Of a DNA stretch of 64,000 nucleotides, positions 1 through 64,000 are shown piece after piece (positions within the stretch are counted from its first letter, which is position 1; every line of letters starts with the position of its first letter). The DNA lies in assembly GCA_026393115.1 (NCBI GenBank), contig JAPLAU010000015.1:531-64530 (forward strand). The letters run 5' to 3'. The position numbers and the translations under genes are program-made. The notes under the pieces were generated by a model. The model was given only the letters and a program-made list of their open reading frames with translations, did not search any database and was not told the DNA's origin. Origin of the DNA: Actinomycetota bacterium. GTDB lineage: Bacteria > Actinomycetota > Actinomycetes > S36-B12 > CAIYMF01.

Positions 1-576
1 GATCCACTCGGACCTCCCGGTGCGTTGGCCATTGTGTCCGGTTCGCTGGCCCCTGATGGCGCGGTCATCAAGGCATCGGCGGCGAGCGCACACCTGATGG
101 AACACACGGGGCCAGCACTCGTCTTTGACGATCCGGTCGACGCGGTATCACGACTCGATGATCCTGATCTCGACGTCACGCCCGACCATGTGTTGGTGCT
201 GCGTAACGCCGGACCTGTGGCCTCGGGAATGCCCGAAGCCGGTTCACTGCCCATCCCGCGCAAGTTGGCGGAGGCCGGTATCACCGACATGGTGCGCGTG
301 TCAGACGGTCGAATGAGTGGAACGTCCTACGGCACGGTGGTGCTGCACTGTGCGCCTGAAAGCGCGGTGGGCGGACCGCTCGCTCTCGTGCGTGATGGTG
401 ACCTCATTGCGCTGAGCGTGTCGAAGCGTTCTATCGACCTGCTTGTCGACGAAGCCGAACTCGAGGAACGACGTCGGTTGTTGCCCGAACGCACGAAGCC
501 CGAACGTGGCTGGAGCCGGCTGTACGCCGACCATGTCCTGCAGGCCAACCTCGGTGCTGATATGGACTTCCTGTGA
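1..576 (+). CDS. Sugar-acid dehydratase, IlvD/Edd family (C-terminal part)
   Basis: The frame is open from base 1, so only the last 191 residues are present; family members are usually about 570-600 residues. Visible family features are LAPDGAVIK (residues 16-24), GMPEAGSLPIPRKL and SDGRMSGTSYG (about 101-111), all in the C-terminal domain that closes the active site. The wording of these motifs is closer to sugar-acid dehydratases (L-arabonate or D-xylonate type) than to branched-chain IlvD, which is an inference from memory. These enzymes use an Fe-S cluster and Mg2+ to turn aldonates into 2-keto-3-deoxy acids; the cluster cysteines lie outside the window. The stop overlaps the next start (TGATG), so the two are translationally coupled. 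Confidence 0.9.
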   Translation, partial: DPLGPPGALAIVSGSLAPDGAVIKASAASAHLMEHTGPALVFDDPVDAVSRLDDPDLDVTPDHVLVLRNAGPVASGMPEAGSLPIPRKLAEAGITDMVRVSDGRMSGTSYGTVVLHCAPESAVGGPLALVRDGDLIALSVSKRSIDLLVDEAELEERRRLLPERTKPERGWSRLYADHVLQANLGADMDFL

Positions 577-1718
577 TGGGCGGCCTGAGCGTGACGGTGC
601 GCACGGCGAGCATTCCGCTGGCACGCCCTACCCGGATTTCAACCCGTGTCTTGGGTGCGCGTGAATTCGTGCTGGTGAGCGTTGAGCGCGATGGCATGGT
701 CGGAACTGGTTACACCTACGCGGGCACAAGCGGTGGCTCTGTCGTTGCCGGCATGGTGCGCGAGGTACTCGTAACAGCGATTGACTCGTGCGACCCCGAT
801 GACATTGTGGGTATCTGGGAAGCCATGTTCCAAGAGTCGCTGCTCATTGGTCGACGCGGTGCGGCCCTGCGTGCCATGTCGGCGGTCGACATGGCGCTGT
901 GGGATTTGGCGGGTAAGCGCGCAGGACTTCCGCTAGCGGTTCTTCTTGGCGGATCACTTCAACCACTTGCCGCCTATGCATCCGGTGGTTACTACCGTCC
1001 CGACGACGGTGAGTGGGCCGATGCAGTCGCTCGCGAAATTTCCGAAAACCGTGCAGCTGGCTTTACCGATCACAAGATCAAGGTCGGCGGACTGTCGGTG
1101 GCCGACGACGCGCGCAGGGTCGCTGCGGCGATCGCTGCCATGGAAGGTGAAGGACGACTGGCTCTCGACGCCAACAACGCCTATCGCAGTGTGGCCGAAG
1201 CTGCCAAGGCGGCGGCGGCATTTGAGCGCGCTGCTGGCGATACCGGCGATACCGGCCTCTGGTGGTTTGAAGAACCGCTTTCGCCTGAAGACGTCAGTGG
1301 TCATGCGCGCCTTCGCGATCGCATTCAGACTCCCATTGCGACGGGTGAAATCGCGCAGACTCGTCATGAATTCCGCACCATCATCGAGTTGGGTGCGGCC
1401 GACATTATTCAGCCCGACGCAGGAGTGCTCGGCGGAGTAACGGAGTACATGCGGGTGGTGCGCACGGCCGAAACATTTGGTGTGCAGGTGGCGCCGCATT
1501 GGCATGCCAATGTTCACGTGCACCTGGCAGCAGCGTCGACCACGGGCATCACCGTGGAGCACTTCGAACTGAGCAAGGACATTTACAACTTTGAACGGAT
1601 AGTCACCCCGGAAACGCGGTTGGCATATTCGGGCGGAATGCTGACCATTCCCGATCGCCCCGGTATCGGAATTGAATTCGATCAGCAGGCACTCGATGAA
1701 TTGGGGGTCGCGGTATGA
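576..1718 (+). CDS. Mandelate racemase/muconate lactonizing enzyme family protein, probable acid-sugar dehydratase
   Basis: This 380-residue enolase-superfamily protein keeps the full catalytic set: the KxK motif in DHKIKVGG, metal ligands in ALDANNAY, WFEEPL and IATGEIAQ, and the His-Asp dyad in IIQPDAGVLGG and APHWHAN. Such proteins abstract a proton alpha to a carboxylate using Mg2+, and those with KxK plus His/Asp are often acid-sugar dehydratases or racemases. The substrate cannot be read. It lies between an IlvD/Edd dehydratase and a 2-hydroxyacid dehydrogenase, both fitting sugar-acid breakdown. ATG 576 overlaps the upstream stop; GTG 573 is an alternative start. Confidence 0.9.
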   Translation: MGGLSVTVRTASIPLARPTRISTRVLGAREFVLVSVERDGMVGTGYTYAGTSGGSVVAGMVREVLVTAIDSCDPDDIVGIWEAMFQESLLIGRRGAALRAMSAVDMALWDLAGKRAGLPLAVLLGGSLQPLAAYASGGYYRPDDGEWADAVAREISENRAAGFTDHKIKVGGLSVADDARRVAAAIAAMEGEGRLALDANNAYRSVAEAAKAAAAFERAAGDTGDTGLWWFEEPLSPEDVSGHARLRDRIQTPIATGEIAQTRHEFRTIIELGAADIIQPDAGVLGGVTEYMRVVRTAETFGVQVAPHWHANVHVHLAAASTTGITVEHFELSKDIYNFERIVTPETRLAYSGGMLTIPDRPGIGIEFDQQALDELGVAV

Positions 1719-2635
1719 GTCACGCCCCGCGGGTATTTGTCGGACCCGATCCACTTGTTGAAGTGGTGGAAGCGGTTCGCTCGAGTGGCTGTCAGGTGAT
1801 CGAGTCACTCGACACAGCCGACGCTGTCGTGTGGTTCGGGCGCGATCCGGCAGCACTGGCCGATCTGCTCCCCGACACCGTGCGTTGGCTCCAGATTCCT
1901 GACGCCGGCGCTGAGCGCTGGTTGGCGGGAGGACTCGTCGGTGGGTCTTTCGAGGTCACCTCGGCGCGCGGGGTCTATGCACCTCAGATTGCCGAGCATG
2001 CTCTTGCGCTCATCCTTGCCTGCGCGCGACGGTTGAGTGTGTTCGTGCGGGCAGACGACTGGCAGCCACAAGCGGCAGCGGTGATGAGCCTTGCCGGGTG
2101 TGAAGTCCTCATTGTGGGTGCGGGGGGAATCGGCACCGCCCTCATTGCGATGCTGACCCCACTGGGCTGCCGCACCGTCGCCGTGACGCGATCGGGACGA
2201 GAGGTCGCAGGTGCCTCGGTGAGCTCATCGGCCGCCGATCTTGACGCGCTGCTTCCGAGCGCTGACGTTGTTGTGATTGCCGCGCCAGCCACCGCCGAAA
2301 CCGCGCAGTTGTTTAACGCTGAGCGTCTCGACCGAATGAAGTCGACGGCGATCCTGGTCAACGTTGCGCGCGGGTCACTCATCGACACGGATGCGCTGCT
2401 GGCCGTGCTTGATCGCGGACATCTGTGCGCGGTCGGACTTGATGTCACCGACCCCGAGCCGCTGCCGGCCGGACACCCCCTCTTCACACATCCGCGGGTA
2501 GTTCTCACCCCGCACGTTGCTAACCCACCCGTACTGAAGCGTGAAGCATTCGCCCGCCATGTCGCCGAGAATTGCGCGCGATTCAAAGCGGGACTGCCCC
2601 TCCTTGCGATTGTCGATGAAGGGCGAGGATATTGA
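1715..2635 (+). CDS. D-isomer-specific 2-hydroxyacid dehydrogenase (NAD-binding)
   Basis: At 306 residues this matches the D-2-hydroxyacid dehydrogenase family. The Rossmann motif LIVGAGGIG lies near residue 130, and the catalytic Arg (VARGSLID), Glu (TDPEPLPAGHPL) and His (TPHVAN) follow in the usual order. The family interconverts 2-keto and D-2-hydroxy acids with NAD(P)H in the cytoplasm; glyoxylate/hydroxypyruvate-reductase-like members are common next to sugar-acid dehydratases. Substrate is not resolved. The ATGA overlap with the preceding gene shows operon membership and coupled translation. Confidence 0.9.
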   Translation: MSHAPRVFVGPDPLVEVVEAVRSSGCQVIESLDTADAVVWFGRDPAALADLLPDTVRWLQIPDAGAERWLAGGLVGGSFEVTSARGVYAPQIAEHALALILACARRLSVFVRADDWQPQAAAVMSLAGCEVLIVGAGGIGTALIAMLTPLGCRTVAVTRSGREVAGASVSSSAADLDALLPSADVVVIAAPATAETAQLFNAERLDRMKSTAILVNVARGSLIDTDALLAVLDRGHLCAVGLDVTDPEPLPAGHPLFTHPRVVLTPHVANPPVLKREAFARHVAENCARFKAGLPLLAIVDEGRGY

Positions 2636-2737
2636 TGACGTGGTTGCTGAGCTCCTCGCCAGACTGCCTCCAAAGTGTTCGACCGTCTGTCAATTCCCGG
2701 ACGTTGCCGCCCGGGTTCGCTGCAGGAAGGAACCGCT

Positions 2738-4384
2738 GTGAGTAATACTCATCTCATCAAGCGACCGCTCCCCGACGTCGTCGATGTGCTTGTCATCGGC
2801 GCCGGTGCTTCGGGGTCTGTCGCCGTTTTCGAGCTCGCGCGAAACGGGTTCAGTGTGGCCTGTCTTGAGCAGGGTGACTGGACCCCGGCCACGGAGTTCG
2901 CCGGTGACAAACCCGAATGGGAGCTGGTCAAGCAGAAGAAGTGGCATCCGAACCCCAACGTTCGTCAGGGGCCGTCTGACTACCCGATTAACACCGACGA
3001 ATCCGATGTGAACCCGCTGTTGTACAACGGTGTTGGTGGCAGCACCATCTTGTACGCGGCGCACTGGTGCCGCATGATGCCGTCGGACTTCCAGACGCGC
3101 ACGCTCGACGACGTCGGAGACGACTGGCCCTTCACTTACGAGGACCTGCAGCCCTTCTATGAAGAAACAGAACGGTTGATGGGCGTCTCCGGGCTCGGCG
3201 GCGACCCCGCATACCCGGACGAGCCGTCCTTCCCACTTCCTCCGCTTCCGCTGGGCAAGGTGGGCCTCAAGGCCGCTGCGGGTATGGACAAGTTGGGCTG
3301 GCACTGGTGGCCCGGCGCCAACTCCATCGCTTCCAAGGAAGTCGGTCACCGGCCCGCGTGTTTGCGTTATGGCGCGTGCCTCACCGGATGTCCTGCCGGA
3401 GCCAAGGCCAGCACTGACCTCACCCACTGGCCTGACGCACTGGAAGCCGGTGCGCACCTCGTGATCGGCGCTCGCGTGCGTGAGATCACAGTCGACGACA
3501 AGGGGCTTGCTTCCGGAGCGGTGTACATCGACCGCGATGGAGTGGAGCACACGCAGAAGGCGCGCATCGTCGTTCTCGCCGCCAACGGCGTGGGTACGCC
3601 GCGGCTCATGCTGCTCTCGAAATCCGAGCATCACCCCAACGGACTGGCCAACTCAACCGACCTGGTCGGACGGCGTCTGATGATGCACCCCTATGGTGCG
3701 GCAGTTGGCACCTACGAGGACGAGTTGGAAAGTTGGCTCGGCCCAGCAGGTCAGATCCTGCACTCGATGGAGTTCTACGAGACCGACAAGTCACGTGGCT
3801 TCGTTCGCGGTGCCAAGTGGAACCTGATGCCGAGCGGCGGACCTCTGGGCATGCGGTCGGGCTACGGCGGCCGTCCGGTGGATGAGTCTTTCGGAGTTAA
3901 CTTTCACAAGAACGTCAAGCGCGTCCTCGGACGCTCGTTCGAGTGGGGGGTCATCGCCGAGGATCTTCCTGACGAGAGCAACCGGGTCATCCTCGACCCC
4001 GAACTCACCGACTCCGATGGCATTCCGGCACCGAAGTTGCTCTACAAGAGCTCGGAGAACACCGAGAAGCTCATCAAGTGGCACGTCGCGCGTGCGGTGG
4101 AGGCCCACGAGGCCGCTGGCGCTACGTCGATCGAGACCACCGAGCTCATGCGTGACTGTGGTTGGCACCTTCTTGGCACGACCAAGATGGGTAATGACCC
4201 GCTCACCTCGGTGGTGAACCAGTGGGGTGCGGCGCACGATTGCCCGAACCTGATCATCATCGACGGCAGCGTGTTCACGACCTCGTCGGGAATGAACCCT
4301 ACCGCCACGATCATGGCCAACGCACTGCGCTCGATCAGACACCTGGTCGAGAACCGCGCAACCCAGCCCATGTCGGGCGAGTAG
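2738..4384 (+). CDS. GMC-family FAD oxidoreductase (large subunit, gluconate/polyol dehydrogenase type)
   Basis: Start GTG 2738 is chosen because GGAAGGAA sits 4-11 bases upstream and the predicted N terminus leads directly into the FAD motif (VLVIGAGASG, about residues 18-27). The 548-residue protein has GGSTILYAAHW, the C-terminal catalytic His (DCGWHLLGTTKMG) and Asn (SSGMNPTATI) of glucose-methanol-choline enzymes. A cysteine cluster CLRYGACLTGC (C-x5-C-x3-C) recalls the small iron-sulfur site of membrane-type gluconate/fructose dehydrogenase large subunits. It oxidises a sugar, sugar acid or polyol; the next gene encodes the matching small subunit. No Tat or Sec signal is visible, so a cytoplasmic location is likely. 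Confidence 0.88.
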   Translation: MSNTHLIKRPLPDVVDVLVIGAGASGSVAVFELARNGFSVACLEQGDWTPATEFAGDKPEWELVKQKKWHPNPNVRQGPSDYPINTDESDVNPLLYNGVGGSTILYAAHWCRMMPSDFQTRTLDDVGDDWPFTYEDLQPFYEETERLMGVSGLGGDPAYPDEPSFPLPPLPLGKVGLKAAAGMDKLGWHWWPGANSIASKEVGHRPACLRYGACLTGCPAGAKASTDLTHWPDALEAGAHLVIGARVREITVDDKGLASGAVYIDRDGVEHTQKARIVVLAANGVGTPRLMLLSKSEHHPNGLANSTDLVGRRLMMHPYGAAVGTYEDELESWLGPAGQILHSMEFYETDKSRGFVRGAKWNLMPSGGPLGMRSGYGGRPVDESFGVNFHKNVKRVLGRSFEWGVIAEDLPDESNRVILDPELTDSDGIPAPKLLYKSSENTEKLIKWHVARAVEAHEAAGATSIETTELMRDCGWHLLGTTKMGNDPLTSVVNQWGAAHDCPNLIIIDGSVFTTSSGMNPTATIMANALRSIRHLVENRATQPMSGE

Positions 4385-4400
4385 AGGAATGGAGACCAGC

Positions 4401-4808
4401 ATGCTTACCGACGAACAGCGTGCCGTGTACTCGCGGCTTGCCGACGTGCTCATCCCCAGTGCCGAGGGTATGCCCTCGGCCAGTGAGGCCGACGTTCCCA
4501 CGAAGTGGATCAACGATGCCTTGGGATACCGCCCCGATCTGGTTCCGGCGTTCTTGCGGGCACTGGAAATCGGGGCTGACGGCGAAGCTGAGGCGGCCGT
4601 TCTGCGCATCAACTCAACGGACTCCGTTGCCTTTGATGCTCTCGGCGTTCTCACCTCGGGTTCGTATTTCCTCAACCCGGCTATCAAGGAGCTGATCGGT
4701 TACCCCGGTCAGGTCCCTTCCCCGGCGTATGACGACACGGCGTCGTATATCGACATGCTCGCCGCAGTTGTCGAGCGTGGCCCGATTTTCCGCCCGACCG
4801 TTACCTAG
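4401..4808 (+). CDS. Gluconate 2-dehydrogenase subunit 3-like small subunit
   Basis: This 135-residue protein directly follows the GMC gene. It begins LTDEQRAVYSRLADVLIPS and contains ASEADVPTKWINDAL and ELIGYPGQ, as in the gluconate 2-dehydrogenase subunit 3 family (PF13618), whose members stabilise or escort the GMC subunit. ATG 4401 is preferred over ATG 4389 because GGAG lies 6 bases before it. Classical small subunits carry a twin-arginine signal; none is present here, in keeping with a signal-less large subunit. A 16-bp hairpin follows. Confidence 0.8.
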   Translation: MLTDEQRAVYSRLADVLIPSAEGMPSASEADVPTKWINDALGYRPDLVPAFLRALEIGADGEAEAAVLRINSTDSVAFDALGVLTSGSYFLNPAIKELIGYPGQVPSPAYDDTASYIDMLAAVVERGPIFRPTVT

Positions 4809-4822
4809 GGCGAGAACTCGAT

Positions 4823-4863
4823 CGTCACTGTCTGCCCGGCAATCAGTCGGGCAGACAGTGACG
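4823..4863. terminator. Perfect 16-bp hairpin downstream of the GMC operon
   Basis: CGTCACTGTCTGCCCG at 4823-4838 and its exact complement at 4848-4863 enclose a 9-base loop. It lies 14 bases after the subunit-3 stop and 65 bases before the next gene. There is no T-tract, which is common for actinobacterial terminators, but an operator or RNA-stability role cannot be excluded. Confidence 0.7.
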
Positions 4864-4928
4864 GCTCCGCAGCACGTGCAGTCATCCGCTCATGGATTAC
4901 CGCTTCCGACCAGAAAGGGATGCGTACC

Positions 4929-6152
4929 GTGAACCAGCAGGCCGACGTTGCAATCGTCGGCGGTGGCATTGTGGGGCTCGCTCTCGCTGATGCCTGGCTT
5001 GCGCGCAATCCGCAGGACCGCGTCATTGTGTTCGACAAGGAACCTGCACTCGCTTTGCACGCCTCGGGCCGCAATAGCGGTGTGATGCATGCCGGTTTCT
5101 ACTACGCCCCCGACTCGCTTAAAGCTCAACTGACGCGGTCGGGTAACACCATGCTTCGTGAATTCTGCGCCGAGCGCGGAGTTCCGGTGTTGAAGTCAGG
5201 CAAAGTAGTCGTGGCGCAATCCGACGACGAGATTCCGATTCTTCACACTTTGTATGAGCGAGGCATTGCCAACGGCTGCACCCTCGAAATCATTGATGAA
5301 GACCGCTTACGCGAGTTAGAGCCATTGGCAGTGACGCATAGCAAGGCGCTGTGGTCGCCACTGACCGCTGTGGCCTCGCCGGCCGGTGTCACCGAGGCGT
5401 TGGGTGAACGCGTACGCGATCGAGGGGGCGACATTCGACTTGAGTCGGCCGTCACAAGTGCCGGTCCTGGCTGGATCGAGGTCAACGGCACCGAACGCGT
5501 GAGCGTGGGTCACATGATCAACGCCGCCGGCCTCTATGCCGATCGGGTTGCGAAGTGGTTCGGCGTGGGCCTCGATTACCGCATGTTGCCGTTTAAGGGT
5601 TTGTATTGGTACGGCAATTGGCCCAAGGGTCGCCTGCAACGTCAGGTGTACCCAGTGCCTGACCCGCGCAATCCATTCCTCGGAGTGCATCTCACGGTGA
5701 CGGTTGACGGGCTGGCCAAGATCGGTCCCACAGCCATTCCGGCGTTCTCGCGTGAGGACTACGGAAAACTTCGTGACATCGTTCCGAAAGAAACCTGGCA
5801 GATTCTCGGTCTGTACCCGAAGTTGATGACCAGCAAGGATCACAATTTCGCCGGATTACTGCGTACCGAGTTCCCCAAGTACATACGTAGCCACCTCATC
5901 AAGCAGGCACAGGGCATGGTCCCGTCGGTCGAACCGAAGGACTTCACTGTTCGGGGTAAGCCGGGTGTACGTGCACAGATGTTCCACGTGCCCACCCGCA
6001 AACTCGAAATGGACTTCGTCGTCGAACCGGGCGAAAAGTCGACGCACGTTCTCAACGCGGTGTCACCTGCGTGGACGAGTTCGCTGGCCGTCGGAGAGTA
6101 CGTCGTCAATCGAATTCACACCGATGGCTTGAACGAATCCGTGAAGGGTTGA
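4929..6152 (+). CDS. lhgO: L-2-hydroxyglutarate oxidase-like FAD enzyme
   Basis: This 407-residue DAO-family flavoprotein starts with ADVAIVGGGIVGLALADAWL (FAD dinucleotide fold) and has the LhgO hallmark HASGRNSGVMHAGFYY followed by APDSLKAQL. LhgO oxidises L-2-hydroxyglutarate to 2-oxoglutarate and passes electrons to the respiratory chain; related proteins act on other 2-hydroxy acids. GTG 4929 is preferred over ATG 4920 because AGAAAGGGA ends 8 bases before it. It opens a new unit after the 4823-4863 hairpin and is followed by a hydrolase, a GlcG-like protein and an SDR, so the natural substrate may be a pathway-specific hydroxy acid. Confidence 0.85.
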   Translation: MNQQADVAIVGGGIVGLALADAWLARNPQDRVIVFDKEPALALHASGRNSGVMHAGFYYAPDSLKAQLTRSGNTMLREFCAERGVPVLKSGKVVVAQSDDEIPILHTLYERGIANGCTLEIIDEDRLRELEPLAVTHSKALWSPLTAVASPAGVTEALGERVRDRGGDIRLESAVTSAGPGWIEVNGTERVSVGHMINAAGLYADRVAKWFGVGLDYRMLPFKGLYWYGNWPKGRLQRQVYPVPDPRNPFLGVHLTVTVDGLAKIGPTAIPAFSREDYGKLRDIVPKETWQILGLYPKLMTSKDHNFAGLLRTEFPKYIRSHLIKQAQGMVPSVEPKDFTVRGKPGVRAQMFHVPTRKLEMDFVVEPGEKSTHVLNAVSPAWTSSLAVGEYVVNRIHTDGLNESVKG

Positions 6153-6188
6153 GCCGCATGAACCACACGTCAATCAGGAAGGCCACTC

Positions 6189-6995
6189 ATGGCTGTGCAT
6201 GACCTCGTCTCCGCTCTGTCGTCAGCCACGTTGTTCGATCTTGAACACGATCGCTACACGGGCGCTGCAATCTACCCAGGACACTGGCCCGGCTTCGTGT
6301 ACACATTGCACCGGCACCACGAAACCGTCGAAGGTCAGCACCGTACGAGTGCGTCGGGCACGATCATGATGGCCGAGCACTCGGGCACACACATTGACGC
6401 GTTGTGCCACCAGGCACTCGACATGGAGTTGTTCGGCGGAATTCGAGTGACTCCAAGTGTCCAAACTCCTCGAGGCTTTACTCAGTTGGGTGTCGAGACA
6501 ATCGCGCCCATCATGCGTCGCGGTGTGCTGCTCGATGTCGCACGTGCGCGCGGGGTTGATTTCCTTGAAGCGGGTTACCTCGTGACCGCCGAAGATTTGC
6601 AGGCAGCTGTCGACGCGCACGGTGTCGTGATCGAAGAGGGCGACTGCATTCTCGTTCGCACCGGATGGGGACAGAACTTCGAAGACGCCGATGCCTACCT
6701 CGATGCGGCGGGAATCAGTGCAGAAGGTGCACAGTGGCTGGCTGACCGCAAACCGTTCCTCTGCGGTGCCGACAACGTGGCATTCGACTACCCCGACAAT
6801 GTCGACACTGAACTCGGGCTCCTGCCGTCGCACACCATTTTGATCGTGCGCAACGGCATCTATATTGTCGAGAACCTCAACCTCGAGGAACTCGCGCAAT
6901 CGGCACACAAGGAATTCCTCTTCCTATGTATGCCCCTCAAACTCCGCGGAGTCACGGGCTCACCCGTGCGTCCCGTGGCGATCGCACAGAACTAA
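6189..6995 (+). CDS. Cyclase-family (PF04199) metal-dependent hydrolase
   Basis: The 268-residue protein carries the canonical metal-binding motif HSGTHIDALCH (H64, H68, D70, H74) of the cyclase/kynurenine-formamidase family. Members hydrolyse amides, lactams or lactones using Zn2+ or Mn2+. The sequence ends with the usual LKLRGVTGSPVRPVAI strand. A good ribosome site (CAGGAAGG) precedes ATG 6189. Position between LhgO and a GlcG-like protein suggests it opens a lactone or amide intermediate. It is the most canonical of three family members in the window; the substrate is unknown. Confidence 0.87.
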   Translation: MAVHDLVSALSSATLFDLEHDRYTGAAIYPGHWPGFVYTLHRHHETVEGQHRTSASGTIMMAEHSGTHIDALCHQALDMELFGGIRVTPSVQTPRGFTQLGVETIAPIMRRGVLLDVARARGVDFLEAGYLVTAEDLQAAVDAHGVVIEEGDCILVRTGWGQNFEDADAYLDAAGISAEGAQWLADRKPFLCGADNVAFDYPDNVDTELGLLPSHTILIVRNGIYIVENLNLEELAQSAHKEFLFLCMPLKLRGVTGSPVRPVAIAQN

Positions 6996-7021
6996 CGACC
7001 CAACCCTAGGAAGGAACCAAC

Positions 7022-7438
7022 ATGAGCAACGTGACACTTGAGATGGCCCAGAAGGCCATTGACGCTGCAATCGCGAAGGCAATCGAGATCGGTTCACCCT
7101 CGTCGATCTCAGTGATCGATGCAGGCCGCGAACTGGTCGGCTTCGCCCGCATGGATGGCGCCCTCCTCGCGAGTGTGCAGATTTCACAAGCGAAGGCCTA
7201 CACCGCTCGTTCGCTCAACGCTGCTACGCAGGACTGGGGCGCATTCGTGCAGCCTGGTGCCCCGCTGTTCGGGCTTGACGTTGCGCACATGGCCGTTGGC
7301 AAGCCCCTCATCACCTTCGGTGGCGGCGTGCCGATCACGATCAACGGTGAGGTCATTGGCGCTGTGGGTGTCGCTGGTGGATACCCCGACCAGGACCACG
7401 AAGTCGCGTCGGCTGGCGCGGCGGCGCTGGAGGGCTGA
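7022..7438 (+). CDS. GlcG/HbpS-family protein
   Basis: This 138-residue protein has the GlcG/HbpS fold signature: an N-terminal helix (TLEMAQKAIDAAIAKA), SISVIDAGRELVGFARMDGA and the glycine-rich TFGGGVPITINGEVIGAVGV. Members bind haem or small molecules and often sit in glycolate, propanediol or sugar-acid catabolic operons with poorly defined roles. AGGAAGGAACC precedes ATG 7022. Only 3 bases separate it from the next SDR gene, so it belongs to the LhgO unit. Confidence 0.85.
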   Translation: MSNVTLEMAQKAIDAAIAKAIEIGSPSSISVIDAGRELVGFARMDGALLASVQISQAKAYTARSLNAATQDWGAFVQPGAPLFGLDVAHMAVGKPLITFGGGVPITINGEVIGAVGVAGGYPDQDHEVASAGAAALEG

Positions 7439-7441
7439 TCG

Positions 7442-8209
7442 GTGGCTGACTTCCGTCAGTTGGTCGGCAAGCGGGTCATCATGACCGGCGGCGCCGGCAA
7501 CATCGGTCGTGCTTCGGCGATTCTCATGGCGCAGCACGGCGCCACTATTGCTATCGGCGACCTTGATATCGATGGTGCCAATGAGACGGTCGAGATGATC
7601 AAGGCTGATGGAGGCTCGGCACTTGCCGTGCGCACTGATGTCTCAGTTGAAGACGACATCGCGGCGTTTGTTGCTGCGGCCGTCGATTTCATGGGGGGCA
7701 TCGATGTCGGCTTCTTCAATGCCGGTATCCAAATGTCAGGTGCGGTTGAAGGCTTTGACGCCGACCGATGGGATCGAATGTTCGCGGTGAACCCGCGGCA
7801 TTCCTTCTTGATGTCCAAGCACACCGTGCCGCATCTGCGTAACGCTGGCGGGGGCGCGCTTGTGCTCACGTCATCGATCGCTGGTGTGAAGGGTGGGCCT
7901 GGAATGACGGCGTACTCAGCGTCGAAGGGGGCCATTGTCGGATTCGGCCGTGCGCTGTCTGCTGAACTGGCGCCCGACAACATCCGCGTCAATGTGCTGT
8001 GTCCAGGCTGGGTCGACACCCCGTTCAACCAGCCGGCGATCGACTTCATGGGCGGCAGTGAAGCCCAAGCTGAAGTGGTGAAGTCGATTGTTCCGCTCGG
8101 ACGTCAGGCAGCACCTGAGGAAATGGCCGAGGTGGTCGTGTTCCTTGCATCCGGAATGTCGTCGTACATGACCAACCAGATCATCATCGCCGACGGCGGC
8201 ATTTACTAG
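7442..8209 (+). CDS. SDR-family oxidoreductase
   Basis: A 255-residue classical short-chain dehydrogenase with the nucleotide motif TGGAGNIGRA near residue 17, NAGI, a catalytic Ser in LTSSIAG and the AYSASKGA active site, ending in the usual IIIADGGIY. The central helix reads FAVNPRHSFL where most SDRs have an N-[LV]-[KR]-G segment. It would oxidise or reduce a hydroxyl group of a sugar acid or related intermediate with NAD(P). The GTG start follows the GlcG-like stop by 3 bases. A strong hairpin at 8228-8257 closes the unit. Confidence 0.9.
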   Translation: MADFRQLVGKRVIMTGGAGNIGRASAILMAQHGATIAIGDLDIDGANETVEMIKADGGSALAVRTDVSVEDDIAAFVAAAVDFMGGIDVGFFNAGIQMSGAVEGFDADRWDRMFAVNPRHSFLMSKHTVPHLRNAGGGALVLTSSIAGVKGGPGMTAYSASKGAIVGFGRALSAELAPDNIRVNVLCPGWVDTPFNQPAIDFMGGSEAQAEVVKSIVPLGRQAAPEEMAEVVVFLASGMSSYMTNQIIIADGGIY

Positions 8210-8227
8210 TTCGTTTCACATCCCGAG

Positions 8228-8257
8228 GGTGTGCGGTGTCGAGTGGCACCGCACACC
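8228..8257. terminator. 11-bp perfect hairpin terminator
   Basis: GGTGTGCGGTG (8228-8238) pairs exactly with CACCGCACACC (8247-8257) across an 8-base loop, 18 bases after the SDR stop and before the VOC gene. No clear T-tract follows. Confidence 0.75.
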
Positions 8258-8293
8258 TGACGGATCCCCTCAGGCTTCAGTGAAGGAAACGTC

Positions 8294-8653
8294 ATGACCG
8301 AGGAATTTCCCCGACTCGAGCGCCTGGCAATTGCGGTACCCGACCTCGACACCTGGGTCACGCGCTGGGAATCGATTCTTGGCCCGGGCTTCGATGTGTT
8401 CAGCGTGAATCTAGGTGGCAACGACGTGCGCGTCGGTATTCACCCAGGTGGTATCGAGTTGTTGGAAGTGGCAGATGCCGAACCGAAGCTGCGCAGCTTT
8501 CACCTTCGAGTGCGCGACATGGATGCGGCTGCGCCGGCGTTCGAGGAACTCGGTTGGACGGTGACCCCCATGGCCGTCGTTCAAGGAAGGCGGCAGAGCG
8601 TCGTCGCCGCAGACGGCTTGCGGGTGGTACTGGTCGAAGTGAAGGACGAGTGA
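8294..8653 (+). CDS. VOC-superfamily (glyoxalase/dioxygenase-like) protein
   Basis: The 119-residue protein shows one vicinal-oxygen-chelate domain: RLAIAVPDLDTWVTRWESIL at the start, GIHPGGIELLEV in the middle and SFHLRVRDMDAAAPAFEELG leading to the second beta-alpha-beta module. It resembles methylmalonyl-CoA epimerase-like or lactoylglutathione-lyase-like proteins, but only His/Glu ligand positions could separate them and these are not clear. GAAGGAA precedes ATG 8294. Its stop overlaps the start of the next gene (GTGA). Confidence 0.75.
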   Translation: MTEEFPRLERLAIAVPDLDTWVTRWESILGPGFDVFSVNLGGNDVRVGIHPGGIELLEVADAEPKLRSFHLRVRDMDAAAPAFEELGWTVTPMAVVQGRRQSVVAADGLRVVLVEVKDE

Positions 8654-9825
8654 CCGATATCGCGCTTGCGGAGGGTGTGAACCTCCGCGTTGACCGTGTG
8701 CGAGCGGCCACGGTTCGCCATGCCCTTGATGTACCGCTGCAATTTGGCAGGTGGCGCATCACGCATCGCGAATTCGCAGTCGTCAGAGTTGATACCGCCG
8801 ACGGCGCGTCCGGGTTTTCGTATGGGCTCACCCGCGATGGGCCGGTCGCAGCGATCATTGCGCGAAGTATTGCGCCCGTCTATGAAGGCGCTGACGTGGC
8901 TCATCCGTCGGCACTCTTTAGGCAATGCCGGGCTACCGCCCATGCGGTGTTGTCTTCGGGTGCGGGACTTCGCGCGATCTCTCTGGTTGACGTCGCACTG
9001 TGGGATGCGCTCGCTCGCCAGCGACAGCAATCGATTGTCGATCTTCTTGGTGGCCGTCCAACTCCTCGCCCGGTGACATCGATCATCGGGTACCCAGCGG
9101 TAATGACTGCTGATCAGGTGCACGAGGAAGTGCTGGGGTTGATGTCGCAGGGATGGCGGCAGTTCAAAGCACCGGTGGCGCCTGAGAGGGAACTCACCAT
9201 CGCCCGATTGGAAGCGGCGCGTGCTGCTGCGCCGGGCGGCTGGGTGGGTCTCGACGGCAACTACTCCCTGCACGACATCGACGATGTTGTTGAGCTTGAA
9301 GCTCGAGTGCGCGATCTCAACCTCGGCTGGATTGAAGACCCGCTGCCACAAGGCGACGCCGCAGCGATGGCACGTCTGCGTGAACGCATCGGTACACCGA
9401 TCGCTGCCGGTGATGACCAGGGCGGCGCCTATTTCCCCGACGCTCTGCTTGCCGCCCGTGCAATCGACGTGCTACGCGTCGACATCTGCGCAAATGGCGG
9501 GCTTACTGGACTCGCCACGGTCGTTGAGAAGGCAAAGGCATCGGGTATCCCGATATCGCCCCATATGTTTGCCCACTTCCACACGCGCGCGCTCGATGGG
9601 CTGGGAGTCGAGAGTTACTCGGGCGAGTGGGGAATTCCCGGTGCTGGTGTTCACCCCATGGACGACGCACTCGAACAACCGGTCGTAGTCGACGGAGTGA
9701 TGAAACCGTTGGCACAAGAGCTGGGCTTCGGTCGTGTCGTGAGTCGACGATGGATCGCCGAACAGAGTGTTGACGATCCGGGCGGTGCGCTGGATCGGCT
9801 TTCCGATGATGTGTGTGTGAACTGA
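8650..9825 (+). CDS. Enolase-superfamily protein, divergent (second lysine of KxK missing)
   Basis: GTG 8650 overlaps the VOC stop and gives a 391-residue protein with the enolase-superfamily layout. Metal ligands appear in GLDGNYSL, WIEDPLPQ and IAAGDDQGG, and the His/Asp dyad in LRVDICANGGLTG and ISPHMFAH. The usual KxK motif reads GWRQFKAPVA, so the first lysine is present while the second, the general base in mandelate racemase, aligns with proline. Family membership is firm; the activity must be unusual or use only the His face. It is followed by an SDR and a zinc dehydrogenase. Confidence 0.85.
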   Translation: MTDIALAEGVNLRVDRVRAATVRHALDVPLQFGRWRITHREFAVVRVDTADGASGFSYGLTRDGPVAAIIARSIAPVYEGADVAHPSALFRQCRATAHAVLSSGAGLRAISLVDVALWDALARQRQQSIVDLLGGRPTPRPVTSIIGYPAVMTADQVHEEVLGLMSQGWRQFKAPVAPERELTIARLEAARAAAPGGWVGLDGNYSLHDIDDVVELEARVRDLNLGWIEDPLPQGDAAAMARLRERIGTPIAAGDDQGGAYFPDALLAARAIDVLRVDICANGGLTGLATVVEKAKASGIPISPHMFAHFHTRALDGLGVESYSGEWGIPGAGVHPMDDALEQPVVVDGVMKPLAQELGFGRVVSRRWIAEQSVDDPGGALDRLSDDVCVN

Positions 9826-9850
9826 TGAAACGACGAGAGGGTGTGAGCAC

Positions 9851-10621
9851 GTGAGTGCAGTGGATCGCTTCAGGTTAGACGGCAAGGTCGCACTAGTGAC
9901 CGGCGCTGGTCGAGGACTAGGTCAAGGTATTGCCGTTGCACTCGCCGAAGCCGGTGCCGACGTCATCGTGATGAGTCGAACTCAGTCTGAACTCGACGAG
10001 ACTGCGGCGATCATCGAGTCGGCTGGTGTCAAGGCACACACACTCATCGCCGACTTCTCTGATGTCGAGCAGGTCGCAGGCTACGCGGGCATTGCATGGC
10101 AGTGGCAGGACCGCATCGACATCGTGGTTCCGGCGGCAGGAATGCAGATTCGTCGGCTGGCCCACGAGTTCTCGGCAGCCGAATTCCGACTCATGATGGA
10201 TGTGCACCTCGCCGCTCCTTTCCTGCTGTCGGCGGCGGTGGGCGAGAAGCAGATTGCTGCCGGCATTAAGGGGCGTCACATCTTCATGGGGTCACTGTCG
10301 AGTCGCATCGGTCTTCCCAATGTGGTGCCTTATGGCGCCGCCAAGAGCGGTGTGACTGGCCTGGTGCATGGACTCGCTCGCGAATGGGCACCCCACGGCA
10401 TCACGGTCAACGCGGTGTTGCCTGGCTACTTTGACACCGCCCTGACCAAGACGTTGTTCGCTGACAAAGCTCGCTATGACTGGGTGATGTCACGCATCCC
10501 GATGGGCAAGTTGGGCGATGCTGAAGATGTGTCGGCGGCCTGCGTGTACTTGGCGTCTGACGCCGCAAAGTACGTCAGTGGCGAATGTCTCGCCGTCGAT
10601 GGTGGTTGGCTCGCGTCCTAA
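9851..10621 (+). CDS. SDR-family oxidoreductase (KduD/gluconate 5-dehydrogenase-like)
   Basis: At 256 residues this is a classical SDR with VTGAGRGLGQGIAVAL (about residues 17-32), MGSLSSRIG with the catalytic Ser, VPYGAAKSGV with Tyr/Lys, and the C-terminal CLAVDGGWLAS. The overall wording resembles 2-deoxy-D-gluconate 3-dehydrogenase and gluconate 5-dehydrogenase, which fits the sugar-acid setting; this assignment is inferred. GAGAGG lies 10 bases before GTG 9851. It is separated from the zinc dehydrogenase by 26 bases. Confidence 0.88.
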   Translation: MSAVDRFRLDGKVALVTGAGRGLGQGIAVALAEAGADVIVMSRTQSELDETAAIIESAGVKAHTLIADFSDVEQVAGYAGIAWQWQDRIDIVVPAAGMQIRRLAHEFSAAEFRLMMDVHLAAPFLLSAAVGEKQIAAGIKGRHIFMGSLSSRIGLPNVVPYGAAKSGVTGLVHGLAREWAPHGITVNAVLPGYFDTALTKTLFADKARYDWVMSRIPMGKLGDAEDVSAACVYLASDAAKYVSGECLAVDGGWLAS

Positions 10622-10647
10622 CGCGGCCCCGAGATTGAGGAGTTGGA

Positions 10648-11655
10648 ATGAGATCAGTATTCAAGTCGGGAACCGCAGTTGCTGACACCATCGTCACCGA
10701 CCTGCCGATGCCACAGGTGGGTCCAGGAGAGGTGCTGTTGAAGGTTGAGGCCTGTGGTCTCTGCGGCAGCGACCTGCATGCGTGGCGGTCCGATCCGGGC
10801 TACGAGTGGATCGCTATCCCGCTCGTGATGGGGCATGAGTTCGTCGGAACGGTTGTCGAGACGGCCGCTGATGTGAAGGGTTGGTCAGCGGGCGATCGTG
10901 CAGTTGCGGTCTCGATTCAGGGCTGTCTCAACTGTGCCGAATGCGCTGCCGGTCGCACCAACCGTTGCGTCAAGCGTCAGGTCATCGGACTGAACTACAA
11001 CGGTGCCATGGCCGAGTACGTCGTGGTGTCGGCGGCGTACCTCATGCGTATTCCTGCCTCAATGCCGGCGCATGTGGCCGCGACTGTTGAGCCGATGTCC
11101 GTCGCGGCTCACGCAGTGCTGACCGTGGGCGCTGTTCAAGCAGGACAGAAGGTCGTCGTGTCTGGTGCCGGATTCATTGGAATCGCGTGTTCGCTGATCG
11201 CGCGCGATGCGGGAGCCGAGGTCATTTTGCTCGGAGCGCCGCAGGATGCTGCGTCGCGGTTGCCTTTGGCCGCTGCTCTTGGAATCGACGCCCGTACTGT
11301 CGATGCTGCCGACTGGGGAACGCCTGATGTGTGGGTTGAAGCCTCGGGTGCGCAGTCGGCCCTCGCGTCGGCGGTGGAAACCACCCGCGTTGGCGGCACC
11401 GTGTCAATTGTGGCGATGTACACCCAACCGCCTACGGCGAGCACGAGTTTGATCGTGCGGCGCGAACTTGAACTGCGCGGCGTCTATGCATCAGTTGCTC
11501 GTGAATACGACCATGTCATCGGACTACTCGGTGACGGGCGCATTGACGTGTCGACTCTGGTTGATCAGTTCTCGCTGGAAGATGCCTTGTCGGCATTCGA
11601 AGCGGCTGCGACCGCGAGCACGCTCAAGCCGTTGATTGTGCCTGGCCTTGCCTAG
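10648..11655 (+). CDS. Zinc-dependent alcohol/polyol dehydrogenase (MDR family)
   Basis: This 335-residue medium-chain dehydrogenase has the catalytic-zinc segment GLCGSDLHAW and VMGHEFVG, and a complete structural zinc site CLNCAECAAGRTNRC (C-x2-C-x2-C-x7-C). The NAD-binding motif is VVVSGAGFIGIA. Sorbitol, threonine and galactitol dehydrogenases share this layout, so it probably oxidises a polyol or sugar-acid hydroxyl. A weak ribosome site (GAGG/GAGTTGG) precedes ATG 10648. The MaoC-like gene begins 4 bases after its stop. Confidence 0.92.
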   Translation: MRSVFKSGTAVADTIVTDLPMPQVGPGEVLLKVEACGLCGSDLHAWRSDPGYEWIAIPLVMGHEFVGTVVETAADVKGWSAGDRAVAVSIQGCLNCAECAAGRTNRCVKRQVIGLNYNGAMAEYVVVSAAYLMRIPASMPAHVAATVEPMSVAAHAVLTVGAVQAGQKVVVSGAGFIGIACSLIARDAGAEVILLGAPQDAASRLPLAAALGIDARTVDAADWGTPDVWVEASGAQSALASAVETTRVGGTVSIVAMYTQPPTASTSLIVRRELELRGVYASVAREYDHVIGLLGDGRIDVSTLVDQFSLEDALSAFEAAATASTLKPLIVPGLA

Positions 11656-11659
11656 GTCG

Positions 11660-12130
11660 GTGCGGGTGTTCCACGGCATTGACGAAGTGCGCGCCGCAGT
11701 GGGAGAAGAGTTGGGCTCGAGCGAGTGGGTGCTCATCGATCAGGAGCGCATCAACGCTTTTGCGGAAGTCACGCAGGATTTCGAATGGATTCACGTTGAT
11801 CTCGACCGAGCGGCGAAGGGACCTTTTGGCGCGACGATCGCTCACGGCTTTCTCACCCTGACGCTCATCCCTGGATTGCGCGAACACATCTTTCGCATCG
11901 AGACCGACCGGCCGCGCCTGAACTACGGCCTTGACCGGGTGCGATTCCCGTCGCCGGTGCCGGTGAACTCGCGGGTTCGCATGCACGCGGTGATTGCTGA
12001 AGTGTCCGATGTGCCCAACGGAGTGCTCACCCGAACCCGATACACCTTCGAAATTGAAGGTTCCGAGCGACCGGCGTGCGTAGCCGACATGCTCGAACTT
12101 GCGACCTCGGAAGCACTCCAAGGGGGCTGA
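11660..12130 (+). CDS. MaoC-family (R)-specific enoyl-CoA hydratase
   Basis: This 156-residue hot-dog protein begins VRVFHGIDEVRAAVG, as MaoC dehydratases of the NodN type do, and contains the active-site Asp/His in TQDFEWIHVD followed by FGATIAHGFLTLTLIP. It hydrates trans-2-enoyl-CoA or dehydrates the reverse. GTG 11660 is chosen because homologues start at this point; TTG 11636 would add 8 residues inside the upstream gene and GTG 11666 is also possible. It is the only acyl-CoA gene in this first operon. Confidence 0.82.
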   Translation: MRVFHGIDEVRAAVGEELGSSEWVLIDQERINAFAEVTQDFEWIHVDLDRAAKGPFGATIAHGFLTLTLIPGLREHIFRIETDRPRLNYGLDRVRFPSPVPVNSRVRMHAVIAEVSDVPNGVLTRTRYTFEIEGSERPACVADMLELATSEALQGG

Positions 12131-12155
12131 CAAGCGAGCGTTCGTTCGGTAGGGT
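12127..12155 (+). promoter_or_regulatory. Promoter with CGTTCGTT operator in its spacer
   Basis: CTGACA at 12127-12132 and TAGGGT at 12150-12155 are separated by 17 bp, a near-consensus sigma70-type promoter. The spacer holds the octamer CGTTCGTT (12139-12146), which recurs at four other promoter regions in the window, so repression by a TetR-type regulator is inferred. Confidence 0.65.
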
Positions 12156-12184
12156 TCCGAGAAGACCCAGAGGAGATATTGCCG

Positions 12185-12913
12185 GTGCTTAATCCCGAGT
12201 CTGATGATGCTGGGCGTGAGGCAACACTCGTGCTCTTCATTCGGCACGCCGAGCAGTCAACCATGCGTGAAGTTGACCCACCCTTGAGCGAGCGCGGACG
12301 CGCGCAGGCGGCATTGCTGGCCCAACGGTTGAGTTCACTCCCGATTTCCGCAGTGGTTGCCAGCCCCTTGCTGCGCGCACGCGAAACCGCCGGAAGCCTG
12401 GCCGACCTGCTCGGGCTCCCGGTTGAGGTGATGGAGGACCTACACGAGGCGCGTTCGTCCCACGAGGGACATCGGCATGTGTTCACTGACACTCCAGCGG
12501 CGGCGATGGAGCCGCAGGTCGACGACTATGTTGGCCCTGCGATGGCAGCCATCGAAGTATTGCCGCGATTTGAGTGGGGACGTGACGGATTCACTGAAAC
12601 GGCCGTTGAGATTCGCGAGCGCATGTTGCGCGCGGTCGACGGGCTGGTCGAGCGTTACCCCGGTGGCATTGTCGCGTGTTTTTCGCATGGTGGCGCCATC
12701 AACTGCGTGACGGGCGCTTACGCAGGAATCACCCCAGACATCTGGTTCGTGCCTTGGCACACGGGTGTCAGCGGTCTCTACGCCAAGGGTTCAACACGCA
12801 CGCTGCTGTTCGTCAATGACTCGTCGCATCTGGCATCAACCGAGGACGCACTGAGCATCGTCGCTTCGACGATGTCGTTAGGTGCGATCGACAGAGAGGA
12901 AGCCACATCATGA
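12185..12913 (+). CDS. Histidine phosphatase (phosphoglycerate-mutase-like) family protein
   Basis: The 242-residue protein has the RHG-type catalytic motif LFIRHAEQ (with Ala replacing Gly), SPLLRARETAGSL and the second catalytic His in ACFSHGGAI. It is a phosphomonoesterase of unknown substrate. GTG 12185 lies 9 bases after AGGAG; TTG 12179 is only 3 bases away and less likely. It leads a unit with a luciferase-like oxidoreductase and an acyl-CoA ligase, so its substrate may be a phosphorylated or CoA-linked metabolite. Confidence 0.85.
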   Translation: MLNPESDDAGREATLVLFIRHAEQSTMREVDPPLSERGRAQAALLAQRLSSLPISAVVASPLLRARETAGSLADLLGLPVEVMEDLHEARSSHEGHRHVFTDTPAAAMEPQVDDYVGPAMAAIEVLPRFEWGRDGFTETAVEIRERMLRAVDGLVERYPGGIVACFSHGGAINCVTGAYAGITPDIWFVPWHTGVSGLYAKGSTRTLLFVNDSSHLASTEDALSIVASTMSLGAIDREEATS

Positions 12914-14040
12914 GGTTCGGAATTTCATTCGCATCGCACTTGAAGGCAGTCGAGGTTCTTCCTGTCGCTGAGGAACTCGGCTATGACGTGGCGTGGTTCT
13001 ATGACACGCCCGCTGTCAACAGTGACCCGTTTGTTGTGATGGCGATGTGCGCGGGCGTCACTAAGACCATGCAACTCGGACTCGGTGTCGCCATTCCGCA
13101 TCTGCGCATGCCGCATGTGCTGGGCACTGCGATGGGGACGCTGGGATTGCTCGCCCCTGGCCGCATCCTGTTGGGCTTTGGTACCGGCTTCACCGGTGCG
13201 TTGTCGATTGGCACCAAGCCGACTCCGTGGGCGGTTCTGGCCGATCACCTGCAGGTGGCGCGTGGCTGGATGGCAGGCGAAGAGGTTGAGATGACGGTGA
13301 AGGGTGTAGCGCGACCGGTGCGTCACTTGCACCCCGACAAGGGCTACATCAACGTCACCGACACGATTCCGATCTACGTCAGTTGTGTTGGTCCCAAGGG
13401 AATTGCAGTGACGGGCGACTTGGCCGACGGATTCTGGACCCTGAGCGTTGATCGTCGACCCGATCCCGAACTGATCGGTGGCAAGATTGCCGAGGTTCAA
13501 AAGCGGGCCGCGGCGCGTGGGGCCGGACCATTACCCTCGGCTCTCATCACTGCCGTTGCAGTGCAGGGCGACGGCGAGCCACTCGATTCCGATCGCCTGC
13601 GGTCATTCCTGGGCCCTTGGGTCACCACCTACTTCCACAGCATGCACGCGTTTTTCGCCGAGGATGGCCCGCAGAACCGTGACGAGTGGAAGCAGGGGAG
13701 CCAACTCACCGCTGAAGATGCATCGCCGCGGTTGAAACAGGCAGCGCAGCAGTACTTCGAAGAGATCGTGATGAACCTTCCGGCCGAGGCGCCTTGGATT
13801 ACTCAGCACACGGGGCACAGCACGTTCGTGCGTCCGGAGGAAGAGAAGTTCATTACTGCCGATCTCATTGATCTGCTCAGCATCGTGGGCCCTGCAGAGC
13901 AGGTGATTGCCGAGATTCGCGCGCTTGAGGAAGCGGGCCTGTCAGAAATCGTGTGGCAGGTGGTACCCGGTCACGAGGACGAAGTTGAGCGGTTTGGGCG
14001 CGAGGTCATCGCTCCCTACCGCGAGCGCTATGGCAGTTGA
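12910..14040 (+). CDS. LLM-class (F420-type) oxidoreductase
   Basis: This 376-residue luciferase-like protein starts RFGISFASHLKAVEVLPVAE and has the TIM-barrel features GYDVAWFYD, LGLGVAIPHLRMP and APGRILLGFGTGFTG. Actinobacterial members usually use coenzyme F420; some use FMN. The substrate is unknown. The ATGA overlap with the phosphatase gene implies co-expression, and an acyl-CoA ligase follows 44 bases later, suggesting oxidation of an acyl or terpenoid substrate. The flavin type cannot be decided from sequence alone. Confidence 0.85.
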   Translation: MRFGISFASHLKAVEVLPVAEELGYDVAWFYDTPAVNSDPFVVMAMCAGVTKTMQLGLGVAIPHLRMPHVLGTAMGTLGLLAPGRILLGFGTGFTGALSIGTKPTPWAVLADHLQVARGWMAGEEVEMTVKGVARPVRHLHPDKGYINVTDTIPIYVSCVGPKGIAVTGDLADGFWTLSVDRRPDPELIGGKIAEVQKRAAARGAGPLPSALITAVAVQGDGEPLDSDRLRSFLGPWVTTYFHSMHAFFAEDGPQNRDEWKQGSQLTAEDASPRLKQAAQQYFEEIVMNLPAEAPWITQHTGHSTFVRPEEEKFITADLIDLLSIVGPAEQVIAEIRALEEAGLSEIVWQVVPGHEDEVERFGREVIAPYRERYGS

Positions 14041-14084
14041 CTGAGCCGCTGCACGTATCTGCACGGCGATAAGGAGTGCTTGTC

Positions 14085-15746
14085 ATGAGTGATGCGAGTC
14101 GCTACGGCCTTGACGAGCGTCCGTGGACTGCGTTGTATCCTCCGGGAGTTCCTGCAACGTACGTGGCACGGACGCGCAATGGCGTTGAGGTCTTCCAGAT
14201 TGGCGTTGACGAGCGTCCCGATGGTCCGGCCATCTACTTCTTCGATCAAACACTCACGCATCGCCAACTCGACGACATGGCGCACGCACTGGCCGCAGCT
14301 TTGCTCGACCTCGGCATTAAGCCAGGCGATCGAATCGGACTGTACCTGCAGAACGACCCACAATTTGTCATTGCGCTGCATGCGTTGTGGATGGTCGGTG
14401 CCATCGGCGTGATGCATAACCCGATGCTCAAGGCGCGCGAGTTGAAGTATCAGATCGACGACACGGGCACCACCATGGTGATCTGTCTTGGCAGTCTGTA
14501 CGACACAGCAGTTGAGGGATCGCAGGATTCCACGGTCACCTCGATCCTCGTGACCTCCGAGCACTTCTTTGCCGGTCCAAAAGCCGAGGAATTCCTCGGT
14601 GCGCGCGGCACTTTGCCTGAGGGAGTGCCGACCCTCGAGGACCTCTTCGTTGAGTACGCGGGTCGTCGGGTTGAGCCGCATCAGGCGGAACTCGGTGACA
14701 CGGCGTTGTTGTGTTACACCTCGGGCACCACAGGGCCGCCCAAAGGAGCGATGATCACGCACGGAAACGTTGCGTACGGCGAGATCTATCTGCAGGCGGC
14801 AACGGTTGCTCCTGACGATGTCGTGATGGCGGGCGCGCCCATGTTCCATGTCACCGGTATCACCGGGCACATCGTGGCGGCGCGCTTGAATGCGGCGCCC
14901 ATGGTGATGTTCCACCGTTTCGAGCCGGGTGAGTTCCTGCGCTGGTTGGAATATTGGCGCGGTAGTTTCTCGATTCTCGCGCTCACTGCCTATATCGCGA
15001 TTCTCAACCACCCCGACTTGCCGACGCGCGACATCAGTTCACTCACGAAGGTGTACACGGGCGGCGCGCCGGTGTCACCCGCGATGGTGGCGCGCTTTGA
15101 GGAAGTCACTGGCAAGTACATCCACAACTGCTACGGCATGACCGAGACGTCCTCGCCGACTCACATCGTGCCTTTCGGTATGCGGGCGCCGGTTGATCCG
15201 GAGTCGGGGGCGATCTCGGTGGGCTTGCCGTCGCCGAACGTGTACTCGGCCGTGGCTGATCTGGTGTCCGGTGACCTTCTGGATACCGGTGAAGTGGGCG
15301 AGATCATCTCGGCGGGGCCTAACGTGGTGTCAGGTTACTGGGGTAAGCCGGAGGAGACTGCGCACGCTCTTGCTGACGGGGTGATGCACACCGGCGATGT
15401 GGCGACGCGCAATGAGGAGGGTTGGTTCTTCGTTCTCGATCGTGCTAAGGACCTCATCATCGTGAGTGGTTACAAGGTGTGGCCCCGCGATGTCGAGGAT
15501 GTGCTGTACGAGCACCCAGCCGTTCGTGAAGCGGCCGTCATCGGTGTTCCGGATGAGTACCGCGGAGAGACCGTGCACGCGTTCGTGTCATTGCGGCCGG
15601 GCTTCGAGGGCACTACGCCTGACGAACTGATTGAGCACTGCAAGAAGTTGCTATCGGCCTACAAGTACCCGCGCAAGCTCGAGATCCTGCCGGAAATTCC
15701 GAAGACCACCACCGGCAAGATCATGCGCCGCGAACTTCGCACCTGA
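14085..15746 (+). CDS. AMP-dependent acyl-CoA synthetase (ligase 1)
   Basis: A 553-residue ANL-superfamily enzyme. The P-loop-like A3 motif is CYTSGTTGPPKGAMITHGN; later come YGMTETSSPTH, MHTGDVATRNEEGWFFVLDR and the catalytic C-terminal lysine in KTTTGKIMRREL. It activates a carboxylic acid to the acyl-AMP and then the CoA thioester. ATG 14085 is preferred to TTG 14076 because AAGGAG lies 8 bases upstream. It ends the unit driven by the 12127-12155 promoter, before a hairpin-rich gap shared with a convergent operon. Confidence 0.93.
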   Translation: MSDASRYGLDERPWTALYPPGVPATYVARTRNGVEVFQIGVDERPDGPAIYFFDQTLTHRQLDDMAHALAAALLDLGIKPGDRIGLYLQNDPQFVIALHALWMVGAIGVMHNPMLKARELKYQIDDTGTTMVICLGSLYDTAVEGSQDSTVTSILVTSEHFFAGPKAEEFLGARGTLPEGVPTLEDLFVEYAGRRVEPHQAELGDTALLCYTSGTTGPPKGAMITHGNVAYGEIYLQAATVAPDDVVMAGAPMFHVTGITGHIVAARLNAAPMVMFHRFEPGEFLRWLEYWRGSFSILALTAYIAILNHPDLPTRDISSLTKVYTGGAPVSPAMVARFEEVTGKYIHNCYGMTETSSPTHIVPFGMRAPVDPESGAISVGLPSPNVYSAVADLVSGDLLDTGEVGEIISAGPNVVSGYWGKPEETAHALADGVMHTGDVATRNEEGWFFVLDRAKDLIIVSGYKVWPRDVEDVLYEHPAVREAAVIGVPDEYRGETVHAFVSLRPGFEGTTPDELIEHCKKLLSAYKYPRKLEILPEIPKTTTGKIMRRELRT

Positions 15747-15791
15747 CCCCCCTTCCCTCTCCCACCCCCTTACCCATCGGGGGCACCCAAG

Positions 15792-15825
15792 CGCGCACCT
15801 AGCGCGTGTAGATGCCCCAGTGGGG
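15792..15825. terminator. Hairpin pair between convergent operons
   Basis: CGCGC (15792-15796) pairs with GCGCG (15802-15806), and CCCC (15815-15818) with GGGG (15822-15825). They lie in the 171-base gap between converging genes, next to a repeat element with its own hairpin, and probably form a bidirectional terminator zone. Confidence 0.5.
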
Positions 15826-15840
15826 AATCGGGATGGCGCT

Positions 15841-15897
15841 CATGGGTACCGAAAACTGCGTCTATGCGTGCTTACTGCCCCCCATGCGGAAAATGGG
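15841..15897 (+). repeat. Dispersed hairpin repeat, copy 1
   Basis: This 57-base sequence matches copy 2 (53584-53641) at about 46 of 58 aligned positions and copy 3 (58767-58808, minus) at 37 of 40 in its 5' part. Shared cores are GAAAACTGC, TCTATGCGTG and CCCCATGCGGAAA. The 3' end can fold as CCCAT/ATGGG around the loop GCGGAAA. It lies in an intergenic gap between converging genes. Confidence 0.8.
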
Positions 15898-15917
15898 CAC
15901 GTCGGGTGACGCCCCAA

Positions 15918-16889
15918 CTAGTCGCGGATGATCGCCACAGTCTTGCCGACTAGCGTGCGCGACTCCATTGCCACGAGAGCGGCCGATACTGCCTCGAGCG
16001 GCACTTCGTCGGTCACTACAGGTGTCACCCCGGCGCCTTCGAGCAACAGCATGAGGTCATCCCACTGCTCGCGCGGGTACGTCGGGCGGGGGAGCGCGTA
16101 CGCACCCCAACCAACTCCGACGGCCTCAATGTTGTTGAGCAGCAATCGGTTCACCTTGATACTGGGAATCTCGCCCCCCGTGAAGCCGAGCACCAACAGT
16201 CGACCAAGCGGGCGCAAACTGCGCAGTGAATCAGTGACGCGGTCTCCGCCGACTGGGTCGGCGACGATGTCGACACCCTGACCGCCAGTGAGGTCCTTCA
16301 CCGCAGGCAGGAAGTCTTCAACAGGAAGTGCTACGTCGGCTCCCGCGGCCAAGGCCAACTGCCGCTTCGTCTCGTCCGAAGCGACCGCGATGACGCGTGC
16401 ACCGAGTGCCGAAGCAATCTGCACCAGTGCGACACCCAACCCACCAGCCGCACCATGCACGAGCACTGTCTCGCCCGGTGCCAAGCGGCCGCGCAGGGTG
16501 AGCGCGAAGTGTGCGGTGAGGTAGTTGATCGGGGTCGCTGAGCCTTCGGCAAACGACAGTCGATCAGGAAGGGGGAACACGCGGTTGGGGTCGGTGGCCA
16601 CCAACTCCTGGCATCCGCCGGTGTGCACGTAGGCGGCCACGCGTGTACCCGGAACGGCCCAACTGCCGGCCGGAGCCGATACGACGATGCCGCCGACCTC
16701 GGTACCCGGCACGAACGGTAGTTCGGGCTTGACCTGATAGAGGCCGCGCGTCATGAGCAAATCGGGAAACGCGATTCCCGTGCGGTGCACCTCGATCATG
16801 ATTTCGTCGGGGCCGGCTACGGGTTCAGGAATGTCACAGATTTCCAATGCTGTTGGTCCGTTGAGCTCGGTGATCTGTAGTGCCTTCAT
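15918..16889 (-). CDS. NADPH:quinone reductase-like MDR oxidoreductase
   Basis: This 323-residue zinc-free MDR protein opens with KALQITELNGPTALEI and has PGTEVGGIVVS, the NADPH-binding VLVHGAAGGLGVALVQIA and DIVADPVGGDRVTDSLRSL. It would reduce quinones or enoyl substrates with NADPH. It is last in a three-gene minus-strand operon (ligase, TetR, oxidoreductase); its ATG overlaps the TetR stop as ATGA. The specific substrate is unknown but linked by context to the ligase. Confidence 0.9.
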   Translation of the reverse strand: MKALQITELNGPTALEICDIPEPVAGPDEIMIEVHRTGIAFPDLLMTRGLYQVKPELPFVPGTEVGGIVVSAPAGSWAVPGTRVAAYVHTGGCQELVATDPNRVFPLPDRLSFAEGSATPINYLTAHFALTLRGRLAPGETVLVHGAAGGLGVALVQIASALGARVIAVASDETKRQLALAAGADVALPVEDFLPAVKDLTGGQGVDIVADPVGGDRVTDSLRSLRPLGRLLVLGFTGGEIPSIKVNRLLLNNIEAVGVGWGAYALPRPTYPREQWDDLMLLLEGAGVTPVVTDEVPLEAVSAALVAMESRTLVGKTVAIIRD

Positions 16890-17494
16890 GTGCGTGCCTC
16901 CACGGTGGCGAGTGCGAGTGCGATGTAACGGTCTGCGAGTTCCTGCGGCGAGAGTTCGCCGCTGGCGTCGTACCACGAAGCAACCGACGAACCCATGTTC
17001 ACGATGGCGCGCGTTGCTTCGCGTGGGTAGGCAGTTCGGAATTCACCGAGCGCTTGGCCGCGTTCGATGACCGTGCGGAACACCAGTTCCTGCTGATCAC
17101 GAAGCGCGACGACGGTGGTGCGCCCTTCAGAGTCGAGGCTGCGAAGTTCCGTTGACCCAACAAAGGCCTCGGCCTGTCGCGTGGTGTGAAACATGATCCA
17201 CGCGTTGACGACCGCTGTGAGTTGATCGCGCGGTGAGTCGCCCGCGGCGGCGGCAGCGGCTGTCGTCTCTGCAAGGTGATCGGTCAGAGCGCGCACCATA
17301 ATGTCTTGCAGGATCTCCTGCTTCGACGTGAAATGGTGGTAGATCGACGCCACGGTGATGTCGCATGCCCGCGCGATATCTCGCATCGACGTGCCGTGGT
17401 ACCCAAGTCGCTGAAAACTCTCAGTAGCTGCAGCGACAATCGCCTCGCGCCCCCTGATGGGGGACGCGGCTTCAGTTGTGCTCACGGAGTTCAC
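16886..17494 (-). CDS. TetR-family transcriptional regulator (TetR1)
   Basis: The 202-residue protein has a typical TetR N-terminal helix-turn-helix: IVAAATESFQRLGYHGTSMR, then ITVASIYHHFTSKQEIL, with a helical ligand domain after residue 70. It probably represses acyl-CoA genes and is released by an acyl-CoA ligand, as known for related actinobacterial TetR proteins. It overlaps the upstream ligase by 23 bases. GTG at 17494 or an in-frame GTG at 17485 could start it. The CGTTCGTT box before the ligase (19073-19080) is a candidate autoregulatory operator. Confidence 0.88.
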   Translation of the reverse strand: MNSVSTTEAASPIRGREAIVAAATESFQRLGYHGTSMRDIARACDITVASIYHHFTSKQEILQDIMVRALTDHLAETTAAAAAAGDSPRDQLTAVVNAWIMFHTTRQAEAFVGSTELRSLDSEGRTTVVALRDQQELVFRTVIERGQALGEFRTAYPREATRAIVNMGSSVASWYDASGELSPQELADRYIALALATVEART

Positions 17495-19049
17495 GTTTGA
17501 GAATCTTGCCAGTTGGGTTACGTGGCAGAGCGTCGATGTAGCGCATGTCGCGCGGGATCTTGTAGTCAGCGATGAGCGGAGCGCAGTAGGCGCGCAGTTC
17601 GTCGGTGCTGGGACGCTCGTCGCCGTCGGCCACGAGGAAGGCGATCAGGTCTTCGCCGAGATCAGGATGCGGCTTGCTGACCACGGCCGCCTCGTGAATA
17701 GCGGGATGCGAAGACAGCGCATTTTCAACCTCGATCGACGCGATGTTGTTACCGCCGCGAATGATGATGTCCTTCTTGCGATCGTGCACCCACATGAAGC
17801 CTTCCTCGTCGACTCGTACGAGGTCGCCGGTGTAGAGCCAGCCATCGCGAATGGTGCGAGCGGTCTCCTCGTCATTGCGGTAGTAACCCACCATCACAGC
17901 CTTCGACTTGAGCAGTAATTCGCCCACGCCCGGAAAGGTGATGTCGCGACTCTCGTCGTCGACCACGCGAATACGAACGCCCGGTTTTCCAGTGCGGCCA
18001 ATGGATCCGGCCTTGGAGAGCGCGTACTTACCCGGCAATGTCGTGCCCGGGTTTCCGCTCTCCGTCTGCCCGAAGACATTCATGATTTCGGCACGTGGGA
18101 ACAGCTTCTGGTACTGAGCGACCTGATGCGGCGACACGGGCGCGCCACCGTGGAACGCCAGTCGCACGCAACTGAGATCGACTTCGTCGGCGACCGGCGA
18201 CTTGGCCATGAAACCGAAGATTGACGGAACGGCACCGACGATCGTGGCGCCGACTTCTTCGATTTCGCGCATCAACGGTTCGGCCTCAACATTCACCGAG
18301 ATCACGTAGTGGGCACCCGCCACGGCGGTGGTGAACAGACACGTGTGCACACCCGAGCTGGTGAAGAAGGGGAAGGGGCTAAGGAGGATGTCTTCATGCC
18401 GGGTGCCTGGGAAGCGCGACAGGATGTGCGCGGCTGCCACGCAGTTGTCGTGGGTGAGCATCACGCACTTGGGTGCCGCCGTGGTGCCCGAAGTAAAGAG
18501 CCAGTCGGCCATGTCGGTCGGCTCGACCTTCGGCAGGTCAGCAGCCGTGAGTCCTTCGATGGGCTCAAGTAAGACGCGGAAGTCGAGTGTGCCTTCGGGA
18601 ACCTCATTGGCGGCGACGAAGATCAGGGGAGGGTCTTCCAACTGGTCGAGTACGGCCAGAGCGTGCTCAATGTAGGCACCTTCAACGACCAACGCGCTGA
18701 TTTGAGCATGAACGGCGAGAGGAACCACTTCGGCCGGTGTGAGTCGACCGTTGATGGGAAGGGCAACGGCCGCGGCTTTGTGGGTTCCGGCGTAGGTGAG
18801 CACACCTTCGATTCCGGCGTTGTTCGAGGTGAGGAAGGCCACTCGCTGCCCGCGGTTGATACCTCGCCGCACCAAGTTCGCGGCAACGGTGTTCGTGAGG
18901 TCGTCGAGTTCGGCGTAGGTGAGGGTTTTCTTGCCGCCGTAGGCGCTGGCCGAAGTGACGGCCGAGGCGTTGGGAGTCCAGGTCGCCCAGGCCGCGTAGA
19001 TATCGCCGACCACTTCGGCGTTGTCGGTGGGGATTCCGTGGTCGGCCAT
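17472..19049 (-). CDS. AMP-dependent acyl-CoA synthetase (ligase 2)
   Basis: This 525-residue ANL enzyme has WLFTSGTTAAPKCVMLTHDN as its A3 motif, FGQTESGNPGTTLPGK, LYTGDLVRVDEEGFMWVHDR and the catalytic lysine in PRNPTGKILKREL. ATG 19049 follows GAGGAGGAG by 3-4 bases. It heads the minus-strand operon with TetR1 and an MDR oxidoreductase and faces the kinase/ACAD operon across a shared control region. That arrangement recalls levulinate-type 4-hydroxyacid pathways, in which a ligase supplies the acyl-CoA. The substrate is inferred, not shown. Confidence 0.92.
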   Translation of the reverse strand: MADHGIPTDNAEVVGDIYAAWATWTPNASAVTSASAYGGKKTLTYAELDDLTNTVAANLVRRGINRGQRVAFLTSNNAGIEGVLTYAGTHKAAAVALPINGRLTPAEVVPLAVHAQISALVVEGAYIEHALAVLDQLEDPPLIFVAANEVPEGTLDFRVLLEPIEGLTAADLPKVEPTDMADWLFTSGTTAAPKCVMLTHDNCVAAAHILSRFPGTRHEDILLSPFPFFTSSGVHTCLFTTAVAGAHYVISVNVEAEPLMREIEEVGATIVGAVPSIFGFMAKSPVADEVDLSCVRLAFHGGAPVSPHQVAQYQKLFPRAEIMNVFGQTESGNPGTTLPGKYALSKAGSIGRTGKPGVRIRVVDDESRDITFPGVGELLLKSKAVMVGYYRNDEETARTIRDGWLYTGDLVRVDEEGFMWVHDRKKDIIIRGGNNIASIEVENALSSHPAIHEAAVVSKPHPDLGEDLIAFLVADGDERPSTDELRAYCAPLIADYKIPRDMRYIDALPRNPTGKILKRELREHN

Positions 19050-19069
19050 GGCTCCTCCTCGCTGGACTC

Positions 19070-19085
19070 CCGAACGAACGTTCGG
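19070..19085 (-). promoter_or_regulatory. CGTTCGTT operator box upstream of ligase 2
   Basis: The stretch contains AACGAACG (19073-19080, the octamer CGTTCGTT on the minus strand) and the perfect 10-bp palindrome CGAACGTTCG (19075-19084). It is 21 bases upstream of the ligase 2 start, a position suited to repression by TetR1. No convincing -35/-10 pair was found. Confidence 0.55.
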
Positions 19086-19175
19086 CTGGGGTAAGTGAAA
19101 CACATCAACCACGCGCTCGGGAAGGGCCTGGGGCGCCTCTTGACAATGACAAGAATCGAGGGCCAAACTCAGGTA

Positions 19176-19194
19176 AACGAACGATCGCTAGGTT
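19176..19194 (+). promoter_or_regulatory. CGTTCGTT operator box and -10 before the kinase/ACAD operon
   Basis: AACGAACG at 19176-19183 is followed by TAGGTT (19189-19194), a plausible -10 hexamer. It lies 48 bases before the phosphotransferase-like start and about 100 bases from the matching box of the divergent operon. No good -35 was found. Confidence 0.5.
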
Positions 19195-19197
19195 TGT

Positions 19198-19230
19198 GGG
19201 ACGATACTGGGACGAGGCCGGGACGATGCT
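19198..19230 (+). repeat. Three tandem 11-bp repeats in the 5' leader
   Basis: GGGACGATACT, GGGACGAGGCC and GGGACGATGCT follow one another without a gap, and a degenerate fourth unit (GGGGAGGCACT, 19231-19241) supplies the ribosome-binding site of the next gene. The array lies between the putative -10 and the start codon. Confidence 0.7.
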
Positions 19231-19241
19231 GGGGAGGCACT

Positions 19242-20291
19242 GTGAGTGAGTCGACGCTTGGAGTGGTCGATGCCGACCGCCTGCGCGACTTCCTGGCTCC
19301 TGTCGTCGGTGGAATCGACGCCGATCTGGAGATCGACCTGGTATCGGGCGGCCGCTCGAACCCCACATTTCGGGTCACCGATGGCACGCGGCACTGGATT
19401 CTGCGGCGCCAACCCTTTGGCCAGGTTCTGGAAAGCGCTCACGACATGGGCCGCGAATTCCGGGTGATGACCGCGCTGCGCGACACAGCAGTGCCGGTTC
19501 CTGAAACGGTCGTGCTCTGCGAGGATCCGTCAGTCATCGGCTCGCCGTTCTACATCATGGTCGACCTTGAAGGAATCACTCTGCGCAACAACGCGGAAAC
19601 CGGCGAACTCTCGGACATCGTTCAAGAGCATGTCGGCAGTCAAATGATTGAGATCTTGGCGAATCTGCACGAGATCGATCCCGAGTCAGTCGGCCTAGGC
19701 GATTTCGGTCGTCCCGATGGGTTTCTTGAACGGCAGGTGCGCAGGTGGCGCAAGCAGTGGGATGGCGCGCACATCTTGCACCGACCCAACCTTGACTTGT
19801 TGCTCGATCGACTCGGCGCGTCAGTTCCCCAACAGAGTTTCCCCGGCATCATTCATGGCGATTTCAAACTCGACAACATGATGTTTAACAGCCTCGACGA
19901 AGGATGCATTACTGGAGTACTTGACTGGGAGATGTCCGCACTAGGCGACACGATGGCAGATCTCGGTGTCTTCATGAGCCTGTGGGACGAGCCAGGTCAT
20001 CCCTTTAATCCGGTATCGGCAGGTACGACAGCGCATCCCGGATTTCCGACGCGCGCACAAGCGGTGCAACGCTACGCAGCAATTCGAGGCATCGAACTTC
20101 CCAACACTGACTGGTACGTCGTGCTCGCGTTCGTCAAGGTCGCGGTCATCGTGGAACAGATACACACCCGGCACGTCAAGGGGCTCACTATCGGAACCGG
20201 TTTCGACGATGCCGGCGACATGGTGGACCCACTGCTTGATCGCGCTATGGAGATTGCGTCGACCACCTCGGTCGTCGGTCTTCGCTTGTAG
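19242..20291 (+). CDS. APH-fold phosphotransferase, ACAD10/11 or LvaA-like
   Basis: This 349-residue aminoglycoside-phosphotransferase-fold protein has the nucleotide-loop segment VSGGRSNPTFRV, the catalytic loop IIHGDFKLDNMMF and the metal-binding GVLDWEMSALGDTMADLG. This wording is that of the kinase domain fused to ACAD in eukaryotic ACAD10/11 and of bacterial LvaA, which phosphorylates 4-hydroxyacyl-CoA. The adjacent ACAD gene strengthens this reading. GTG 19242 follows GGGGAGG by 4 bases. True aminoglycoside resistance is unlikely. No DUF6285 (LvaB) partner is present. Confidence 0.85.
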   Translation: MSESTLGVVDADRLRDFLAPVVGGIDADLEIDLVSGGRSNPTFRVTDGTRHWILRRQPFGQVLESAHDMGREFRVMTALRDTAVPVPETVVLCEDPSVIGSPFYIMVDLEGITLRNNAETGELSDIVQEHVGSQMIEILANLHEIDPESVGLGDFGRPDGFLERQVRRWRKQWDGAHILHRPNLDLLLDRLGASVPQQSFPGIIHGDFKLDNMMFNSLDEGCITGVLDWEMSALGDTMADLGVFMSLWDEPGHPFNPVSAGTTAHPGFPTRAQAVQRYAAIRGIELPNTDWYVVLAFVKVAVIVEQIHTRHVKGLTIGTGFDDAGDMVDPLLDRAMEIASTTSVVGLRL

Positions 20292-20329
20292 TCAGCTGGT
20301 CGCTCGCGACCCCAACGAAGGAGAACGAA

Positions 20330-21555
20330 GTGGATTTCGACTACACCGACAAGGTGAAGGATCTGCAGGGTCGCGTGGCCGCGTTCATGCAGGACTATGT
20401 CATTCCGTCAGAAGAGCCGATCAGCACGTGGTTCGCCGAGAACCGCGATGAGTGGGGTGCGGCGCCGATGATGGACGACCTCAAGGCGGAGGCCAAGAAG
20501 CAGGGACTGTGGAACCTCTTCCTACCGGAAGATTCCCGCGGAGCCGGACTCACCAACCTTGAGTACGCGCCGCTGGCCGAGATCACGGGCTGGAGCCCGA
20601 CGATTGGCCCCGAGGCGCTCAACTGCTCGGCGCCCGACACCGGCAACATGGAAATCCTGTCGCGCTACGGATCACCCGAACAGCAAGAGCAGTGGCTCAA
20701 GCCGTTGCTCGCAGGCGAAATTCGCTCGTGCTTTTCCATGACTGAGCCTGCGGTCGCGAGTTCAGACGCCAGCAACATCGCACTGCGCATTGAGGATGAC
20801 GGTGACTCGTGGGTTCTCAACGGTCGCAAGTGGTGGTCATCGTCGGCTTTGCGTCGTGAAACCAAGGTCGCGCTCGTTATGGGTGTCTCTGACCCTGACG
20901 CTGAGGTGGGAAAGCGACACAGTCTGGTGTGTGTTCCGATTGACGCTCCTGGATTGACGATTGTGCGCTCGACGACCGTGTTCGGCTTCGACGACCGTCA
21001 CGAAGGTGGTCACGGAGTTCTCGACTACGTCGACGTTCGGCTGCCGAAATCAGCGCTGCTCGGGCCGCGCGGTGGAGGCTTCGCCGTTGCTCAATCACGC
21101 CTCGGCCCAGGACGCATCCATCACTGCATGCGTCTGATCGGAATGGCTGAGCGTGCGGTGGCGATGATGACCGAGCGCGCCAAGACCCGCGTCACCTGGG
21201 GTGAGCCGGTTGCTGACCAAGGCATATTCCAAACCTGGCTGGCAGATGCTCGTATCCAGATCAACGCTGCCCGCCTTGTGGTGCTCAACGCAGCGTTCAA
21301 GATGGACACGACCGGCAACAAGGAGGCTCGCCACGAAATTGCCGCGGCGAAGATCATGGTGCCGCAGGTGGCGCGCGATGTGATCGACCGCGCCATCCAG
21401 ACGTTCGGTGGAGGTGGAATCTCGAGCGACTTCCCGCTTGCCTACCTGTACGTCACTGCTCGCTACTTGCAGATCGCAGACGGACCCGACGAGGTGCACC
21501 GCCGATCACTCGCACGTGCCGAACTCAAGCGCGTGCCGCTCCTCAAGGTGATGTG

Positions 21556-21556
<1 letters not shown>
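20330..21556 (+). CDS. Acyl-CoA dehydrogenase, ACAD10/11-like
   Basis: The 408-residue protein shows the ACAD order: N-terminal helices, CFSMTEPAVASSDASNI (FAD/substrate loop), NGRKWWSSSALR, then TFGGGGISSDFPLAYLY. The C terminus reads QIADGPDEVHRRSLARAEL, the ACAD10/11-type ending in which the catalytic Glu of ordinary ACADs is replaced. In this group the enzyme is thought to convert a phosphorylated 4-hydroxyacyl-CoA with loss of phosphate. AAGGAG precedes GTG 20330 by 6 bases, and the kinase gene lies 38 bases upstream. Confidence 0.9.
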
Positions 21557-23357
<1,801 letters not shown>

Positions 23358-23384
23358 GTAACTGCAGCGCCTAGTGTCACGCGA

Positions 23385-24143
23385 TTAGCGTGGCGCCATC
23401 CGCAGTGCCCCATCCATCCGGATGACCTCGCCGTTGAGGTAATCGTGGTCGATGATCGCGAGCGCGAGTTGCGAGTACTCGTCGGGTCGACCCAGTCGCT
23501 GCGGGAAGGGAATTCCTGCAGCGAGGCCGGCCCGAATTTCTTCGGAAACCGTTGCGAGCATAGGTGTTTCGACAATTCCCGGGGCGATGGTGCAGACACG
23601 GATTCCGTATTGCGCGAGATCGCGCGCTGCTGGAAGGGTGAGCGCGACGATACCGCCCTTTGACGACGCGTACGCCGCCTGGCCGATTTGCCCGTCATAG
23701 GCGGCGACCGACGCCGTGTTGATGATGACACCCCGCTGACCGTCGGCATCGGCTTCGGTTGCAGAAATGGCCTCCGCTGCAACGGCCAGCACGTTGAAAG
23801 TACCGATCAAGTTGACGGCGATAACGCTGGCGTACATGTCCAAGTCGTGCACACCCTTGCGTCCGACGATGCGCATTGACGGACCGATGCCTGCGCAGTT
23901 AATGACGGTTCGCAGCGGCACGCCCGATTGCGAGGCAATGATCACAGCGTTGCGAACATCGTCGGGCTTGGTCACATCGGTTGCGATGTACCTCACGCCC
24001 GGAATCTGCGCGGCTGACTCGATACTTGCCGGCAAGTCGAGCGCGAACACGCTGGCGCCGCGCTCGGTGAGGGCGGCAGCGCTGGCAGCGCCGAGTCCGG
24101 ATGCTCCGCCAGTGACAATCGCAGCGGTTGCACGCAGTTCCAT
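23385..24143 (-). CDS. HSD10-like SDR, 3-hydroxyacyl-CoA dehydrogenase type II
   Basis: The 252-residue SDR has AAIVTGGASGLGAASAAAL at the start, INCAGIG, INTASVAAYDGQIGQAAYAS (Ser and Tyr of the active site) and SSKGGIVALTLPAARDLA. The segment NTASVAAYDGQIGQAAY is the wording seen in 17beta-HSD10 and bacterial 3-hydroxyacyl-CoA dehydrogenases. It would oxidise a 3-hydroxyacyl-CoA, often branched, with NAD+. AAGGAG precedes its ATG. It is the third gene of the TetR2 operon. Confidence 0.9.
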   Translation of the reverse strand: MELRATAAIVTGGASGLGAASAAALTERGASVFALDLPASIESAAQIPGVRYIATDVTKPDDVRNAVIIASQSGVPLRTVINCAGIGPSMRIVGRKGVHDLDMYASVIAVNLIGTFNVLAVAAEAISATEADADGQRGVIINTASVAAYDGQIGQAAYASSKGGIVALTLPAARDLAQYGIRVCTIAPGIVETPMLATVSEEIRAGLAAGIPFPQRLGRPDEYSQLALAIIDHDYLNGEVIRMDGALRMAPR

Positions 24144-24170
24144 CTGTTTACTCCTTGTTGAGTGTGGTTG

Positions 24171-24950
24171 TCAGCGACCTTCGAATGGTGTCTCGTGGTG
24201 GGGACCGTGCTCAATGAATCCGGCGAGTGCGGCTTGAAGATCCGCGGTGGAGAACAGTCCCGCTGCCAGCTCAGGCATGATGGCGTCGGCTGCTGGCACT
24301 CCGCCTCGGTTGAACTGTCGAATGAGTTCCTTCACCGCGCCGTAACCCAGAGTCGGGCCGCTGGCGAGGTCGCGGGCGTAGGCGAGGGCGGAGTCGTTGA
24401 AGCCTTCATCATCGAAGACGCGAGTGACTACTCCCCAGGAATGCATCGTCTCGGCATCGAAGAGTTCGCCGGAGAAGACTAAGTCGCGCGCGCGGTTGAC
24501 GCCGGCAAGGGCCGCTAGGCGCTGAACTCCGCCGTTGGCGGGTGTGAGCCCGACCCTGCGCTCAACCAGACCGAACTTCGCTGATCGTGCCGACAGAATG
24601 ACATCGCAACCCAGTGCCACTTCAAAGGCCGCCGTCAGAGTAAGGGCGTGTGCCGCGAAGATCGTCGGGCACGGAAGTGCCTCAAGGGTCTCGAGCATGA
24701 CTAACTGCTCGCGCCATACGGTGAGGGCAGCGTGCTCGTCGAGGCGTTGGAAGTGTCCGACGTTGACACCTGCTGACACGACGCGCCCTTCGGCACGGAT
24801 CAAAAGTGCGCGCGGCGGAGCGGCGGCGAGCTCGGTCATGGCCGCGGGCAGTGCCACCCACATCTCGTCACCCCAGAAGTTCAGCGGTGGGAAGTCGAAG
24901 GTGAGAATGGCGAGTCCTCCTTCGCGTTCGATGCGCAGTGGTGCAGTCAT
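24171..24950 (-). CDS. Enoyl-CoA hydratase/isomerase family protein
   Basis: This 259-residue crotonase begins LRIEREGGLAILTFDFPPLN and has RAEGRVVSAGVNVGHF, AAHALTLTAAFEVALGCDVI and FGLVERRVGLTPANGGVQRL. The last segment keeps one acidic position of the hydratase pair. The EGRVVSAGVN oxyanion segment is altered from the common G-x-FSAG-x-D. GGAGG lies 7 bases before ATG. It sits between TetR2 and the HSD10-like gene. Confidence 0.87.
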   Translation of the reverse strand: MTAPLRIEREGGLAILTFDFPPLNFWGDEMWVALPAAMTELAAAPPRALLIRAEGRVVSAGVNVGHFQRLDEHAALTVWREQLVMLETLEALPCPTIFAAHALTLTAAFEVALGCDVILSARSAKFGLVERRVGLTPANGGVQRLAALAGVNRARDLVFSGELFDAETMHSWGVVTRVFDDEGFNDSALAYARDLASGPTLGYGAVKELIRQFNRGGVPAADAIMPELAAGLFSTADLQAALAGFIEHGPHHETPFEGR

Positions 24951-24995
24951 GGTGAGTCCTCCACGGAAGATGTGTGGTGAGTGACGAGTTCGTTG

Positions 24996-25595
24996 TTAGG
25001 TTCGGGATCGAGTAGGTGAGGAGTCGGCACCGATCACGCTGAGTGCGAAATCGCAGTAGGTGCCAGCGAGAGTTCCTTCGCTCACTGGTCCATCAGGGCG
25101 GAACCATCGGGCGATGCCAATGCCCATGTCGATGATTGCGTAAGCCGCAAGGTTCGTTGATTGCGTACTGGCTCGACCTTCGGCAACGGCGTTTTCGATG
25201 AGAGTGCGCCAGAGTTCTGTGTAGTGGCGGCGCATTTCCTTCACTTGCGACTGCGCTGGCTCCTCGAGTGCGGCGACTTCGGTCATCGCAATCTTCGATT
25301 CGTGGGCGTAGCGCATGTGGTGGCGTACGTGCACCTCAAAACCTCGCCGGAACTTCTCGATCACATCATCGGTGGTGGCGGTGGCATCCTCGAATTCGCG
25401 AGTGATCAGTGCGACATCGCCTTCGATGATGTCGACGAGCAACTGCTGTTTGGAGTTGAGGTGGTTGTACAAACTTGGTGCGCGCATGTTGAGTCGAGCA
25501 GCAATCTCGCGCATGCTGGTGCCGTGATAACCCCGTTCGTAGAACAATTCGGTCGCCGCCTCTCGGATCTCGCGTGCGCGAGAGGGCTCGGTCAC
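24996..25595 (-). CDS. TetR-family transcriptional regulator (TetR2)
   Basis: A 199-residue TetR protein with AREIREAATELFYERGYHG, MREIAARLNMRAPSLYNHLN and SKQQLLVDII as its DNA-binding domain, similar in layout to fatty-acid and steroid repressors of actinobacteria. GTG 25595 follows AAAGGAA by about 7 bases. The promoter at 25651-25679 contains a 14-bp dyad with the CGTTCGTT box, so autoregulation is likely. It heads an operon with a crotonase and an HSD10-like SDR, opposite ligase 3 and the ACAD operon. Confidence 0.88.
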   Translation of the reverse strand: MTEPSRAREIREAATELFYERGYHGTSMREIAARLNMRAPSLYNHLNSKQQLLVDIIEGDVALITREFEDATATTDDVIEKFRRGFEVHVRHHMRYAHESKIAMTEVAALEEPAQSQVKEMRRHYTELWRTLIENAVAEGRASTQSTNLAAYAIIDMGIGIARWFRPDGPVSEGTLAGTYCDFALSVIGADSSPTRSRT

Positions 25596-25650
25596 CGAAG
25601 GTTCCTTTCAACGTCAGTGGACGGACTTCGTTCACTGGGGATTCCTCTCG

Positions 25651-25679
25651 AGACTAACGAACGGTAGCCTGCTCGTCCA
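25651..25679 (-). promoter_or_regulatory. TetR2 promoter with operator dyad in the spacer
   Basis: On the minus strand TGGACG (25674-25679) and TAGTCT (25651-25656) are 17 bp apart. The dyad CTAACGAACGGTAG (25654-25667) has matching CTA/TAG and CG/CG arms and contains AACGAACG (25656-25663), so bound repressor would cover the spacer and -10. Confidence 0.65.
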
Positions 25680-25779
25680 GCCTCGATGCGAGCCTGGAAA
25701 TAGTGGTATTCCCCACTGCACCAGCCAATGCCCGGGTGCTAGTGCGAAGGTTGACACCTCTTCGAGAAGGCCTCTAGGC

Positions 25780-25805
25780 TTGACCAAACTCACGTTCGTT
25801 AGTTC
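25780..25805 (+). promoter_or_regulatory. Promoter region of the ligase 3/ACAD operon with CGTTCGTT box
   Basis: TTGACC (25780-25785) is a good -35. CGTTCGTT (25793-25800) lies inside CTCACGTTCGTTAG, a 14-base imperfect dyad matching the one before TetR2. The -10 is uncertain. GGGAGG then ATG 25819 follow. Confidence 0.55.
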
Positions 25806-25818
25806 AGTGGGAGGACTC

Positions 25819-27393
25819 ATGCAGGGCGCGTCAAAGTACCGACTCTTCGACACTCTCGATCGCACCGGACGCACCCATCGTGCAGCCTCAACCGTGGCTA
25901 TCACTGCCGGTGGGCGAGATCAGTCCTTCGCCGAGCTCCGCGACCGTGCACTGCGGCTCGCTAACGGGCTCATCGGCCTCGGGGTGCGACCTGGTTCGCG
26001 TGTTGGTGTGCTGATGAGCAATCGTCATGAGTGGACCGAGGCGTTGTTCGCAGTCGCGGCGAGCGGCGGCGTCTGCGTGCCGATCAACGTGCTGCTGCGC
26101 GGGCTCGAGGCGGGCTACATCATTGACGATAGCGACGTTGACGTTTTGATCGTCGATGAACGTGGCGAGCAGCCACTCGCCGAACTCCCGAGGCTTCCTT
26201 CCACCATCATTACGGTGGGCGATGTTGTGGTGCCGGTTGGCGCCAACGTACGCACATTCGAGTCTGTGATTGAGTCAGGCGCTGCCGTGTATCCCAGCGT
26301 GCAGATTGGCGCCGAAGACGCCGTCATGACCTACTACACCTCGGGCACCACGGGCCGCTCAAAAGGCGCCACGCACTCGCATCAAGGCATCAACTGGAAC
26401 ACGATGTCGCAGGTCCACGATCTATCCGTGCGTTCCAACGATCGGTACCTAGTGGTTCCGTCGCTGTCGTGGGCAGCCGGATTCCACGACGTGACGATGG
26501 CATTGATGTGGAATGGCGGTACCAATGTGTTGATGCCGACTGGCGCGGCCACCATCGAGACGATCATCGATCAGGTGGTCGAGAATCGCATCACGCACAC
26601 TCTTCTGGTGCCAGTGTTGTTGCGCGAACTCGCGGCGAACCCGCCGTTGCTTGCTCGCCTTAGAGACAGCGAGTTGCGCTGGGTGCTCACGGGTGCCGAG
26701 CCGGTACCGGCAACTCTGACGAACGAACTCAACGCCGAATTGCCCGCGTGCGATGTGGTGCAGGGATACGGCATGTCGGAGTTTCCGCTCATTGCCTCGC
26801 TGCTGCGCCCGGAAGAGGCGGTCGAGCACGCCGGCAAGGCTGGTCGCCCCACGTCGATCACGTCGATCATGGTGCAGACAGCCGATGGCCAGATCACCGA
26901 TGTCGGTGAAGGCGAGATCCTCACGCGATCGCCAGCGGCCATGCTCGGATACCACGGAATGCCCGAAGCGACAGAAGAGGCATTCCGTGACGGGTGGTTC
27001 CACACAGGTGACACGGGTCGCCTCGATGAAGAGGGCTTCCTCGCGGTCACCGGCCGCCAGAAAGACATGATCATCTCGGGCGGGATGAACATCTACCCGC
27101 GCGAGATTGAGGACGTCATCATCGCTCAACTCGGTATTCGCGATGTAGCCGTCGTTGGTGTTCAGGACGATCGATGGGGCGAGGTGCCCGTGGTCGTGCT
27201 GCTCGCTAGCGCGGCGGGTTCGGCCGATGACGTGATGAGGGTATGCCAGGAACAGTTGTCGTCGTACAAGCGCCCTAAGCGTGTCATTGTGCGTGAGGAG
27301 CCATTCCCACGCACTCCCAACGGCAAGTTACTCAAGCGAGAGTTGGGTCCGTGGGCGCAGGAGCAGATCACGGGGTCTGCTGAGCCGCAGTAG
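25819..27393 (+). CDS. AMP-dependent acyl-CoA synthetase (ligase 3)
   Basis: This 524-residue ANL enzyme has YYTSGTTGRSKGATHSHQG as the A3 motif, QGYGMSEFPLIASLL, FHTGDTGRLDEEGFLAVTGR and the catalytic Lys in PRTPNGKLLKREL. ATG 25819 is preferred over upstream in-frame starts because GGGAGG ends 4 bases before it. It is the first gene of the operon ligase-ACAD-ACAD-thiolase-dehydratase, so it probably loads the acid that this beta-oxidation set degrades. Confidence 0.92.
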   Translation: MQGASKYRLFDTLDRTGRTHRAASTVAITAGGRDQSFAELRDRALRLANGLIGLGVRPGSRVGVLMSNRHEWTEALFAVAASGGVCVPINVLLRGLEAGYIIDDSDVDVLIVDERGEQPLAELPRLPSTIITVGDVVVPVGANVRTFESVIESGAAVYPSVQIGAEDAVMTYYTSGTTGRSKGATHSHQGINWNTMSQVHDLSVRSNDRYLVVPSLSWAAGFHDVTMALMWNGGTNVLMPTGAATIETIIDQVVENRITHTLLVPVLLRELAANPPLLARLRDSELRWVLTGAEPVPATLTNELNAELPACDVVQGYGMSEFPLIASLLRPEEAVEHAGKAGRPTSITSIMVQTADGQITDVGEGEILTRSPAAMLGYHGMPEATEEAFRDGWFHTGDTGRLDEEGFLAVTGRQKDMIISGGMNIYPREIEDVIIAQLGIRDVAVVGVQDDRWGEVPVVVLLASAAGSADDVMRVCQEQLSSYKRPKRVIVREEPFPRTPNGKLLKRELGPWAQEQITGSAEPQ

Positions 27394-27395
27394 TT

Positions 27396-28532
27396 ATGGA
27401 CCTCACGCTCAGCGCCGATGAGTTGGCGTTCCGCGACGATTTTCGCGCGTGGATCGCCGATCACCACCCAGGCTCGCCTCCGAGCAACGTCGAGGAGCGC
27501 TACTACTGGCGGCTTGAATGGCTGCGTGAACTCAACCGTGGTGGATTCGCGGCGATGCATTGGCCGAGCGAGTATGGTGGCCGCGGCGCAACGGCGATGC
27601 TCAACGCAGTGTTCTTCACTGAACTTGCGCGTGCGGGTGCGCCTATTCCGGCAAATCACATTGCGACCTTTATGGCTGGTCCCACAATCATGCAGTGGGG
27701 AACGCAGGAGCAGAAAGAGCGTTACCTGGCCCCAATGCTGCGCGCTGACAACGTATGGTGCCAAGGGTTCAGTGAGCCGGGGGCCGGGTCCGATCTTGCT
27801 GCAGTGGCGACATTTGCTGCACGTGAAGGCGATGAGTTCGTCGTTAATGGGCAGAAGGTGTGGACGTCGGAAGCGCAGTACGCGCATTTCTGTCTCTTGG
27901 TAACTCGCACTGATCGCTCGGTGGCCCAGCACAAAGGGTTGACGTATTTCATTCTTGATATGTCGAGCCCTGGCATCACGCGCCGCCCCTTGCGGCAGCT
28001 CACCGGTGAATCGGAATTCAACGAATTGTTTTTCGACAATGTGCGCATCCCGGCCAGTTCCGTCATCGGCGAGGTGGGAAATGGTTGGCGAGTGGCCATG
28101 ACCACGTTGATGCATGAGCGGTCGATGATTGGCGCCGGATACGGAATTCGACTGCGCAATTATCTGACCGTGGTTGAGTCGCATCTTCGTGCACACGGGC
28201 TACTCGACGATCCCATCGTTGCCGATCGGTTCACCGATCTTGAGATTCGCACACGAGCCTTGGAGTTGTCCGCGCTGCGCCAAATCTCCGAAGCGCAAGC
28301 ACGCGGAAGTGTGGGTTCGGAAGGGTCGATCCTTAAACTGATGTGGTCTGACACGTACTCGCGGCTGGCCGAGTTTGCAATTGAGACGGTTGGCCCGGAT
28401 GCGCTCGAAGATGCAAGTGGATGGGCGTGGGAGTACCTTCGCTCGCGCGCCTCAACAATCGAGGGCGGCACCTCCGACATCTTGCGTAATATCGTCGCTG
28501 ACCGTGTTCTCGGCCTACCGCGGGCCAGGTGA
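27396..28532 (+). CDS. Acyl-CoA dehydrogenase, catalytic-type subunit (alpha)
   Basis: A 378-residue ACAD with WCQGFSEPGAGSDLAAV (substrate/FAD loop), VNGQKVWTSEAQYAHFCLLV and RSRASTIEGGTSDILRNIV near the C terminus. The complete set of FAD motifs contrasts with the next, shorter ACAD. Such pairs form alpha2beta2 heterotetramers in actinobacterial steroid and side-chain degradation, and the same is inferred here. ATG 27396 is 2 bases after the ligase stop. Confidence 0.9.
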   Translation: MDLTLSADELAFRDDFRAWIADHHPGSPPSNVEERYYWRLEWLRELNRGGFAAMHWPSEYGGRGATAMLNAVFFTELARAGAPIPANHIATFMAGPTIMQWGTQEQKERYLAPMLRADNVWCQGFSEPGAGSDLAAVATFAAREGDEFVVNGQKVWTSEAQYAHFCLLVTRTDRSVAQHKGLTYFILDMSSPGITRRPLRQLTGESEFNELFFDNVRIPASSVIGEVGNGWRVAMTTLMHERSMIGAGYGIRLRNYLTVVESHLRAHGLLDDPIVADRFTDLEIRTRALELSALRQISEAQARGSVGSEGSILKLMWSDTYSRLAEFAIETVGPDALEDASGWAWEYLRSRASTIEGGTSDILRNIVADRVLGLPRAR

Positions 28533-28538
28533 CTGGCG

Positions 28539-29552
28539 ATGAGATTCATGCTGTCTGATGAACAGAGCGCCATTCAAGACATGGCACGCGAGGTACTTGC
28601 GGCCGAGTCGACTTTTGATCGAGTGCGTAGTGCGGGCGAAGAGCGTCAGTACGACAGTGAATTGTGGGCGCTCCAGCGATCGATGGGCTGGCCGGGTGTG
28701 GGCGTACCTCAACGGTGGGGTGGGCAGGGGCTCGGCTTGGTGGAGTTGTCTGTGATCGCTGAAGAGTGCGGCTATGCGTGCTCTTCTACGCCGTTGCTCG
28801 GCACCATCCTTGCCGCCACTTCACTCGTGAGTGCCGCTTCCAGCGAACAGTGTGAGCGGTACCTGCCGTCGCTCGCGGCCGGTGAAGTCAGAGGCGCTGT
28901 GGCGCTCACGGCAGACAGCACCCCGGTGCCCGACGCCGGTGAAGCCGGTCTGATCGTGGTTCTTGAGGGCTCGGGCGGCCGCGTCAGCCTGCAACCGGCG
29001 CAACCGGTCGAGACGATCGACCCCACACTGCGATATGGCCGCGTCGTAGACCCGTCTGCCGGTGAGCCCTTGAACCAATCGCCAATCGCTTACGACTCGA
29101 CGTTGGTCGTCGTGTCCGCACACCAACTCGGACTTGCGCAACGTGCGCTCGATTTGAGTGTCGCCTACACCTCGGTGCGTGAGCAGTTCGGTGTGCCGGT
29201 TGCGACCTTCCAAGCAGTGTCGCATCGGCTGGCCCAGGCGCACGTTGATCTCACTGCCGCGCGGTCGTTGGTGTATCACGCTGCGTGGGCTGTTCAGGTG
29301 GGCGACAGCGAGGCCTCGGCCTCAGCCGCGCGTGCCAAGGCGTGGCTTGCCGAGGCATCGCGAACAGTCACCGGATCGGCAATTCACGCACACGGAGGCA
29401 TCGGCTTTACTTGGGAAGCCAATCTGCATTGGCTGTTCAAGCGGGCCACCATGCTCGGCCCGTACCTCGGGGGTGCGCGACAGCATCGCAGCAGGTTACT
29501 CGACATGCTAGGCACTGCTCAGACCACGTCTCACGAAACGGATCACTCATGA
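28539..29552 (+). CDS. Acyl-CoA dehydrogenase-like partner subunit (beta)
   Basis: At 337 residues this is short for an ACAD. The N-terminal helical domain and the C-terminal part (VREQFGVPVATFQAVSHRLA, AIHAHGGIGFTWE) are present. The central beta domain is reduced and lacks the usual T-E-P-x-A-G-S-D loop and the W-x-T/S segment. This matches the partner subunit of heteromeric ACADs, which contributes FAD-binding residues but not the full active site. It begins 6 bases after the alpha-type gene, and its stop overlaps the thiolase start. Confidence 0.87.
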   Translation: MRFMLSDEQSAIQDMAREVLAAESTFDRVRSAGEERQYDSELWALQRSMGWPGVGVPQRWGGQGLGLVELSVIAEECGYACSSTPLLGTILAATSLVSAASSEQCERYLPSLAAGEVRGAVALTADSTPVPDAGEAGLIVVLEGSGGRVSLQPAQPVETIDPTLRYGRVVDPSAGEPLNQSPIAYDSTLVVVSAHQLGLAQRALDLSVAYTSVREQFGVPVATFQAVSHRLAQAHVDLTAARSLVYHAAWAVQVGDSEASASAARAKAWLAEASRTVTGSAIHAHGGIGFTWEANLHWLFKRATMLGPYLGGARQHRSRLLDMLGTAQTTSHETDHS

Positions 29553-30721
29553 CCGACGCGTACATTACGACCGCCCTTCGCACTCCAGGCGGACGCCGCA
29601 ACGGTCAGCTCTCAGGCTGGCATCCGGCCGACCTCGGTGGCTTCGTCATCGACGGGCTGCTTGACCGATCAGGTGTTGACCCCGCGGCTATCGACGATGT
29701 CATTTTCGGATGCGTATCTCAGATCGGTCCGCAGACTTTCAACATCGCGCGCACAAGTGTGATGAGTTCACGGCTGCCTGATTCAGTGCCCGGCGTCTCC
29801 ATTGATCGCCAGTGCGGCTCGTCACTGCAGGCAACGCAATTCGCGGCCCAAGCGGTGATGTCAGGAACTGCGGACCTGATCATCGCTGGTGGTGTCGAAA
29901 TTATGAGTGCGGTTCCGATCATGTCGGCGATGGTGGTGGCGCAGGAAGCCGGAATGCAGAGCCCATTTGAGGGCACTCGCATCAGCGCGCGCTATCCGGA
30001 TGAAGGGTTCAGTCAATTCGTCGGCGCCGAACGGGTGGGCGAGAAATACGGGGTGACTCGCGACGAACTCCTTGATTTCGCTGTGAGTAGCCACGAGCGC
30101 GCGATCGCGGCTCGAGATGCGGGCCGATTCGATGACGAAATGCTGCCGGTTCCGGTGCAACTCGCTGATGGAACGACGGTGCTGCACGCGACCGACGAAG
30201 GCGTGCGCACGCCCAATCGCGAGAAGATGGAGACGCTGCCGGCGCTGCTTCCTGACGGACTGATCAATGCCGCCATGGCCAGTCAAGTGTGCGACGGCGC
30301 GTCAGCGGTGCTCGTTGCCAGTGAGGCGGCAGTGCAGCAGCACGGACTCGTTCCCCTCGCGCGCATTGTGGCGATGGTGGCCTACGGTTCTGACCCCGTG
30401 ATGGTGCTAGAGGGGCCGATTCCGGCTACCGAGCGCATGCTCGAGCGAGCCGGACTCACGATCGGCGACATCGACCTGTACGAGGTGAACGAGGCGTTCG
30501 GAACCGTGCCGCTGGCGTGGGCCAAGGCCGTCGGTGCTGATCTTGACAAACTCAATGTCAATGGTGGGGCGCAATCACTGGGTCACCCGCTGGGGGCCAC
30601 CGGAACCAAGTTGATCGCCACACTCGTGCACGAACTACGTCGCCGCGGCGATCGCTACGGACTGATTGCGATTTGCGAAGGGCTCGGAACTGCTAACGCC
30701 ATGATTATTGAGGCACTGTAA
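29549..30721 (+). CDS. Thiolase (acetyl-CoA acyltransferase)
   Basis: This 390-residue thiolase keeps the nucleophile Cys89 in SIDRQCGSSLQA, the GGVEIMS loop, NEAFGTVPLAWAKA, the His of NVNGGAQSLGHPLGATG and the second Cys in AICEGLGTANA. It cleaves 3-ketoacyl-CoA with CoA to a shortened acyl-CoA and acetyl- or propionyl-CoA. ATG 29549 overlaps the ACAD-beta stop (ATGA), so it is translationally coupled. With ligase 3 and the ACAD pair it forms a nearly complete beta-oxidation set; hydratase and dehydrogenase steps are in the divergent TetR2 operon. Confidence 0.94.
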   Translation: MTDAYITTALRTPGGRRNGQLSGWHPADLGGFVIDGLLDRSGVDPAAIDDVIFGCVSQIGPQTFNIARTSVMSSRLPDSVPGVSIDRQCGSSLQATQFAAQAVMSGTADLIIAGGVEIMSAVPIMSAMVVAQEAGMQSPFEGTRISARYPDEGFSQFVGAERVGEKYGVTRDELLDFAVSSHERAIAARDAGRFDDEMLPVPVQLADGTTVLHATDEGVRTPNREKMETLPALLPDGLINAAMASQVCDGASAVLVASEAAVQQHGLVPLARIVAMVAYGSDPVMVLEGPIPATERMLERAGLTIGDIDLYEVNEAFGTVPLAWAKAVGADLDKLNVNGGAQSLGHPLGATGTKLIATLVHELRRRGDRYGLIAICEGLGTANAMIIEAL

Positions 30722-30746
30722 TCACCACATTTACAAGGAGGATCAA

Positions 30747-32291
30747 ATGACGGTTGCCGATGCGCAGACGCGCACCACCATTGCACCGAACGGTCAGGTA
30801 CGACGCGTTGAATCAGCCGACGAGATCTGGGCTCGCATGCCTTACATCCGCAACGGTGGCGACTACCTCGAGTCGTTGCGTAACCGGGGCACGTCACTGT
30901 TTATGTTCGGTGAGCGCATCGAAGAACCGGCCGATCATCCGATCATCATTCCATCAATCAACGCATTGCGGGCGACGTATGACCTCGCCATTGACGAGCC
31001 TGATTTGGCTACGGCCCACTCGCCGCTCATTGACGACACCGTCAACCGCTTCCTGCACATTGTTGAAGGCCCTGATGACCTGCAGAAGAAGCACTCGATG
31101 CAGCGCAGGCTGGGCCAAGTCACCGGTACGTGCTTCCAGCGGTGTACCGGCCTCGACTCGATCTCGGTGATGCATTCGATTACCTACGACCTTGATGCCG
31201 CGAACGGAACCGAGTATCACGAGCGATTCCTGGCATTTCTTCGGCAGGCTCAGCGTCACAACATCCTGATCGCTGCCGGAATGACCGACCCGAAGGGTGA
31301 CCGCTCGAAGGCGCCATCCGAGCAGGCCAATCCTGACTTGTTCTTGCACGTGTCCGGACGCAATGACGAGGGCATCTTCATTCGTGGCGCGAAAGCGCAT
31401 ATGACTGGAGGGTGGAACCAGCACTGGATCTGTGTACTTCCGACGATGAACCTGCGCGAGTCCGACGCCGACTACGCCGTGGGTGTCATGGTGCCGGGCG
31501 ATTCCGACGGAATCACCTACATCTACGGCCGCCAGTCCTCTGATACCCGTGCGCTCGAGCCGGGAACGATGGACAAAGGTAACGCCGAGTACGGCGGCCA
31601 GGAAGTGCTCGTGTACTTCGACGACGTCTTCATTCCCTACGAGCATGTACTTCTCGATGGTGAATGGTCGATGGCGCAGACTCTCGTCTCCCGCTTCACG
31701 TCGTATCACCGAGCGAGTTACATCTGCAAGACCGGCCTTGGTGATGTGCTGATTGGCGCTGCGGGCGAGGTTGCCGATGCCAATGGTGTGTCGAAGGCCG
31801 CGCACGTGCGCGACAAGTTAGTCGAAATGACCCATTTGAACGAGACGATTGCTTCATCGGCGATCGCCTCGGCAGCCAAAGCCAATCAGCTCGATTCGGG
31901 TATCTGGATGAATGACGAAATGCTGGCCAACGTCTGCAAGCACAACGTCACCCGCTTCCCGTACGAGATTGCTCGACTTGCCCAAGATCTCGCGGGCGGA
32001 CTCATGGTCACGATGCCGTCAGAGGCTGACTTCCGTTCTGAGGAAGTGGGCGAGCTGCTCACTGAACTGCTGGCGGGCCGAGAGGGTGTGTCAACTGAGC
32101 ACCGCATGCGCATCATGCGATTGATAGAGAACCTCACGCTCGGCCGTAACGCCGTGGGCTATCTCACCGAATCGATGCATGGGGCCGGCTCGCCTCAGGG
32201 GCAACGAATCCAGATCCTGCGCGGAATGGACCTCGACACAAAGCGGGCACTGGCACGGGCCCTCGCTGGAATCGAGGACGATCCGTCGTGA
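30747..32291 (+). CDS. 4-hydroxybutyryl-CoA dehydratase-like flavoprotein (HpaB/AbfD family)
   Basis: The 514-residue protein belongs to the HpaB/AbfD fold. Unlike plain 4-hydroxyphenylacetate hydroxylases it has TCFQRC (C129-x3-C133) and YHRASYICKTGLGDVLIG (H321, C327). These match the four [4Fe-4S] ligands known for AbfD (two Cys, His, Cys) in order and approximate distance; the His-Cys spacing is one residue shorter than the AbfD numbering implies. AbfD dehydrates 4-hydroxybutyryl-CoA to crotonyl-CoA by a radical route. AAGGAGG precedes ATG 30747. It overlaps the racemase gene. A flavin monooxygenase role is the alternative. Confidence 0.8.
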   Translation: MTVADAQTRTTIAPNGQVRRVESADEIWARMPYIRNGGDYLESLRNRGTSLFMFGERIEEPADHPIIIPSINALRATYDLAIDEPDLATAHSPLIDDTVNRFLHIVEGPDDLQKKHSMQRRLGQVTGTCFQRCTGLDSISVMHSITYDLDAANGTEYHERFLAFLRQAQRHNILIAAGMTDPKGDRSKAPSEQANPDLFLHVSGRNDEGIFIRGAKAHMTGGWNQHWICVLPTMNLRESDADYAVGVMVPGDSDGITYIYGRQSSDTRALEPGTMDKGNAEYGGQEVLVYFDDVFIPYEHVLLDGEWSMAQTLVSRFTSYHRASYICKTGLGDVLIGAAGEVADANGVSKAAHVRDKLVEMTHLNETIASSAIASAAKANQLDSGIWMNDEMLANVCKHNVTRFPYEIARLAQDLAGGLMVTMPSEADFRSEEVGELLTELLAGREGVSTEHRMRIMRLIENLTLGRNAVGYLTESMHGAGSPQGQRIQILRGMDLDTKRALARALAGIEDDPS

Positions 32292-33445
32292 CCGACGCTG
32301 CGCGACGGCCACCACTGGCTGGCCTGCGGGTCATTGAGTTGGCCGGTATCGGGCCCGGTCCCTTCGCGGGCATGATGCTGGCCGATCTCGGAGCTGAGGT
32401 CATTACCGTCGACCGACTCGGTGGCAATCCGTCGGCGACGATCGGCCACAGCATTCTGTTTCGCAGTCGTCGCTCGGTGACTATTGATTTGAAGTCACCG
32501 CAAGGTGTAGAGACGTTGCTGCGATTGTGCGAGCGGTCGGATGCGTTGATGGAAGGTTTTCGGCCGGGTGTCGCAGAGCGTCTGGGCATCGGGCCCGACG
32601 AGTGCATGGCCCGCAACCCCGCGCTGGTGTACGGCCGCATTACCGGGTGGGGTCAAGAAGGTCCACTCGCGCGTTCGGCCGGGCACGACCTCAACTACAT
32701 CGCCCTTACCGGCGCACTGCATGCGATCGGTCGAGAAGGGCAGCCACCAACGGTTCCGCTTAACCTCATCGGTGACTTTGGTGGGGGAGGGATGCTCTTG
32801 GCATTCGGGGTTCTGGCAGGTGTGCTCAGCGCCCGTGCAGACGGTCGCGGAACCGTGATTGACGCGGCGATGATCGATGGCGCATCGGCGCTGATGGCGA
32901 TGTTTCACGGGCTACGGTCCGAAGGACTCTTCGACGACGAACGCGGAACGCACACTCTCGATGGGGGCGCTCATTTCTACGACGTCTACGAAACGGCAGA
33001 TGGTCGCTTCGTCAGTATTGGCGCGCTTGAACCTCAGTTCTACGTGCAGTTGTGCGATCTGCTCGATCTCGATGACGAGGTGCGCAACGCTCAGTACGAC
33101 CTCGTGCGCTGGCCGGAGTTTTCGAAGGGAGTCGCTGCGGCAGTGCAGCAACGAACTCGCGATGAACTCGACGCACTCTTTGCCGGATCCGATGCCTGCT
33201 ACGCGCCGGTGTTGGCCATGGAGGAATTGGCGCGGCACCCCCATCACGCCGCACGTTCAACTTTTGTGGTCGATGGTAATGACCTTCAGCCCGCGCCCGC
33301 GCCGCGGTTCGACGGTCAGCCGCCCACAGTTCCGACCCCACGACCCGCGTCAGGCATTCACACCATTGAAGTGCTGCGCGAGTGCGGATTCACCGAGGCA
33401 GAGATAGCGACCATGTCCGACAACGGCGTCATCGACGCGGTCTGA
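32288..33445 (+). CDS. Alpha-methylacyl-CoA racemase (CaiB/BaiF family)
   Basis: This 385-residue class III CoA-transferase-fold protein carries the racemase catalytic pair H133 (SAGHDLNYIALTG) and D163 (NLIGDFGGGGM), matching the His/Asp of characterised AMACR enzymes. It also has LAGIGPGPFAGMMLADLGAE and CYAPVLAMEE. It would epimerise 2-methylacyl-CoA so that S-specific dehydrogenases can act, implying a methyl-branched substrate. GTG 32288 overlaps the preceding stop (GTGA), coupling it to the dehydratase-like gene. A CoA-transferase role is less likely because the transferase Asp context is absent. Confidence 0.9.
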   Translation: MTDAARRPPLAGLRVIELAGIGPGPFAGMMLADLGAEVITVDRLGGNPSATIGHSILFRSRRSVTIDLKSPQGVETLLRLCERSDALMEGFRPGVAERLGIGPDECMARNPALVYGRITGWGQEGPLARSAGHDLNYIALTGALHAIGREGQPPTVPLNLIGDFGGGGMLLAFGVLAGVLSARADGRGTVIDAAMIDGASALMAMFHGLRSEGLFDDERGTHTLDGGAHFYDVYETADGRFVSIGALEPQFYVQLCDLLDLDDEVRNAQYDLVRWPEFSKGVAAAVQQRTRDELDALFAGSDACYAPVLAMEELARHPHHAARSTFVVDGNDLQPAPAPRFDGQPPTVPTPRPASGIHTIEVLRECGFTEAEIATMSDNGVIDAV

Positions 33446-33462
33446 GTCAAGGGAGTCACACA

Positions 33463-34371
33463 ATGACCAACGCTTACGACGGTACGGGCGCCAACAGTCC
33501 GCAATGGTGGCCATCGCGATACGGAGCCGACGACGAACTTGGCTCGGCCAATGAACTCACTGCCGAACGCACCCTGGCAGCCTTGTCCATTCCGAAACAG
33601 GGGCGGGTGCTGCAGCTCGGACAGATGCTCACTGATCAGTCGCCCGGATACGGACAGCGATTTTTCAAGCAGGTGATCTTGGCGCACGAGACGGCGATGC
33701 CCATTTGCCCAGAAGGGTCGAGACTGACCTGCTTCGAAGAATCGGTCACCACGACATTCCAGATCGGCTCGCACCTCGATCTGCTGGGTCACATTGGTAT
33801 CGATGGACGTTTCTACAACGGCATTCATTACACCGACTTCTATACCCCAACGAAGTTGCTCAAGTTTGGCCCTGAGACGGTCCCGTCGTGGGTCACGCGC
33901 GGAGTGTGTCTTGATATTGCCGGCTTAATGGGCGTCGAGATGCTCGAGCCCACATTTGAGGTCACCCCCCAGCACCTCGAGCAGGCGTGCGAACGCCAAT
34001 CAGTTGAGGTGCGGGCCGGAGACGCGCTTTTGATTCACACTGGCTGGGGTGCGCTCTGGAATGTCGATGCCAAGCGATTCACCTCGGCTGAACCGGGTCC
34101 TGGCTGGGATGCCGCTCACTGGATCACCGATCGACATGTGTCGTTGGTGGGCGCTGACACGTGGGGTGTCGAAGTGTTCCCCACGGTTGACCCGTTGCGC
34201 GTTTTTGTCGCGCACCAGCACTGGCTTACCGAGACCGGCACTTACATCGCCGAAAATGTGAATACAGCCGAACTTGCTCGCGGCGGGCACTCAGAGTTCC
34301 TGTACGTGATGTCTCCGATCCGGGCGCAAGGATCCACCGGTTCGATGATCGCTCCAGTCGCGATTGTCTGA
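33463..34371 (+). CDS. Cyclase-family (PF04199) protein, second copy
   Basis: This 302-residue member has the metal-binding motif as QIGSHLDLLGH: the first His is replaced by Gln, while the following H-x-D-x3-H is kept. It shares GADDELGSANELT near the start, RGVCLDIAGLMG and IHTGWGALW with the family. A hydrolase acting on a cyclic amide, lactone or formamide is likely but the substrate is unknown. AAGGGAG precedes ATG 33463. It lies between the racemase and the fused E1 gene. Confidence 0.83.
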   Translation: MTNAYDGTGANSPQWWPSRYGADDELGSANELTAERTLAALSIPKQGRVLQLGQMLTDQSPGYGQRFFKQVILAHETAMPICPEGSRLTCFEESVTTTFQIGSHLDLLGHIGIDGRFYNGIHYTDFYTPTKLLKFGPETVPSWVTRGVCLDIAGLMGVEMLEPTFEVTPQHLEQACERQSVEVRAGDALLIHTGWGALWNVDAKRFTSAEPGPGWDAAHWITDRHVSLVGADTWGVEVFPTVDPLRVFVAHQHWLTETGTYIAENVNTAELARGGHSEFLYVMSPIRAQGSTGSMIAPVAIV

Positions 34372-34382
34372 GGGGCAGTCTT

Positions 34383-36374
34383 ATGGGCACTGTGGGCGAG
34401 TACTCAGCAGCGGAACTGCTGGAGATGTATCGACGCATGCGGCTCATTCGTCGATTCGAGCAGCGAACGGCTGAGTTGTATCGCGCCACCGAAGTTCCCG
34501 GCTTCGTGCACACCTCAATCGGTCAGGAGGCGACGGCTGTTGGCGCCTGTTGGCACCTCGAGACGACCGACGTCATCACGTCCAATCACCGCGGACACGG
34601 ACACTGCCTCGCCAAGGGTATGCAGCCGGGTCCGATGTTTGCCGAGCTCATGGGCAAGGATTCGGGAACCTGCCACGGCCGTGGCGGATCAATGCACATC
34701 GCCGATCCAGACATCGGTGTATTCGGAGCCAACGGCATCGTCGGCGCCGGCATTCCAATTGCGGTCGGTGCTGCCACCTCAATGCGGCTGCGCAACAACG
34801 GCAGGGTTGCGTTGTCGTTCTTCGGTGATGGGGCAGTTGCTCAGGGGGCGTTCCATGAAGGCGTGAACCTCGCCGCCGTCTGGAACCTGCCCATCGTGTT
34901 CGTGTGCGAGAACAACCACTACGCGGAATTCTCAAGCACAGCGTCGCAGCATCGCGTGAGTCTGGCTGAACGCGCACGTGGTTACGGCGTTGAGTTCATT
35001 GCCGTCGATGGCAACGACGTGCGTGCGGTGAGCGAAGCCACGGGACGGGCGATTGAGTCGGTGCGGTCTGGTGGAGCCCCCGTGATCGTCGAAGCTCTCA
35101 CGTATCGCTGGCATGGCCACTACGAGGGCGACCCCGAGAAGTATCGCGATCCTGAGGAACTGTCCGCGTGGAAAGAGCGTGACCCGTTGCTCGTCTGTAA
35201 GAGCGCTCTCACTGCTCTGGGCGTTGACTCAGCCCTCGTCGACGGCATTGACACCGAGGTTGAGTACGAGATCGACAGTGCCATTGAGCAAGCGCGGCAG
35301 GCCCCGCCGCCGCCGGTATCGAGTTTGATGGATTTCGTCGTCGACACTTCCGGTGACGGTGACGGTGGCGTTGAGCCCGAACCATTCGAGCCGAATGGCA
35401 CGTTCAAGATGATGCACGCGGTGCGTGAAGCCATTGAGAGCCAGATGCGTGTCGATCCAGAGGTCTTTATGGCCGGAATCGATATTGGGCTCGGTGGCAG
35501 TGTCTTCGGGCTCTTCCGAGGAATGCACGAAGAGTTTCCTGATCGTGTGCGCGATACCCCCATTTCTGAGACGGCTATTGTCGGCACGGCCGTCGGTGCG
35601 GCGATGGCGGGTATGAAACCAATCGTTGAAGTGATGTACCTCGACTTCATCGGCGTGTGCCTCGACCAGATCATGAACCAGGCGGCCAAGTTGCGGTACA
35701 TGACCGGCGGTCGAGCGCAGATGTCGCTGGTGATTCGTACTCAGATGGGTGCTGGGCGATCGTCAGGAAGTCAGCACTCGCAGAGTTTGGAAGCGATGTT
35801 GGCGCACATTCCTGGCTTGCGTGTGGTGATGCCGTCCAACCCTGCCGACGCCTATGGGCTGCTGCGATCGGCGATTCTCGACCCCAATCCGGTGGTGTTC
35901 ATCGAAAATCGGCTGCTCTACGGAATGACAGGCGACCGACCACCGGCCGACTACCTCGTTCCGATTGGCAAGGCGGCGATCGTGCGCCCCGGAACTGACG
36001 TCACCGTCGTCAGCTGGTCGCGCATGCTGCACGCCGCGCTTGAAGCGGCCGAGAATCTGGCCGGCGAAGGCATCGACGCCGAGGTCATCGACCTGCGCAC
36101 CATTGCGCCGCTTGATCGGGCAGCAGTGCTTGCCTCACTTGAGCGCACGCATCGTCTGGTCATTGTTCACGAGGCGGTTCGTGACTTCGGAGTCGGCGCC
36201 GAACTGGCGGCACTGGCGGCAGGGGAGGGCTTCGACAGTCTGCGGGCACCGGTGGTGCGCGTTGCTCCACCATTCACTCCGGCTCCCTACGCGCCAGCAC
36301 TTGAAGCAGAGTGGTTGCCTAACTCGTCGTCAATTGCCGATGCTATTCGCTCACTTGTGAGGCGAAATTCATGA
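34383..36374 (+). CDS. Fused alpha-beta E1 of a 2-oxoacid/acetoin dehydrogenase (ThDP)
   Basis: At 663 residues the protein joins an E1-alpha domain (about 1-320) and an E1-beta domain (about 340-663) through an acidic Gly/Pro linker (about 321-339). The alpha part has the thiamine diphosphate motif GDG (148-150) to NN (177-178), plus HGRGGSMHIADPD. The beta part has VFMAGIDIGLGGSVFGLFRG and RYMTGGRAQMSLVIRTQ. Such fusions act on acetoin, branched or other 2-oxo acids. No E2 or E3 gene is in the window, so it must share them or work alone with another acceptor. ATG 34383 follows GAGGGG. Confidence 0.9.
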   Translation: MGTVGEYSAAELLEMYRRMRLIRRFEQRTAELYRATEVPGFVHTSIGQEATAVGACWHLETTDVITSNHRGHGHCLAKGMQPGPMFAELMGKDSGTCHGRGGSMHIADPDIGVFGANGIVGAGIPIAVGAATSMRLRNNGRVALSFFGDGAVAQGAFHEGVNLAAVWNLPIVFVCENNHYAEFSSTASQHRVSLAERARGYGVEFIAVDGNDVRAVSEATGRAIESVRSGGAPVIVEALTYRWHGHYEGDPEKYRDPEELSAWKERDPLLVCKSALTALGVDSALVDGIDTEVEYEIDSAIEQARQAPPPPVSSLMDFVVDTSGDGDGGVEPEPFEPNGTFKMMHAVREAIESQMRVDPEVFMAGIDIGLGGSVFGLFRGMHEEFPDRVRDTPISETAIVGTAVGAAMAGMKPIVEVMYLDFIGVCLDQIMNQAAKLRYMTGGRAQMSLVIRTQMGAGRSSGSQHSQSLEAMLAHIPGLRVVMPSNPADAYGLLRSAILDPNPVVFIENRLLYGMTGDRPPADYLVPIGKAAIVRPGTDVTVVSWSRMLHAALEAAENLAGEGIDAEVIDLRTIAPLDRAAVLASLERTHRLVIVHEAVRDFGVGAELAALAAGEGFDSLRAPVVRVAPPFTPAPYAPALEAEWLPNSSSIADAIRSLVRRNS

Positions 36375-36417
36375 ATACGAGTATCCGCTGTGTCGAACGC
36401 TGTAGAAGGGAAGTGTC

Positions 36418-37182
36418 ATGAGCGACTCCGTCCTCATCGAGGATCGCGGTCCCGTACGCATCATCACCATCAACCGACCGGAGGTGCGTAACGCCATCAA
36501 CCGCGCGACATCGGAAGGCCTTGCGGCGGCAATGCACGACCTTGACGAGCGAGCCGATCTCACCGTCGCCATCCTCACCGGAGCCGGTGGTGGGTTTAGC
36601 GCGGGCATGGATCTCAAGGCCTTCGGCCGAGGTGAAGACCCCCATGTCGAGCCTGGTGGATTTGGTGGATTCACGCAGAAGCCACCGGCGAAACCCCTGA
36701 TTGCCGCAGTCGAGGGATTTGCGCTGGCGGGCGGATTCGAACTCGCGCTTGCCTGCGATCTAATTGTGGCGGCAGAGGATTCGCGCTTCGGAATTCCCGA
36801 AGTAAGTCGTGGGCTCGTCGCTGCAGCGGGAGGCCTGCTGCGCCTTCCTGTTCGTATCCCTCGCAACGTCGCGATGGAAATGGCACTCACCGGCCGCCCC
36901 ATCAGCGCGGTTCGTGCTCACGACATGGGGCTGGTCAACCGACTCGCCCCATCGGGTTCCGCGCTTGATGTCGCCATTGAGTTAGCGGGCGAAATCATTG
37001 TTAATGGGCCGATGGCACTCGCCGTCAGTAAGCGAGTGATTAACGATTCCGCTGACTGGCCTGACTCCGAAGCGTGGGTACGGCAGCACGAGTACGTCGT
37101 AGCGATTGAATCATCGGCTGATGCCCGTGAGGGTGCGCTCGCCTTCGTTGAGAAGCGAACTCCCGTGTGGACAGGTCACTAG
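36418..37182 (+). CDS. Enoyl-CoA hydratase (crotonase family)
   Basis: A 254-residue crotonase: VRIITINRPEVRNAINR, GAGGGFSAGMDLKAF, EGFALAGGFELALACDLIV and SRFGIPEVSRGLVAAAGG. The two oxyanion-hole segments are canonical. Only one of the usual two catalytic glutamates is obvious (in PEVS), as in several isomerase or hydratase variants. GAAGGGAAG precedes ATG 36418. It is followed 2 bases later by the 3-hydroxyacyl-CoA dehydrogenase, its natural partner. Confidence 0.92.
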   Translation: MSDSVLIEDRGPVRIITINRPEVRNAINRATSEGLAAAMHDLDERADLTVAILTGAGGGFSAGMDLKAFGRGEDPHVEPGGFGGFTQKPPAKPLIAAVEGFALAGGFELALACDLIVAAEDSRFGIPEVSRGLVAAAGGLLRLPVRIPRNVAMEMALTGRPISAVRAHDMGLVNRLAPSGSALDVAIELAGEIIVNGPMALAVSKRVINDSADWPDSEAWVRQHEYVVAIESSADAREGALAFVEKRTPVWTGH

Positions 37183-37184
37183 AA

Positions 37185-38168
37185 ATGACGACGATCTCCA
37201 CGATCGCCGTCATCGGTGGTGGCTACATGGGCGGCGGCATCGCGCAGGTCAGCGTGATGGCCGGGTACCCCTGCGTGATCGCCGACGCGACTGCAGAGGC
37301 GGCGCAGGCTTCGCTGGTTCGCCTCATCGACGAGGCTCGCATCTTTGAGGAGCAGGGACTCTTCGCCCCTGGTAGCACTGCGGTAATTGCCCAGGGAATT
37401 CGAGCGGCAGACAGTATCGAACACGCTGTTGCCGATGCCGATTACATTGTTGAGGCCGTCCCCGAGCGCATGGATATCAAGGCGGACGCTCTTGGACGTG
37501 CGAGTGCGGCAGCGCGGCCCGACGCGATCATTTCCTCCAACACATCAGCGATGCCGATTGAGAAACTAGCGGCGCTGGTAGTACGACCCGATCGATTCCT
37601 CGGCGTGCACTGGATGAATCCCGCACCCTTTGTTCCCGGTGTTGAGCTCATTCCTGCGTCCATGACGCGTCCGGATGTGGTCGAGGCGGCCGAGGCACTC
37701 ATTCGATCGGTGGGTAAGTCACCGTCGCGAGTCAGCGACCAGGCGGGATTCGTTGCCAATCGCCTTCAATACGCGCTTTTCCACGAAGCGGTGCGCATGG
37801 TCGAAGAAGGAAGTGCGACTCCGACTGAGATTGACGAGGTAGTCAGTAACTCATTCGGTTTTCGGCTCCCGTTCTTTGGACCCTTCGCCACAGCCGATAT
37901 GGCGGGTCTGGATGTGTACGTTGGCGCGTACGAAAGCTTTCATGAGGCGTACGGCGATCGGTTCGCGCCGCCCGCGCTGTTGCTCGATCGCGTGGCAGCG
38001 GGCGACATAGGGCTCAAGTCAGGTGGCGGATTCACCGGAATGGATGCGACGAAACTGGCCGACATCGTGCGGTACCGCAACCGCGCGTACGCGGCGCTCT
38101 CAGCATTGCGTGCCGAACTCGGACCAGTGCCCGGTCGTCGAACCGCCGACGATGGCCAAGCTCCGTGA
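37185..38168 (+). CDS. 3-hydroxyacyl-CoA dehydrogenase
   Basis: The 327-residue protein has an N-terminal Rossmann motif AVIGGGYMGGGIAQVSVMAG, SSNTSAMPIEKLA, GVHWMNPAPFVPGVELIP (catalytic His) and GFVANRLQYALFHEAVRMV leading into the C-terminal dimer domain. It oxidises 3-hydroxyacyl-CoA with NAD+. ATG 37185 starts 2 bases after the hydratase stop. It ends 5 bases from the convergent lactonase gene, so no terminator space exists and transcripts probably overlap. Confidence 0.92.
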   Translation: MTTISTIAVIGGGYMGGGIAQVSVMAGYPCVIADATAEAAQASLVRLIDEARIFEEQGLFAPGSTAVIAQGIRAADSIEHAVADADYIVEAVPERMDIKADALGRASAAARPDAIISSNTSAMPIEKLAALVVRPDRFLGVHWMNPAPFVPGVELIPASMTRPDVVEAAEALIRSVGKSPSRVSDQAGFVANRLQYALFHEAVRMVEEGSATPTEIDEVVSNSFGFRLPFFGPFATADMAGLDVYVGAYESFHEAYGDRFAPPALLLDRVAAGDIGLKSGGGFTGMDATKLADIVRYRNRAYAALSALRAELGPVPGRRTADDGQAP

Positions 38169-38173
38169 GGGAG

Positions 38174-39043
38174 TCAGAGCAGGTGGTCGGGATCGGCCGC
38201 ATCATGGTAGATGTGGCGGATGCCTGCCTCGTAGTACCGACGCACTTCGGGATCAAGCAACTTGAGCGCGTTCGGCGCCTTGGGAAGCAACTCGAAGAAG
38301 CCTGCTTCGTGGCTGACCAGCATGCTCGCATCGGAGGCGCTGGCCAGCGCTGTGAGTCGGTGCAGCGACGCCACGGCGGCAGCCGTATCGGAGGTCAGGC
38401 CCGGAGGAATATCGCGCTCGATGTTCTCGCGGCAATTGACCGCGTCTCCGGCGAGGATCACGGTTCCGCTGTCGGGGGTGTCCCACAGCACGATCGACTG
38501 ATGGCCCGGAGTGTGTCCGGGGGTCGACACCAAGTGGATACCGGGCTGAATCACCCAGTCGCCCTCAGCAAGTTGCCAGTTGAGCGTGTCGTGCCGGAAA
38601 TCGGACTGATTGTAGGGCGCTCCGAAATAGCGATCGGGCGTGAACGCCCATCGATGTTCGGCCTTCTGCACCACGTGCAGGGCGTCGGGGAAGAAACGAG
38701 CGGATCCGGCGTGGTCATGGTGCAAGTGCGTATAGATGACCATGCGTACGTCTTTGGAATCGACACCGCACAGTCCCAGTTGCGCGTAGGGATGATGCTC
38801 GGCATTCATCACCGGATTGGATGCTCCGGCAAGGTCAGCGCCCCACGCCGCAACGGCGTCAGTGATGACGTCGGGATCGTTGCCGGTGTCAACGAGGATG
38901 TAGCCCTTCGACGTTTCGAGCAGGAAGTACTGCACCGGAATTGTCTTGGGCTGACCGAAACTTGTGCCCGGCACAAGAGTGCTTCCCTCAACGGTCAGAG
39001 TGCCGCTACTCATGACGAAAATCTGCCGCACGATTGTCTTCAT
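38174..39043 (-). CDS. Metallo-beta-lactamase-fold N-acyl homoserine lactonase-like hydrolase
   Basis: This 289-residue MBL protein has the dinuclear zinc motif YTHLHHDHAG (H106, H108, D110, H111), STPGHTPGHQSIVLW and ILAGDAVNC. Length and motif wording match the AttM/AiiB lactonase group. In this catabolic setting it may open a lactone intermediate rather than quench signalling. The start is the ATG 7 bases after a TAGCCT -10 box (39051-39056), with CTGGCA (39074-39079) 17 bp upstream, so the mRNA is probably leaderless. It is the only minus-strand gene within a long + module. Confidence 0.87.
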   Translation of the reverse strand: MKTIVRQIFVMSSGTLTVEGSTLVPGTSFGQPKTIPVQYFLLETSKGYILVDTGNDPDVITDAVAAWGADLAGASNPVMNAEHHPYAQLGLCGVDSKDVRMVIYTHLHHDHAGSARFFPDALHVVQKAEHRWAFTPDRYFGAPYNQSDFRHDTLNWQLAEGDWVIQPGIHLVSTPGHTPGHQSIVLWDTPDSGTVILAGDAVNCRENIERDIPPGLTSDTAAAVASLHRLTALASASDASMLVSHEAGFFELLPKAPNALKLLDPEVRRYYEAGIRHIYHDAADPDHLL

Positions 39044-39050
39044 GACATGG

Positions 39051-39079
39051 AGGCTAGACCGTTCACCCGTCGTTGCCAG
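39051..39079 (-). promoter_or_regulatory. Putative leaderless promoter of the lactonase gene
   Basis: On the minus strand CTGGCA (39074-39079) and TAGCCT (39051-39056) are 17 bp apart, and the ATG begins 7 bases after the -10. No ribosome site is present. Confidence 0.55.
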
Positions 39080-39222
39080 CGTGGGGGGCCTATGGAATGC
39101 TCAAGTCGCACGACTCTGTCGACAAAGAGGCTTCTCCTTCGCCGCGGCAGCCGATTTCGTGGAGGCTCAGTGATACCGGCGGGCTATGTCCGGGGTGCCT
39201 GTGGCAGCGGGGGGACCGCAGG

Positions 39223-40251
39223 ATGACTACCAGAGTTTTGATTGTGGGCGCGGGCGCCATTGGTGGCGTCACCGCAGCGCGGTTGAGTCGCGCAGGATGC
39301 GATATCACCGTTCTTGATGCGCATGCCGAACACGTGCGCCTCATGTGTTCGCCCGGGCTTCGTTTCGACGAACTCGGTGTTGAGTCGCAGATCGTCATTG
39401 ATGCGGTGTCGAGCGCCGATCAACTGACGGGCACCTTCGACTACGCCTTGGTGTATCTCAAGGCACCCTTCATCGAAGTGGCACTGACGCCGTTGCTCGA
39501 ACGAAATCTGGTGATGAACTACGTCTCGTTTGGTAATGGTCTGGTGCAGCAGTCGGTGACCGATGTGGTCGGCCCCGAGCGACTCATCATCGGAATTGTT
39601 GAGTGGGGCGCCACCAACCTCGGACCGGGTCATGTGCGACAGACAACCGTCGCGCCCTTTGTCATCGGCGAAGTCGATGGCACGATCACCGACCGACTCG
39701 TGAAGCTGGGTGAAGTGCTCGAGAACGCAGCAGATGTGCGCCTCTCCTCAGCTATTTACGGTCAAGTGTGGGCTAAATTGCTGCTCAACAGCACGTTCTC
39801 CGGCCTCGGCGCTATTACCGGAATGGTGTACGCCGACGTCATGGAGCAACCCGATGGTCATGACATCGCTTTTGCGGTGTGGACCGAGGGACATGCGGTA
39901 TCCACGGCGCTGGGAATTGAACTCGACGATGTCGCGGGGGTGCATGCCGACCGGCTGGTCGTGCGACGGCCGGAAAATGTTCCGCAAGCTGAGGAGGCGC
40001 TCACTCAACTGATGGCCAGACTCGGTCCGACGAAGGCGTCCATGCTTCAAGATCTCGAGCGCGGCGCATCGACAGAGGTTGACGTCATCAATGGGGGAGT
40101 CGTGCGCGAAGCACACGACGTGGGCCTACCCGCGCCGCTGAACCAGTGCATCGTCGACATCGTGCACGCATGCGAGGCCGGTACTCGAACACCGGGGCCT
40201 GACAATCTTGACGATTTGCGCGCCCTCCTCAACCAGACACACACTCACTAA
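39223..40251 (+). CDS. Ketopantoate reductase-like (ApbA/PanE family) dehydrogenase
   Basis: This 342-residue protein begins TTRVLIVGAGAIGGVTAARL, an NADP Rossmann motif, and has LVMNYVSFGNGLVQQ and the catalytic-lysine region YGQVWAKLLLNSTFSGLGAI. ApbA/PanE proteins reduce 2-dehydropantoate, but stand-alone copies in catabolic clusters act on other 2-oxo acids. Here, beside BKACE and cyclases, a pathway-specific 2-oxo/2-hydroxy acid is more likely than pantothenate. ATG 39223 lies after a G-rich stretch and AGG. The 179-base gap upstream holds the lactonase promoter. Confidence 0.85.
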   Translation: MTTRVLIVGAGAIGGVTAARLSRAGCDITVLDAHAEHVRLMCSPGLRFDELGVESQIVIDAVSSADQLTGTFDYALVYLKAPFIEVALTPLLERNLVMNYVSFGNGLVQQSVTDVVGPERLIIGIVEWGATNLGPGHVRQTTVAPFVIGEVDGTITDRLVKLGEVLENAADVRLSSAIYGQVWAKLLLNSTFSGLGAITGMVYADVMEQPDGHDIAFAVWTEGHAVSTALGIELDDVAGVHADRLVVRRPENVPQAEEALTQLMARLGPTKASMLQDLERGASTEVDVINGGVVREAHDVGLPAPLNQCIVDIVHACEAGTRTPGPDNLDDLRALLNQTHTH

Positions 40252-40304
40252 TACGCACACTCACTCGTACGTAAAAGCACGCAAACCAGAAATGAGGCAT
40301 TCCC

Positions 40305-41234
40305 ATGGATGACAAGGTCATCATCACCTGCGCACTGACCGGCGGCATGACAGTGCCGGCCCAGAGCGCGGCCATTCCTGTCACGGTCGATCAGATCGTT
40401 GAAGATGGCCTGCGTGCCGCCGAGGCGGGTGCCTCGGTACTGCATATTCACGTGCGCGAAGAAGCCACAGGACGCCCCGTGGCTGACCTCGATCTGTTCG
40501 ACGCTGTGTTGTCGCGACTCAAGGCACAAACTGACGCCGTGTTGCAGCCAACCACCGGCGGCGGACGCGGAATGACCGTTATCGAGCGCGGTGCTATCGT
40601 GCCTCGATTCCGTCCGGAAATGGCGACGCTCAACGCGGGAAGCTTCAACTTCGGGCTCTACCCGATCTTGCAGCGCGACTTGAATTTTCAGGAGTGGGAG
40701 GTCGACTACCTCGAAGGTACGCGCGATTACATCTTCAAGAACACCTTCGCTGATGTCACGTACCTCAAGGGGCTCATGGATGAAGCGGGTACGAAACCTG
40801 AGATCGAGATCTACGACGTCGGTCACCTGTTCAACCTTCGCCAGTTGATCAAGGAGGGCGTTGTCACGCCGCCGTTCAATTTGCAGTTCGTGCTGGGTGT
40901 TCTCGGCGCCAACATGGTCGAGCCTGACCAACTTATTCACATGCTGCGCACGGCCGAGCGGCTTTTCGGTGCCGGTAATTTCACCTGGTCGGCCGCAGGC
41001 GTGGGCTACCCCGGTGAGTTCCAATTGGTGGCGCTGGGTCTGATGATGGGCGGCAACGTACGCGTTGGTCTCGAAGACAATCTGCGCGTGCGCCGTACTG
41101 CTGTGGCGAAGTCGAACGTGGAATTGGTGGAGAAGGCTGTGGCGTTGGCGGAAATGTTCGACCGCACGCCGGCGACGCCGGACGAGGCGCGAGCAGTGCT
41201 CGGCCTCAAGGGTTCGGAGGACACCGATTTCTAG
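40305..41234 (+). CDS. Beta-keto acid cleavage enzyme (BKACE, Kce-like)
   Basis: The 309-residue protein matches the BKACE/DUF849 family. The Zn ligands are H47 and H49 in VLHIHVREE, with the later Glu in VRVGLEDNLRV, and ITCALTGGMTVPAQS forms the N-terminal strand. BKACE enzymes exchange a beta-keto acid with acetyl-CoA, giving acetoacetate and a new acyl-CoA; Kce of lysine fermentation is the founding member. The keto acid used here is unknown and may come from the ketopantoate-reductase-like or cyclase steps. It is followed closely by a gamma-carbonic-anhydrase-like gene. Confidence 0.92.
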   Translation: MDDKVIITCALTGGMTVPAQSAAIPVTVDQIVEDGLRAAEAGASVLHIHVREEATGRPVADLDLFDAVLSRLKAQTDAVLQPTTGGGRGMTVIERGAIVPRFRPEMATLNAGSFNFGLYPILQRDLNFQEWEVDYLEGTRDYIFKNTFADVTYLKGLMDEAGTKPEIEIYDVGHLFNLRQLIKEGVVTPPFNLQFVLGVLGANMVEPDQLIHMLRTAERLFGAGNFTWSAAGVGYPGEFQLVALGLMMGGNVRVGLEDNLRVRRTAVAKSNVELVEKAVALAEMFDRTPATPDEARAVLGLKGSEDTDF

Positions 41235-41250
41235 TTCGACGCAGAACCGG

Positions 41251-41760
41251 TTGATCGCTCTTGGCGATCGGGTTCCAAGTATCGATTCGTCGGCGTGGGT
41301 CGCTCCTGGTGCCTTGTGCATCGGGAGCGTCAGCGTCGGCGCGGGAAGCAGTATTTGGTACGCCACGGTGATGCGCGCTGACAGTGACACGATCACCATC
41401 GGAGTAGGCACCAACATTCAAGATGGCTGCGTGGTGCATGCCGACCCTGATCTTCCCGTGGTGTTGGGAAACGACGTGTCAGTCGGGCATCGCGTGGTAC
41501 TCCACGGTTGCACTGTTGAAGACGTGTGCCTGATCGGAATGGGCGCGGTCGTGCTTAATGGTGCGCACATCGGAACGGGCACCATCATTGCTGCTGGAGC
41601 AGTGGTGCTGGAGGGCGCCGTCATTCCGCCGAACTCGCTGGTGGCGGGAGTGCCGGGCAAGGTGCGGCGTGAAACAACCGTGGAAGAACGCGAGGGAATC
41701 ATTGACAATGCGATCACGTATCGGGCGTTGACCGCAGAGCACTCTGCAATTGATAGGTGA
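41251..41760 (+). CDS. Gamma-carbonic anhydrase-like hexapeptide protein
   Basis: TTG 41251, 16 bases after the BKACE stop, gives 169 residues, the normal size for this family; no ATG or GTG exists in frame between the genes. Left-handed beta-helix repeats run from about residue 18 to 135. The three metal-ligand histidines are in CVVHAD (H63) and VGHRVVLHGC (H80, H85), with MRAD carrying the usual Arg/Asp. Such proteins hydrate CO2 or act as acyl-CoA-associated PaaY/CaiE proteins; the latter fits a catabolic cluster. No clear ribosome site is seen. Confidence 0.85.
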   Translation: MIALGDRVPSIDSSAWVAPGALCIGSVSVGAGSSIWYATVMRADSDTITIGVGTNIQDGCVVHADPDLPVVLGNDVSVGHRVVLHGCTVEDVCLIGMGAVVLNGAHIGTGTIIAAGAVVLEGAVIPPNSLVAGVPGKVRRETTVEEREGIIDNAITYRALTAEHSAIDR

Positions 41761-41811
41761 GCAGTTCGTGAGGCAGACGCCTGGCATCAGCCGGCGGGGA
41801 GGAAGGGCACA

Positions 41812-42765
41812 GTGACACAGCAACCGAATATTGAATTGGTGCGCGAGATGGCGCTGAAGTACCGCAACTGGGAACGCTGGGGTGCCGATGATCAACTCGG
41901 TTCGCTCAATTTCGTTACCGACGCAATGCGCGCGCACGCGATGACCTTGGCTCGCCGTGGCAAAGTCTTCTCACTCGCTCTGCCACTCGACGTCAACGGC
42001 CCCATGGTCGGTGCGCACGGCCGCGTCAACCCTTATCACTTCATGATTTGGGATGGTGGCGACTTTGACGCAGGAGTGCAGGACTTCATTCCCGCGATGC
42101 GCTACACCGACGATGCTGTCTTTCTTGTGCTGCAAAGCTCGACCCAGTGGGATTCGCTCGCGCACATCTTCTTCGATGGCCAGATGTACAACGGACACGG
42201 CCCTGAAAAGGTGTCGAGTCGCGGAGCATCAGTCAACAGCATGACCAACGTACGCGACAAGGCGGTAGGGCGCGGAGTGCTGCTCGATATCGCGCGTTAC
42301 AAGGGTTTGCCGTGGCTTCCGACCAGTTACGCGATCACCAAGGAAGACCTCGAGGGCTGCGCCGAGAAGCAAGGTGTTGAGGTCGGTGAGGGTGACTTCG
42401 TGCTGCTGCGAACCGGCCAGATGGCCGACCGCCGCGCGGCCGGTTCGTGGGGTGATTACGCCGGTGGTCCCGCGCCCGGTATGGGCATTACCTGCGCCGA
42501 CTACTTCTGCCCGCGCAATGTAGCCGCCGTTGCGACCGACACGTGGGGCACCGAGGTACTTCCGAACGAGACACCCGATGTCTTCCAGCCCCTGCACTGC
42601 ATCATGCTCGTCAACGCCGGCATCATCCTCGGCGAGATGTGGGACATGGAGGAACTCGCGGAAGATTGCGCGGCAGAAGGCACCTACGACTTCCTGCTCG
42701 TGGCGCCACCACTCACCATCACGGGTTCAGTGGGTTCGCCCGTGAATCCGCAGGTCATGCGTTAG
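41812..42765 (+). CDS. Cyclase-family (PF04199) protein, third copy
   Basis: This 317-residue member carries the motif as QSSTQWDSLAH: both early histidines are Gln while the Asp and last His remain, a recognised Q-W-D subfamily. It shares WGADDQLGSLNFVT with the second copy, plus RGVLLDIARYKG and LLRTGQMAD. GGGGAGGAAGG precedes GTG 41812. It probably hydrolyses a cyclic or amide intermediate of the same pathway as BKACE and the DUF6282 protein. Confidence 0.83.
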   Translation: MTQQPNIELVREMALKYRNWERWGADDQLGSLNFVTDAMRAHAMTLARRGKVFSLALPLDVNGPMVGAHGRVNPYHFMIWDGGDFDAGVQDFIPAMRYTDDAVFLVLQSSTQWDSLAHIFFDGQMYNGHGPEKVSSRGASVNSMTNVRDKAVGRGVLLDIARYKGLPWLPTSYAITKEDLEGCAEKQGVEVGEGDFVLLRTGQMADRRAAGSWGDYAGGPAPGMGITCADYFCPRNVAAVATDTWGTEVLPNETPDVFQPLHCIMLVNAGIILGEMWDMEELAEDCAAEGTYDFLLVAPPLTITGSVGSPVNPQVMR

Positions 42766-42804
42766 TCCTCGTCGACTTTCGTTCACTCACTCCAAGGAAC
42801 TTCA

Positions 42805-43686
42805 ATGCCTGGCAGTAAATACGACGATCTGACGCGCAGCATGCTGCGTGGCGCAATCGATATGCACATTCACTCAGCGCCTGACATCTTCCCTCGTTCC
42901 GTTGACGCCATTGAAGCGGCTCGGCAGGCCAAGGAAGCGGGGATGGAAGCGATCGTCCTCAAGAGCCATTCCACCGATACCGCCGCGCGGGCCGAGTTGG
43001 CGGCGACGCACACCGGGATGCAGGTGTACGGCGGGGTGTCGCTCAACTATCCAGTCGGCGGACTGAATCCGTATGCGGTGCTTGAGTCGGCTCGACAGGG
43101 TGGCCGGGTCGTCTGGTTTCCGACTCTGTGTGCCACGCACTTCTTGGCCCATGCCGAAAATGTGCCGGTACTGCGTGAAAAGTCGCCGGTTGGAAGTCCA
43201 GGCATCACGCTGACACGCGATGACGGAACCCTGCGCCCGGAGATTGACGAGGTGCTGAACCTGGTTCGCGAACACGACTTGGTGTTGTGCTCAGGTCACA
43301 TCACGCCGTCGGATGCTATTGCTGCCTTCACGCGAGCCAAGGAGATGGGCATTACGCGTTTGGTCGTCACGCACCCGCATGCCCTCTTCGTGGGTGCTGA
43401 GGTCGAGCAGATGAAGACGCTCGTCGCACTTGGCGCGATGAACGAAATGCACTACGCCTTTGTGACGGCCATCATCAATCCGCCGCAGACCATGGAGTAC
43501 ATCGCCGAGACCATTCGTGCGGTGGGAGTCGAAAGCTGCTACCTCGCGACCGACGGGGGTCAGAAGATCAACCCTGTTCCCGTCGAGGCACTGCGTCTGT
43601 TCATGGTCGGCATGCTCGAGCAAGGCTTCACCGAAGATGAAGTGCGCTACATGGTTGCTGATGCACCCCGCAAGATCCTGTTCTGA
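42805..43686 (+). CDS. DUF6282-family amidohydrolase-like protein
   Basis: The 293-residue protein opens GAIDMHIHSAPDIFPRSVDA, a metal-binding H-x-H near the start of a TIM barrel, and later has CSGHITPSDAIAAF, VVTHPHALFVG and CYLATDGGQKINP, together resembling PHP/amidohydrolase metal sites. DUF6282 members have no well-established activity. CAAGGAAC precedes ATG 42805. It follows the third cyclase by 39 bases and precedes a Dabb protein, forming a conserved-looking trio. Confidence 0.8.
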   Translation: MPGSKYDDLTRSMLRGAIDMHIHSAPDIFPRSVDAIEAARQAKEAGMEAIVLKSHSTDTAARAELAATHTGMQVYGGVSLNYPVGGLNPYAVLESARQGGRVVWFPTLCATHFLAHAENVPVLREKSPVGSPGITLTRDDGTLRPEIDEVLNLVREHDLVLCSGHITPSDAIAAFTRAKEMGITRLVVTHPHALFVGAEVEQMKTLVALGAMNEMHYAFVTAIINPPQTMEYIAETIRAVGVESCYLATDGGQKINPVPVEALRLFMVGMLEQGFTEDEVRYMVADAPRKILF

Positions 43687-43716
43687 TTTCCGTTCGGTCT
43701 CACGCTAGGAGTCACG

Positions 43717-44025
43717 GTGTCCGTTTTCCACGTTGCCATCTTCCGTTTCAACGAGGGTGTCACTGACGATCAGATCGAGTGGTTCACAGACGGCTTGATT
43801 GCATTGAAGGAACAGATGCCGATGCTGCTGTCGTTCCGGTTTGGCCGCGACCTCGGCCTGCGTGATGGCAACTATGACTATGGCGTCGTGGCTGAACTTG
43901 AAGGGCCCGAGTCGGTCGACGTCTACCTCGATCATCCCCTGCATCAAGTGTTCGTTGAGGAGTACGTCACGGTGATGGTGGCTGAGCGCCGCGCCGTGCA
44001 GGTCAACAACCTGTCTGGTCGCTGA
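43717..44025 (+). CDS. Dabb (stress-responsive alpha/beta barrel) domain protein
   Basis: A 102-residue single-domain protein: FHVAIFRFNEGVTDDQIEWF, MLLSFRFGRDLGL, YDYGVVAELEGPESVDVYLD and HPLHQVFVEEYV. This is the dimeric alpha/beta ferredoxin-like Dabb fold, found in plant cyclases such as olivetolic acid cyclase and in bacterial proteins beside catabolic genes. TAGGAG precedes GTG 43717 by 7 bases. It ends the module; the next gene converges. Confidence 0.85.
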   Translation: MSVFHVAIFRFNEGVTDDQIEWFTDGLIALKEQMPMLLSFRFGRDLGLRDGNYDYGVVAELEGPESVDVYLDHPLHQVFVEEYVTVMVAERRAVQVNNLSGR

Positions 44026-44081
44026 AGCACGCTGACGAACGGGGGAGAAGTCCGCGGTGTGTTCGCCGTTGTGACGACTCC

Positions 44082-44453
44082 CTAGTCGTAGCGGCGCTGG
44101 CTGCTCACGATCTCGTCGTGATGCTCAACTGCCCAATCGGCAAGCGCGGTGACCGGGCCGATCATGGTGCGCCCGAGGTCGGTCAATTCATACTCGACGC
44201 GCGGCGGAATCTCAGCGTAGGCAGTTCGCCGCACGAGGCCATCGCGTTCGAGTTTGCGCAAGGTCAGTGTGAGCATCCGTTGGCTGATGCCATCAACGGC
44301 CGTCTTGAGAGCGGTGAACCGCTGCGGTCCGGCGCTGAGAATCGCGATGACCAACAAAGTCCACTTGTCGCCCAGCCGATCGAAGGTCAGGCGGACGACG
44401 CGACAGTGTTCACCGTCGCCCAACTGAGCATGTGAGGGTGCGGGCCTTGTCAT
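44082..44453 (-). CDS. HxlR-family winged-helix regulator
   Basis: This 123-residue regulator has the HxlR layout: an N-terminal Cys (GEHCRVVR), LTFDRLGDKWTLLVIAIL, FTALKTAVDGISQRMLTLTL and LVRRTAYAEIPPRVEYELT. HxlR proteins sense electrophiles or redox change, often through the N-terminal Cys. It is divergent from a DoxX-like gene, which is a usual target. ATG 44453 is chosen; an in-frame ATG at 44465 would add four residues. The shared region contains several dyads. Confidence 0.88.
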   Translation of the reverse strand: MTRPAPSHAQLGDGEHCRVVRLTFDRLGDKWTLLVIAILSAGPQRFTALKTAVDGISQRMLTLTLRKLERDGLVRRTAYAEIPPRVEYELTDLGRTMIGPVTALADWAVEHHDEIVSSQRRYD

Positions 44454-44465
44454 GGTCACCGCCAT

Positions 44466-44536
44466 GTGCCTGAGGCACGTTGCTGTCCCTGAGGGGACTG
44501 CCTCTATTGTTACCCAAAGTACCTGTAGGAACAATA
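44466..44536. promoter_or_regulatory. Dyad-rich control region between hxlR-like and doxX-like genes
   Basis: Two small dyads with the same CTGAGG core follow each other: GTGCCTGAGGCAC (44466-44478) and GTCCCTGAGGGGAC (44484-44497). Farther on TATTGTT (44505-44511) and AACAATA (44530-44536) form a 7-bp inverted repeat with an 18-base spacer. These are candidate HxlR operators and promoter elements. Confidence 0.5.
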
Positions 44537-44556
44537 AGTAACTATTGAGGAGTCTC

Positions 44557-44907
44557 GTGAGTATCGTTCTGGTCATCGCCGCTGTGTTACTCGGAATCGC
44601 CGCAATCGGTTCGGCGTTCGGCAAACTCAGTCGCAATCCCAAGGTCGTTGAAAGCATGCACAGCGTGGGAGTCACCGACCCCCAGATGCGCGGCCTTGCG
44701 GTGCTCGAGATTCTGGGTGCGCTCGGACTGTTGCTCGGAATCTGGCTGCCATGGCTCGGCGTACTCGCGGCCGCCTGCCTGACCCTCTATTTCCTTGGCG
44801 CACTCATCGCTCACCTGCGTGCCAAGCAGGAACTGAAGGAAACTGCTGCGCCGATCGCGTTGGCGTTGCTGGCACTGATCACCACCGTGCTGGAACTCAA
44901 GCGCTGA
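44557..44907 (+). CDS. DoxX-like integral membrane protein
   Basis: This 116-residue protein has about four transmembrane helices: residues 2-18, 45-62 (LAVLEILGALGLLLGIWL), 65-85 and 97-112. FGKLSRNPKVVESMHSVGV between the first two is typical of the DoxX-like family. Members help redox or detoxification functions in the membrane. GTG 44557 is chosen since GAGGAG lies 4 bases upstream; TTG 44545 precedes that site. Control by the divergent HxlR-like regulator is likely. Confidence 0.85.
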   Translation: MSIVLVIAAVLLGIAAIGSAFGKLSRNPKVVESMHSVGVTDPQMRGLAVLEILGALGLLLGIWLPWLGVLAAACLTLYFLGALIAHLRAKQELKETAAPIALALLALITTVLELKR

Positions 44908-44951
44908 GCCTCGTCATCGGAGCAGCGGCAGTGTCGACGGCGTCAGTGTTT

Positions 44952-45239
44952 CTAGCTGATGAAGGGCGTCGCTGTGGAGAGGTGGGCCGATTCGGCCGGC
45001 CGCCGATTCCATCGGTGCCACGCCCACGAGCCTGACGCCACCTGCAGCATGAGGCCCAGAACCGCGCCCACATTGATTCCGTACAACACGGCAGCCACCG
45101 TCATCAAGACGCCATAGAACATCAGGAGTGCAGGTGGCATCCACCACGGCATGAGGTATTCGTGTGCGGTCTCGGAGCGCAGGGGCCCCATACGCGCCAC
45201 GATGTCTTCGAAGACGGCTCGCTCTTCTTCGGGCAACAT
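44952..45239 (-). CDS. DUF3040-family small membrane protein
   Basis: The 95-residue protein starts LPEEERAVFEDIVARM, the DUF3040 signature, followed by two transmembrane helices (LMFYGVLMTVAAVLYGINVG and GLMLQVASGSWAW) and a short basic tail. The family is restricted to actinobacteria and has no known activity. GGAGG sits 6 bases before ATG 45239. It is divergent from the DUF2461 gene across about 90 bases. Confidence 0.8.
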   Translation of the reverse strand: MLPEEERAVFEDIVARMGPLRSETAHEYLMPWWMPPALLMFYGVLMTVAAVLYGINVGAVLGLMLQVASGSWAWHRWNRRPAESAHLSTATPFIS

Positions 45240-45330
45240 GACGACCTCCAACCGGGGATTTGAGTGGAAAGCACACCACGTCTGTCGGTTCTGCGCCACT
45301 TGAAACGCCGCAGGCTGAGAGACTAGGGGT

Positions 45331-45978
45331 ATGAGCGATACGTTCACGGGATTTCCTGTTGAGGCCTTCGACTTCTATGAGCAGCTCGAAGCCAACAACA
45401 ACAAGACGTGGTGGACCGAGCACCGAGGCACCTATGAGACGGCGGTCAAGGCGCCCCTCGTGGCTCTCACCGATGAACTTGAGCCCGAGTTTGGCGCTCC
45501 CAAACTCTTCCGGCCGTACAACGACCAACGCTTCAGTAAGGGCGCGCCGCTCAAAACCCATCAGGGCGCCACGGTGATGCTCGAGGATTCAGTGGGACTG
45601 TACGTGCAGGTGTCGACCGAAGGACTCATGGTCGCCGGCGGATGGTTCTCCCCGGGCGGCGACCAGGTGCGTCGCTACCGCGAAGCCGTGGCGGGTGCTG
45701 GAGGTGTGGTGCTTGAAAAGTTGGTGGCGGGACTACCACGTACCTGGGATATCGATGGCAATCAGTTGGCCACGCGCCCCAAGGGGTACGACATTGATCA
45801 CCCGCGTATCGATTTGCTGCGCAACCGCCGGCTCACTGTTGCGCGTCGCTACCCGGTTGAACCGTGGCTGAGCACGCGCAAGGTGCTCACCACCGTGCGC
45901 AAAGACTGGCGGTTGATCATGCCGCTATTGGAGTGGTTGGCCGATCACGTCGGCCCCGTCGACGACCCGGGCGCATAA
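45331..45978 (+). CDS. DUF2461-family protein
   Basis: A 215-residue protein with the DUF2461 pattern: FPVEAFDFYEQLEANNNKTW, LFRPYNDQRFSKGAPLKTHQ, GLYVQVSTEGLMVAGGWF and RKVLTTVRKDWRLIMPLLEW. Members are widespread in bacteria and of unknown function. ATG 45331 follows GACTAGGGGT; no ribosome site is evident. The PLDc_N-like gene starts 9 bases after the stop. Confidence 0.9.
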   Translation: MSDTFTGFPVEAFDFYEQLEANNNKTWWTEHRGTYETAVKAPLVALTDELEPEFGAPKLFRPYNDQRFSKGAPLKTHQGATVMLEDSVGLYVQVSTEGLMVAGGWFSPGGDQVRRYREAVAGAGGVVLEKLVAGLPRTWDIDGNQLATRPKGYDIDHPRIDLLRNRRLTVARRYPVEPWLSTRKVLTTVRKDWRLIMPLLEWLADHVGPVDDPGA

Positions 45979-45987
45979 GATTGAGGC

Positions 45988-46206
45988 ATGGCAAAGCGAC
46001 CGTGGAGTGAACTGACCCGACCGCAGCAAACGGCCATCGTCGTCGTGGGCATCGTCGAAGTAGCGCTCACCACGGTGGCGATGATTGACCTCGTACGACG
46101 TCCCAGCACACTCGTGCGCGGGCCGAAATTGGCGTGGGCACTGGGATGCGTGGTGCAGCCCGTGGGGCCGATCGCCTATCTCGCTCTCGGACGCAAAGGT
46201 GTGTGA
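45988..46206 (+). CDS. PLD-nuclease N-terminal-like (PLDc_N) membrane protein
   Basis: This 72-residue protein has two membrane helices (TAIVVVGIVEVALTTVAMID and LAWALGCVVQPVGPIAYLAL) joined by LVRRPSTLVRGPK, the recognisable PLDc_N loop. Function is unknown; related domains anchor cardiolipin synthases. TAAGAT followed by 6 bases precedes the ATG, allowing leaderless expression. Confidence 0.82.
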   Translation: MAKRPWSELTRPQQTAIVVVGIVEVALTTVAMIDLVRRPSTLVRGPKLAWALGCVVQPVGPIAYLALGRKGV

Positions 46207-46282
46207 CGGCAACCACTGAGGCCTCGTCAACGACGTGTCTGGCATGGCATTGAAGGTTGCGTTTGCGTGGCATGCTGTGGGG

Positions 46283-47356
46283 ATGCGCCGCCTGCTGCTC
46301 GGAACTGTTGTGCTCACCGTGGGTCTGGCCGCGTGCTCGCAAGCCGCGCCACCTGCGCCCGTCGTGCCGTCGCCTACTCCCACATCGGCTTCGCCGACTG
46401 CGACGCCCACCCCGACGCCCACACCCACCCCTACACCCACGCTGGTTGTGGTCAATCCCCTCACCGGACTTCCCCCTGCGGGTGGTGTGGTGTCGAATCG
46501 ACCGGCGCTGATGGTGAAGATCGATGATGTGGGCGGCGCACTTCCGCAGACCGGCCTTCCGAAGGCCGACATCGTGGTTGAGCAACCGATGGAAGGCGGG
46601 CTCACCCGATTCATGGCGATCTTCCAATCACAAGAACCCGGCATCGTCGGGCCAATTCGTTCAGCCAGACCGGTAGACGCGCAGATCACGCGAATGTTGG
46701 GTCCGACCATTCTGCTGTTCTCGGGTGCCAGTCCCTACGAGATTGCTCCGGTCAAGGCCGACAGTCATGCGCTGCTCATCGCCGACGACTGGTCGACCGC
46801 CCCCGGTACTTTCGAACGGCATTCAGATAAGTCCGGTGAACACAACCTCTACGGAGACACCGCGAAGGCGTGGAAGTTTGGACTTGCGCACGGTGCGAAG
46901 ACCGGCCCGCCGAACGCACCACTGACGTTCACGCCGGCCGTTGCCCCCGGGGCCACTCCGGTCAAGGAAGTCTCACTTGACTTCGGAGACACTCGGGTTC
47001 GGTGGGACTGGGATTCGAAGGCGGGTGTATGGCTGCGCTCGCAGAACGGGCGCGAGCACGACGATGCGGAAAAGGGCCAACTCAACGCCGATACGGTTCT
47101 GGTGATCTCGGTGCCGGTGCGCTACGACTCGTCGATTCACGATGTGCTGGGCACGCCAACTCCGCTCCCCACGACTACGGGTACCGGCACGGCGTGGCTC
47201 TACCGCGATGGCACTGGCATCAAAGTGACTTGGAGTCGGCCGACCGTCGATGACCCGTTCGTACTCACGGATGCTTCCGGCGCAAAAGTGGGCGTGAAGC
47301 CTGGTCGTACCTGGATCGAGTTACTTGATGCACCGCGAAAGCCGCAGACGTCCTAG
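46283..47356 (+). CDS. DUF3048-domain lipoprotein (YerB-like)
   Basis: ATG 46283 gives a lipoprotein signal, RRLLLGTVVLTVGLAAC, with a clear lipobox ending in Cys. A Pro/Thr-rich linker (about residues 20-56) follows, then the DUF3048 domain: VVSNRPALMVKIDDVGGALP, GGLTRFMAIFQS and PIRSARPVD. The later half includes GTAWLYRDGTGIKVTWSRP. The protein of 357 residues is exported and membrane-anchored; YerB homologues have no settled function. An earlier in-frame start at 46235 would spoil the signal peptide. Confidence 0.9.
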   Translation: MRRLLLGTVVLTVGLAACSQAAPPAPVVPSPTPTSASPTATPTPTPTPTPTPTLVVVNPLTGLPPAGGVVSNRPALMVKIDDVGGALPQTGLPKADIVVEQPMEGGLTRFMAIFQSQEPGIVGPIRSARPVDAQITRMLGPTILLFSGASPYEIAPVKADSHALLIADDWSTAPGTFERHSDKSGEHNLYGDTAKAWKFGLAHGAKTGPPNAPLTFTPAVAPGATPVKEVSLDFGDTRVRWDWDSKAGVWLRSQNGREHDDAEKGQLNADTVLVISVPVRYDSSIHDVLGTPTPLPTTTGTGTAWLYRDGTGIKVTWSRPTVDDPFVLTDASGAKVGVKPGRTWIELLDAPRKPQTS

Positions 47357-47357
47357 A

Positions 47358-47375
47358 CCTCGATTTGGTTCGAGG
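47358..47375. terminator. Short hairpin between convergent genes
   Basis: CCTCGA (47358-47363) pairs with TCGAGG (47370-47375) over a TTTGGT loop in the 25-base gap between the converging lipoprotein and 2-hydroxyacid oxidase genes. It is small and only plausible as a bidirectional terminator. Confidence 0.4.
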
Positions 47376-47381
47376 CTCGCC

Positions 47382-48458
47382 TTAGTTCCGGAGTGTGGCT
47401 CGGTCAGGCATTGCGACGATTGAGCGATCGAGTCGACTCATTTTCCGCGCACCGACGAGCACGAGCGATCTGGTGAAGTCATCGAGGAGCAGAGACATTA
47501 CCTGCTGAACACCTTCGGCTCCGGCGAGGCTCAGACCCCACTGCACCGGGCGCCCGATGAATGCGGCGTCGGCACCGAGGGCGATGGCCTTGACCACATC
47601 GAGCCCAGAGCGGATTCCGCTATCGACCATCACTGACGCGGTGCCGTTGACGGCCTCAACAATCTCAGGAAGCGCGTACGCGGTGGGCACCGCGGTATCC
47701 AACTGGCGACCCCCGTGATTGGAGACGATGATGCCCGATGCGCCGTGCTCAACTGCGAGCAAGGCGTCGTCTCCGCGGAGCAGACCTTTGACGACGACCG
47801 GCACGGTTGAGTGTGCGACGATTTGGGCCAATGAGTCCCACGTGAGGTCATGATGCAGCGAGGCCCACATCGGTGCCAGCCGGGGATCGGATGCACCGGC
47901 CTCGGCAAGACATGGGACCACTTGCTTTCCGCGAAGGACGAATCCGGTGTCTACGTCACGCTGACGTAGACCCAGCGTCGCGAGGTCGACGGTGAGGACG
48001 ATCGCACCCGCACCGGCCGCGATGGCGCGGTCGACGAGCGCCAAAGTAAGTCCCCAGTCGGCGAAGGCGTACAACTGGAACCACCAGTTCAAGCCGTCAA
48101 CGGATTCGAGTTCGGCGAAGCCGGCGGAGGCGAAGGTTGAGTGGCAGTAAAGCGTCTGCGTTGCTGCCGCGGCCTGCGCGACGAGTCGCCCACCCCCGGG
48201 ATGGAGCAGTTCCTGAAATCCCATCGGCGCGATCATGATGGGGTGAGCCAGCGGCCGGCCGAGCACCGTTACTGATGTGTCGACTGCTCCTGCATTGGCA
48301 AGCATTCGAGGGCGCACCGAGATGCTTTGCCATGCGTCGGCATTACGTCCGACGGTGAGACCCTCGCTAGCGCCGCCATTGATGTAGCCCACGAGTCCTT
48401 CGGGCTGTACAAGCGCGAACGCCCTGTGGAAACCGTCGATCGTGGTAGGTAAGGGCAC
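47382..48458 (-). CDS. FMN-dependent alpha-hydroxy-acid oxidase/dehydrogenase
   Basis: The 358-residue protein has the full FMN-dependent 2-hydroxyacid pattern: GYINGGASEGLTVGRNADAW, IMIAPMGFQELLHPGGGRL, FQLYAF, and the active-site lysine VVVKGLLRGDDA followed by IIVSNHGGRQLD (His and Arg). It oxidises an L-2-hydroxy acid such as lactate or glycolate, using O2 or the respiratory chain; the acceptor cannot be told. GTG 48458 is 7 bases after TAGTGT (48466-48471), suggesting a leaderless transcript. Confidence 0.92.
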   Translation of the reverse strand: MPLPTTIDGFHRAFALVQPEGLVGYINGGASEGLTVGRNADAWQSISVRPRMLANAGAVDTSVTVLGRPLAHPIMIAPMGFQELLHPGGGRLVAQAAAATQTLYCHSTFASAGFAELESVDGLNWWFQLYAFADWGLTLALVDRAIAAGAGAIVLTVDLATLGLRQRDVDTGFVLRGKQVVPCLAEAGASDPRLAPMWASLHHDLTWDSLAQIVAHSTVPVVVKGLLRGDDALLAVEHGASGIIVSNHGGRQLDTAVPTAYALPEIVEAVNGTASVMVDSGIRSGLDVVKAIALGADAAFIGRPVQWGLSLAGAEGVQQVMSLLLDDFTRSLVLVGARKMSRLDRSIVAMPDRATLRN

Positions 48459-48665
48459 CCGCTACACACTAGTGAGCGCAATGAGGCATGACCTCGGCAG
48501 GTTGCGCTGGAGGTACATCTGCCTAGTGCCTGCTGGTGTCGCATGCGATGATGGCGCATCGCTACTTCACGTACTCCCCAGTCTCCTCCCACACCGACGG
48601 CTGATCTGACGCCCATTCAGAAGGCGTCACGCTGGTCGTCGCTGTCACTTCGCCTCGCGCTGCTG

Positions 48666-50042
48666 ATGGCCATCGTGCTTGTGCTGAGCGGATTGATCAC
48701 GGCGATCTACTCGGCCACGTCAACTCGTAGCGCATCTGCGGCAGCATCTGAGGATTCCACGGAGAACGCACACAAGGCAACGGGACTTCTGATTGAGCAG
48801 GCGTACGCCGACACTCAACGAGCACGAACTACTGCCATGGAAACTAGGAAAGCCGAACTCAAGAACATTGGTGCCCCGATCGCCTCAGCGCTCGATGAAT
48901 TGCGTGCGCGAGTGGCGAAGGGAGAGTTGACCCTGCCTGAAGCCAAGCTTGCTGGCCTCGCGATCATTCGCTCTGTACGCTTCAACAAGAGCGACTTCTT
49001 CTTCGCGTTCGACTCAGATGGCACCTCGATCGCCAATCCCAACCGGCAGTTCGAGGGTAAAAACTTGATGAAGCAGCAAGACCCCAGTGGCATCTTCACT
49101 GTGCGCGAATTACTGAAGATGGCCGACGAAAAGGGCAGCGGCTACCTCGAGTACTCATGGGTCAAATTGAACGAGACGGCGCCATCGCCCAAGGTCGGCT
49201 ACGTCTACCGGTATGCCCCGTGGAATTGGATCATCGGTACTGGCGTCTACGTCGATGACATCGATAAGGCTGCGGCCGCCCGTCTCGAAGCGACCAAGCA
49301 GGCACTCGGCGACTCATTCAGTCGGGTGGCGCTCGCCGAGAGTGGCCTGCTCTTCGTGCTCGACAAGGATGGAAAGGTCGTGGTCTCCCCTTCGAACCGT
49401 GACCTCTCCGAGTTGGGAACCACCGACTGGGGACGGAATCTGACGACGAGTCTGGTTGCGTCAGCGCCGAAGTCGTCGAAGGAGATCGTGCTGACAAACC
49501 ATGATGCAGCGCTCACCGGCACCAGTGAGCCGTGGGTCATGGATGTATCGACCTTCCCTGAACTCGGCTGGACTCTCGTTTCGGCGGTCCCCCAGTCGGA
49601 GATTCAGGCGCCGGGCAATAGCCAGGCACTGCGTCAAGGCCTAATCAGCCTCAGCGTGCTGCTGCTCGGCCTGATCATCGGACTGGCGGCCAGTCGTCGT
49701 CTCGTTCGACCTGTTGCCACCATGACCAAGGCGGCAGCGGCGCTGGAGGCGAACTCCTTTGAGCCTGAAATGCTCGACGAGGCGGCCGCTCGCAAGGATG
49801 AGGTGGGGCTTTTGGCCCGCGCCTTCCAGCGCATGGGGGCCGAGGTCGTCTCACGTGAGCGCAAGTTGCGAGAGCAGGTGCGAACCTTGACCGTGGTTGT
49901 TGACCGGCAGAAGGTGGCCGAGGAGTCTGGTGCCATCACCGAATCGGACTTCTTCAAAGACCTTCAGGCGAAGAAGGAAGCGCTTCGAGCCAGAAATGCA
50001 GCGCCACCCGACTCTGATGACACCGGTCGAACGGTCACCTAG
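48666..50042 (+). CDS. Double-Cache/HAMP membrane receptor without an output domain
   Basis: From ATG 48666 the product has 458 residues: a membrane helix (1-16), a periplasmic Cache region with SDFFFAFDSDGTSIANP and APWNWIIGTGVYVDDID, a second Cache-like unit (about 220-312), a second helix (324-342), HAMP (343-395) and a coiled coil to the end. No kinase, cyclase, GGDEF or methyl-accepting domain follows. The frame stays open for 38 codons upstream and reads SRWSSLSLRLALL before the ATG, like a natural cytoplasmic/TM start, but no ATG, GTG or TTG lies there. The true start may be a rare codon such as CTG 48606. Confidence 0.82.
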   Translation: MAIVLVLSGLITAIYSATSTRSASAAASEDSTENAHKATGLLIEQAYADTQRARTTAMETRKAELKNIGAPIASALDELRARVAKGELTLPEAKLAGLAIIRSVRFNKSDFFFAFDSDGTSIANPNRQFEGKNLMKQQDPSGIFTVRELLKMADEKGSGYLEYSWVKLNETAPSPKVGYVYRYAPWNWIIGTGVYVDDIDKAAAARLEATKQALGDSFSRVALAESGLLFVLDKDGKVVVSPSNRDLSELGTTDWGRNLTTSLVASAPKSSKEIVLTNHDAALTGTSEPWVMDVSTFPELGWTLVSAVPQSEIQAPGNSQALRQGLISLSVLLLGLIIGLAASRRLVRPVATMTKAAAALEANSFEPEMLDEAAARKDEVGLLARAFQRMGAEVVSRERKLREQVRTLTVVVDRQKVAEESGAITESDFFKDLQAKKEALRARNAAPPDSDDTGRTVT

Positions 50043-50066
50043 AGTCGGCCGAGAATCCCACGGTGG

Positions 50067-51293
50067 TCATGACTGCGCGAGGGGGGTTAATGGCGTTTCG
50101 CTTGCTTCGTCAACTCCAACAAACGGCGCTCGAAGCGTCGGCAGAATGTGTCGTCGGTTGATGACGAACATGACAAGCGCGATGACGGCATAGATCACGC
50201 ACAACGTCAGGCGACCACCCGTTCCTGTGACTGCGAATTGCACGGCGAACAGTGCGAGTAACGCCCACGCACCCCATCGAGGGAATCGCAGCGCCAGTAA
50301 AATGGCGACTCCCAACAGTGTTTGAGTCGCCGTCAGAAGCATCTCTTCGACTTGGCGCGAGTCGAGTGGAATTCCAGCAGCTCCGCCACCTCCGACCCAG
50401 TACGCGATCGGAATCGATCCGACGAGCAAGGTCCACTGGTTGACCTTGCTGGAGATGAGGGTGGCGATACCGTCCTGCGCATTTCCCCGAAGGGCGAAGA
50501 TGATCGCAACAATGAATTCGGGTGCTTCGGATGCGAGTGGTGCGAGCCACTGCACGAGGAGGAACTCATCGATCCCGAGTGTCTGGCCTGATTGCACCAG
50601 ACTTTCAGCGAAGGGTTTGGCGCTGAGCAGAATCACGACGGCAGCGGCGAGGAACATCGAGGTGACCATGATGCGGCGGACGCGTGGTGCCAGCGCGCCG
50701 ATGCTGGCGGCCGTTCCGATCAGATGCGGTTCTTCAACTTCCTGGCGTGTGACGCGGTAGAGGTAGTAGCCAAACCACGCAAGCAGGACGATGGCCAGAG
50801 GCATCGAGATGACAGCGGTGGCCGGGGCGATGAACGCGATGATTCCTGCAAAGAGAAGGAAACCGAGTTCGACGCGCGTTCCGTTTTCAAGAGGGAGCGC
50901 TTTCATCGGATTGCCCTCGCGACGAGCAACCATGAGGCCGAGTAGGACGACGACTGGCCAGCCCAAACCCATCAGCAATCGGTTCGAACCGGTCATGTTG
51001 GCGGCGGCGTAGGCGGTGTACGTGGGGTCGGAGCCGGCCGTGTAGGCGAAATAGAGGTCAACTGCATACTCGGGAAGCACCGCGATGAAGGCGAGTACGG
51101 CGATCGCTAGGCCGCCGGAGATATCCATTTGCGCGGCTTCGGCAGCCCACGCCAAGAGGAATGACGATGCCACAACGGCGCTTCCGAAGACTGCGAGTGA
51201 AACCAGCGGTTCGGCGTGCATTCCGGAAAGTCGCATCACGACGGCGGGCAGCATGAAGAGCGCCGCGAGGCTCACTCCCCGGAAACGAAGCAT
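50067..51293 (-). CDS. Sodium/calcium exchanger-family (CaCA) cation antiporter
   Basis: This 408-residue membrane protein has about ten to eleven helices and two alpha-repeats: AVLPEYAVDLYFAYTAGSD with AANMTGSNRLLMGLGWP, and SEAPEFIVAIIFALRGNAQD with KVNQWTLLVGSIPIAYW. Acidic residues in both PE motifs are those that bind cations in CaCA antiporters. It would exchange Ca2+ or another cation for Na+/H+. ATG 51293 is preferred because upstream sequence is not hydrophobic and belongs to the divergent promoter. Confidence 0.88.
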   Translation of the reverse strand: MLRFRGVSLAALFMLPAVVMRLSGMHAEPLVSLAVFGSAVVASSFLLAWAAEAAQMDISGGLAIAVLAFIAVLPEYAVDLYFAYTAGSDPTYTAYAAANMTGSNRLLMGLGWPVVVLLGLMVARREGNPMKALPLENGTRVELGFLLFAGIIAFIAPATAVISMPLAIVLLAWFGYYLYRVTRQEVEEPHLIGTAASIGALAPRVRRIMVTSMFLAAAVVILLSAKPFAESLVQSGQTLGIDEFLLVQWLAPLASEAPEFIVAIIFALRGNAQDGIATLISSKVNQWTLLVGSIPIAYWVGGGGAAGIPLDSRQVEEMLLTATQTLLGVAILLALRFPRWGAWALLALFAVQFAVTGTGGRLTLCVIYAVIALVMFVINRRHILPTLRAPFVGVDEASETPLTPLAQS

Positions 51294-51334
51294 GGGATGG
51301 ACCCTACCTGCCACCGAGGGAGTAGCCTCACCGA

Positions 51335-51364
51335 ATGGAATCGAGGTCGGAATGGCGGATTTGA
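51335..51364 (+). other. Possible 9-codon upstream ORF overlapping the DUF4239 start
   Basis: ATG 51335 lies 6 bases after a TAGCCT -10-like box (51323-51328) and encodes MESRSEWRI before TGA at 51362-51364. The frame differs from, and overlaps by 13 bases, the DUF4239 gene that starts at 51352. If transcription starts at this box, the first start codon met would be this one. Confidence 0.3.
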
Positions 51365-52185
51365 TCGAGTCGCAGGTGTGGATCCTGCTCTGCGTCCTCG
51401 TGGGCGTTGGCCTCGCCATTCTCGTACGCCGTTTCTATATCCGGCCGAGTAGTGGACCAACTCAGGATGACGGAAGTCGATTCACCGATGCGCTCACCTA
51501 CGTGTCGGGTGTGATCGGCATTCTGTTCGGCCTTCTTCTGCTGTTTACGGTGCAGCATTACACCGACACCGCCACGCTCGCCAAGGAACAGGCCGTCAGT
51601 TACGCCGCAGCCTTTGATGAGACCGAGGTTCTTCCACCCGCCAGCGCGGTGGCAGTTCAGCGAGGTTTGGTGTGCGTCATGCGGGCAACGGCGACCGATT
51701 TCTGGGCGGCTGCCGAGCGGGGTGATCTCACCGGCGATGCCAATGTGCTGGCATGGCATCACAGGGTCGTCAAAGATCTGTCGAAAATTGAGGGTTCGTC
51801 GGGACTGGAAGAAGGCGCCAGATCGTCGATTAGCGCCAAGCTGACAGATGCCGAAACCGCAGGTCAAGGCCTGCTGTTCAACGCCAAAGGCAATCTGCCG
51901 TTTGTGGCCCTGCTAGTGATTTGGGTTGGGACGGCGGTGCTGTCGTTCTTGATGGCGTTGAGTCTGCTCGATCGACCCCGCCTCGCCGTCGCCATGATCA
52001 CGTCGATGACTGTTCTGACCCTCGCGGTGATGGCGGCCCTCACGACATTTGCCAGCCCGTTTACTCCCATCGGCCCCACGGTGTCTCCTGACGCGCTCAA
52101 CGCGGTGATGCTTCGGCTTGAAGCGGCGCATCCCGGCCCTATCTGGGCAACGTGCGAGCGACTAGAACCATCGAAGACCCAGTAG
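51352..52185 (+). CDS. DUF4239-family membrane protein
   Basis: The 277-residue protein has four helices: two N-terminal (VWILLCVLVGVGLAILV and SGVIGILFGLLLLFTV) and two C-terminal (LPFVALLVIWVGTAVLSFLM and LAVAMITSMTVLTLAVMAAL), with a helical soluble segment between. This bestrophin-like DUF4239 layout has no firm function. ATG 51352 follows AGGTCGG. It is divergent from the cation antiporter by 58 bases. Confidence 0.8.
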   Translation: MADLIESQVWILLCVLVGVGLAILVRRFYIRPSSGPTQDDGSRFTDALTYVSGVIGILFGLLLLFTVQHYTDTATLAKEQAVSYAAAFDETEVLPPASAVAVQRGLVCVMRATATDFWAAAERGDLTGDANVLAWHHRVVKDLSKIEGSSGLEEGARSSISAKLTDAETAGQGLLFNAKGNLPFVALLVIWVGTAVLSFLMALSLLDRPRLAVAMITSMTVLTLAVMAALTTFASPFTPIGPTVSPDALNAVMLRLEAAHPGPIWATCERLEPSKTQ

Positions 52186-52195
52186 CCTGTCGACC

Positions 52196-53500
52196 ATGGG
52201 AAGCGTGACGACTGATAGATCGTCTCTTGCTCACGAACTCGCGGAGGCGCGGGAGCGATACCGAACTGCGCGGCCGGTTGCCGCCGCTCTCGACGAGCAA
52301 GCGCGCGACGTGATGCCGGGGGGCAATACGCGGTCGGTTCTGTATCACCCGCCCTTTCCGTTACGCATCGCACGCGCCTACGGATCAATGATTGTCGACG
52401 TCGACGGATACGAGTACGTCGATCTGCTGGGCGAATACACGGCCGGACTCTACGGCCACAACGACCCGGTTATTCTCAACGCCGTTCGTGAGGCACTCGA
52501 CGATGGCTTGGGCTTTGGCGCGCACAATACGCGCGAACTCGTGCTTGCCCGCCTACTTGTCGAGCGATTCCCGGCGCTTGAATTGGTGCGGTTCACCAAC
52601 TCTGGCACCGAAGCCAATCTCATGGCGGTGTCTTTAGCCCGGGCCACGACCGGTCGCTCCGCGATCGCGGTCATTGATGGCGGGTATCACGGTGGATTCT
52701 TGACATTCGGCGGCGGTGTCGGTTCCCCGGTGAATGCGCCATACGAGACGGTTCTGTTGACGTACAACGACATCGAGTCGAGTCGTGCGGCCCTTCGAGC
52801 ATCGGCCGGCAGAATCGCGGCCGTCCTGGTGGAGTCGACTCTGGGTTCAGGCGGCTGCATTCCTGGAAATCCTGACTACTTGCGCATGCTTCAAGATGAA
52901 GCCCGGGCGGCAGGCGCATTGTTCATCCTTGACGAGGTGATGACCTCGCGACTGGGTCCTCACGGCTCTGCTCCAGAGCTTGGCCTCGAACCCGATCTCA
53001 TCACGCTTGGAAAGTACCTCGGTGGCGGGCTGACGTTCGGCGCCTTTGGCGGGCGTTCTGATGTGATGGCCGCGTTCGACCCGTCCAAGCCCGGTGCGCT
53101 CCCACACGCAGGCACTTTCAATAACAACGTGTTGACCATGGCGGCAGGTATTGCCGGCCTCACCCACCTGCTCACCGACGACGCACTCAATGCACTGAAT
53201 GCCCGAGGTGATCGGTTGCGGATAACCCTGCAGTCGCTCATGGCGCCGTACGGATGGACCGCGAGCGGCAGCGGTTCGATGGTCGGATTCCATCCGGTGA
53301 CGGGTCCGATCACGCGGCCAGCAGATCTTGCCGATGCTGATCCGGGACGACGCGAACTGCTGTTCCTCGATCTGCTCGAACGCGGGTGGCGCCCGGCGCT
53401 GCGTGGGTTTATCGCGCTCAGTTTGGCGGTAACCGACGATGACATCGACCGATTCATCGACGATGTCGTGACTGTGTTGGCTGCTCGTTCGTCGCTGTGA
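52196..53500 (+). CDS. Class III PLP aminotransferase, glutamate-1-semialdehyde mutase-like
   Basis: This 434-residue PLP enzyme has VMPGGNTRSVLYHPPFPLRI, RFTNSGTEANLMAVSLARA, ILDEVMTS and the PLP lysine in ITLGKYLGGGLTFGAFGG. The wording matches HemL-like aminotransferases that are often not in haem synthesis. Substrate unknown; it may transfer or move an amino group on an amino acid. The ATG lies 7 bases after TAGCCT (52183-52188), inside the end of the previous gene, so a leaderless promoter is possible. No ribosome site is present. Confidence 0.9.
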   Translation: MGSVTTDRSSLAHELAEARERYRTARPVAAALDEQARDVMPGGNTRSVLYHPPFPLRIARAYGSMIVDVDGYEYVDLLGEYTAGLYGHNDPVILNAVREALDDGLGFGAHNTRELVLARLLVERFPALELVRFTNSGTEANLMAVSLARATTGRSAIAVIDGGYHGGFLTFGGGVGSPVNAPYETVLLTYNDIESSRAALRASAGRIAAVLVESTLGSGGCIPGNPDYLRMLQDEARAAGALFILDEVMTSRLGPHGSAPELGLEPDLITLGKYLGGGLTFGAFGGRSDVMAAFDPSKPGALPHAGTFNNNVLTMAAGIAGLTHLLTDDALNALNARGDRLRITLQSLMAPYGWTASGSGSMVGFHPVTGPITRPADLADADPGRRELLFLDLLERGWRPALRGFIALSLAVTDDDIDRFIDDVVTVLAARSSL

Positions 53501-53504
53501 TCGG

Positions 53505-54326
53505 TCAGCGCAGTCGGCGCGAGAGTTCGCGCGCGTAGGTGCGCACAAGTTCAGCAAGTACTTGGCGGGCCTCGGCATCGGTTGATGGGGTAGAAAAACT
53601 GCCTCTATGCGTGCTGAGTGTCCCCCCATGCGGAAAGAGGGGGGAGCGGAAGGTCAGACCGATGGAAGCGACCGGGCGCTCATTGCGGTCGAGTGCGGCA
53701 GCAGCGACGCTTGCGAATCCATCGGTGATAAAGCCGTCTTCCTCGGCCCAGCCGCGGGCTGACTCGGTGCGCAGAAGTGCGGTGAGGCTGCGCGGTGTCG
53801 TCGGCCCGCGTCCGGTGCGATCGACGAACGCGTCCCGGCTTGGAAAGAGCGCGCGTACCTGAGCCGCCGGGAGGGCCGCGAGCAAAGCGCGTCCCGAGGC
53901 GGTGAGAGAGGCCGGTAGTCGAACGCCGACGTCTGCGACCACCGTGACCGGGCTTGTGGCCAGTTCATGCAGAGCGAGGTAGAGAGTCTCTCGTCCGTGC
54001 AGAACGCCGACGTGGGCAACGCAGGGAGCTGTCTCGCTGGCTCGCTGAGCCAGTCCGGCGAGCAGGGGGCGTGCCAGACGTTCAAGTGGTTCTTGGCGCA
54101 GGTAGGCCGTGCCGATTTCGAAAGCCGCCAGCCCCAGCCCCCACCTTTCATCTTCGGGGTAGTGCACGACGAATCCCTCGGCCTCCATGGCACTGAGCAG
54201 GTGGTAAACCGATGACCGCGGAAGACCGAGGTCGCGGGCGAGACCTGCGGCTGTCAGAGGCCCGGGCGCACCGGCGAGCGCCCGCATCACCAGGAGGGTG
54301 CGGGTGGCCGCAGGGACATTCGACAT
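53505..54326 (-). CDS. IclR-family regulator divergent from hutU, with repeat-encoded insertion
   Basis: The 273-residue protein has the IclR helix-turn-helix [20 protein letters not shown] and the effector domain ([31 protein letters not shown]). It very likely controls histidine utilisation, like IclR-type HutR of corynebacteria; a 14-bp dyad lies between it and hutU. Near the C terminus about 20 residues ([20 protein letters not shown]) have no counterpart in the usual IclR ending and are encoded by the hairpin repeat at 53584-53641. The frame is kept through the insertion, so the protein may still work. Confidence 0.87.
53584..53641 (+). repeat. Dispersed hairpin repeat, copy 2 (inside the iclR-type gene)
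   Basis: It matches copy 1 at about 46 of 58 positions, with TCTATGCGTG and CCCATGCGGA identical. TCCCCCC (53621-53627) pairs with GGGGGGA (53639-53645) around the loop ATGCGGAAAGA; the stem differs from copy 1 while the loop is conserved. It lies within coding sequence, antisense to the gene. Confidence 0.8.
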
Positions 54327-54337
54327 CGCACTCCAAA

Positions 54338-54351
54338 TCTCGGATACGAGA
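54338..54351. promoter_or_regulatory. Candidate HutR-type operator
   Basis: TCTCGGATACGAGA is a 14-bp dyad (TCTCG/CGAGA) in the 80-base gap between the iclR-type gene and hutU. Its outer TCT..AGA and central AT match the form of the corynebacterial HutR motif as remembered. An 8-bp inverted pair ACATTCGA (54316-54323) and TCGAATGT (54395-54402) also flanks the gap. Confidence 0.6.
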
Positions 54352-54406
54352 CAGCAATTCGACTCAGCCTATGTCGCCAAGGGCCTGTGAGTGTTCGAAT
54401 GTGCCC

Positions 54407-56065
54407 ATGACTTCAGGACCCCGCCCCGTGCACGCCGCCACCGGAACCTCCCTCACCGCACGTTCGTGGCCCACGGAGGCCGCGCTGCGCATGCTGAGCA
54501 ACAACCTCGACCCGGACGTGGCCGAGCATCCCGATGAGCTTGTCGTCTACGGCGGCACCGGCAAGGCGGCCCGCAACTGGGCCAGCTTCGATGCCATCGT
54601 GCGCACACTCACCGATCTGCGCGAAGACGAAACCCTGCTTGTTCAATCAGGCAAGCCCGTCGGCGTGATGCAGACGCATGAATGGGCGCCGCGTGTACTC
54701 ATCGCCAATTCGAACTTGGTGGGTGACTGGGCCACGTGGCCCGAGTTCCGTCGTCTCGAGCAACTCGGTCTGACGATGTACGGACAGATGACCGCTGGTT
54801 CGTGGATCTACATCGGCACCCAGGGAATTCTGCAAGGCACGTACGAGACGTTTGCCGCGATTGCCGCCAAGCGATTCGGCGGAACGTTGTCGGGCACCCT
54901 GACCTTGACCGCCGGTTGTGGCGGTATGGGCGGCGCGCAGCCGTTGGCCGTCACCATGAACGAGGGAACCTGCCTCATCATCGACATCGACGGAACGCGA
55001 CTTCGCCGCCGAGTTGAAACGCGCTATCTCGATGAGATTGCTGACAGTCTCGATGACGCGATCGACCGTGCGGTGCGATACAAGTCGCAGCGCAAGGCAG
55101 TGTCAATAGGACTCGTCGGCAATGCCGCCACCCTGCTTCCTGAAATTCTGCGTCGTGGTGTTCCCGTTGACATCGTCACCGACCAAACGTCAGCTCACGA
55201 CCCGCTGTTCTACATTCCCGAAGACATCGACCTCGGCGATGCGCGCGACTACGCCGACAAGAAGCCGGAGGAGTTCACCGACCGGGCCCAAGAGTCGATG
55301 GCCAAGCACGTGGAGGCCATGGTCGGTTTCATGGATGCCGGTGCCGAGGTGTTCGACTACGGAAACTCGATTCGCGACGAGGCCCGCAAGGGTGGATACG
55401 GCCGAGCCTTCGAGTTCCCTGGATTCATCCCGGCCTACATTCGTCCTCTCTTTTGTGAAGGCAAGGGCCCATTCCGCTGGGTGGCACTATCGGGTGATCC
55501 CGCTGACATTGCCCGAACCGACAAAGCGGTGCTCGACCTTTTCCCCGACAACGATCACCTGCGCCGCTGGATCACCATGGCTCAAGAACGCGTCGCCTTC
55601 CAGGGTTTGCCTGCACGCATTTGTTGGCTTGGCTACGGGGAACGCGACAAGGCGGGCTTGGCATTTAACGACCTCGTGGCCAGTGGTGAGGTGAAGGCGC
55701 CGATCGTCATCGGGCGTGATCACCTCGACTGCGGTTCGGTGGCGTCGCCGTATCGCGAAACCGAAGCGATGCTCGACGGGTCTGACGCGATCGCCGACTG
55801 GCCCCTCCTGAACGCCATGGTCAATGTCGCCTCGGGAGCATCGTGGGTGTCGATTCACCATGGTGGGGGAGTTGGCATCGGTCGGTCGATTCACTCGGGC
55901 CAAGTGAGTGTCGCAGACGGAACGCCACTCGCCGCAGCCAAACTCGCTCGCGTGCTGACGAACGATCCGGGAATGGGCGTGATTCGTCACGTGGATGCGG
56001 GGTACGACCGAGCCGTTGAGGTGGCACAGGAGCGCGATGTGCGCGTTCCCATGCTGCAGGACTGA
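54407..56065 (+). CDS. hutU: Urocanate hydratase
   Basis: The 552-residue protein is a typical urocanase: [60 protein letters not shown] (NAD-binding) and [20 protein letters not shown]. It converts urocanate to imidazolone propionate using tightly bound NAD+. ATG 54407 gives the family length and an N terminus ([15 protein letters not shown]) that fits; earlier in-frame starts run into the control region. It is the first gene of hutU-hutI-hutH, the order suggesting control by the divergent IclR-type gene. Confidence 0.96.
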
Positions 56066-56078
56066 GACGCTGTACTCC

Positions 56079-57260
56079 ATGTCGTCAGTAGCGCTCACTG
56101 GTATCGGTTCGCTCGTTACCAACGACCCCACGGTGGGTGAGGGCAGTCTCGGCATGCTCACTGACGCTGCTGTGGTGATTGAGGGCGGTTCGGTCTCGTG
56201 GGTCGGGTCGGCGACGTTGCTTCCCGAAGGTACCGATTCCGTCGTCGATCTTGGGGGAGCGGCGGTACTTCCGGGCTTCGTCGATTCGCACGCGCACCTG
56301 ATCTTCGCTGGTGACCGCTGGCCCGAGTTTGAAGCGCGCATGACGGGTGAGCCTTACACCGCCGGGGGAATTCGCACCACGGTGTCGGCCACGCGCGCTG
56401 CCTCCGACGACGATCTGCGAGCGAATCTTGCGCGTCTGGCCGCTGAGTTGGCCGCCAGCGGCGTCACTACCTTCGAAAGTAAGAGCGGATACGGGCTTAC
56501 CCGGGCCGATGAAGCGCGAAGTTTGCGCATCGCTGGCGAAGTGACTCCGGAAACGACGTTCCTCGGCGCCCATGTGGTTCCTGCCGAGTACGCCGATCGG
56601 CCAGACGACTACGTGCGCCTGGTCATCGACGAGATGATTCCGGCGTGTGCCTCTCTGGCGCGTTGGATTGACGTGTTCTGCGATCGTGGTGCCTTCGATG
56701 CTGATCAGGCGCGGGCGATTCTTGAAGCCGGCATTGCTGCGGGAATGCAGCCGCGCCTGCACGCCAATCAACTGCAGCATGGCCCCGGTGCTCAACTGGC
56801 AGTGCAGCTCAACGCCGCGTCCGCCGATCACGTCACTCACTTGTCGGCGCAGGATGTCGAGGCCCTTGCCTCGAGTTCGACGGTGGCAACCTTGCTGCCA
56901 GGCGCTGAGTTCTCGACTCGCTCTCCCTACCCCGATGCGCGGGCTCTGATTGATGCCGGTGCCACCGTGGCGTTGGCGACCGACTGCAATCCTGGGTCGA
57001 GTTTCACCACATCGATGCCGCTCATGATTGCGCTGGCCGTGCGCGAGATGCGCATGTCGCCGGATGAAGCAGTGTGGTCGGCCACCGCGGGTGGAGCCGC
57101 AGCACTTCGGCGCGATGATGTAGGTGTCATTCGTGTAGGTAGTCGGGCCGATCTCGTTTCTTTGCGTGCACCTCATCATGTCCACCTCGCTTACCGCCCC
57201 GGCGTCGATCTTGTCGACCGGGTGTGGGTTGGCGGCCAGCAGATCAAGGAATCCGCATGA
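56079..57260 (+). CDS. hutI: Imidazolonepropionase
   Basis: This 393-residue amidohydrolase has [19 protein letters not shown] (metal H-x-H), [36 protein letters not shown] and [20 protein letters not shown], all HutI hallmarks. It hydrolyses imidazolone-5-propionate to N-formimino-glutamate using Zn2+ or Fe. ATG 56079 is 13 bases after hutU and its stop overlaps hutH. No hutG or hutF gene follows, so the formimino-glutamate step must be encoded elsewhere. Confidence 0.95.
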
Positions 57261-58777
57261 GCAGCAGCACGGTCATCATTGGCACCGAAGGCATGACCAC
57301 CGACGACGTCATCGCGGTGGCGCGTCAAGGTGCGCGGGTCGAGATCTCGCCCGAGTCGCGTGCCGCGATGGAACACTCGCGCCAACGCATCGAAGCGCTG
57401 GCGTCAGCAGCGGAGCCGGTGTACGGAATCTCCACGGGATTCGGCGCACTTGCAACCCGTCACATACCGCACGAGTTGCGCACCCAGTTGCAGCGATCAC
57501 TCATTCGCTCCCATGCTGCGGGTTGGGGGGAACCGGTTGAGCGTGAGGTCGTGCGCGCACTGATGTTGCTGCGGCTCAAGACACTGGCGTCTGGATCAAC
57601 CGGAGTTCGACCGGTGGTAGCCGAAACGATGGCCGCACTTCTCAATGCCGCAATCACTCCGGTGGTTCACGAGTTCGGCTCGCTCGGATGCAGTGGCGAC
57701 CTCGCGCCGCTCTCGCACTGCGCACTGGTGCTGATGGGTGAGGGTCGAGCGGTCGACGCGCAGGGAATCGAGAAGTCGGTGCCTGAGTTGCTGGCCGCAG
57801 CGGGCATCACAGCGATTGAGTTGCAGGAGAAGGAAGGCCTGGCTCTCATCAACGGAACTGACGGCATGCTCGGAATGCTGATCATGGCGATCGCTGATCT
57901 GGAGATGCTGTGCGACAGTGCCGATGTCATTGCCGCGATGAGTGTTGAGGGTCTGCTCGGCACCGATCAGGTGTTCCGGCCCGAACTGCACCTTCCGTTG
58001 CGACCACACCCAGGTCAAGCGGCTAGTGCTGCCAACATGTTCGCGGCCCTCGAAGGATCGGCGATCGTTGCTTCCCATCGGGAGGGTGATGGTCGAGTTC
58101 AGGACGCGTACTCCCTTCGCTGCGCACCGCAGGTCACAGGAGCAGTGCGCGATACGGTCACGCACGCGCGCATGGTGGCCGAACGTGAACTGGCCGCGCG
58201 TATCGACAATCCGGTGGTGTTGCCCAATGGCGAAGTCACGAGCAACGGAAACTTCCATGGTGCGCCGGTGGGTTACGTGCTTGACTTCCTCGCGATCGCA
58301 TCCGCCGACCTTGGCTCGATGAGTGAGCGGCGCACCGACCGCATGCTCGACACGCATCGTTCGCATGGACTGCCGCCGTTCCTCGCAGACGATGCCGGTG
58401 TCGACTCGGGACTCATGATCGATCAGTACACGCAGGCCGGACTGGTTTCCGAGAACAAGCGACTGGCCGTTCCTGCCAGCGTTGATTCGATCCCCAGTTC
58501 AGCGATGCAGGAGGACCATGTCTCGATGGGATGGCACGCTGGCCGCAAACTGCGTCGCAGTGTTGCCAACCTCACTGCGATTCTGGGCATCGAACTGATC
58601 GCCGCGTCACGCGCTGTCGATTTGCGTGCTCCGCTCACCCCCGCGCCCGTCACCGGTGAGGTGATCGCTGCCTTCCGCACGACGGTGGCAGGTCCTGGCC
58701 CAGACCGCTTCCAAGCTCCGGAAATCGAGGCCGCCGCCGATTTCGTCCGCGCCGGTTTCTGCCTGAGGGGTCAGTAA
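57257..58777 (+). CDS. hutH: Histidine ammonia-lyase
   Basis: The 506-residue protein carries [17 protein letters not shown], whose C145-S146-G147 forms the MIO prosthetic group; Cys in the first place is usual in actinobacterial Hut[34 protein letters not shown] and [15 protein letters not shown] complete the active site. It deaminates histidine to urocanate, the first step of the pathway. It starts by ATGA overlap with hutI. The last codons and stop lie at the edge of repeat copy 3. Confidence 0.96.
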
Positions 58778-58808
58778 GCGCGCATAGGCGCAGTTTTCGG
58801 TACCCATG
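58767..58808 (-). repeat. Dispersed hairpin repeat, copy 3 (partial)
   Basis: Read on the minus strand, the first 40 bases match copy 1 at 37 positions (CATGGGTACCGAAAACTGCG identical). The 3' hairpin part is absent or degenerate. The element overlaps the hutH stop codon and is inverted relative to copy 2, which lies at the other end of the hut cluster. Confidence 0.75.
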
Positions 58809-58846
58809 ATCTGCTGACTCACGCTCGCCGACCGTAGGCTGGCGGT

Positions 58847-60007
58847 ATGTCTGATGAGTGGGATTCGCAGGAACGTCTCATGCTGCGCGACAGTGTGCGT
58901 CGTTTTGCTCAGAAAGAACTCGTGCCCAACCTTCCACGTTGGGAAGACGAGGGAGCGATCCCGCGCGAGGTTCACCGGCTGACGGCCGACGCTGGACTGC
59001 TGAGCGTGGGATTTCCCGAAGATGTGGGCGGCAGTGGTGGTTCGCCGATTGACGCGTTCATCGTGGCCGAAGAGATCATCCTTGCTGGCGGATCGTCGGG
59101 GCTGGTCGCGGCACTGTTCACCCACGGAATCGGACTGCCGCACATCGTGGCCTCCGGTGACTCGGTGCTGATCGATCGCGTCGTGCGTCCGGTACTTGCC
59201 GGTGAACGCATCGTGTCTTTGGGCGTGACCGAGCCAGGTGGTGGGTCGGACGTTGCGGGATTGCGTACGCGAGCGGTGCTCGACGGCGATCACTACGTCG
59301 TCACGGGTTCCAAGCTCTACATCACCTCGGCGACTCGTGCCGATTTCATCACGACGGCTGTACGCACCGGTGATGACGGTGCTGGTGGAATCTCGCTTCT
59401 CGTCATCGATACGTCACTGCCAGGTGTCACCGTTTCGCCGCCACTGCGGAAGATGGGTTGGCAGTGTTCCGATACCGCAGAAGTGGCGTTCGACGCGGTA
59501 CGTGTCCCTGCTGATTGCCTTGTAGGCGCGAGAAATTCGGGCTTCCTGCAGATCATGGTGCAGTTCGCGGCAGAGCGACTGAGTTTGGCGGTGTCGGCGT
59601 ATGCGACGGCCCAACGCTGCCTTGACCTCAGCATGACGTGGGTGCGCGAACGCGAAACCTTCGGCCGACCGCTCGTGAGCCGACAACTCGTGCAGCATCA
59701 ACTCGCTGAGATGGCCCGCGAGGTGGACGTGGCACGCACGTACACTCGTGCCGTTACAAACGACTGGCTTGCCGGTCGTGACGTGCTAATGCGCGTTGCG
59801 ATGGCCAAGAACACCGCGGTGGCGGCATGCGACCACGTCGTCGACATGGCGGTGCAACTTCACGGTGGTATGGGCTGCATGCGCGAAGCTGAAGTTGAAC
59901 GTCACTACCGCGATAGCCGCATTCTCGCAATTGGCGGTGGCACGACAGAAATCATGAATGAGGTCGTTGCGAAACTTCTACTCTCACAATCAAGGAGTCA
60001 GTCATGA
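58847..60007 (+). CDS. Acyl-CoA dehydrogenase
   Basis: This 386-residue ACAD has LGVTEPGGGSDVAGLRTRAV, VTGSKLYITSATRADFITTA, QLHGGMGCMREAEVERHYR and RILAIGGGTTEIMNEVVA, with the usual C-terminal catalytic Glu region. A TAGGCT box (58835-58840) lies 6 bases before ATG 58847, and no ribosome site is visible, so the transcript may be leaderless. Its stop overlaps the DUF302 gene. The substrate is unknown. Confidence 0.93.
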   Translation: MSDEWDSQERLMLRDSVRRFAQKELVPNLPRWEDEGAIPREVHRLTADAGLLSVGFPEDVGGSGGSPIDAFIVAEEIILAGGSSGLVAALFTHGIGLPHIVASGDSVLIDRVVRPVLAGERIVSLGVTEPGGGSDVAGLRTRAVLDGDHYVVTGSKLYITSATRADFITTAVRTGDDGAGGISLLVIDTSLPGVTVSPPLRKMGWQCSDTAEVAFDAVRVPADCLVGARNSGFLQIMVQFAAERLSLAVSAYATAQRCLDLSMTWVRERETFGRPLVSRQLVQHQLAEMAREVDVARTYTRAVTNDWLAGRDVLMRVAMAKNTAVAACDHVVDMAVQLHGGMGCMREAEVERHYRDSRILAIGGGTTEIMNEVVAKLLLSQSRSQS

Positions 60008-60393
60008 CCTACGGATCTGCTGTGACCGTGCCGGGATCATTCGCAACGACACTGGAAGCAGTGCGGGCCGCGCTCGCCGAGCAGGGATTCGGTGTGCTCA
60101 CCGAGATTGACGTCGCGGCCACGATGAAGGCCAAACTTGATGTTGGCCTTGAGCCCTATGTGATTCTGGGGGCCTGCAATCCACCGTTGGCCTATCGGGC
60201 GATACAAGCAGATGCGTCGATCGGTTTGCTGTTGCCGTGCAATGTGGTGGTGCGGCAAGTAGGCGAAGAAACCGTAGTTGAAGCGATCGATCCGATGATG
60301 ATGGTCGACCTGTCGGAGGCACCGGAAATGCAAGCAGTCGCAGAGGAAGCGGCAATGCGGCTGGGCGCCGCTCTGGCCTCGCTGAAGCCTTAG
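60004..60393 (+). CDS. DUF302-family protein
   Basis: A 129-residue protein with the DUF302 pattern: TTLEAVRAALAEQGFGVLTE, IDVAATMKAKLDVGLEPYVI, LGACNPPLAYRAIQAD and IGLLLPCNVVVRQ. DUF302 folds are small alpha/beta dimers of unknown function. The ATGA overlap ties its translation to the acyl-CoA dehydrogenase, which is not an obvious partner. A strong hairpin follows. Confidence 0.9.
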   Translation: MTYGSAVTVPGSFATTLEAVRAALAEQGFGVLTEIDVAATMKAKLDVGLEPYVILGACNPPLAYRAIQADASIGLLLPCNVVVRQVGEETVVEAIDPMMMVDLSEAPEMQAVAEEAAMRLGAALASLKP

Positions 60394-60402
60394 GCCGACA
60401 GA

Positions 60403-60430
60403 AGCGCCCCAGCCGACGTGGTGGGGCGCT
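60403..60430. terminator. Bidirectional hairpin terminator
   Basis: AGCGCCCCA (60403-60411) pairs exactly with TGGGGCGCT (60422-60430) around a 10-base loop, between the converging DUF302 gene and the secreted repeat protein gene. Confidence 0.75.
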
Positions 60431-60458
60431 CCTATCGAGCTTGGAGTCGAGGAAAGAC

Positions 60459-61022
60459 TCAGGCGCCAGGCCCACCCTTGGCCGGTGCGGTGATTCCGTA
60501 CTTCGCGAAAACGGCGTCTCGGGCGTCACGAACCGTCTGCATGTCGGCCTTGAGTGCGGCCTGTTGCTCAGTTGAGAGCTTGGAAACCTGCTCGCGGATG
60601 GCCTCGCGGCCTTGTCCGTCAGCCGGCGGGGTGATGCCGTACTTGGTCAACACCGCGTCGCGCTGTGCGTGTACGGCTTCCATGTCCGTCTTGAAGGCTG
60701 CCTGCTGGTCGGCACTCAGGCTGGAGAGGTCGGGGCCGTGGCCGGCGCCCTTATGACCTCGACCCTGAGGGCCATCACCAGTGGGAGGAGTGAGCCCGTA
60801 CTTGGTGAACACGCCGTCGCGGGCGGCCTTCATGTCGGTCTGGAAGGACGCGCACTGTTCAGCCGAGAGGGAGGCGGCAGGACCGTGGCATTCGGTAGCG
60901 GTGGTTGATGAGGGGGAGGGGGTGGTGTTGGCTGCTTGGGCGCTCGTGACGCCAAAAAGCAGGGCACCAGTGGCGACGGCGAGGCCTGTGGCGGCGAACG
61001 CCACCTTGTTTCGAGTTGTCAT
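60459..61022 (-). CDS. Secreted protein with three LSxxQ repeats
   Basis: The 187-residue protein has a Sec signal (TTRNKVAFAATGLAVATGAL, cleavage after AQA near residue 30) and three repeats of about 30 residues at 51-80, 101-133 and 148-180. Each begins LSAEQ, LSADQ or LSTEQ and ends in KYG[LI]T[PA]P. The linker is Gly/His-rich. Cys45 and Cys57 could form a disulfide. The LSxxQ repeats recall the LTxxQ motif of CpxP/Spy periplasmic chaperones, but homology is not claimed. ATG 61022 follows GAGGAG by 9 bases. It is divergent from a two-component system, a likely regulator. Confidence 0.8.
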   Translation of the reverse strand: MTTRNKVAFAATGLAVATGALLFGVTSAQAANTTPSPSSTTATECHGPAASLSAEQCASFQTDMKAARDGVFTKYGLTPPTGDGPQGRGHKGAGHGPDLSSLSADQQAAFKTDMEAVHAQRDAVLTKYGITPPADGQGREAIREQVSKLSTEQQAALKADMQTVRDARDAVFAKYGITAPAKGGPGA

Positions 61023-61136
61023 GATCAAATGCTCCTCGGGGTGAGTGCGGAAGTCGAGGTCTCGATTCCATTGTCATTGTTGACACCGCAGTTGAAGCAT
61101 CGTGCAAGGTAACCTGTGGATTGACTGGAGACCGTG

Positions 61137-61169
61137 GTCAGGAAACCTTCAGGATCCGGTCAGTAAGGC
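61137..61169. promoter_or_regulatory. Three 11-bp-spaced direct repeats, candidate response-regulator site
   Basis: TCAGGA at 61139 and 61150 and TCAGTA at 61161 recur with an exact 11-bp period (units GGTCAGGAAAC, CTTCAGGATCC, GGTCAGTAAGG). OmpR/PhoB-type regulators bind such direct repeats. The site lies between the regulator gene and the divergent secreted-protein gene. Confidence 0.6.
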
Positions 61170-61196
61170 TGCAGGAACGACTGTCACGATGGAGCC

Positions 61197-61880
61197 ATGG
61201 CCCAGCGACCCCGAGTCCTTGTTGTTGATGACGAAGAGAACCTGTCATTCCTGATTACGTCGGCGTTGCGGCTCTCTGACTACGAAACGCGCTCAGCCGC
61301 GAACGGAGCCGAAGCCCTAGAAGAAGCGGATCGCTTTGCCCCTGATGTTGTCGTTCTCGACGTCAACCTGCCTGACCTTGACGGTTTCGAGCTGCTCACG
61401 CGACTGCGTAACAGTGGGTGCCGTGCGCCGATCCTGTTTGTGACCGCACGGCACGATACGGCAGATCGCGTGCGAGGCTTGACCATCGGTGGTGACGACT
61501 ACATCACCAAACCGTTTGCTTTGGAAGAACTGGTGGCGCGCGTGCAAGTGGCACTGCGTCGCACCGGAGTTGGAACCACGTCATCGCGACTCGTGGTCGC
61601 TGATCTCGAACTCGATCTCGATTCGCATCGCGTCTGGCGTGGTGGGCAGGAAGCGCTGCTGTCGCCCACCGAATTCAACTTGCTGCGCTACCTGATGACG
61701 AATGCTGGCCGCGTCGTGTCGCGTGCTCAGATTCTCGACACCGTGTGGCAGTACGACTTCAACGGAGACTCGACCATCATCGAATCGTTTATCAGCAATC
61801 TGCGTCGCAAGGTTGACAGCGGCGAACCCAAGCTGATTCACACCGTGCGCGGAGTCGGCTACAGCGTCCGGGAATCCTGA
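61197..61880 (+). CDS. OmpR/PhoB-family response regulator
   Basis: The 227-residue protein has a receiver with D11/D12 and phospho-acceptor D55 (VVLDVNLPDLDGFELL), the switch Thr in FVTARHD, and Lys in DYITKPFALEELVARV. A winged-helix domain follows (LSPTEFNLLRYLMTNAGRVV, FISNLRRKVDSGEPKLIHTV). It works with the histidine kinase encoded next, and probably binds the 61137-61169 repeats for autoregulation and control of the divergent secreted protein. Confidence 0.95.
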   Translation: MAQRPRVLVVDDEENLSFLITSALRLSDYETRSAANGAEALEEADRFAPDVVVLDVNLPDLDGFELLTRLRNSGCRAPILFVTARHDTADRVRGLTIGGDDYITKPFALEELVARVQVALRRTGVGTTSSRLVVADLELDLDSHRVWRGGQEALLSPTEFNLLRYLMTNAGRVVSRAQILDTVWQYDFNGDSTIIESFISNLRRKVDSGEPKLIHTVRGVGYSVRES

Positions 61881-63256
61881 TGTCGCTGCGAGCGCGCATT
61901 CTGTTGGGAATGGGCGCGATCGTGGCACTGCTCGTGGTTGCGGGATTCGGTGTATTCCGCGCCCAGTCCGCGACGCTCTTGGGCCAAGTTGATGTGCGCT
62001 TGGAATCGTTGCGGCAGCCAGCACTCGCGGCGGCCGCCGCCATTCCCGCTGATCCGAGCAACGTGCGGGGTCGACGAACTCTCGACGGACTCTACGTCGG
62101 AAGGGTGTCAACCGGCGGCGAGTTGGTCACGACGCTGGCCGTTGATGCAGGTACCGAGCTTAAGCCAGTACTCAATCTGCCCATCGCATTCGGCATTCCT
62201 GTCACCGTTGATACCACCGGGGGTGATGGAACGCGCATGCGTGTCATCGCGTATGCGGCGCCCGGTAGGGAAGTAGCGGTGCTTGGCCAGCCTCTCAACG
62301 ACATTGACGGTGCGCTTGCTCAACTCGCTCGCAATCTGTTGCTGATGGGGGCGTTGCTGTTTGCCGTGATCGCGCTCGTGACCTGGTGGGTGATGAGGCT
62401 GGGCGTTGGTCCGATTACTCAAGTTGCAGCCGTCGCTCGCGCTGTGCGCGCGGGAGATCGTGAGCAGCGGGTTCCGGACTTTCCAGCCGGGACAGAAGCT
62501 CAGGAATTAGGGCAGTCCTTCAATGTGTTGGTCGACAGCAACATCGCTGCCGAAGCTCGGCTACGCCAATTTGTTGCCGATGCCTCCCATGAGTTGCGTA
62601 CTCCGTTAGCGACCCTCACTGGCTATACGTCGCTTTATGCAGCAGGCGGACTGGCAAGCGACGAGGCCGTCGGCGATGCCATGCGTCGGATGCGGCAAGA
62701 GGCGCAGCGGATGAATTCGCTGGTAGACGACCTGCTGTTATTGGCCGAAGCTGATCGCGGCCTAGAACCGCGGCGCGAATCGGTCGATCTCGTCCCCCTC
62801 ATTACTGGGCTTGTCACTGATGCGCGGGTGCTGTCCCCGAGCCGCGTGATCGATCTGGAAGTTCCTGCTTCAGCAGTAGTGACCGGTGATCCAGATCGCT
62901 TGACCCAGGTGATCGGAATCCTTGTCGACAACGCTCGCAAACACACGCCGGAAGGCTCACCGATCGAAGTGACAATCTCAGCCACCAGCGGAAACTGGCG
63001 CGTCGAGGTAGTGGACCACGGACCGGGGCTGCAGGCAGATGATGCCGCTCACGTGTTCGACCGCTTCTATCGTGCCGAGTCGGCACGCACTCGCGCCACG
63101 GGGGGAAGTGGACTGGGCCTTGCGATCGCCTCGGCTTTGGTGACCGCCCATGCGGGGCGTATCGGAGTACAGAGTCCGGCCGGTGGCGGAAGTATCTTCT
63201 GGGTGGAACTTCCCACTGCCAATCCTGCTGATGATCCCCACGAGAACCGTCGGTGA
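61880..63256 (+). CDS. Membrane sensor histidine kinase
   Basis: This 458-residue kinase has TM1 (about 6-27), an extracytoplasmic sensor of about 120 residues, TM2 (about 152-173), HAMP, the phospho-acceptor H237 in FVADASHELRTPLATLTGY, the N-box VDNARKHTPEG and G-boxes VDHGPGLQADD and GGSGLGLAIASALV. Its ATG overlaps the regulator stop (TGATG). The layout resembles actinobacterial MprB/TcrY/PrrB-type sensors; the signal is unknown, possibly envelope state given the divergent secreted protein. Confidence 0.94.
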   Translation: MSLRARILLGMGAIVALLVVAGFGVFRAQSATLLGQVDVRLESLRQPALAAAAAIPADPSNVRGRRTLDGLYVGRVSTGGELVTTLAVDAGTELKPVLNLPIAFGIPVTVDTTGGDGTRMRVIAYAAPGREVAVLGQPLNDIDGALAQLARNLLLMGALLFAVIALVTWWVMRLGVGPITQVAAVARAVRAGDREQRVPDFPAGTEAQELGQSFNVLVDSNIAAEARLRQFVADASHELRTPLATLTGYTSLYAAGGLASDEAVGDAMRRMRQEAQRMNSLVDDLLLLAEADRGLEPRRESVDLVPLITGLVTDARVLSPSRVIDLEVPASAVVTGDPDRLTQVIGILVDNARKHTPEGSPIEVTISATSGNWRVEVVDHGPGLQADDAAHVFDRFYRAESARTRATGGSGLGLAIASALVTAHAGRIGVQSPAGGGSIFWVELPTANPADDPHENRR

Positions 63257-63261
63257 ATCAA

Positions 63262-63279
63262 TACCCCACGGGGTACTCT
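63262..63279 (+). promoter_or_regulatory. CsoR/CstR-type operator overlapping a leaderless promoter
   Basis: TACCCCACGGGGTA (63262-63275) is a perfect dyad of the C/G-tract type bound by CsoR-family repressors. It overlaps TACTCT (63274-63279), a -10-like box that ends 6 bases before the repressor ATG, implying autoregulation. Confidence 0.7.
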
Positions 63280-63285
63280 CGAGTC

Positions 63286-63543
63286 ATGCAACTTGAAGAC
63301 GATGCCACCGCTACCGCTATTCGCCGCTTACGACGCGCTGAGGGTCAGATTGCAGGAGTCGTTCGTATGCTTCAAGAAGGACGCGACTGTCGCGACGTGG
63401 TGACACAACTCGCAGCAGCGTCGCGCGCTCTCGACAAGGCCGGGTTCCAGATCATCGCGGGCGGAATGCGCCAGTGCCTGCTCGATCCAGAAGCGGGAAT
63501 GGATCAAGACGACATGGTCAAACTCTTCATGTCGCTTGCCTAG
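63286..63543 (+). CDS. CsoR/CstR-family repressor lacking the Cu-ligand histidine
   Basis: The 85-residue protein has the all-helical CsoR fold: AIRRLRRAEGQIAGVVRMLQ, RDCRDVVTQLAAASRALDKA and GGMRQCLLD. C35 and C64 match two of the copper ligands of CsoR (Cys, His, Cys), but the His position is Gly60. A Cys-Cys pair without His is the pattern of CstR persulfide sensors, so sulfane-sulfur or another thiol reaction is more likely than Cu(I). It is preceded by its likely operator. The stop overlaps the next, convergent gene by 4 bases, and no rhodanese or sulfur gene is in view. Confidence 0.85.
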   Translation: MQLEDDATATAIRRLRRAEGQIAGVVRMLQEGRDCRDVVTQLAAASRALDKAGFQIIAGGMRQCLLDPEAGMDQDDMVKLFMSLA

Positions 63544-64000
63544 GCAGACAGTCCTCCGCCACTGCTTCCGCCCGAGTCGGGCGCATCGGTAGGCGGATTG
63601 AGAAGTCGTTCCTCAAAGATCTTCACGATCGCGGGAACGGTGGTCTTGCCCTCGACCGGAATCTGGGCGCCATCGGGTTGCGGAAAGTACACGCCGATGA
63701 ACAGCGGGCCCCGCTTGAGATACACAACGACCGACGACGACGTTGTGCCGCTGCTGTCGGTGCGCTCGATTCGGTAGGCGAGTCGGTCAACGCCCTCGGT
63801 CTTATCCCACGAAGCATCAGCATCGGGGGTGATGCGGGTGGTGGACGTCGTTCCGGTCGTTGGGTCAGTGACCGGGTCTGTCGAACATGACGCCGCGGTT
63901 GACTTCAGTTCGTCGAATGCCTGGGCGGTCGCGTCAGCCGACTTGTAACGCACAGCTTCGGTGCTCAGTGCAGCAAGAGTGCTCTGGACGTCAAGAGCGG
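63540..64000 (-). CDS. Probable extracytoplasmic sensor-domain protein (5' end outside window)
   Basis: The frame remains open to the right edge, so the start is missing; a GTG at 63953 is not the true start because the upstream residues (ALDVQSTLAALSTEAVRYKS) continue a protein. Visible parts include AQAFDELKSTAASCSTDP and LKRGPLFIGVYFPQPDG, with a Ser/Gly/Pro-rich C terminus (PPTDAPDSGGSSGGG). The pattern resembles PknH-like extracellular sensor domains or secreted lipoproteins of actinobacteria; this is tentative. It converges on the CsoR-type gene. Confidence 0.6.
   Translation of the reverse strand, partial: ALDVQSTLAALSTEAVRYKSADATAQAFDELKSTAASCSTDPVTDPTTGTTSTTRITPDADASWDKTEGVDRLAYRIERTDSSGTTSSSVVVYLKRGPLFIGVYFPQPDGAQIPVEGKTTVPAIVKIFEERLLNPPTDAPDSGGSSGGGLSA

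What the first reader, a model, noticed from the sequence alone, without database searches (positions are those of the whole stretch)
30747..33445. A 4-hydroxybutyryl-CoA dehydratase-like enzyme coupled to a methylacyl-CoA racemase
The flavoprotein keeps C129-x3-C133, H321 and C327, in positions matching the AbfD [4Fe-4S] ligands, so it is not a simple HpaB hydroxylase. Its gene overlaps that of an alpha-methylacyl-CoA racemase with intact His/Asp pair. Together with the kinase-ACAD pair, the window has two unrelated ways to deal with a 4-hydroxyacyl-CoA, which hints at methyl-branched 4-hydroxy acids as substrates. AbfD is oxygen-sensitive, yet the neighbours look aerobic.
Basis: partly seen in the sequence, partly recalled or inferred. 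Interest (0 to 1): 0.55.

Follow-up and report, generated by a model that had tools for sequence, protein, structure and literature searches.

The report
Radical dehydratase paired with a racemase
A bacterium that probably lives with oxygen carries an enzyme related to those that remove water from 4-hydroxy acids by radical chemistry, and relatives in other bacteria often keep it next to the same racemase, which suggests the two work on one substrate.

Summary
ORF 30747-32291 is a 4-hydroxybutyryl-CoA dehydratase (4HBD) relative, 59% identical to the solved oxygen-tolerant 4HBD of Nitrosopumilus maritimus (6vjr) and about 53% to AbfD (1u8v). It is far from HpaB hydroxylases. C129, C133, H321 and C327 are conserved in 75 of 75 relatives. 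The "shortened" His-Cys spacing is usual (62 of 75) and is that of 6vjr, so it is no objection. The oxygen paradox largely dissolves, because an oxygen-tolerant branch is already known. The neighbour (32288-33445, 4-base overlap) is a close relative of mycobacterial alpha-methylacyl-CoA racemase with its His/Asp pair. New here: the pairing recurs. Within one bacterial 4HBD clade, 21 of 48 loci have such a racemase within 3 kb on the same strand (two phyla, both gene orders); outside the clade 0 of 16 do. The clade shares an N-terminal extension and 13 diagnostic residues, several beside the cluster ligands. Best reading: a 4HBD-type radical dehydratase of aerobes, partnered with the racemase, in a ten-gene CoA operon that takes a 4-hydroxyacyl-CoA to acetyl-CoA (or acetyl- plus propionyl-CoA). 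A 2-methyl-branched substrate is plausible but unproven. No activity was tested.

The parts
24996..25595 (-). TetR-type regulator, divergent from the operon (184 bases between)
   Evidence: PF17932; gap
25780..27393 (+). acyl-CoA synthetase (first gene of the operon)
   Evidence: NF004837 383 bits, below its cut-off
27396..28532 (+). acyl-CoA dehydrogenase subunit 1
   Evidence: TIGR03204 245 bits; best solved relatives Tcur3483 6wy9/6wy8 and 4x28, 4x28 titled ChsE4-ChsE5
28539..29552 (+). acyl-CoA dehydrogenase subunit 2
   Evidence: NF050027 IpdE2 173 bits
29549..30721 (+). thiolase
   Evidence: NF005077 539 bits; 62-67% identical thiolases in Alcanivorax G412, G838, G911, G1067
30747..32291 (+). 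4-hydroxybutyryl-CoA dehydratase-type flavoprotein, 514 aa; putative [4Fe-4S] ligands C129, C133, H321, C327
   Evidence: 667 bits to 6vjr, 539 to 1u8v; model Z 47.4, 1.5 A over 437 residues to 6vjr; ligands in 75 of 75 relatives
32288..33445 (+). alpha-methylacyl-CoA racemase (CoA_transf_3 fold), His133/Asp163
   Evidence: PF02515; 378 bits to MCR 1x74; 4-base overlap with the dehydratase
33463..34371 (+). PF04199 putative cyclase family protein
34383..36374 (+). fused E1 alpha-beta of a 2-oxo acid dehydrogenase
   Evidence: PF00676, PF02779, PF02780 in one ORF
36418..37182 (+). enoyl-CoA hydratase
   Evidence: NF006100 391 bits, above its cut-off of 282
37185..38168 (+). 3-hydroxyacyl-CoA dehydrogenase (last gene of the operon)
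   Evidence: PF02737 and PF00725
19095..20291 (+). APH-family kinase (part of the kinase-ACAD pair; outside the operon)
   Evidence: PF01636 172 bits
20330..21556 (+). acyl-CoA dehydrogenase (other half of the pair)
   Evidence: PF00441, PF02770, PF02771

Best explanation
30747-32291 encodes a 4HBD-type FAD/[4Fe-4S] radical dehydratase of a distinct clade found mainly in bacteria that I recall as aerobes, and the racemase beside it is its functional partner. In the operon an acyl-CoA ligase activates the acid; the racemase inverts a C2-methyl centre when one is present; the dehydratase takes the unactivated C3 proton and the C4 hydroxyl from a 4-hydroxyacyl-CoA through a flavin/ketyl radical to give a 2-enoyl-CoA; hydratase, 3-hydroxyacyl-CoA dehydrogenase and thiolase in the same operon finish it to acetyl-CoA (or acetyl- plus propionyl-CoA). 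Shown: family, ligands, fold, operon anatomy, recurrence of the pairing. Inferred: catalysis, cluster, substrate, order of steps, oxygen tolerance. The radical mechanism is known for AbfD and is transferred by homology (recalled). Parts: 4HBD-type dehydratase about 0.93; functional link to the racemase about 0.65; methyl-branched natural substrate about 0.35.
For: 59% identity to 6vjr, titled 'Oxygen tolerant Archeal 4hydroxybutyrylCoA dehydratase'. Model (mean pLDDT 81.2) superposes on 6vjr at 1.5 A over 437 residues (Z 47.4) and on AbfD at 1.9 A over 442 (Z 44.8), against Z 32.7 or less for HpaB types; the aligned range 33-474 holds all four ligands. Ligands plus Y325 and K328 in 75 of 75 relatives. 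Ten genes on one strand, gaps of -4 to 43 bases. Racemase within 3 kb, same strand, in 21 of 48 loci of the clade (19 of 43 with 3 kb of flank on both sides) and in 0 of 16 other 4HBD loci; downstream in the window genus and Patulibacter, upstream in Alcanivorax types, G838 and G964. In 293 genomes of the Alcanivorax order, 14 of the 15 best racemase matches are in the 18 genomes that have the dehydratase (Fisher p 1.6e-19, not corrected for kinship).
Against: 27 of 48 clade loci have no racemase within 3 kb, among them Haliea, Saprospiraceae and three of the four Thermoleophilia-type loci L003-L006. With a wider sample the linked racemases are not an exclusive clade: racemases of genomes without the dehydratase fall among them, 8 state changes on 61 rows, whereas a first tree of 37 rows had suggested one clade. 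Many of the 21 linked loci are Alcanivorax kin, so independent cases are about five. In most Alcanivorax loci msrA/msrB genes stand between the two; in G838 an opposite-strand ORF does. In most relatives the other operon genes are absent nearby. No metal, activity or oxygen data.
Confidence: 0.6

Rival explanations
1. Plain 4-hydroxybutyrate catabolism: the ligase makes 4-hydroxybutyryl-CoA, the dehydratase gives crotonyl-CoA, and hydratase, dehydrogenase and thiolase finish it. The racemase is a fellow traveller that serves other methyl-branched acids.
For: All five needed enzymes lie in the operon; both solved relatives are named 4HBD; 27 of 48 clade loci lack a nearby racemase.
Against: The racemase is the recurrent metabolic neighbour in two phyla, in both orientations; the operon also holds a two-subunit acyl-CoA dehydrogenase and a fused E1 that this route does not need; clade-specific residue changes sit beside the ligands.
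Confidence: 0.25
2. It mainly works as a 3-enoyl to 2-enoyl-CoA isomerase in beta-oxidation of branched or unsaturated chains, using the isomerase activity that 4HBDs also have.
For: 6vjr is filed as vinylacetyl-CoA delta-isomerase, and titles cited in PMC7078158 and PMC8364193 name the dual activity. The first subunit of the dehydrogenase pair is nearest Tcur3483 and 4x28.
Against: Crotonase-type isomerases do this without a radical enzyme (recalled); residues thought to be needed for dehydration (ligands, Y325, K328, E475) are kept.
Confidence: 0.1
3. An HpaB-type flavin hydroxylase (aromatic monooxygenase).
For: It scores in Pfam HpaB_N/HpaB and weakly in HpaB equivalogs.
Against: NCBIfam HpaB-1 134.7 bits against a cut-off of 480.2, HpaB-2 54.2 against 885.2; HpaB structures about 20% identical, rmsd about 3 A; the full cluster ligand set is conserved.
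Confidence: 0.02
4. Part of an autotrophic 3-hydroxypropionate/4-hydroxybutyrate cycle.
For: Nearest solved enzyme is from N. maritimus, whose cycle uses it (recalled).
Against: The operon looks catabolic (ligase, dehydrogenases, thiolase, TetR); the rest of the cycle was not searched for; the gene is patchy, 3 of 394 genomes of the class.
Confidence: 0.03

Closest known systems
Nitrosopumilus maritimus 4-hydroxybutyryl-CoA dehydratase (PDB 6vjr)
   Same: 59% identity, same four ligands, same H-x5-C spacing, Z 47.4 and 1.5 A over 437 residues
   Different: The window protein has an N-terminal extension of about 33 residues and clade-specific residues (M219, G222, A323, S140, V141, A177, G178); it sits in a catabolic operon with a racemase
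Clostridium aminobutyricum AbfD (PDB 1u8v)
   Same: About 53% identity by my alignment (50-51%), same ligands and conserved Tyr/Lys/Glu, same fold
   Different: AbfD has one more residue between His and Cys and comes from an anaerobe (recalled); same residue differences as above
Mycobacterial 2-methylacyl-CoA racemase MCR (1x74, 8rmw)
   Same: 378 bits over 350 residues, His and Asp kept, GHD(I/L)NY and GDFGGG motifs
   Different: MCR is not known to me to partner a 4HBD (recalled); here the start codon overlaps the dehydratase stop
HpaB / two-component flavin monooxygenases
   Same: Same superfamily fold, Z 28.9-32.7
   Different: About 20% identity; scores far below HpaB cut-offs

Membership tests
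4-hydroxybutyryl-CoA dehydratase (4HBD/AbfD) | Four [4Fe-4S] ligands: three Cys and one His at the AbfD positions (C99, C103, H292, C299, recalled) | tested here: met
   C129, C133, H321, C327 align with 6vjr and 1u8v and are kept in 75 of 75 relatives
4-hydroxybutyryl-CoA dehydratase (4HBD/AbfD) | Fold and sequence closer to solved 4HBDs than to other flavoproteins | tested here: met
4-hydroxybutyryl-CoA dehydratase (4HBD/AbfD) | Conserved Tyr, Lys and Glu near the cluster (AbfD Y296, K300, E455, recalled) | tested here: met
   Y325 and K328 75 of 75; E475 73 of 75 with two gaps
4-hydroxybutyryl-CoA dehydratase (4HBD/AbfD) | Bound FAD and [4Fe-4S], dehydration of 4-hydroxybutyryl-CoA | not testable with these tools
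   Needs purified protein
Oxygen-tolerant 4HBD | Activity survives air | not testable with these tools
   Only inferred from the nearest solved enzyme and from a P450 in the same genome
Alpha-methylacyl-CoA racemase | Catalytic His/Asp pair | tested here: met
   H133 and D163 align with MCR (MCR numbers recalled)
Alpha-methylacyl-CoA racemase | Closer to racemases than to class III CoA-transferases | tested here: met
   378 bits to MCR against 139 bits to the best transferase
Alpha-methylacyl-CoA racemase | Racemisation of a 2-methylacyl-CoA | not testable with these tools
   Needs assay
HpaB 4-hydroxyphenylacetate 3-hydroxylase | Score above the curated HpaB equivalog cut-offs | tested here: not met
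   134.7 of 480.2 and 54.2 of 885.2 bits

The most novel reading that the evidence does not exclude
Aerobic bacteria share a mobile dehydratase-racemase module for chiral 2-methyl-4-hydroxyacyl-CoAs. One exact candidate is 4-hydroxy-2-methylbutyryl-CoA: an isoprenoid chain hydroxylated at its ethyl end (omega-hydroxyphytane, or dihydrophytol with its own C1 alcohol), degraded by beta-oxidation from the isopropyl end, ends at this compound with C2 in either configuration. The racemase would set C2, the 4HBD would make a 2-methyl-2-butenoyl-CoA, and the operon's hydratase, dehydrogenase and thiolase would give propionyl- plus acetyl-CoA. The clade's altered residues beside the ligands would fit the extra methyl group.
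Probability: 0.25. Interest if true: 0.7.

Novelty: new variant of a known kind. Interest (0 to 1): 0.5.

Why it matters
4HBD is known to me (recalled) mainly from fermenting clostridia and from archaeal CO2 fixation, and is held to be slow, difficult radical chemistry. A separate bacterial clade in Alcanivorax, Haliea, Saprospiraceae and actinobacteria, with a recurrent racemase partner, would put this chemistry into aerobic catabolism, give more enzymes for learning how a radical [4Fe-4S] enzyme survives oxygen, and offer a new substrate class and a testable step in the breakdown of isoprenoid or omega-hydroxylated chains.

Tried and rejected
The claim that dehydratase-linked racemases form one exclusive clade: a 37-row tree suggested it (96/90, one change), but adding 24 more racemases from the Alcanivorax order broke it (61 rows, 8 changes). 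I dropped the claim and keep only linkage and co-occurrence.

Omega-hydroxylation in the window's own genome as support for the isoprenoid idea: only one P450 passed E 1e-30, and its best solved relatives are a putative P450, LUT5 and CYP175A1, with no CYP153 name among the 60 shown; the single P450 of G838 is nearest CYP120. Two FA_desaturase-family proteins are in the genome; whether either is AlkB was not tested. No support from here.

Thiolase as a third module member: 62-67% identical thiolases occur in G412, G838, G911 and G1067, adjacent to the dehydratase only in G838; elsewhere they stand apart, and Patulibacter G409 has none at E 1e-90. Not claimed.

Literature: no held paper has both 4-hydroxybutyryl-CoA dehydratase and methylacyl-CoA racemase, nor the looser terms matched anywhere; none has Alcanivorax with acyl-CoA racemase. 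Alcanivorax with 4-hydroxybutyryl-CoA gave six papers, seen only as a search listing; some searches were also seen as listings. The library lacks most subscription papers and bioRxiv, so 'not reported' holds only for these searches. Seen as passages: PMC8364193, PMC7078158, PMC10173188. PMC4292473 and PMC524839 are not held.

Whole-model Foldseek rmsd of about 12 A to 6vjr: a low-confidence C-terminal stretch (466-492) is probably misplaced in the single-chain model; in the trimmed alignment (33-474) the fit is 1.5 A. Distances between ligands could not be measured, since no coordinates are given.

Full report
Observation. ORF 30747-32291 (+, 514 aa) has a strong ribosome site before its ATG and carries C129, C133, H321 and C327. 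The next ORF, 32288-33445, overlaps it by four bases and starts with GTG.

What the flavoprotein is. phmmer against solved structures gives 6vjr at 667 bits and AbfD (1u8v) at 539 bits; the best hydroxylase is at 112 bits. 6vjr is titled 'Oxygen tolerant Archeal 4hydroxybutyrylCoA dehydratase (4HBD) from N. maritimus'. The HpaB equivalog models score far below their cut-offs. The predicted structure (23 sequences, mean pLDDT 81.2, pTM 0.84) superposes on 6vjr with Z 47.4, 1.5 A over 437 residues and on AbfD with Z 44.8, 1.9 A over 442; hydroxylases reach Z 28.9-32.7 at 2.8-3.6 A. The aligned range 33-474 includes all four ligands. Over 75 distinct relatives the ligands, Y325 and K328 are invariant, and E475 is present in 73 with two gaps.

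The His-to-Cys spacing of six is shared with 6vjr and with 62 of 75 relatives; 13 have seven, as AbfD does. So it does not speak against cluster binding. On oxygen: the nearest solved enzyme is named oxygen tolerant, and a review passage says that HP/HB-cycle enzymes are oxygen-tolerant while the DC/HB 4HBD is inactivated (PMC10173188, passage seen). Tolerance of the window enzyme itself is inferred only.

The clade. Trees place the window protein in a fully supported bacterial clade with Alcanivorax, Haliea, Saprospiraceae and Solirubrobacterales-type actinobacteria (Patulibacter, Svornostia), apart from anaerobe, Anaerolineae and other actinobacterial 4HBDs. The actinobacterial rows sit among the gammaproteobacterial ones, so transfer between phyla is likely. 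The gene is patchy in the window's own group: 2 genomes of its genus, none of the other 15 genomes of its family with a close match (one 27% match, G009), 5 of 40 relatives in all, and 3 of 394 genomes of the class at E 1e-100. Members carry an N-terminal extension with a recurring ExAxxRWxRxxxI-like stretch, and 13 positions that are at least 90% uniform inside (23 rows) and rare outside (15 rows): 74, 136, 140, 141, 143, 177, 178, 219, 222, 234, 323, 331, 382. Four lie within ten residues after C133, one between H321 and C327, and 219/222 flank T220, which corresponds to AbfD T190 (recalled). This hints at a changed pocket but shows no function.

The racemase. It matches MCR at 378 bits and the best class III CoA-transferase at 139 bits, with H133 and D163 in place.

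The pairing. A racemase at 52-91% identity lies within 3 kb on the same strand in 21 of 48 clade loci (19 of the 43 with full flanks) and in none of 16 other 4HBD loci. Gene order differs: dehydratase then racemase in the window genus (overlap) and Patulibacter (169 bases); racemase then dehydratase in Alcanivorax types (160-1904 bases), G838 (1676) and G964 (106). In most Alcanivorax loci two methionine sulfoxide reductase genes lie between (families checked in one locus; cluster membership). Independent cases are about five, since Alcanivorax dominates. Taking as a rough figure one to four racemase genes in 4 Mb, chance would put one within 3 kb in well under 1% of loci (my estimate, no call). 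In 293 genomes of the Alcanivorax order, 18 have the dehydratase, and 14 of the 15 best racemase matches are in those 18, even where the genes are far apart (Fisher p 1.6e-19, not corrected for kinship). Against: 27 of 48 loci are unlinked, and the wider racemase tree mixes linked and unlinked rows. In the clade's other loci I looked at, 4HBD neighbours are mostly unrelated genes, so the racemase is the one recurrent metabolic neighbour found.

The operon. Ten genes run on one strand with gaps of -4 to 43 bases: ligase, two acyl-CoA dehydrogenase subunits, thiolase, 4HBD, racemase, cyclase-family protein, fused E1, enoyl-CoA hydratase, 3-hydroxyacyl-CoA dehydrogenase, behind a divergent TetR. 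It contains all steps from a free 4-hydroxy acid to thiolysis. The first dehydrogenase subunit is nearest Tcur3483 and 4x28 (4x28 is titled ChsE4-ChsE5); that these serve steroid side-chain breakdown is recalled.

Mechanism and substrate. By homology the enzyme removes water from a 4-hydroxyacyl-CoA by flavin/ketyl radical chemistry (recalled from AbfD work). Why a racemase? A C2-methyl group would make C2 chiral, next to the proton that the dehydratase must take, so the wrong epimer would be a dead end. One natural source that fits exactly is the tail of an omega-hydroxylated isoprenoid chain (novel case; my own inference). Support from an alkane hydroxylase in the window genome was looked for and not found. 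The simpler reading, 4-hydroxybutyrate catabolism with the racemase as bystander, stays open.

Verdict. Observation confirmed; interpretation partly supported; the recurrent pairing and the bacterial clade are what is new. Interest 0.5.

Noticed in passing
   Followed up: partly
window 34383-36374: E1 alpha and beta of a 2-oxo acid dehydrogenase fused in one 663-residue ORF, inside the operon, with no E2 or E3 identified among the operon's ten genes.
   Followed up: no
window 6189-6995, 33463-34371, 41812-42765: Three PF04199 putative-cyclase family genes in one 64 kb window.
   Followed up: no
window 57224-58777: Aromatic amino acid lyase (PF00221, 601 bits).
   Followed up: no
window 42805-43686: DUF6282 protein, family of unknown function.
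   Followed up: no
L020 8600-9666 and most other Alcanivorax loci: msrA and msrB sit between racemase and dehydratase; possibly repair of oxidised methionine beside a radical enzyme, possibly chance.
   Followed up: partly
L004: Record titled Bifidobacterium breve carries a 4HBD that groups with Patulibacter and Svornostia, and its genome was drawn in the class of Patulibacter: the title looks like a mislabelled MAG.
   Followed up: partly
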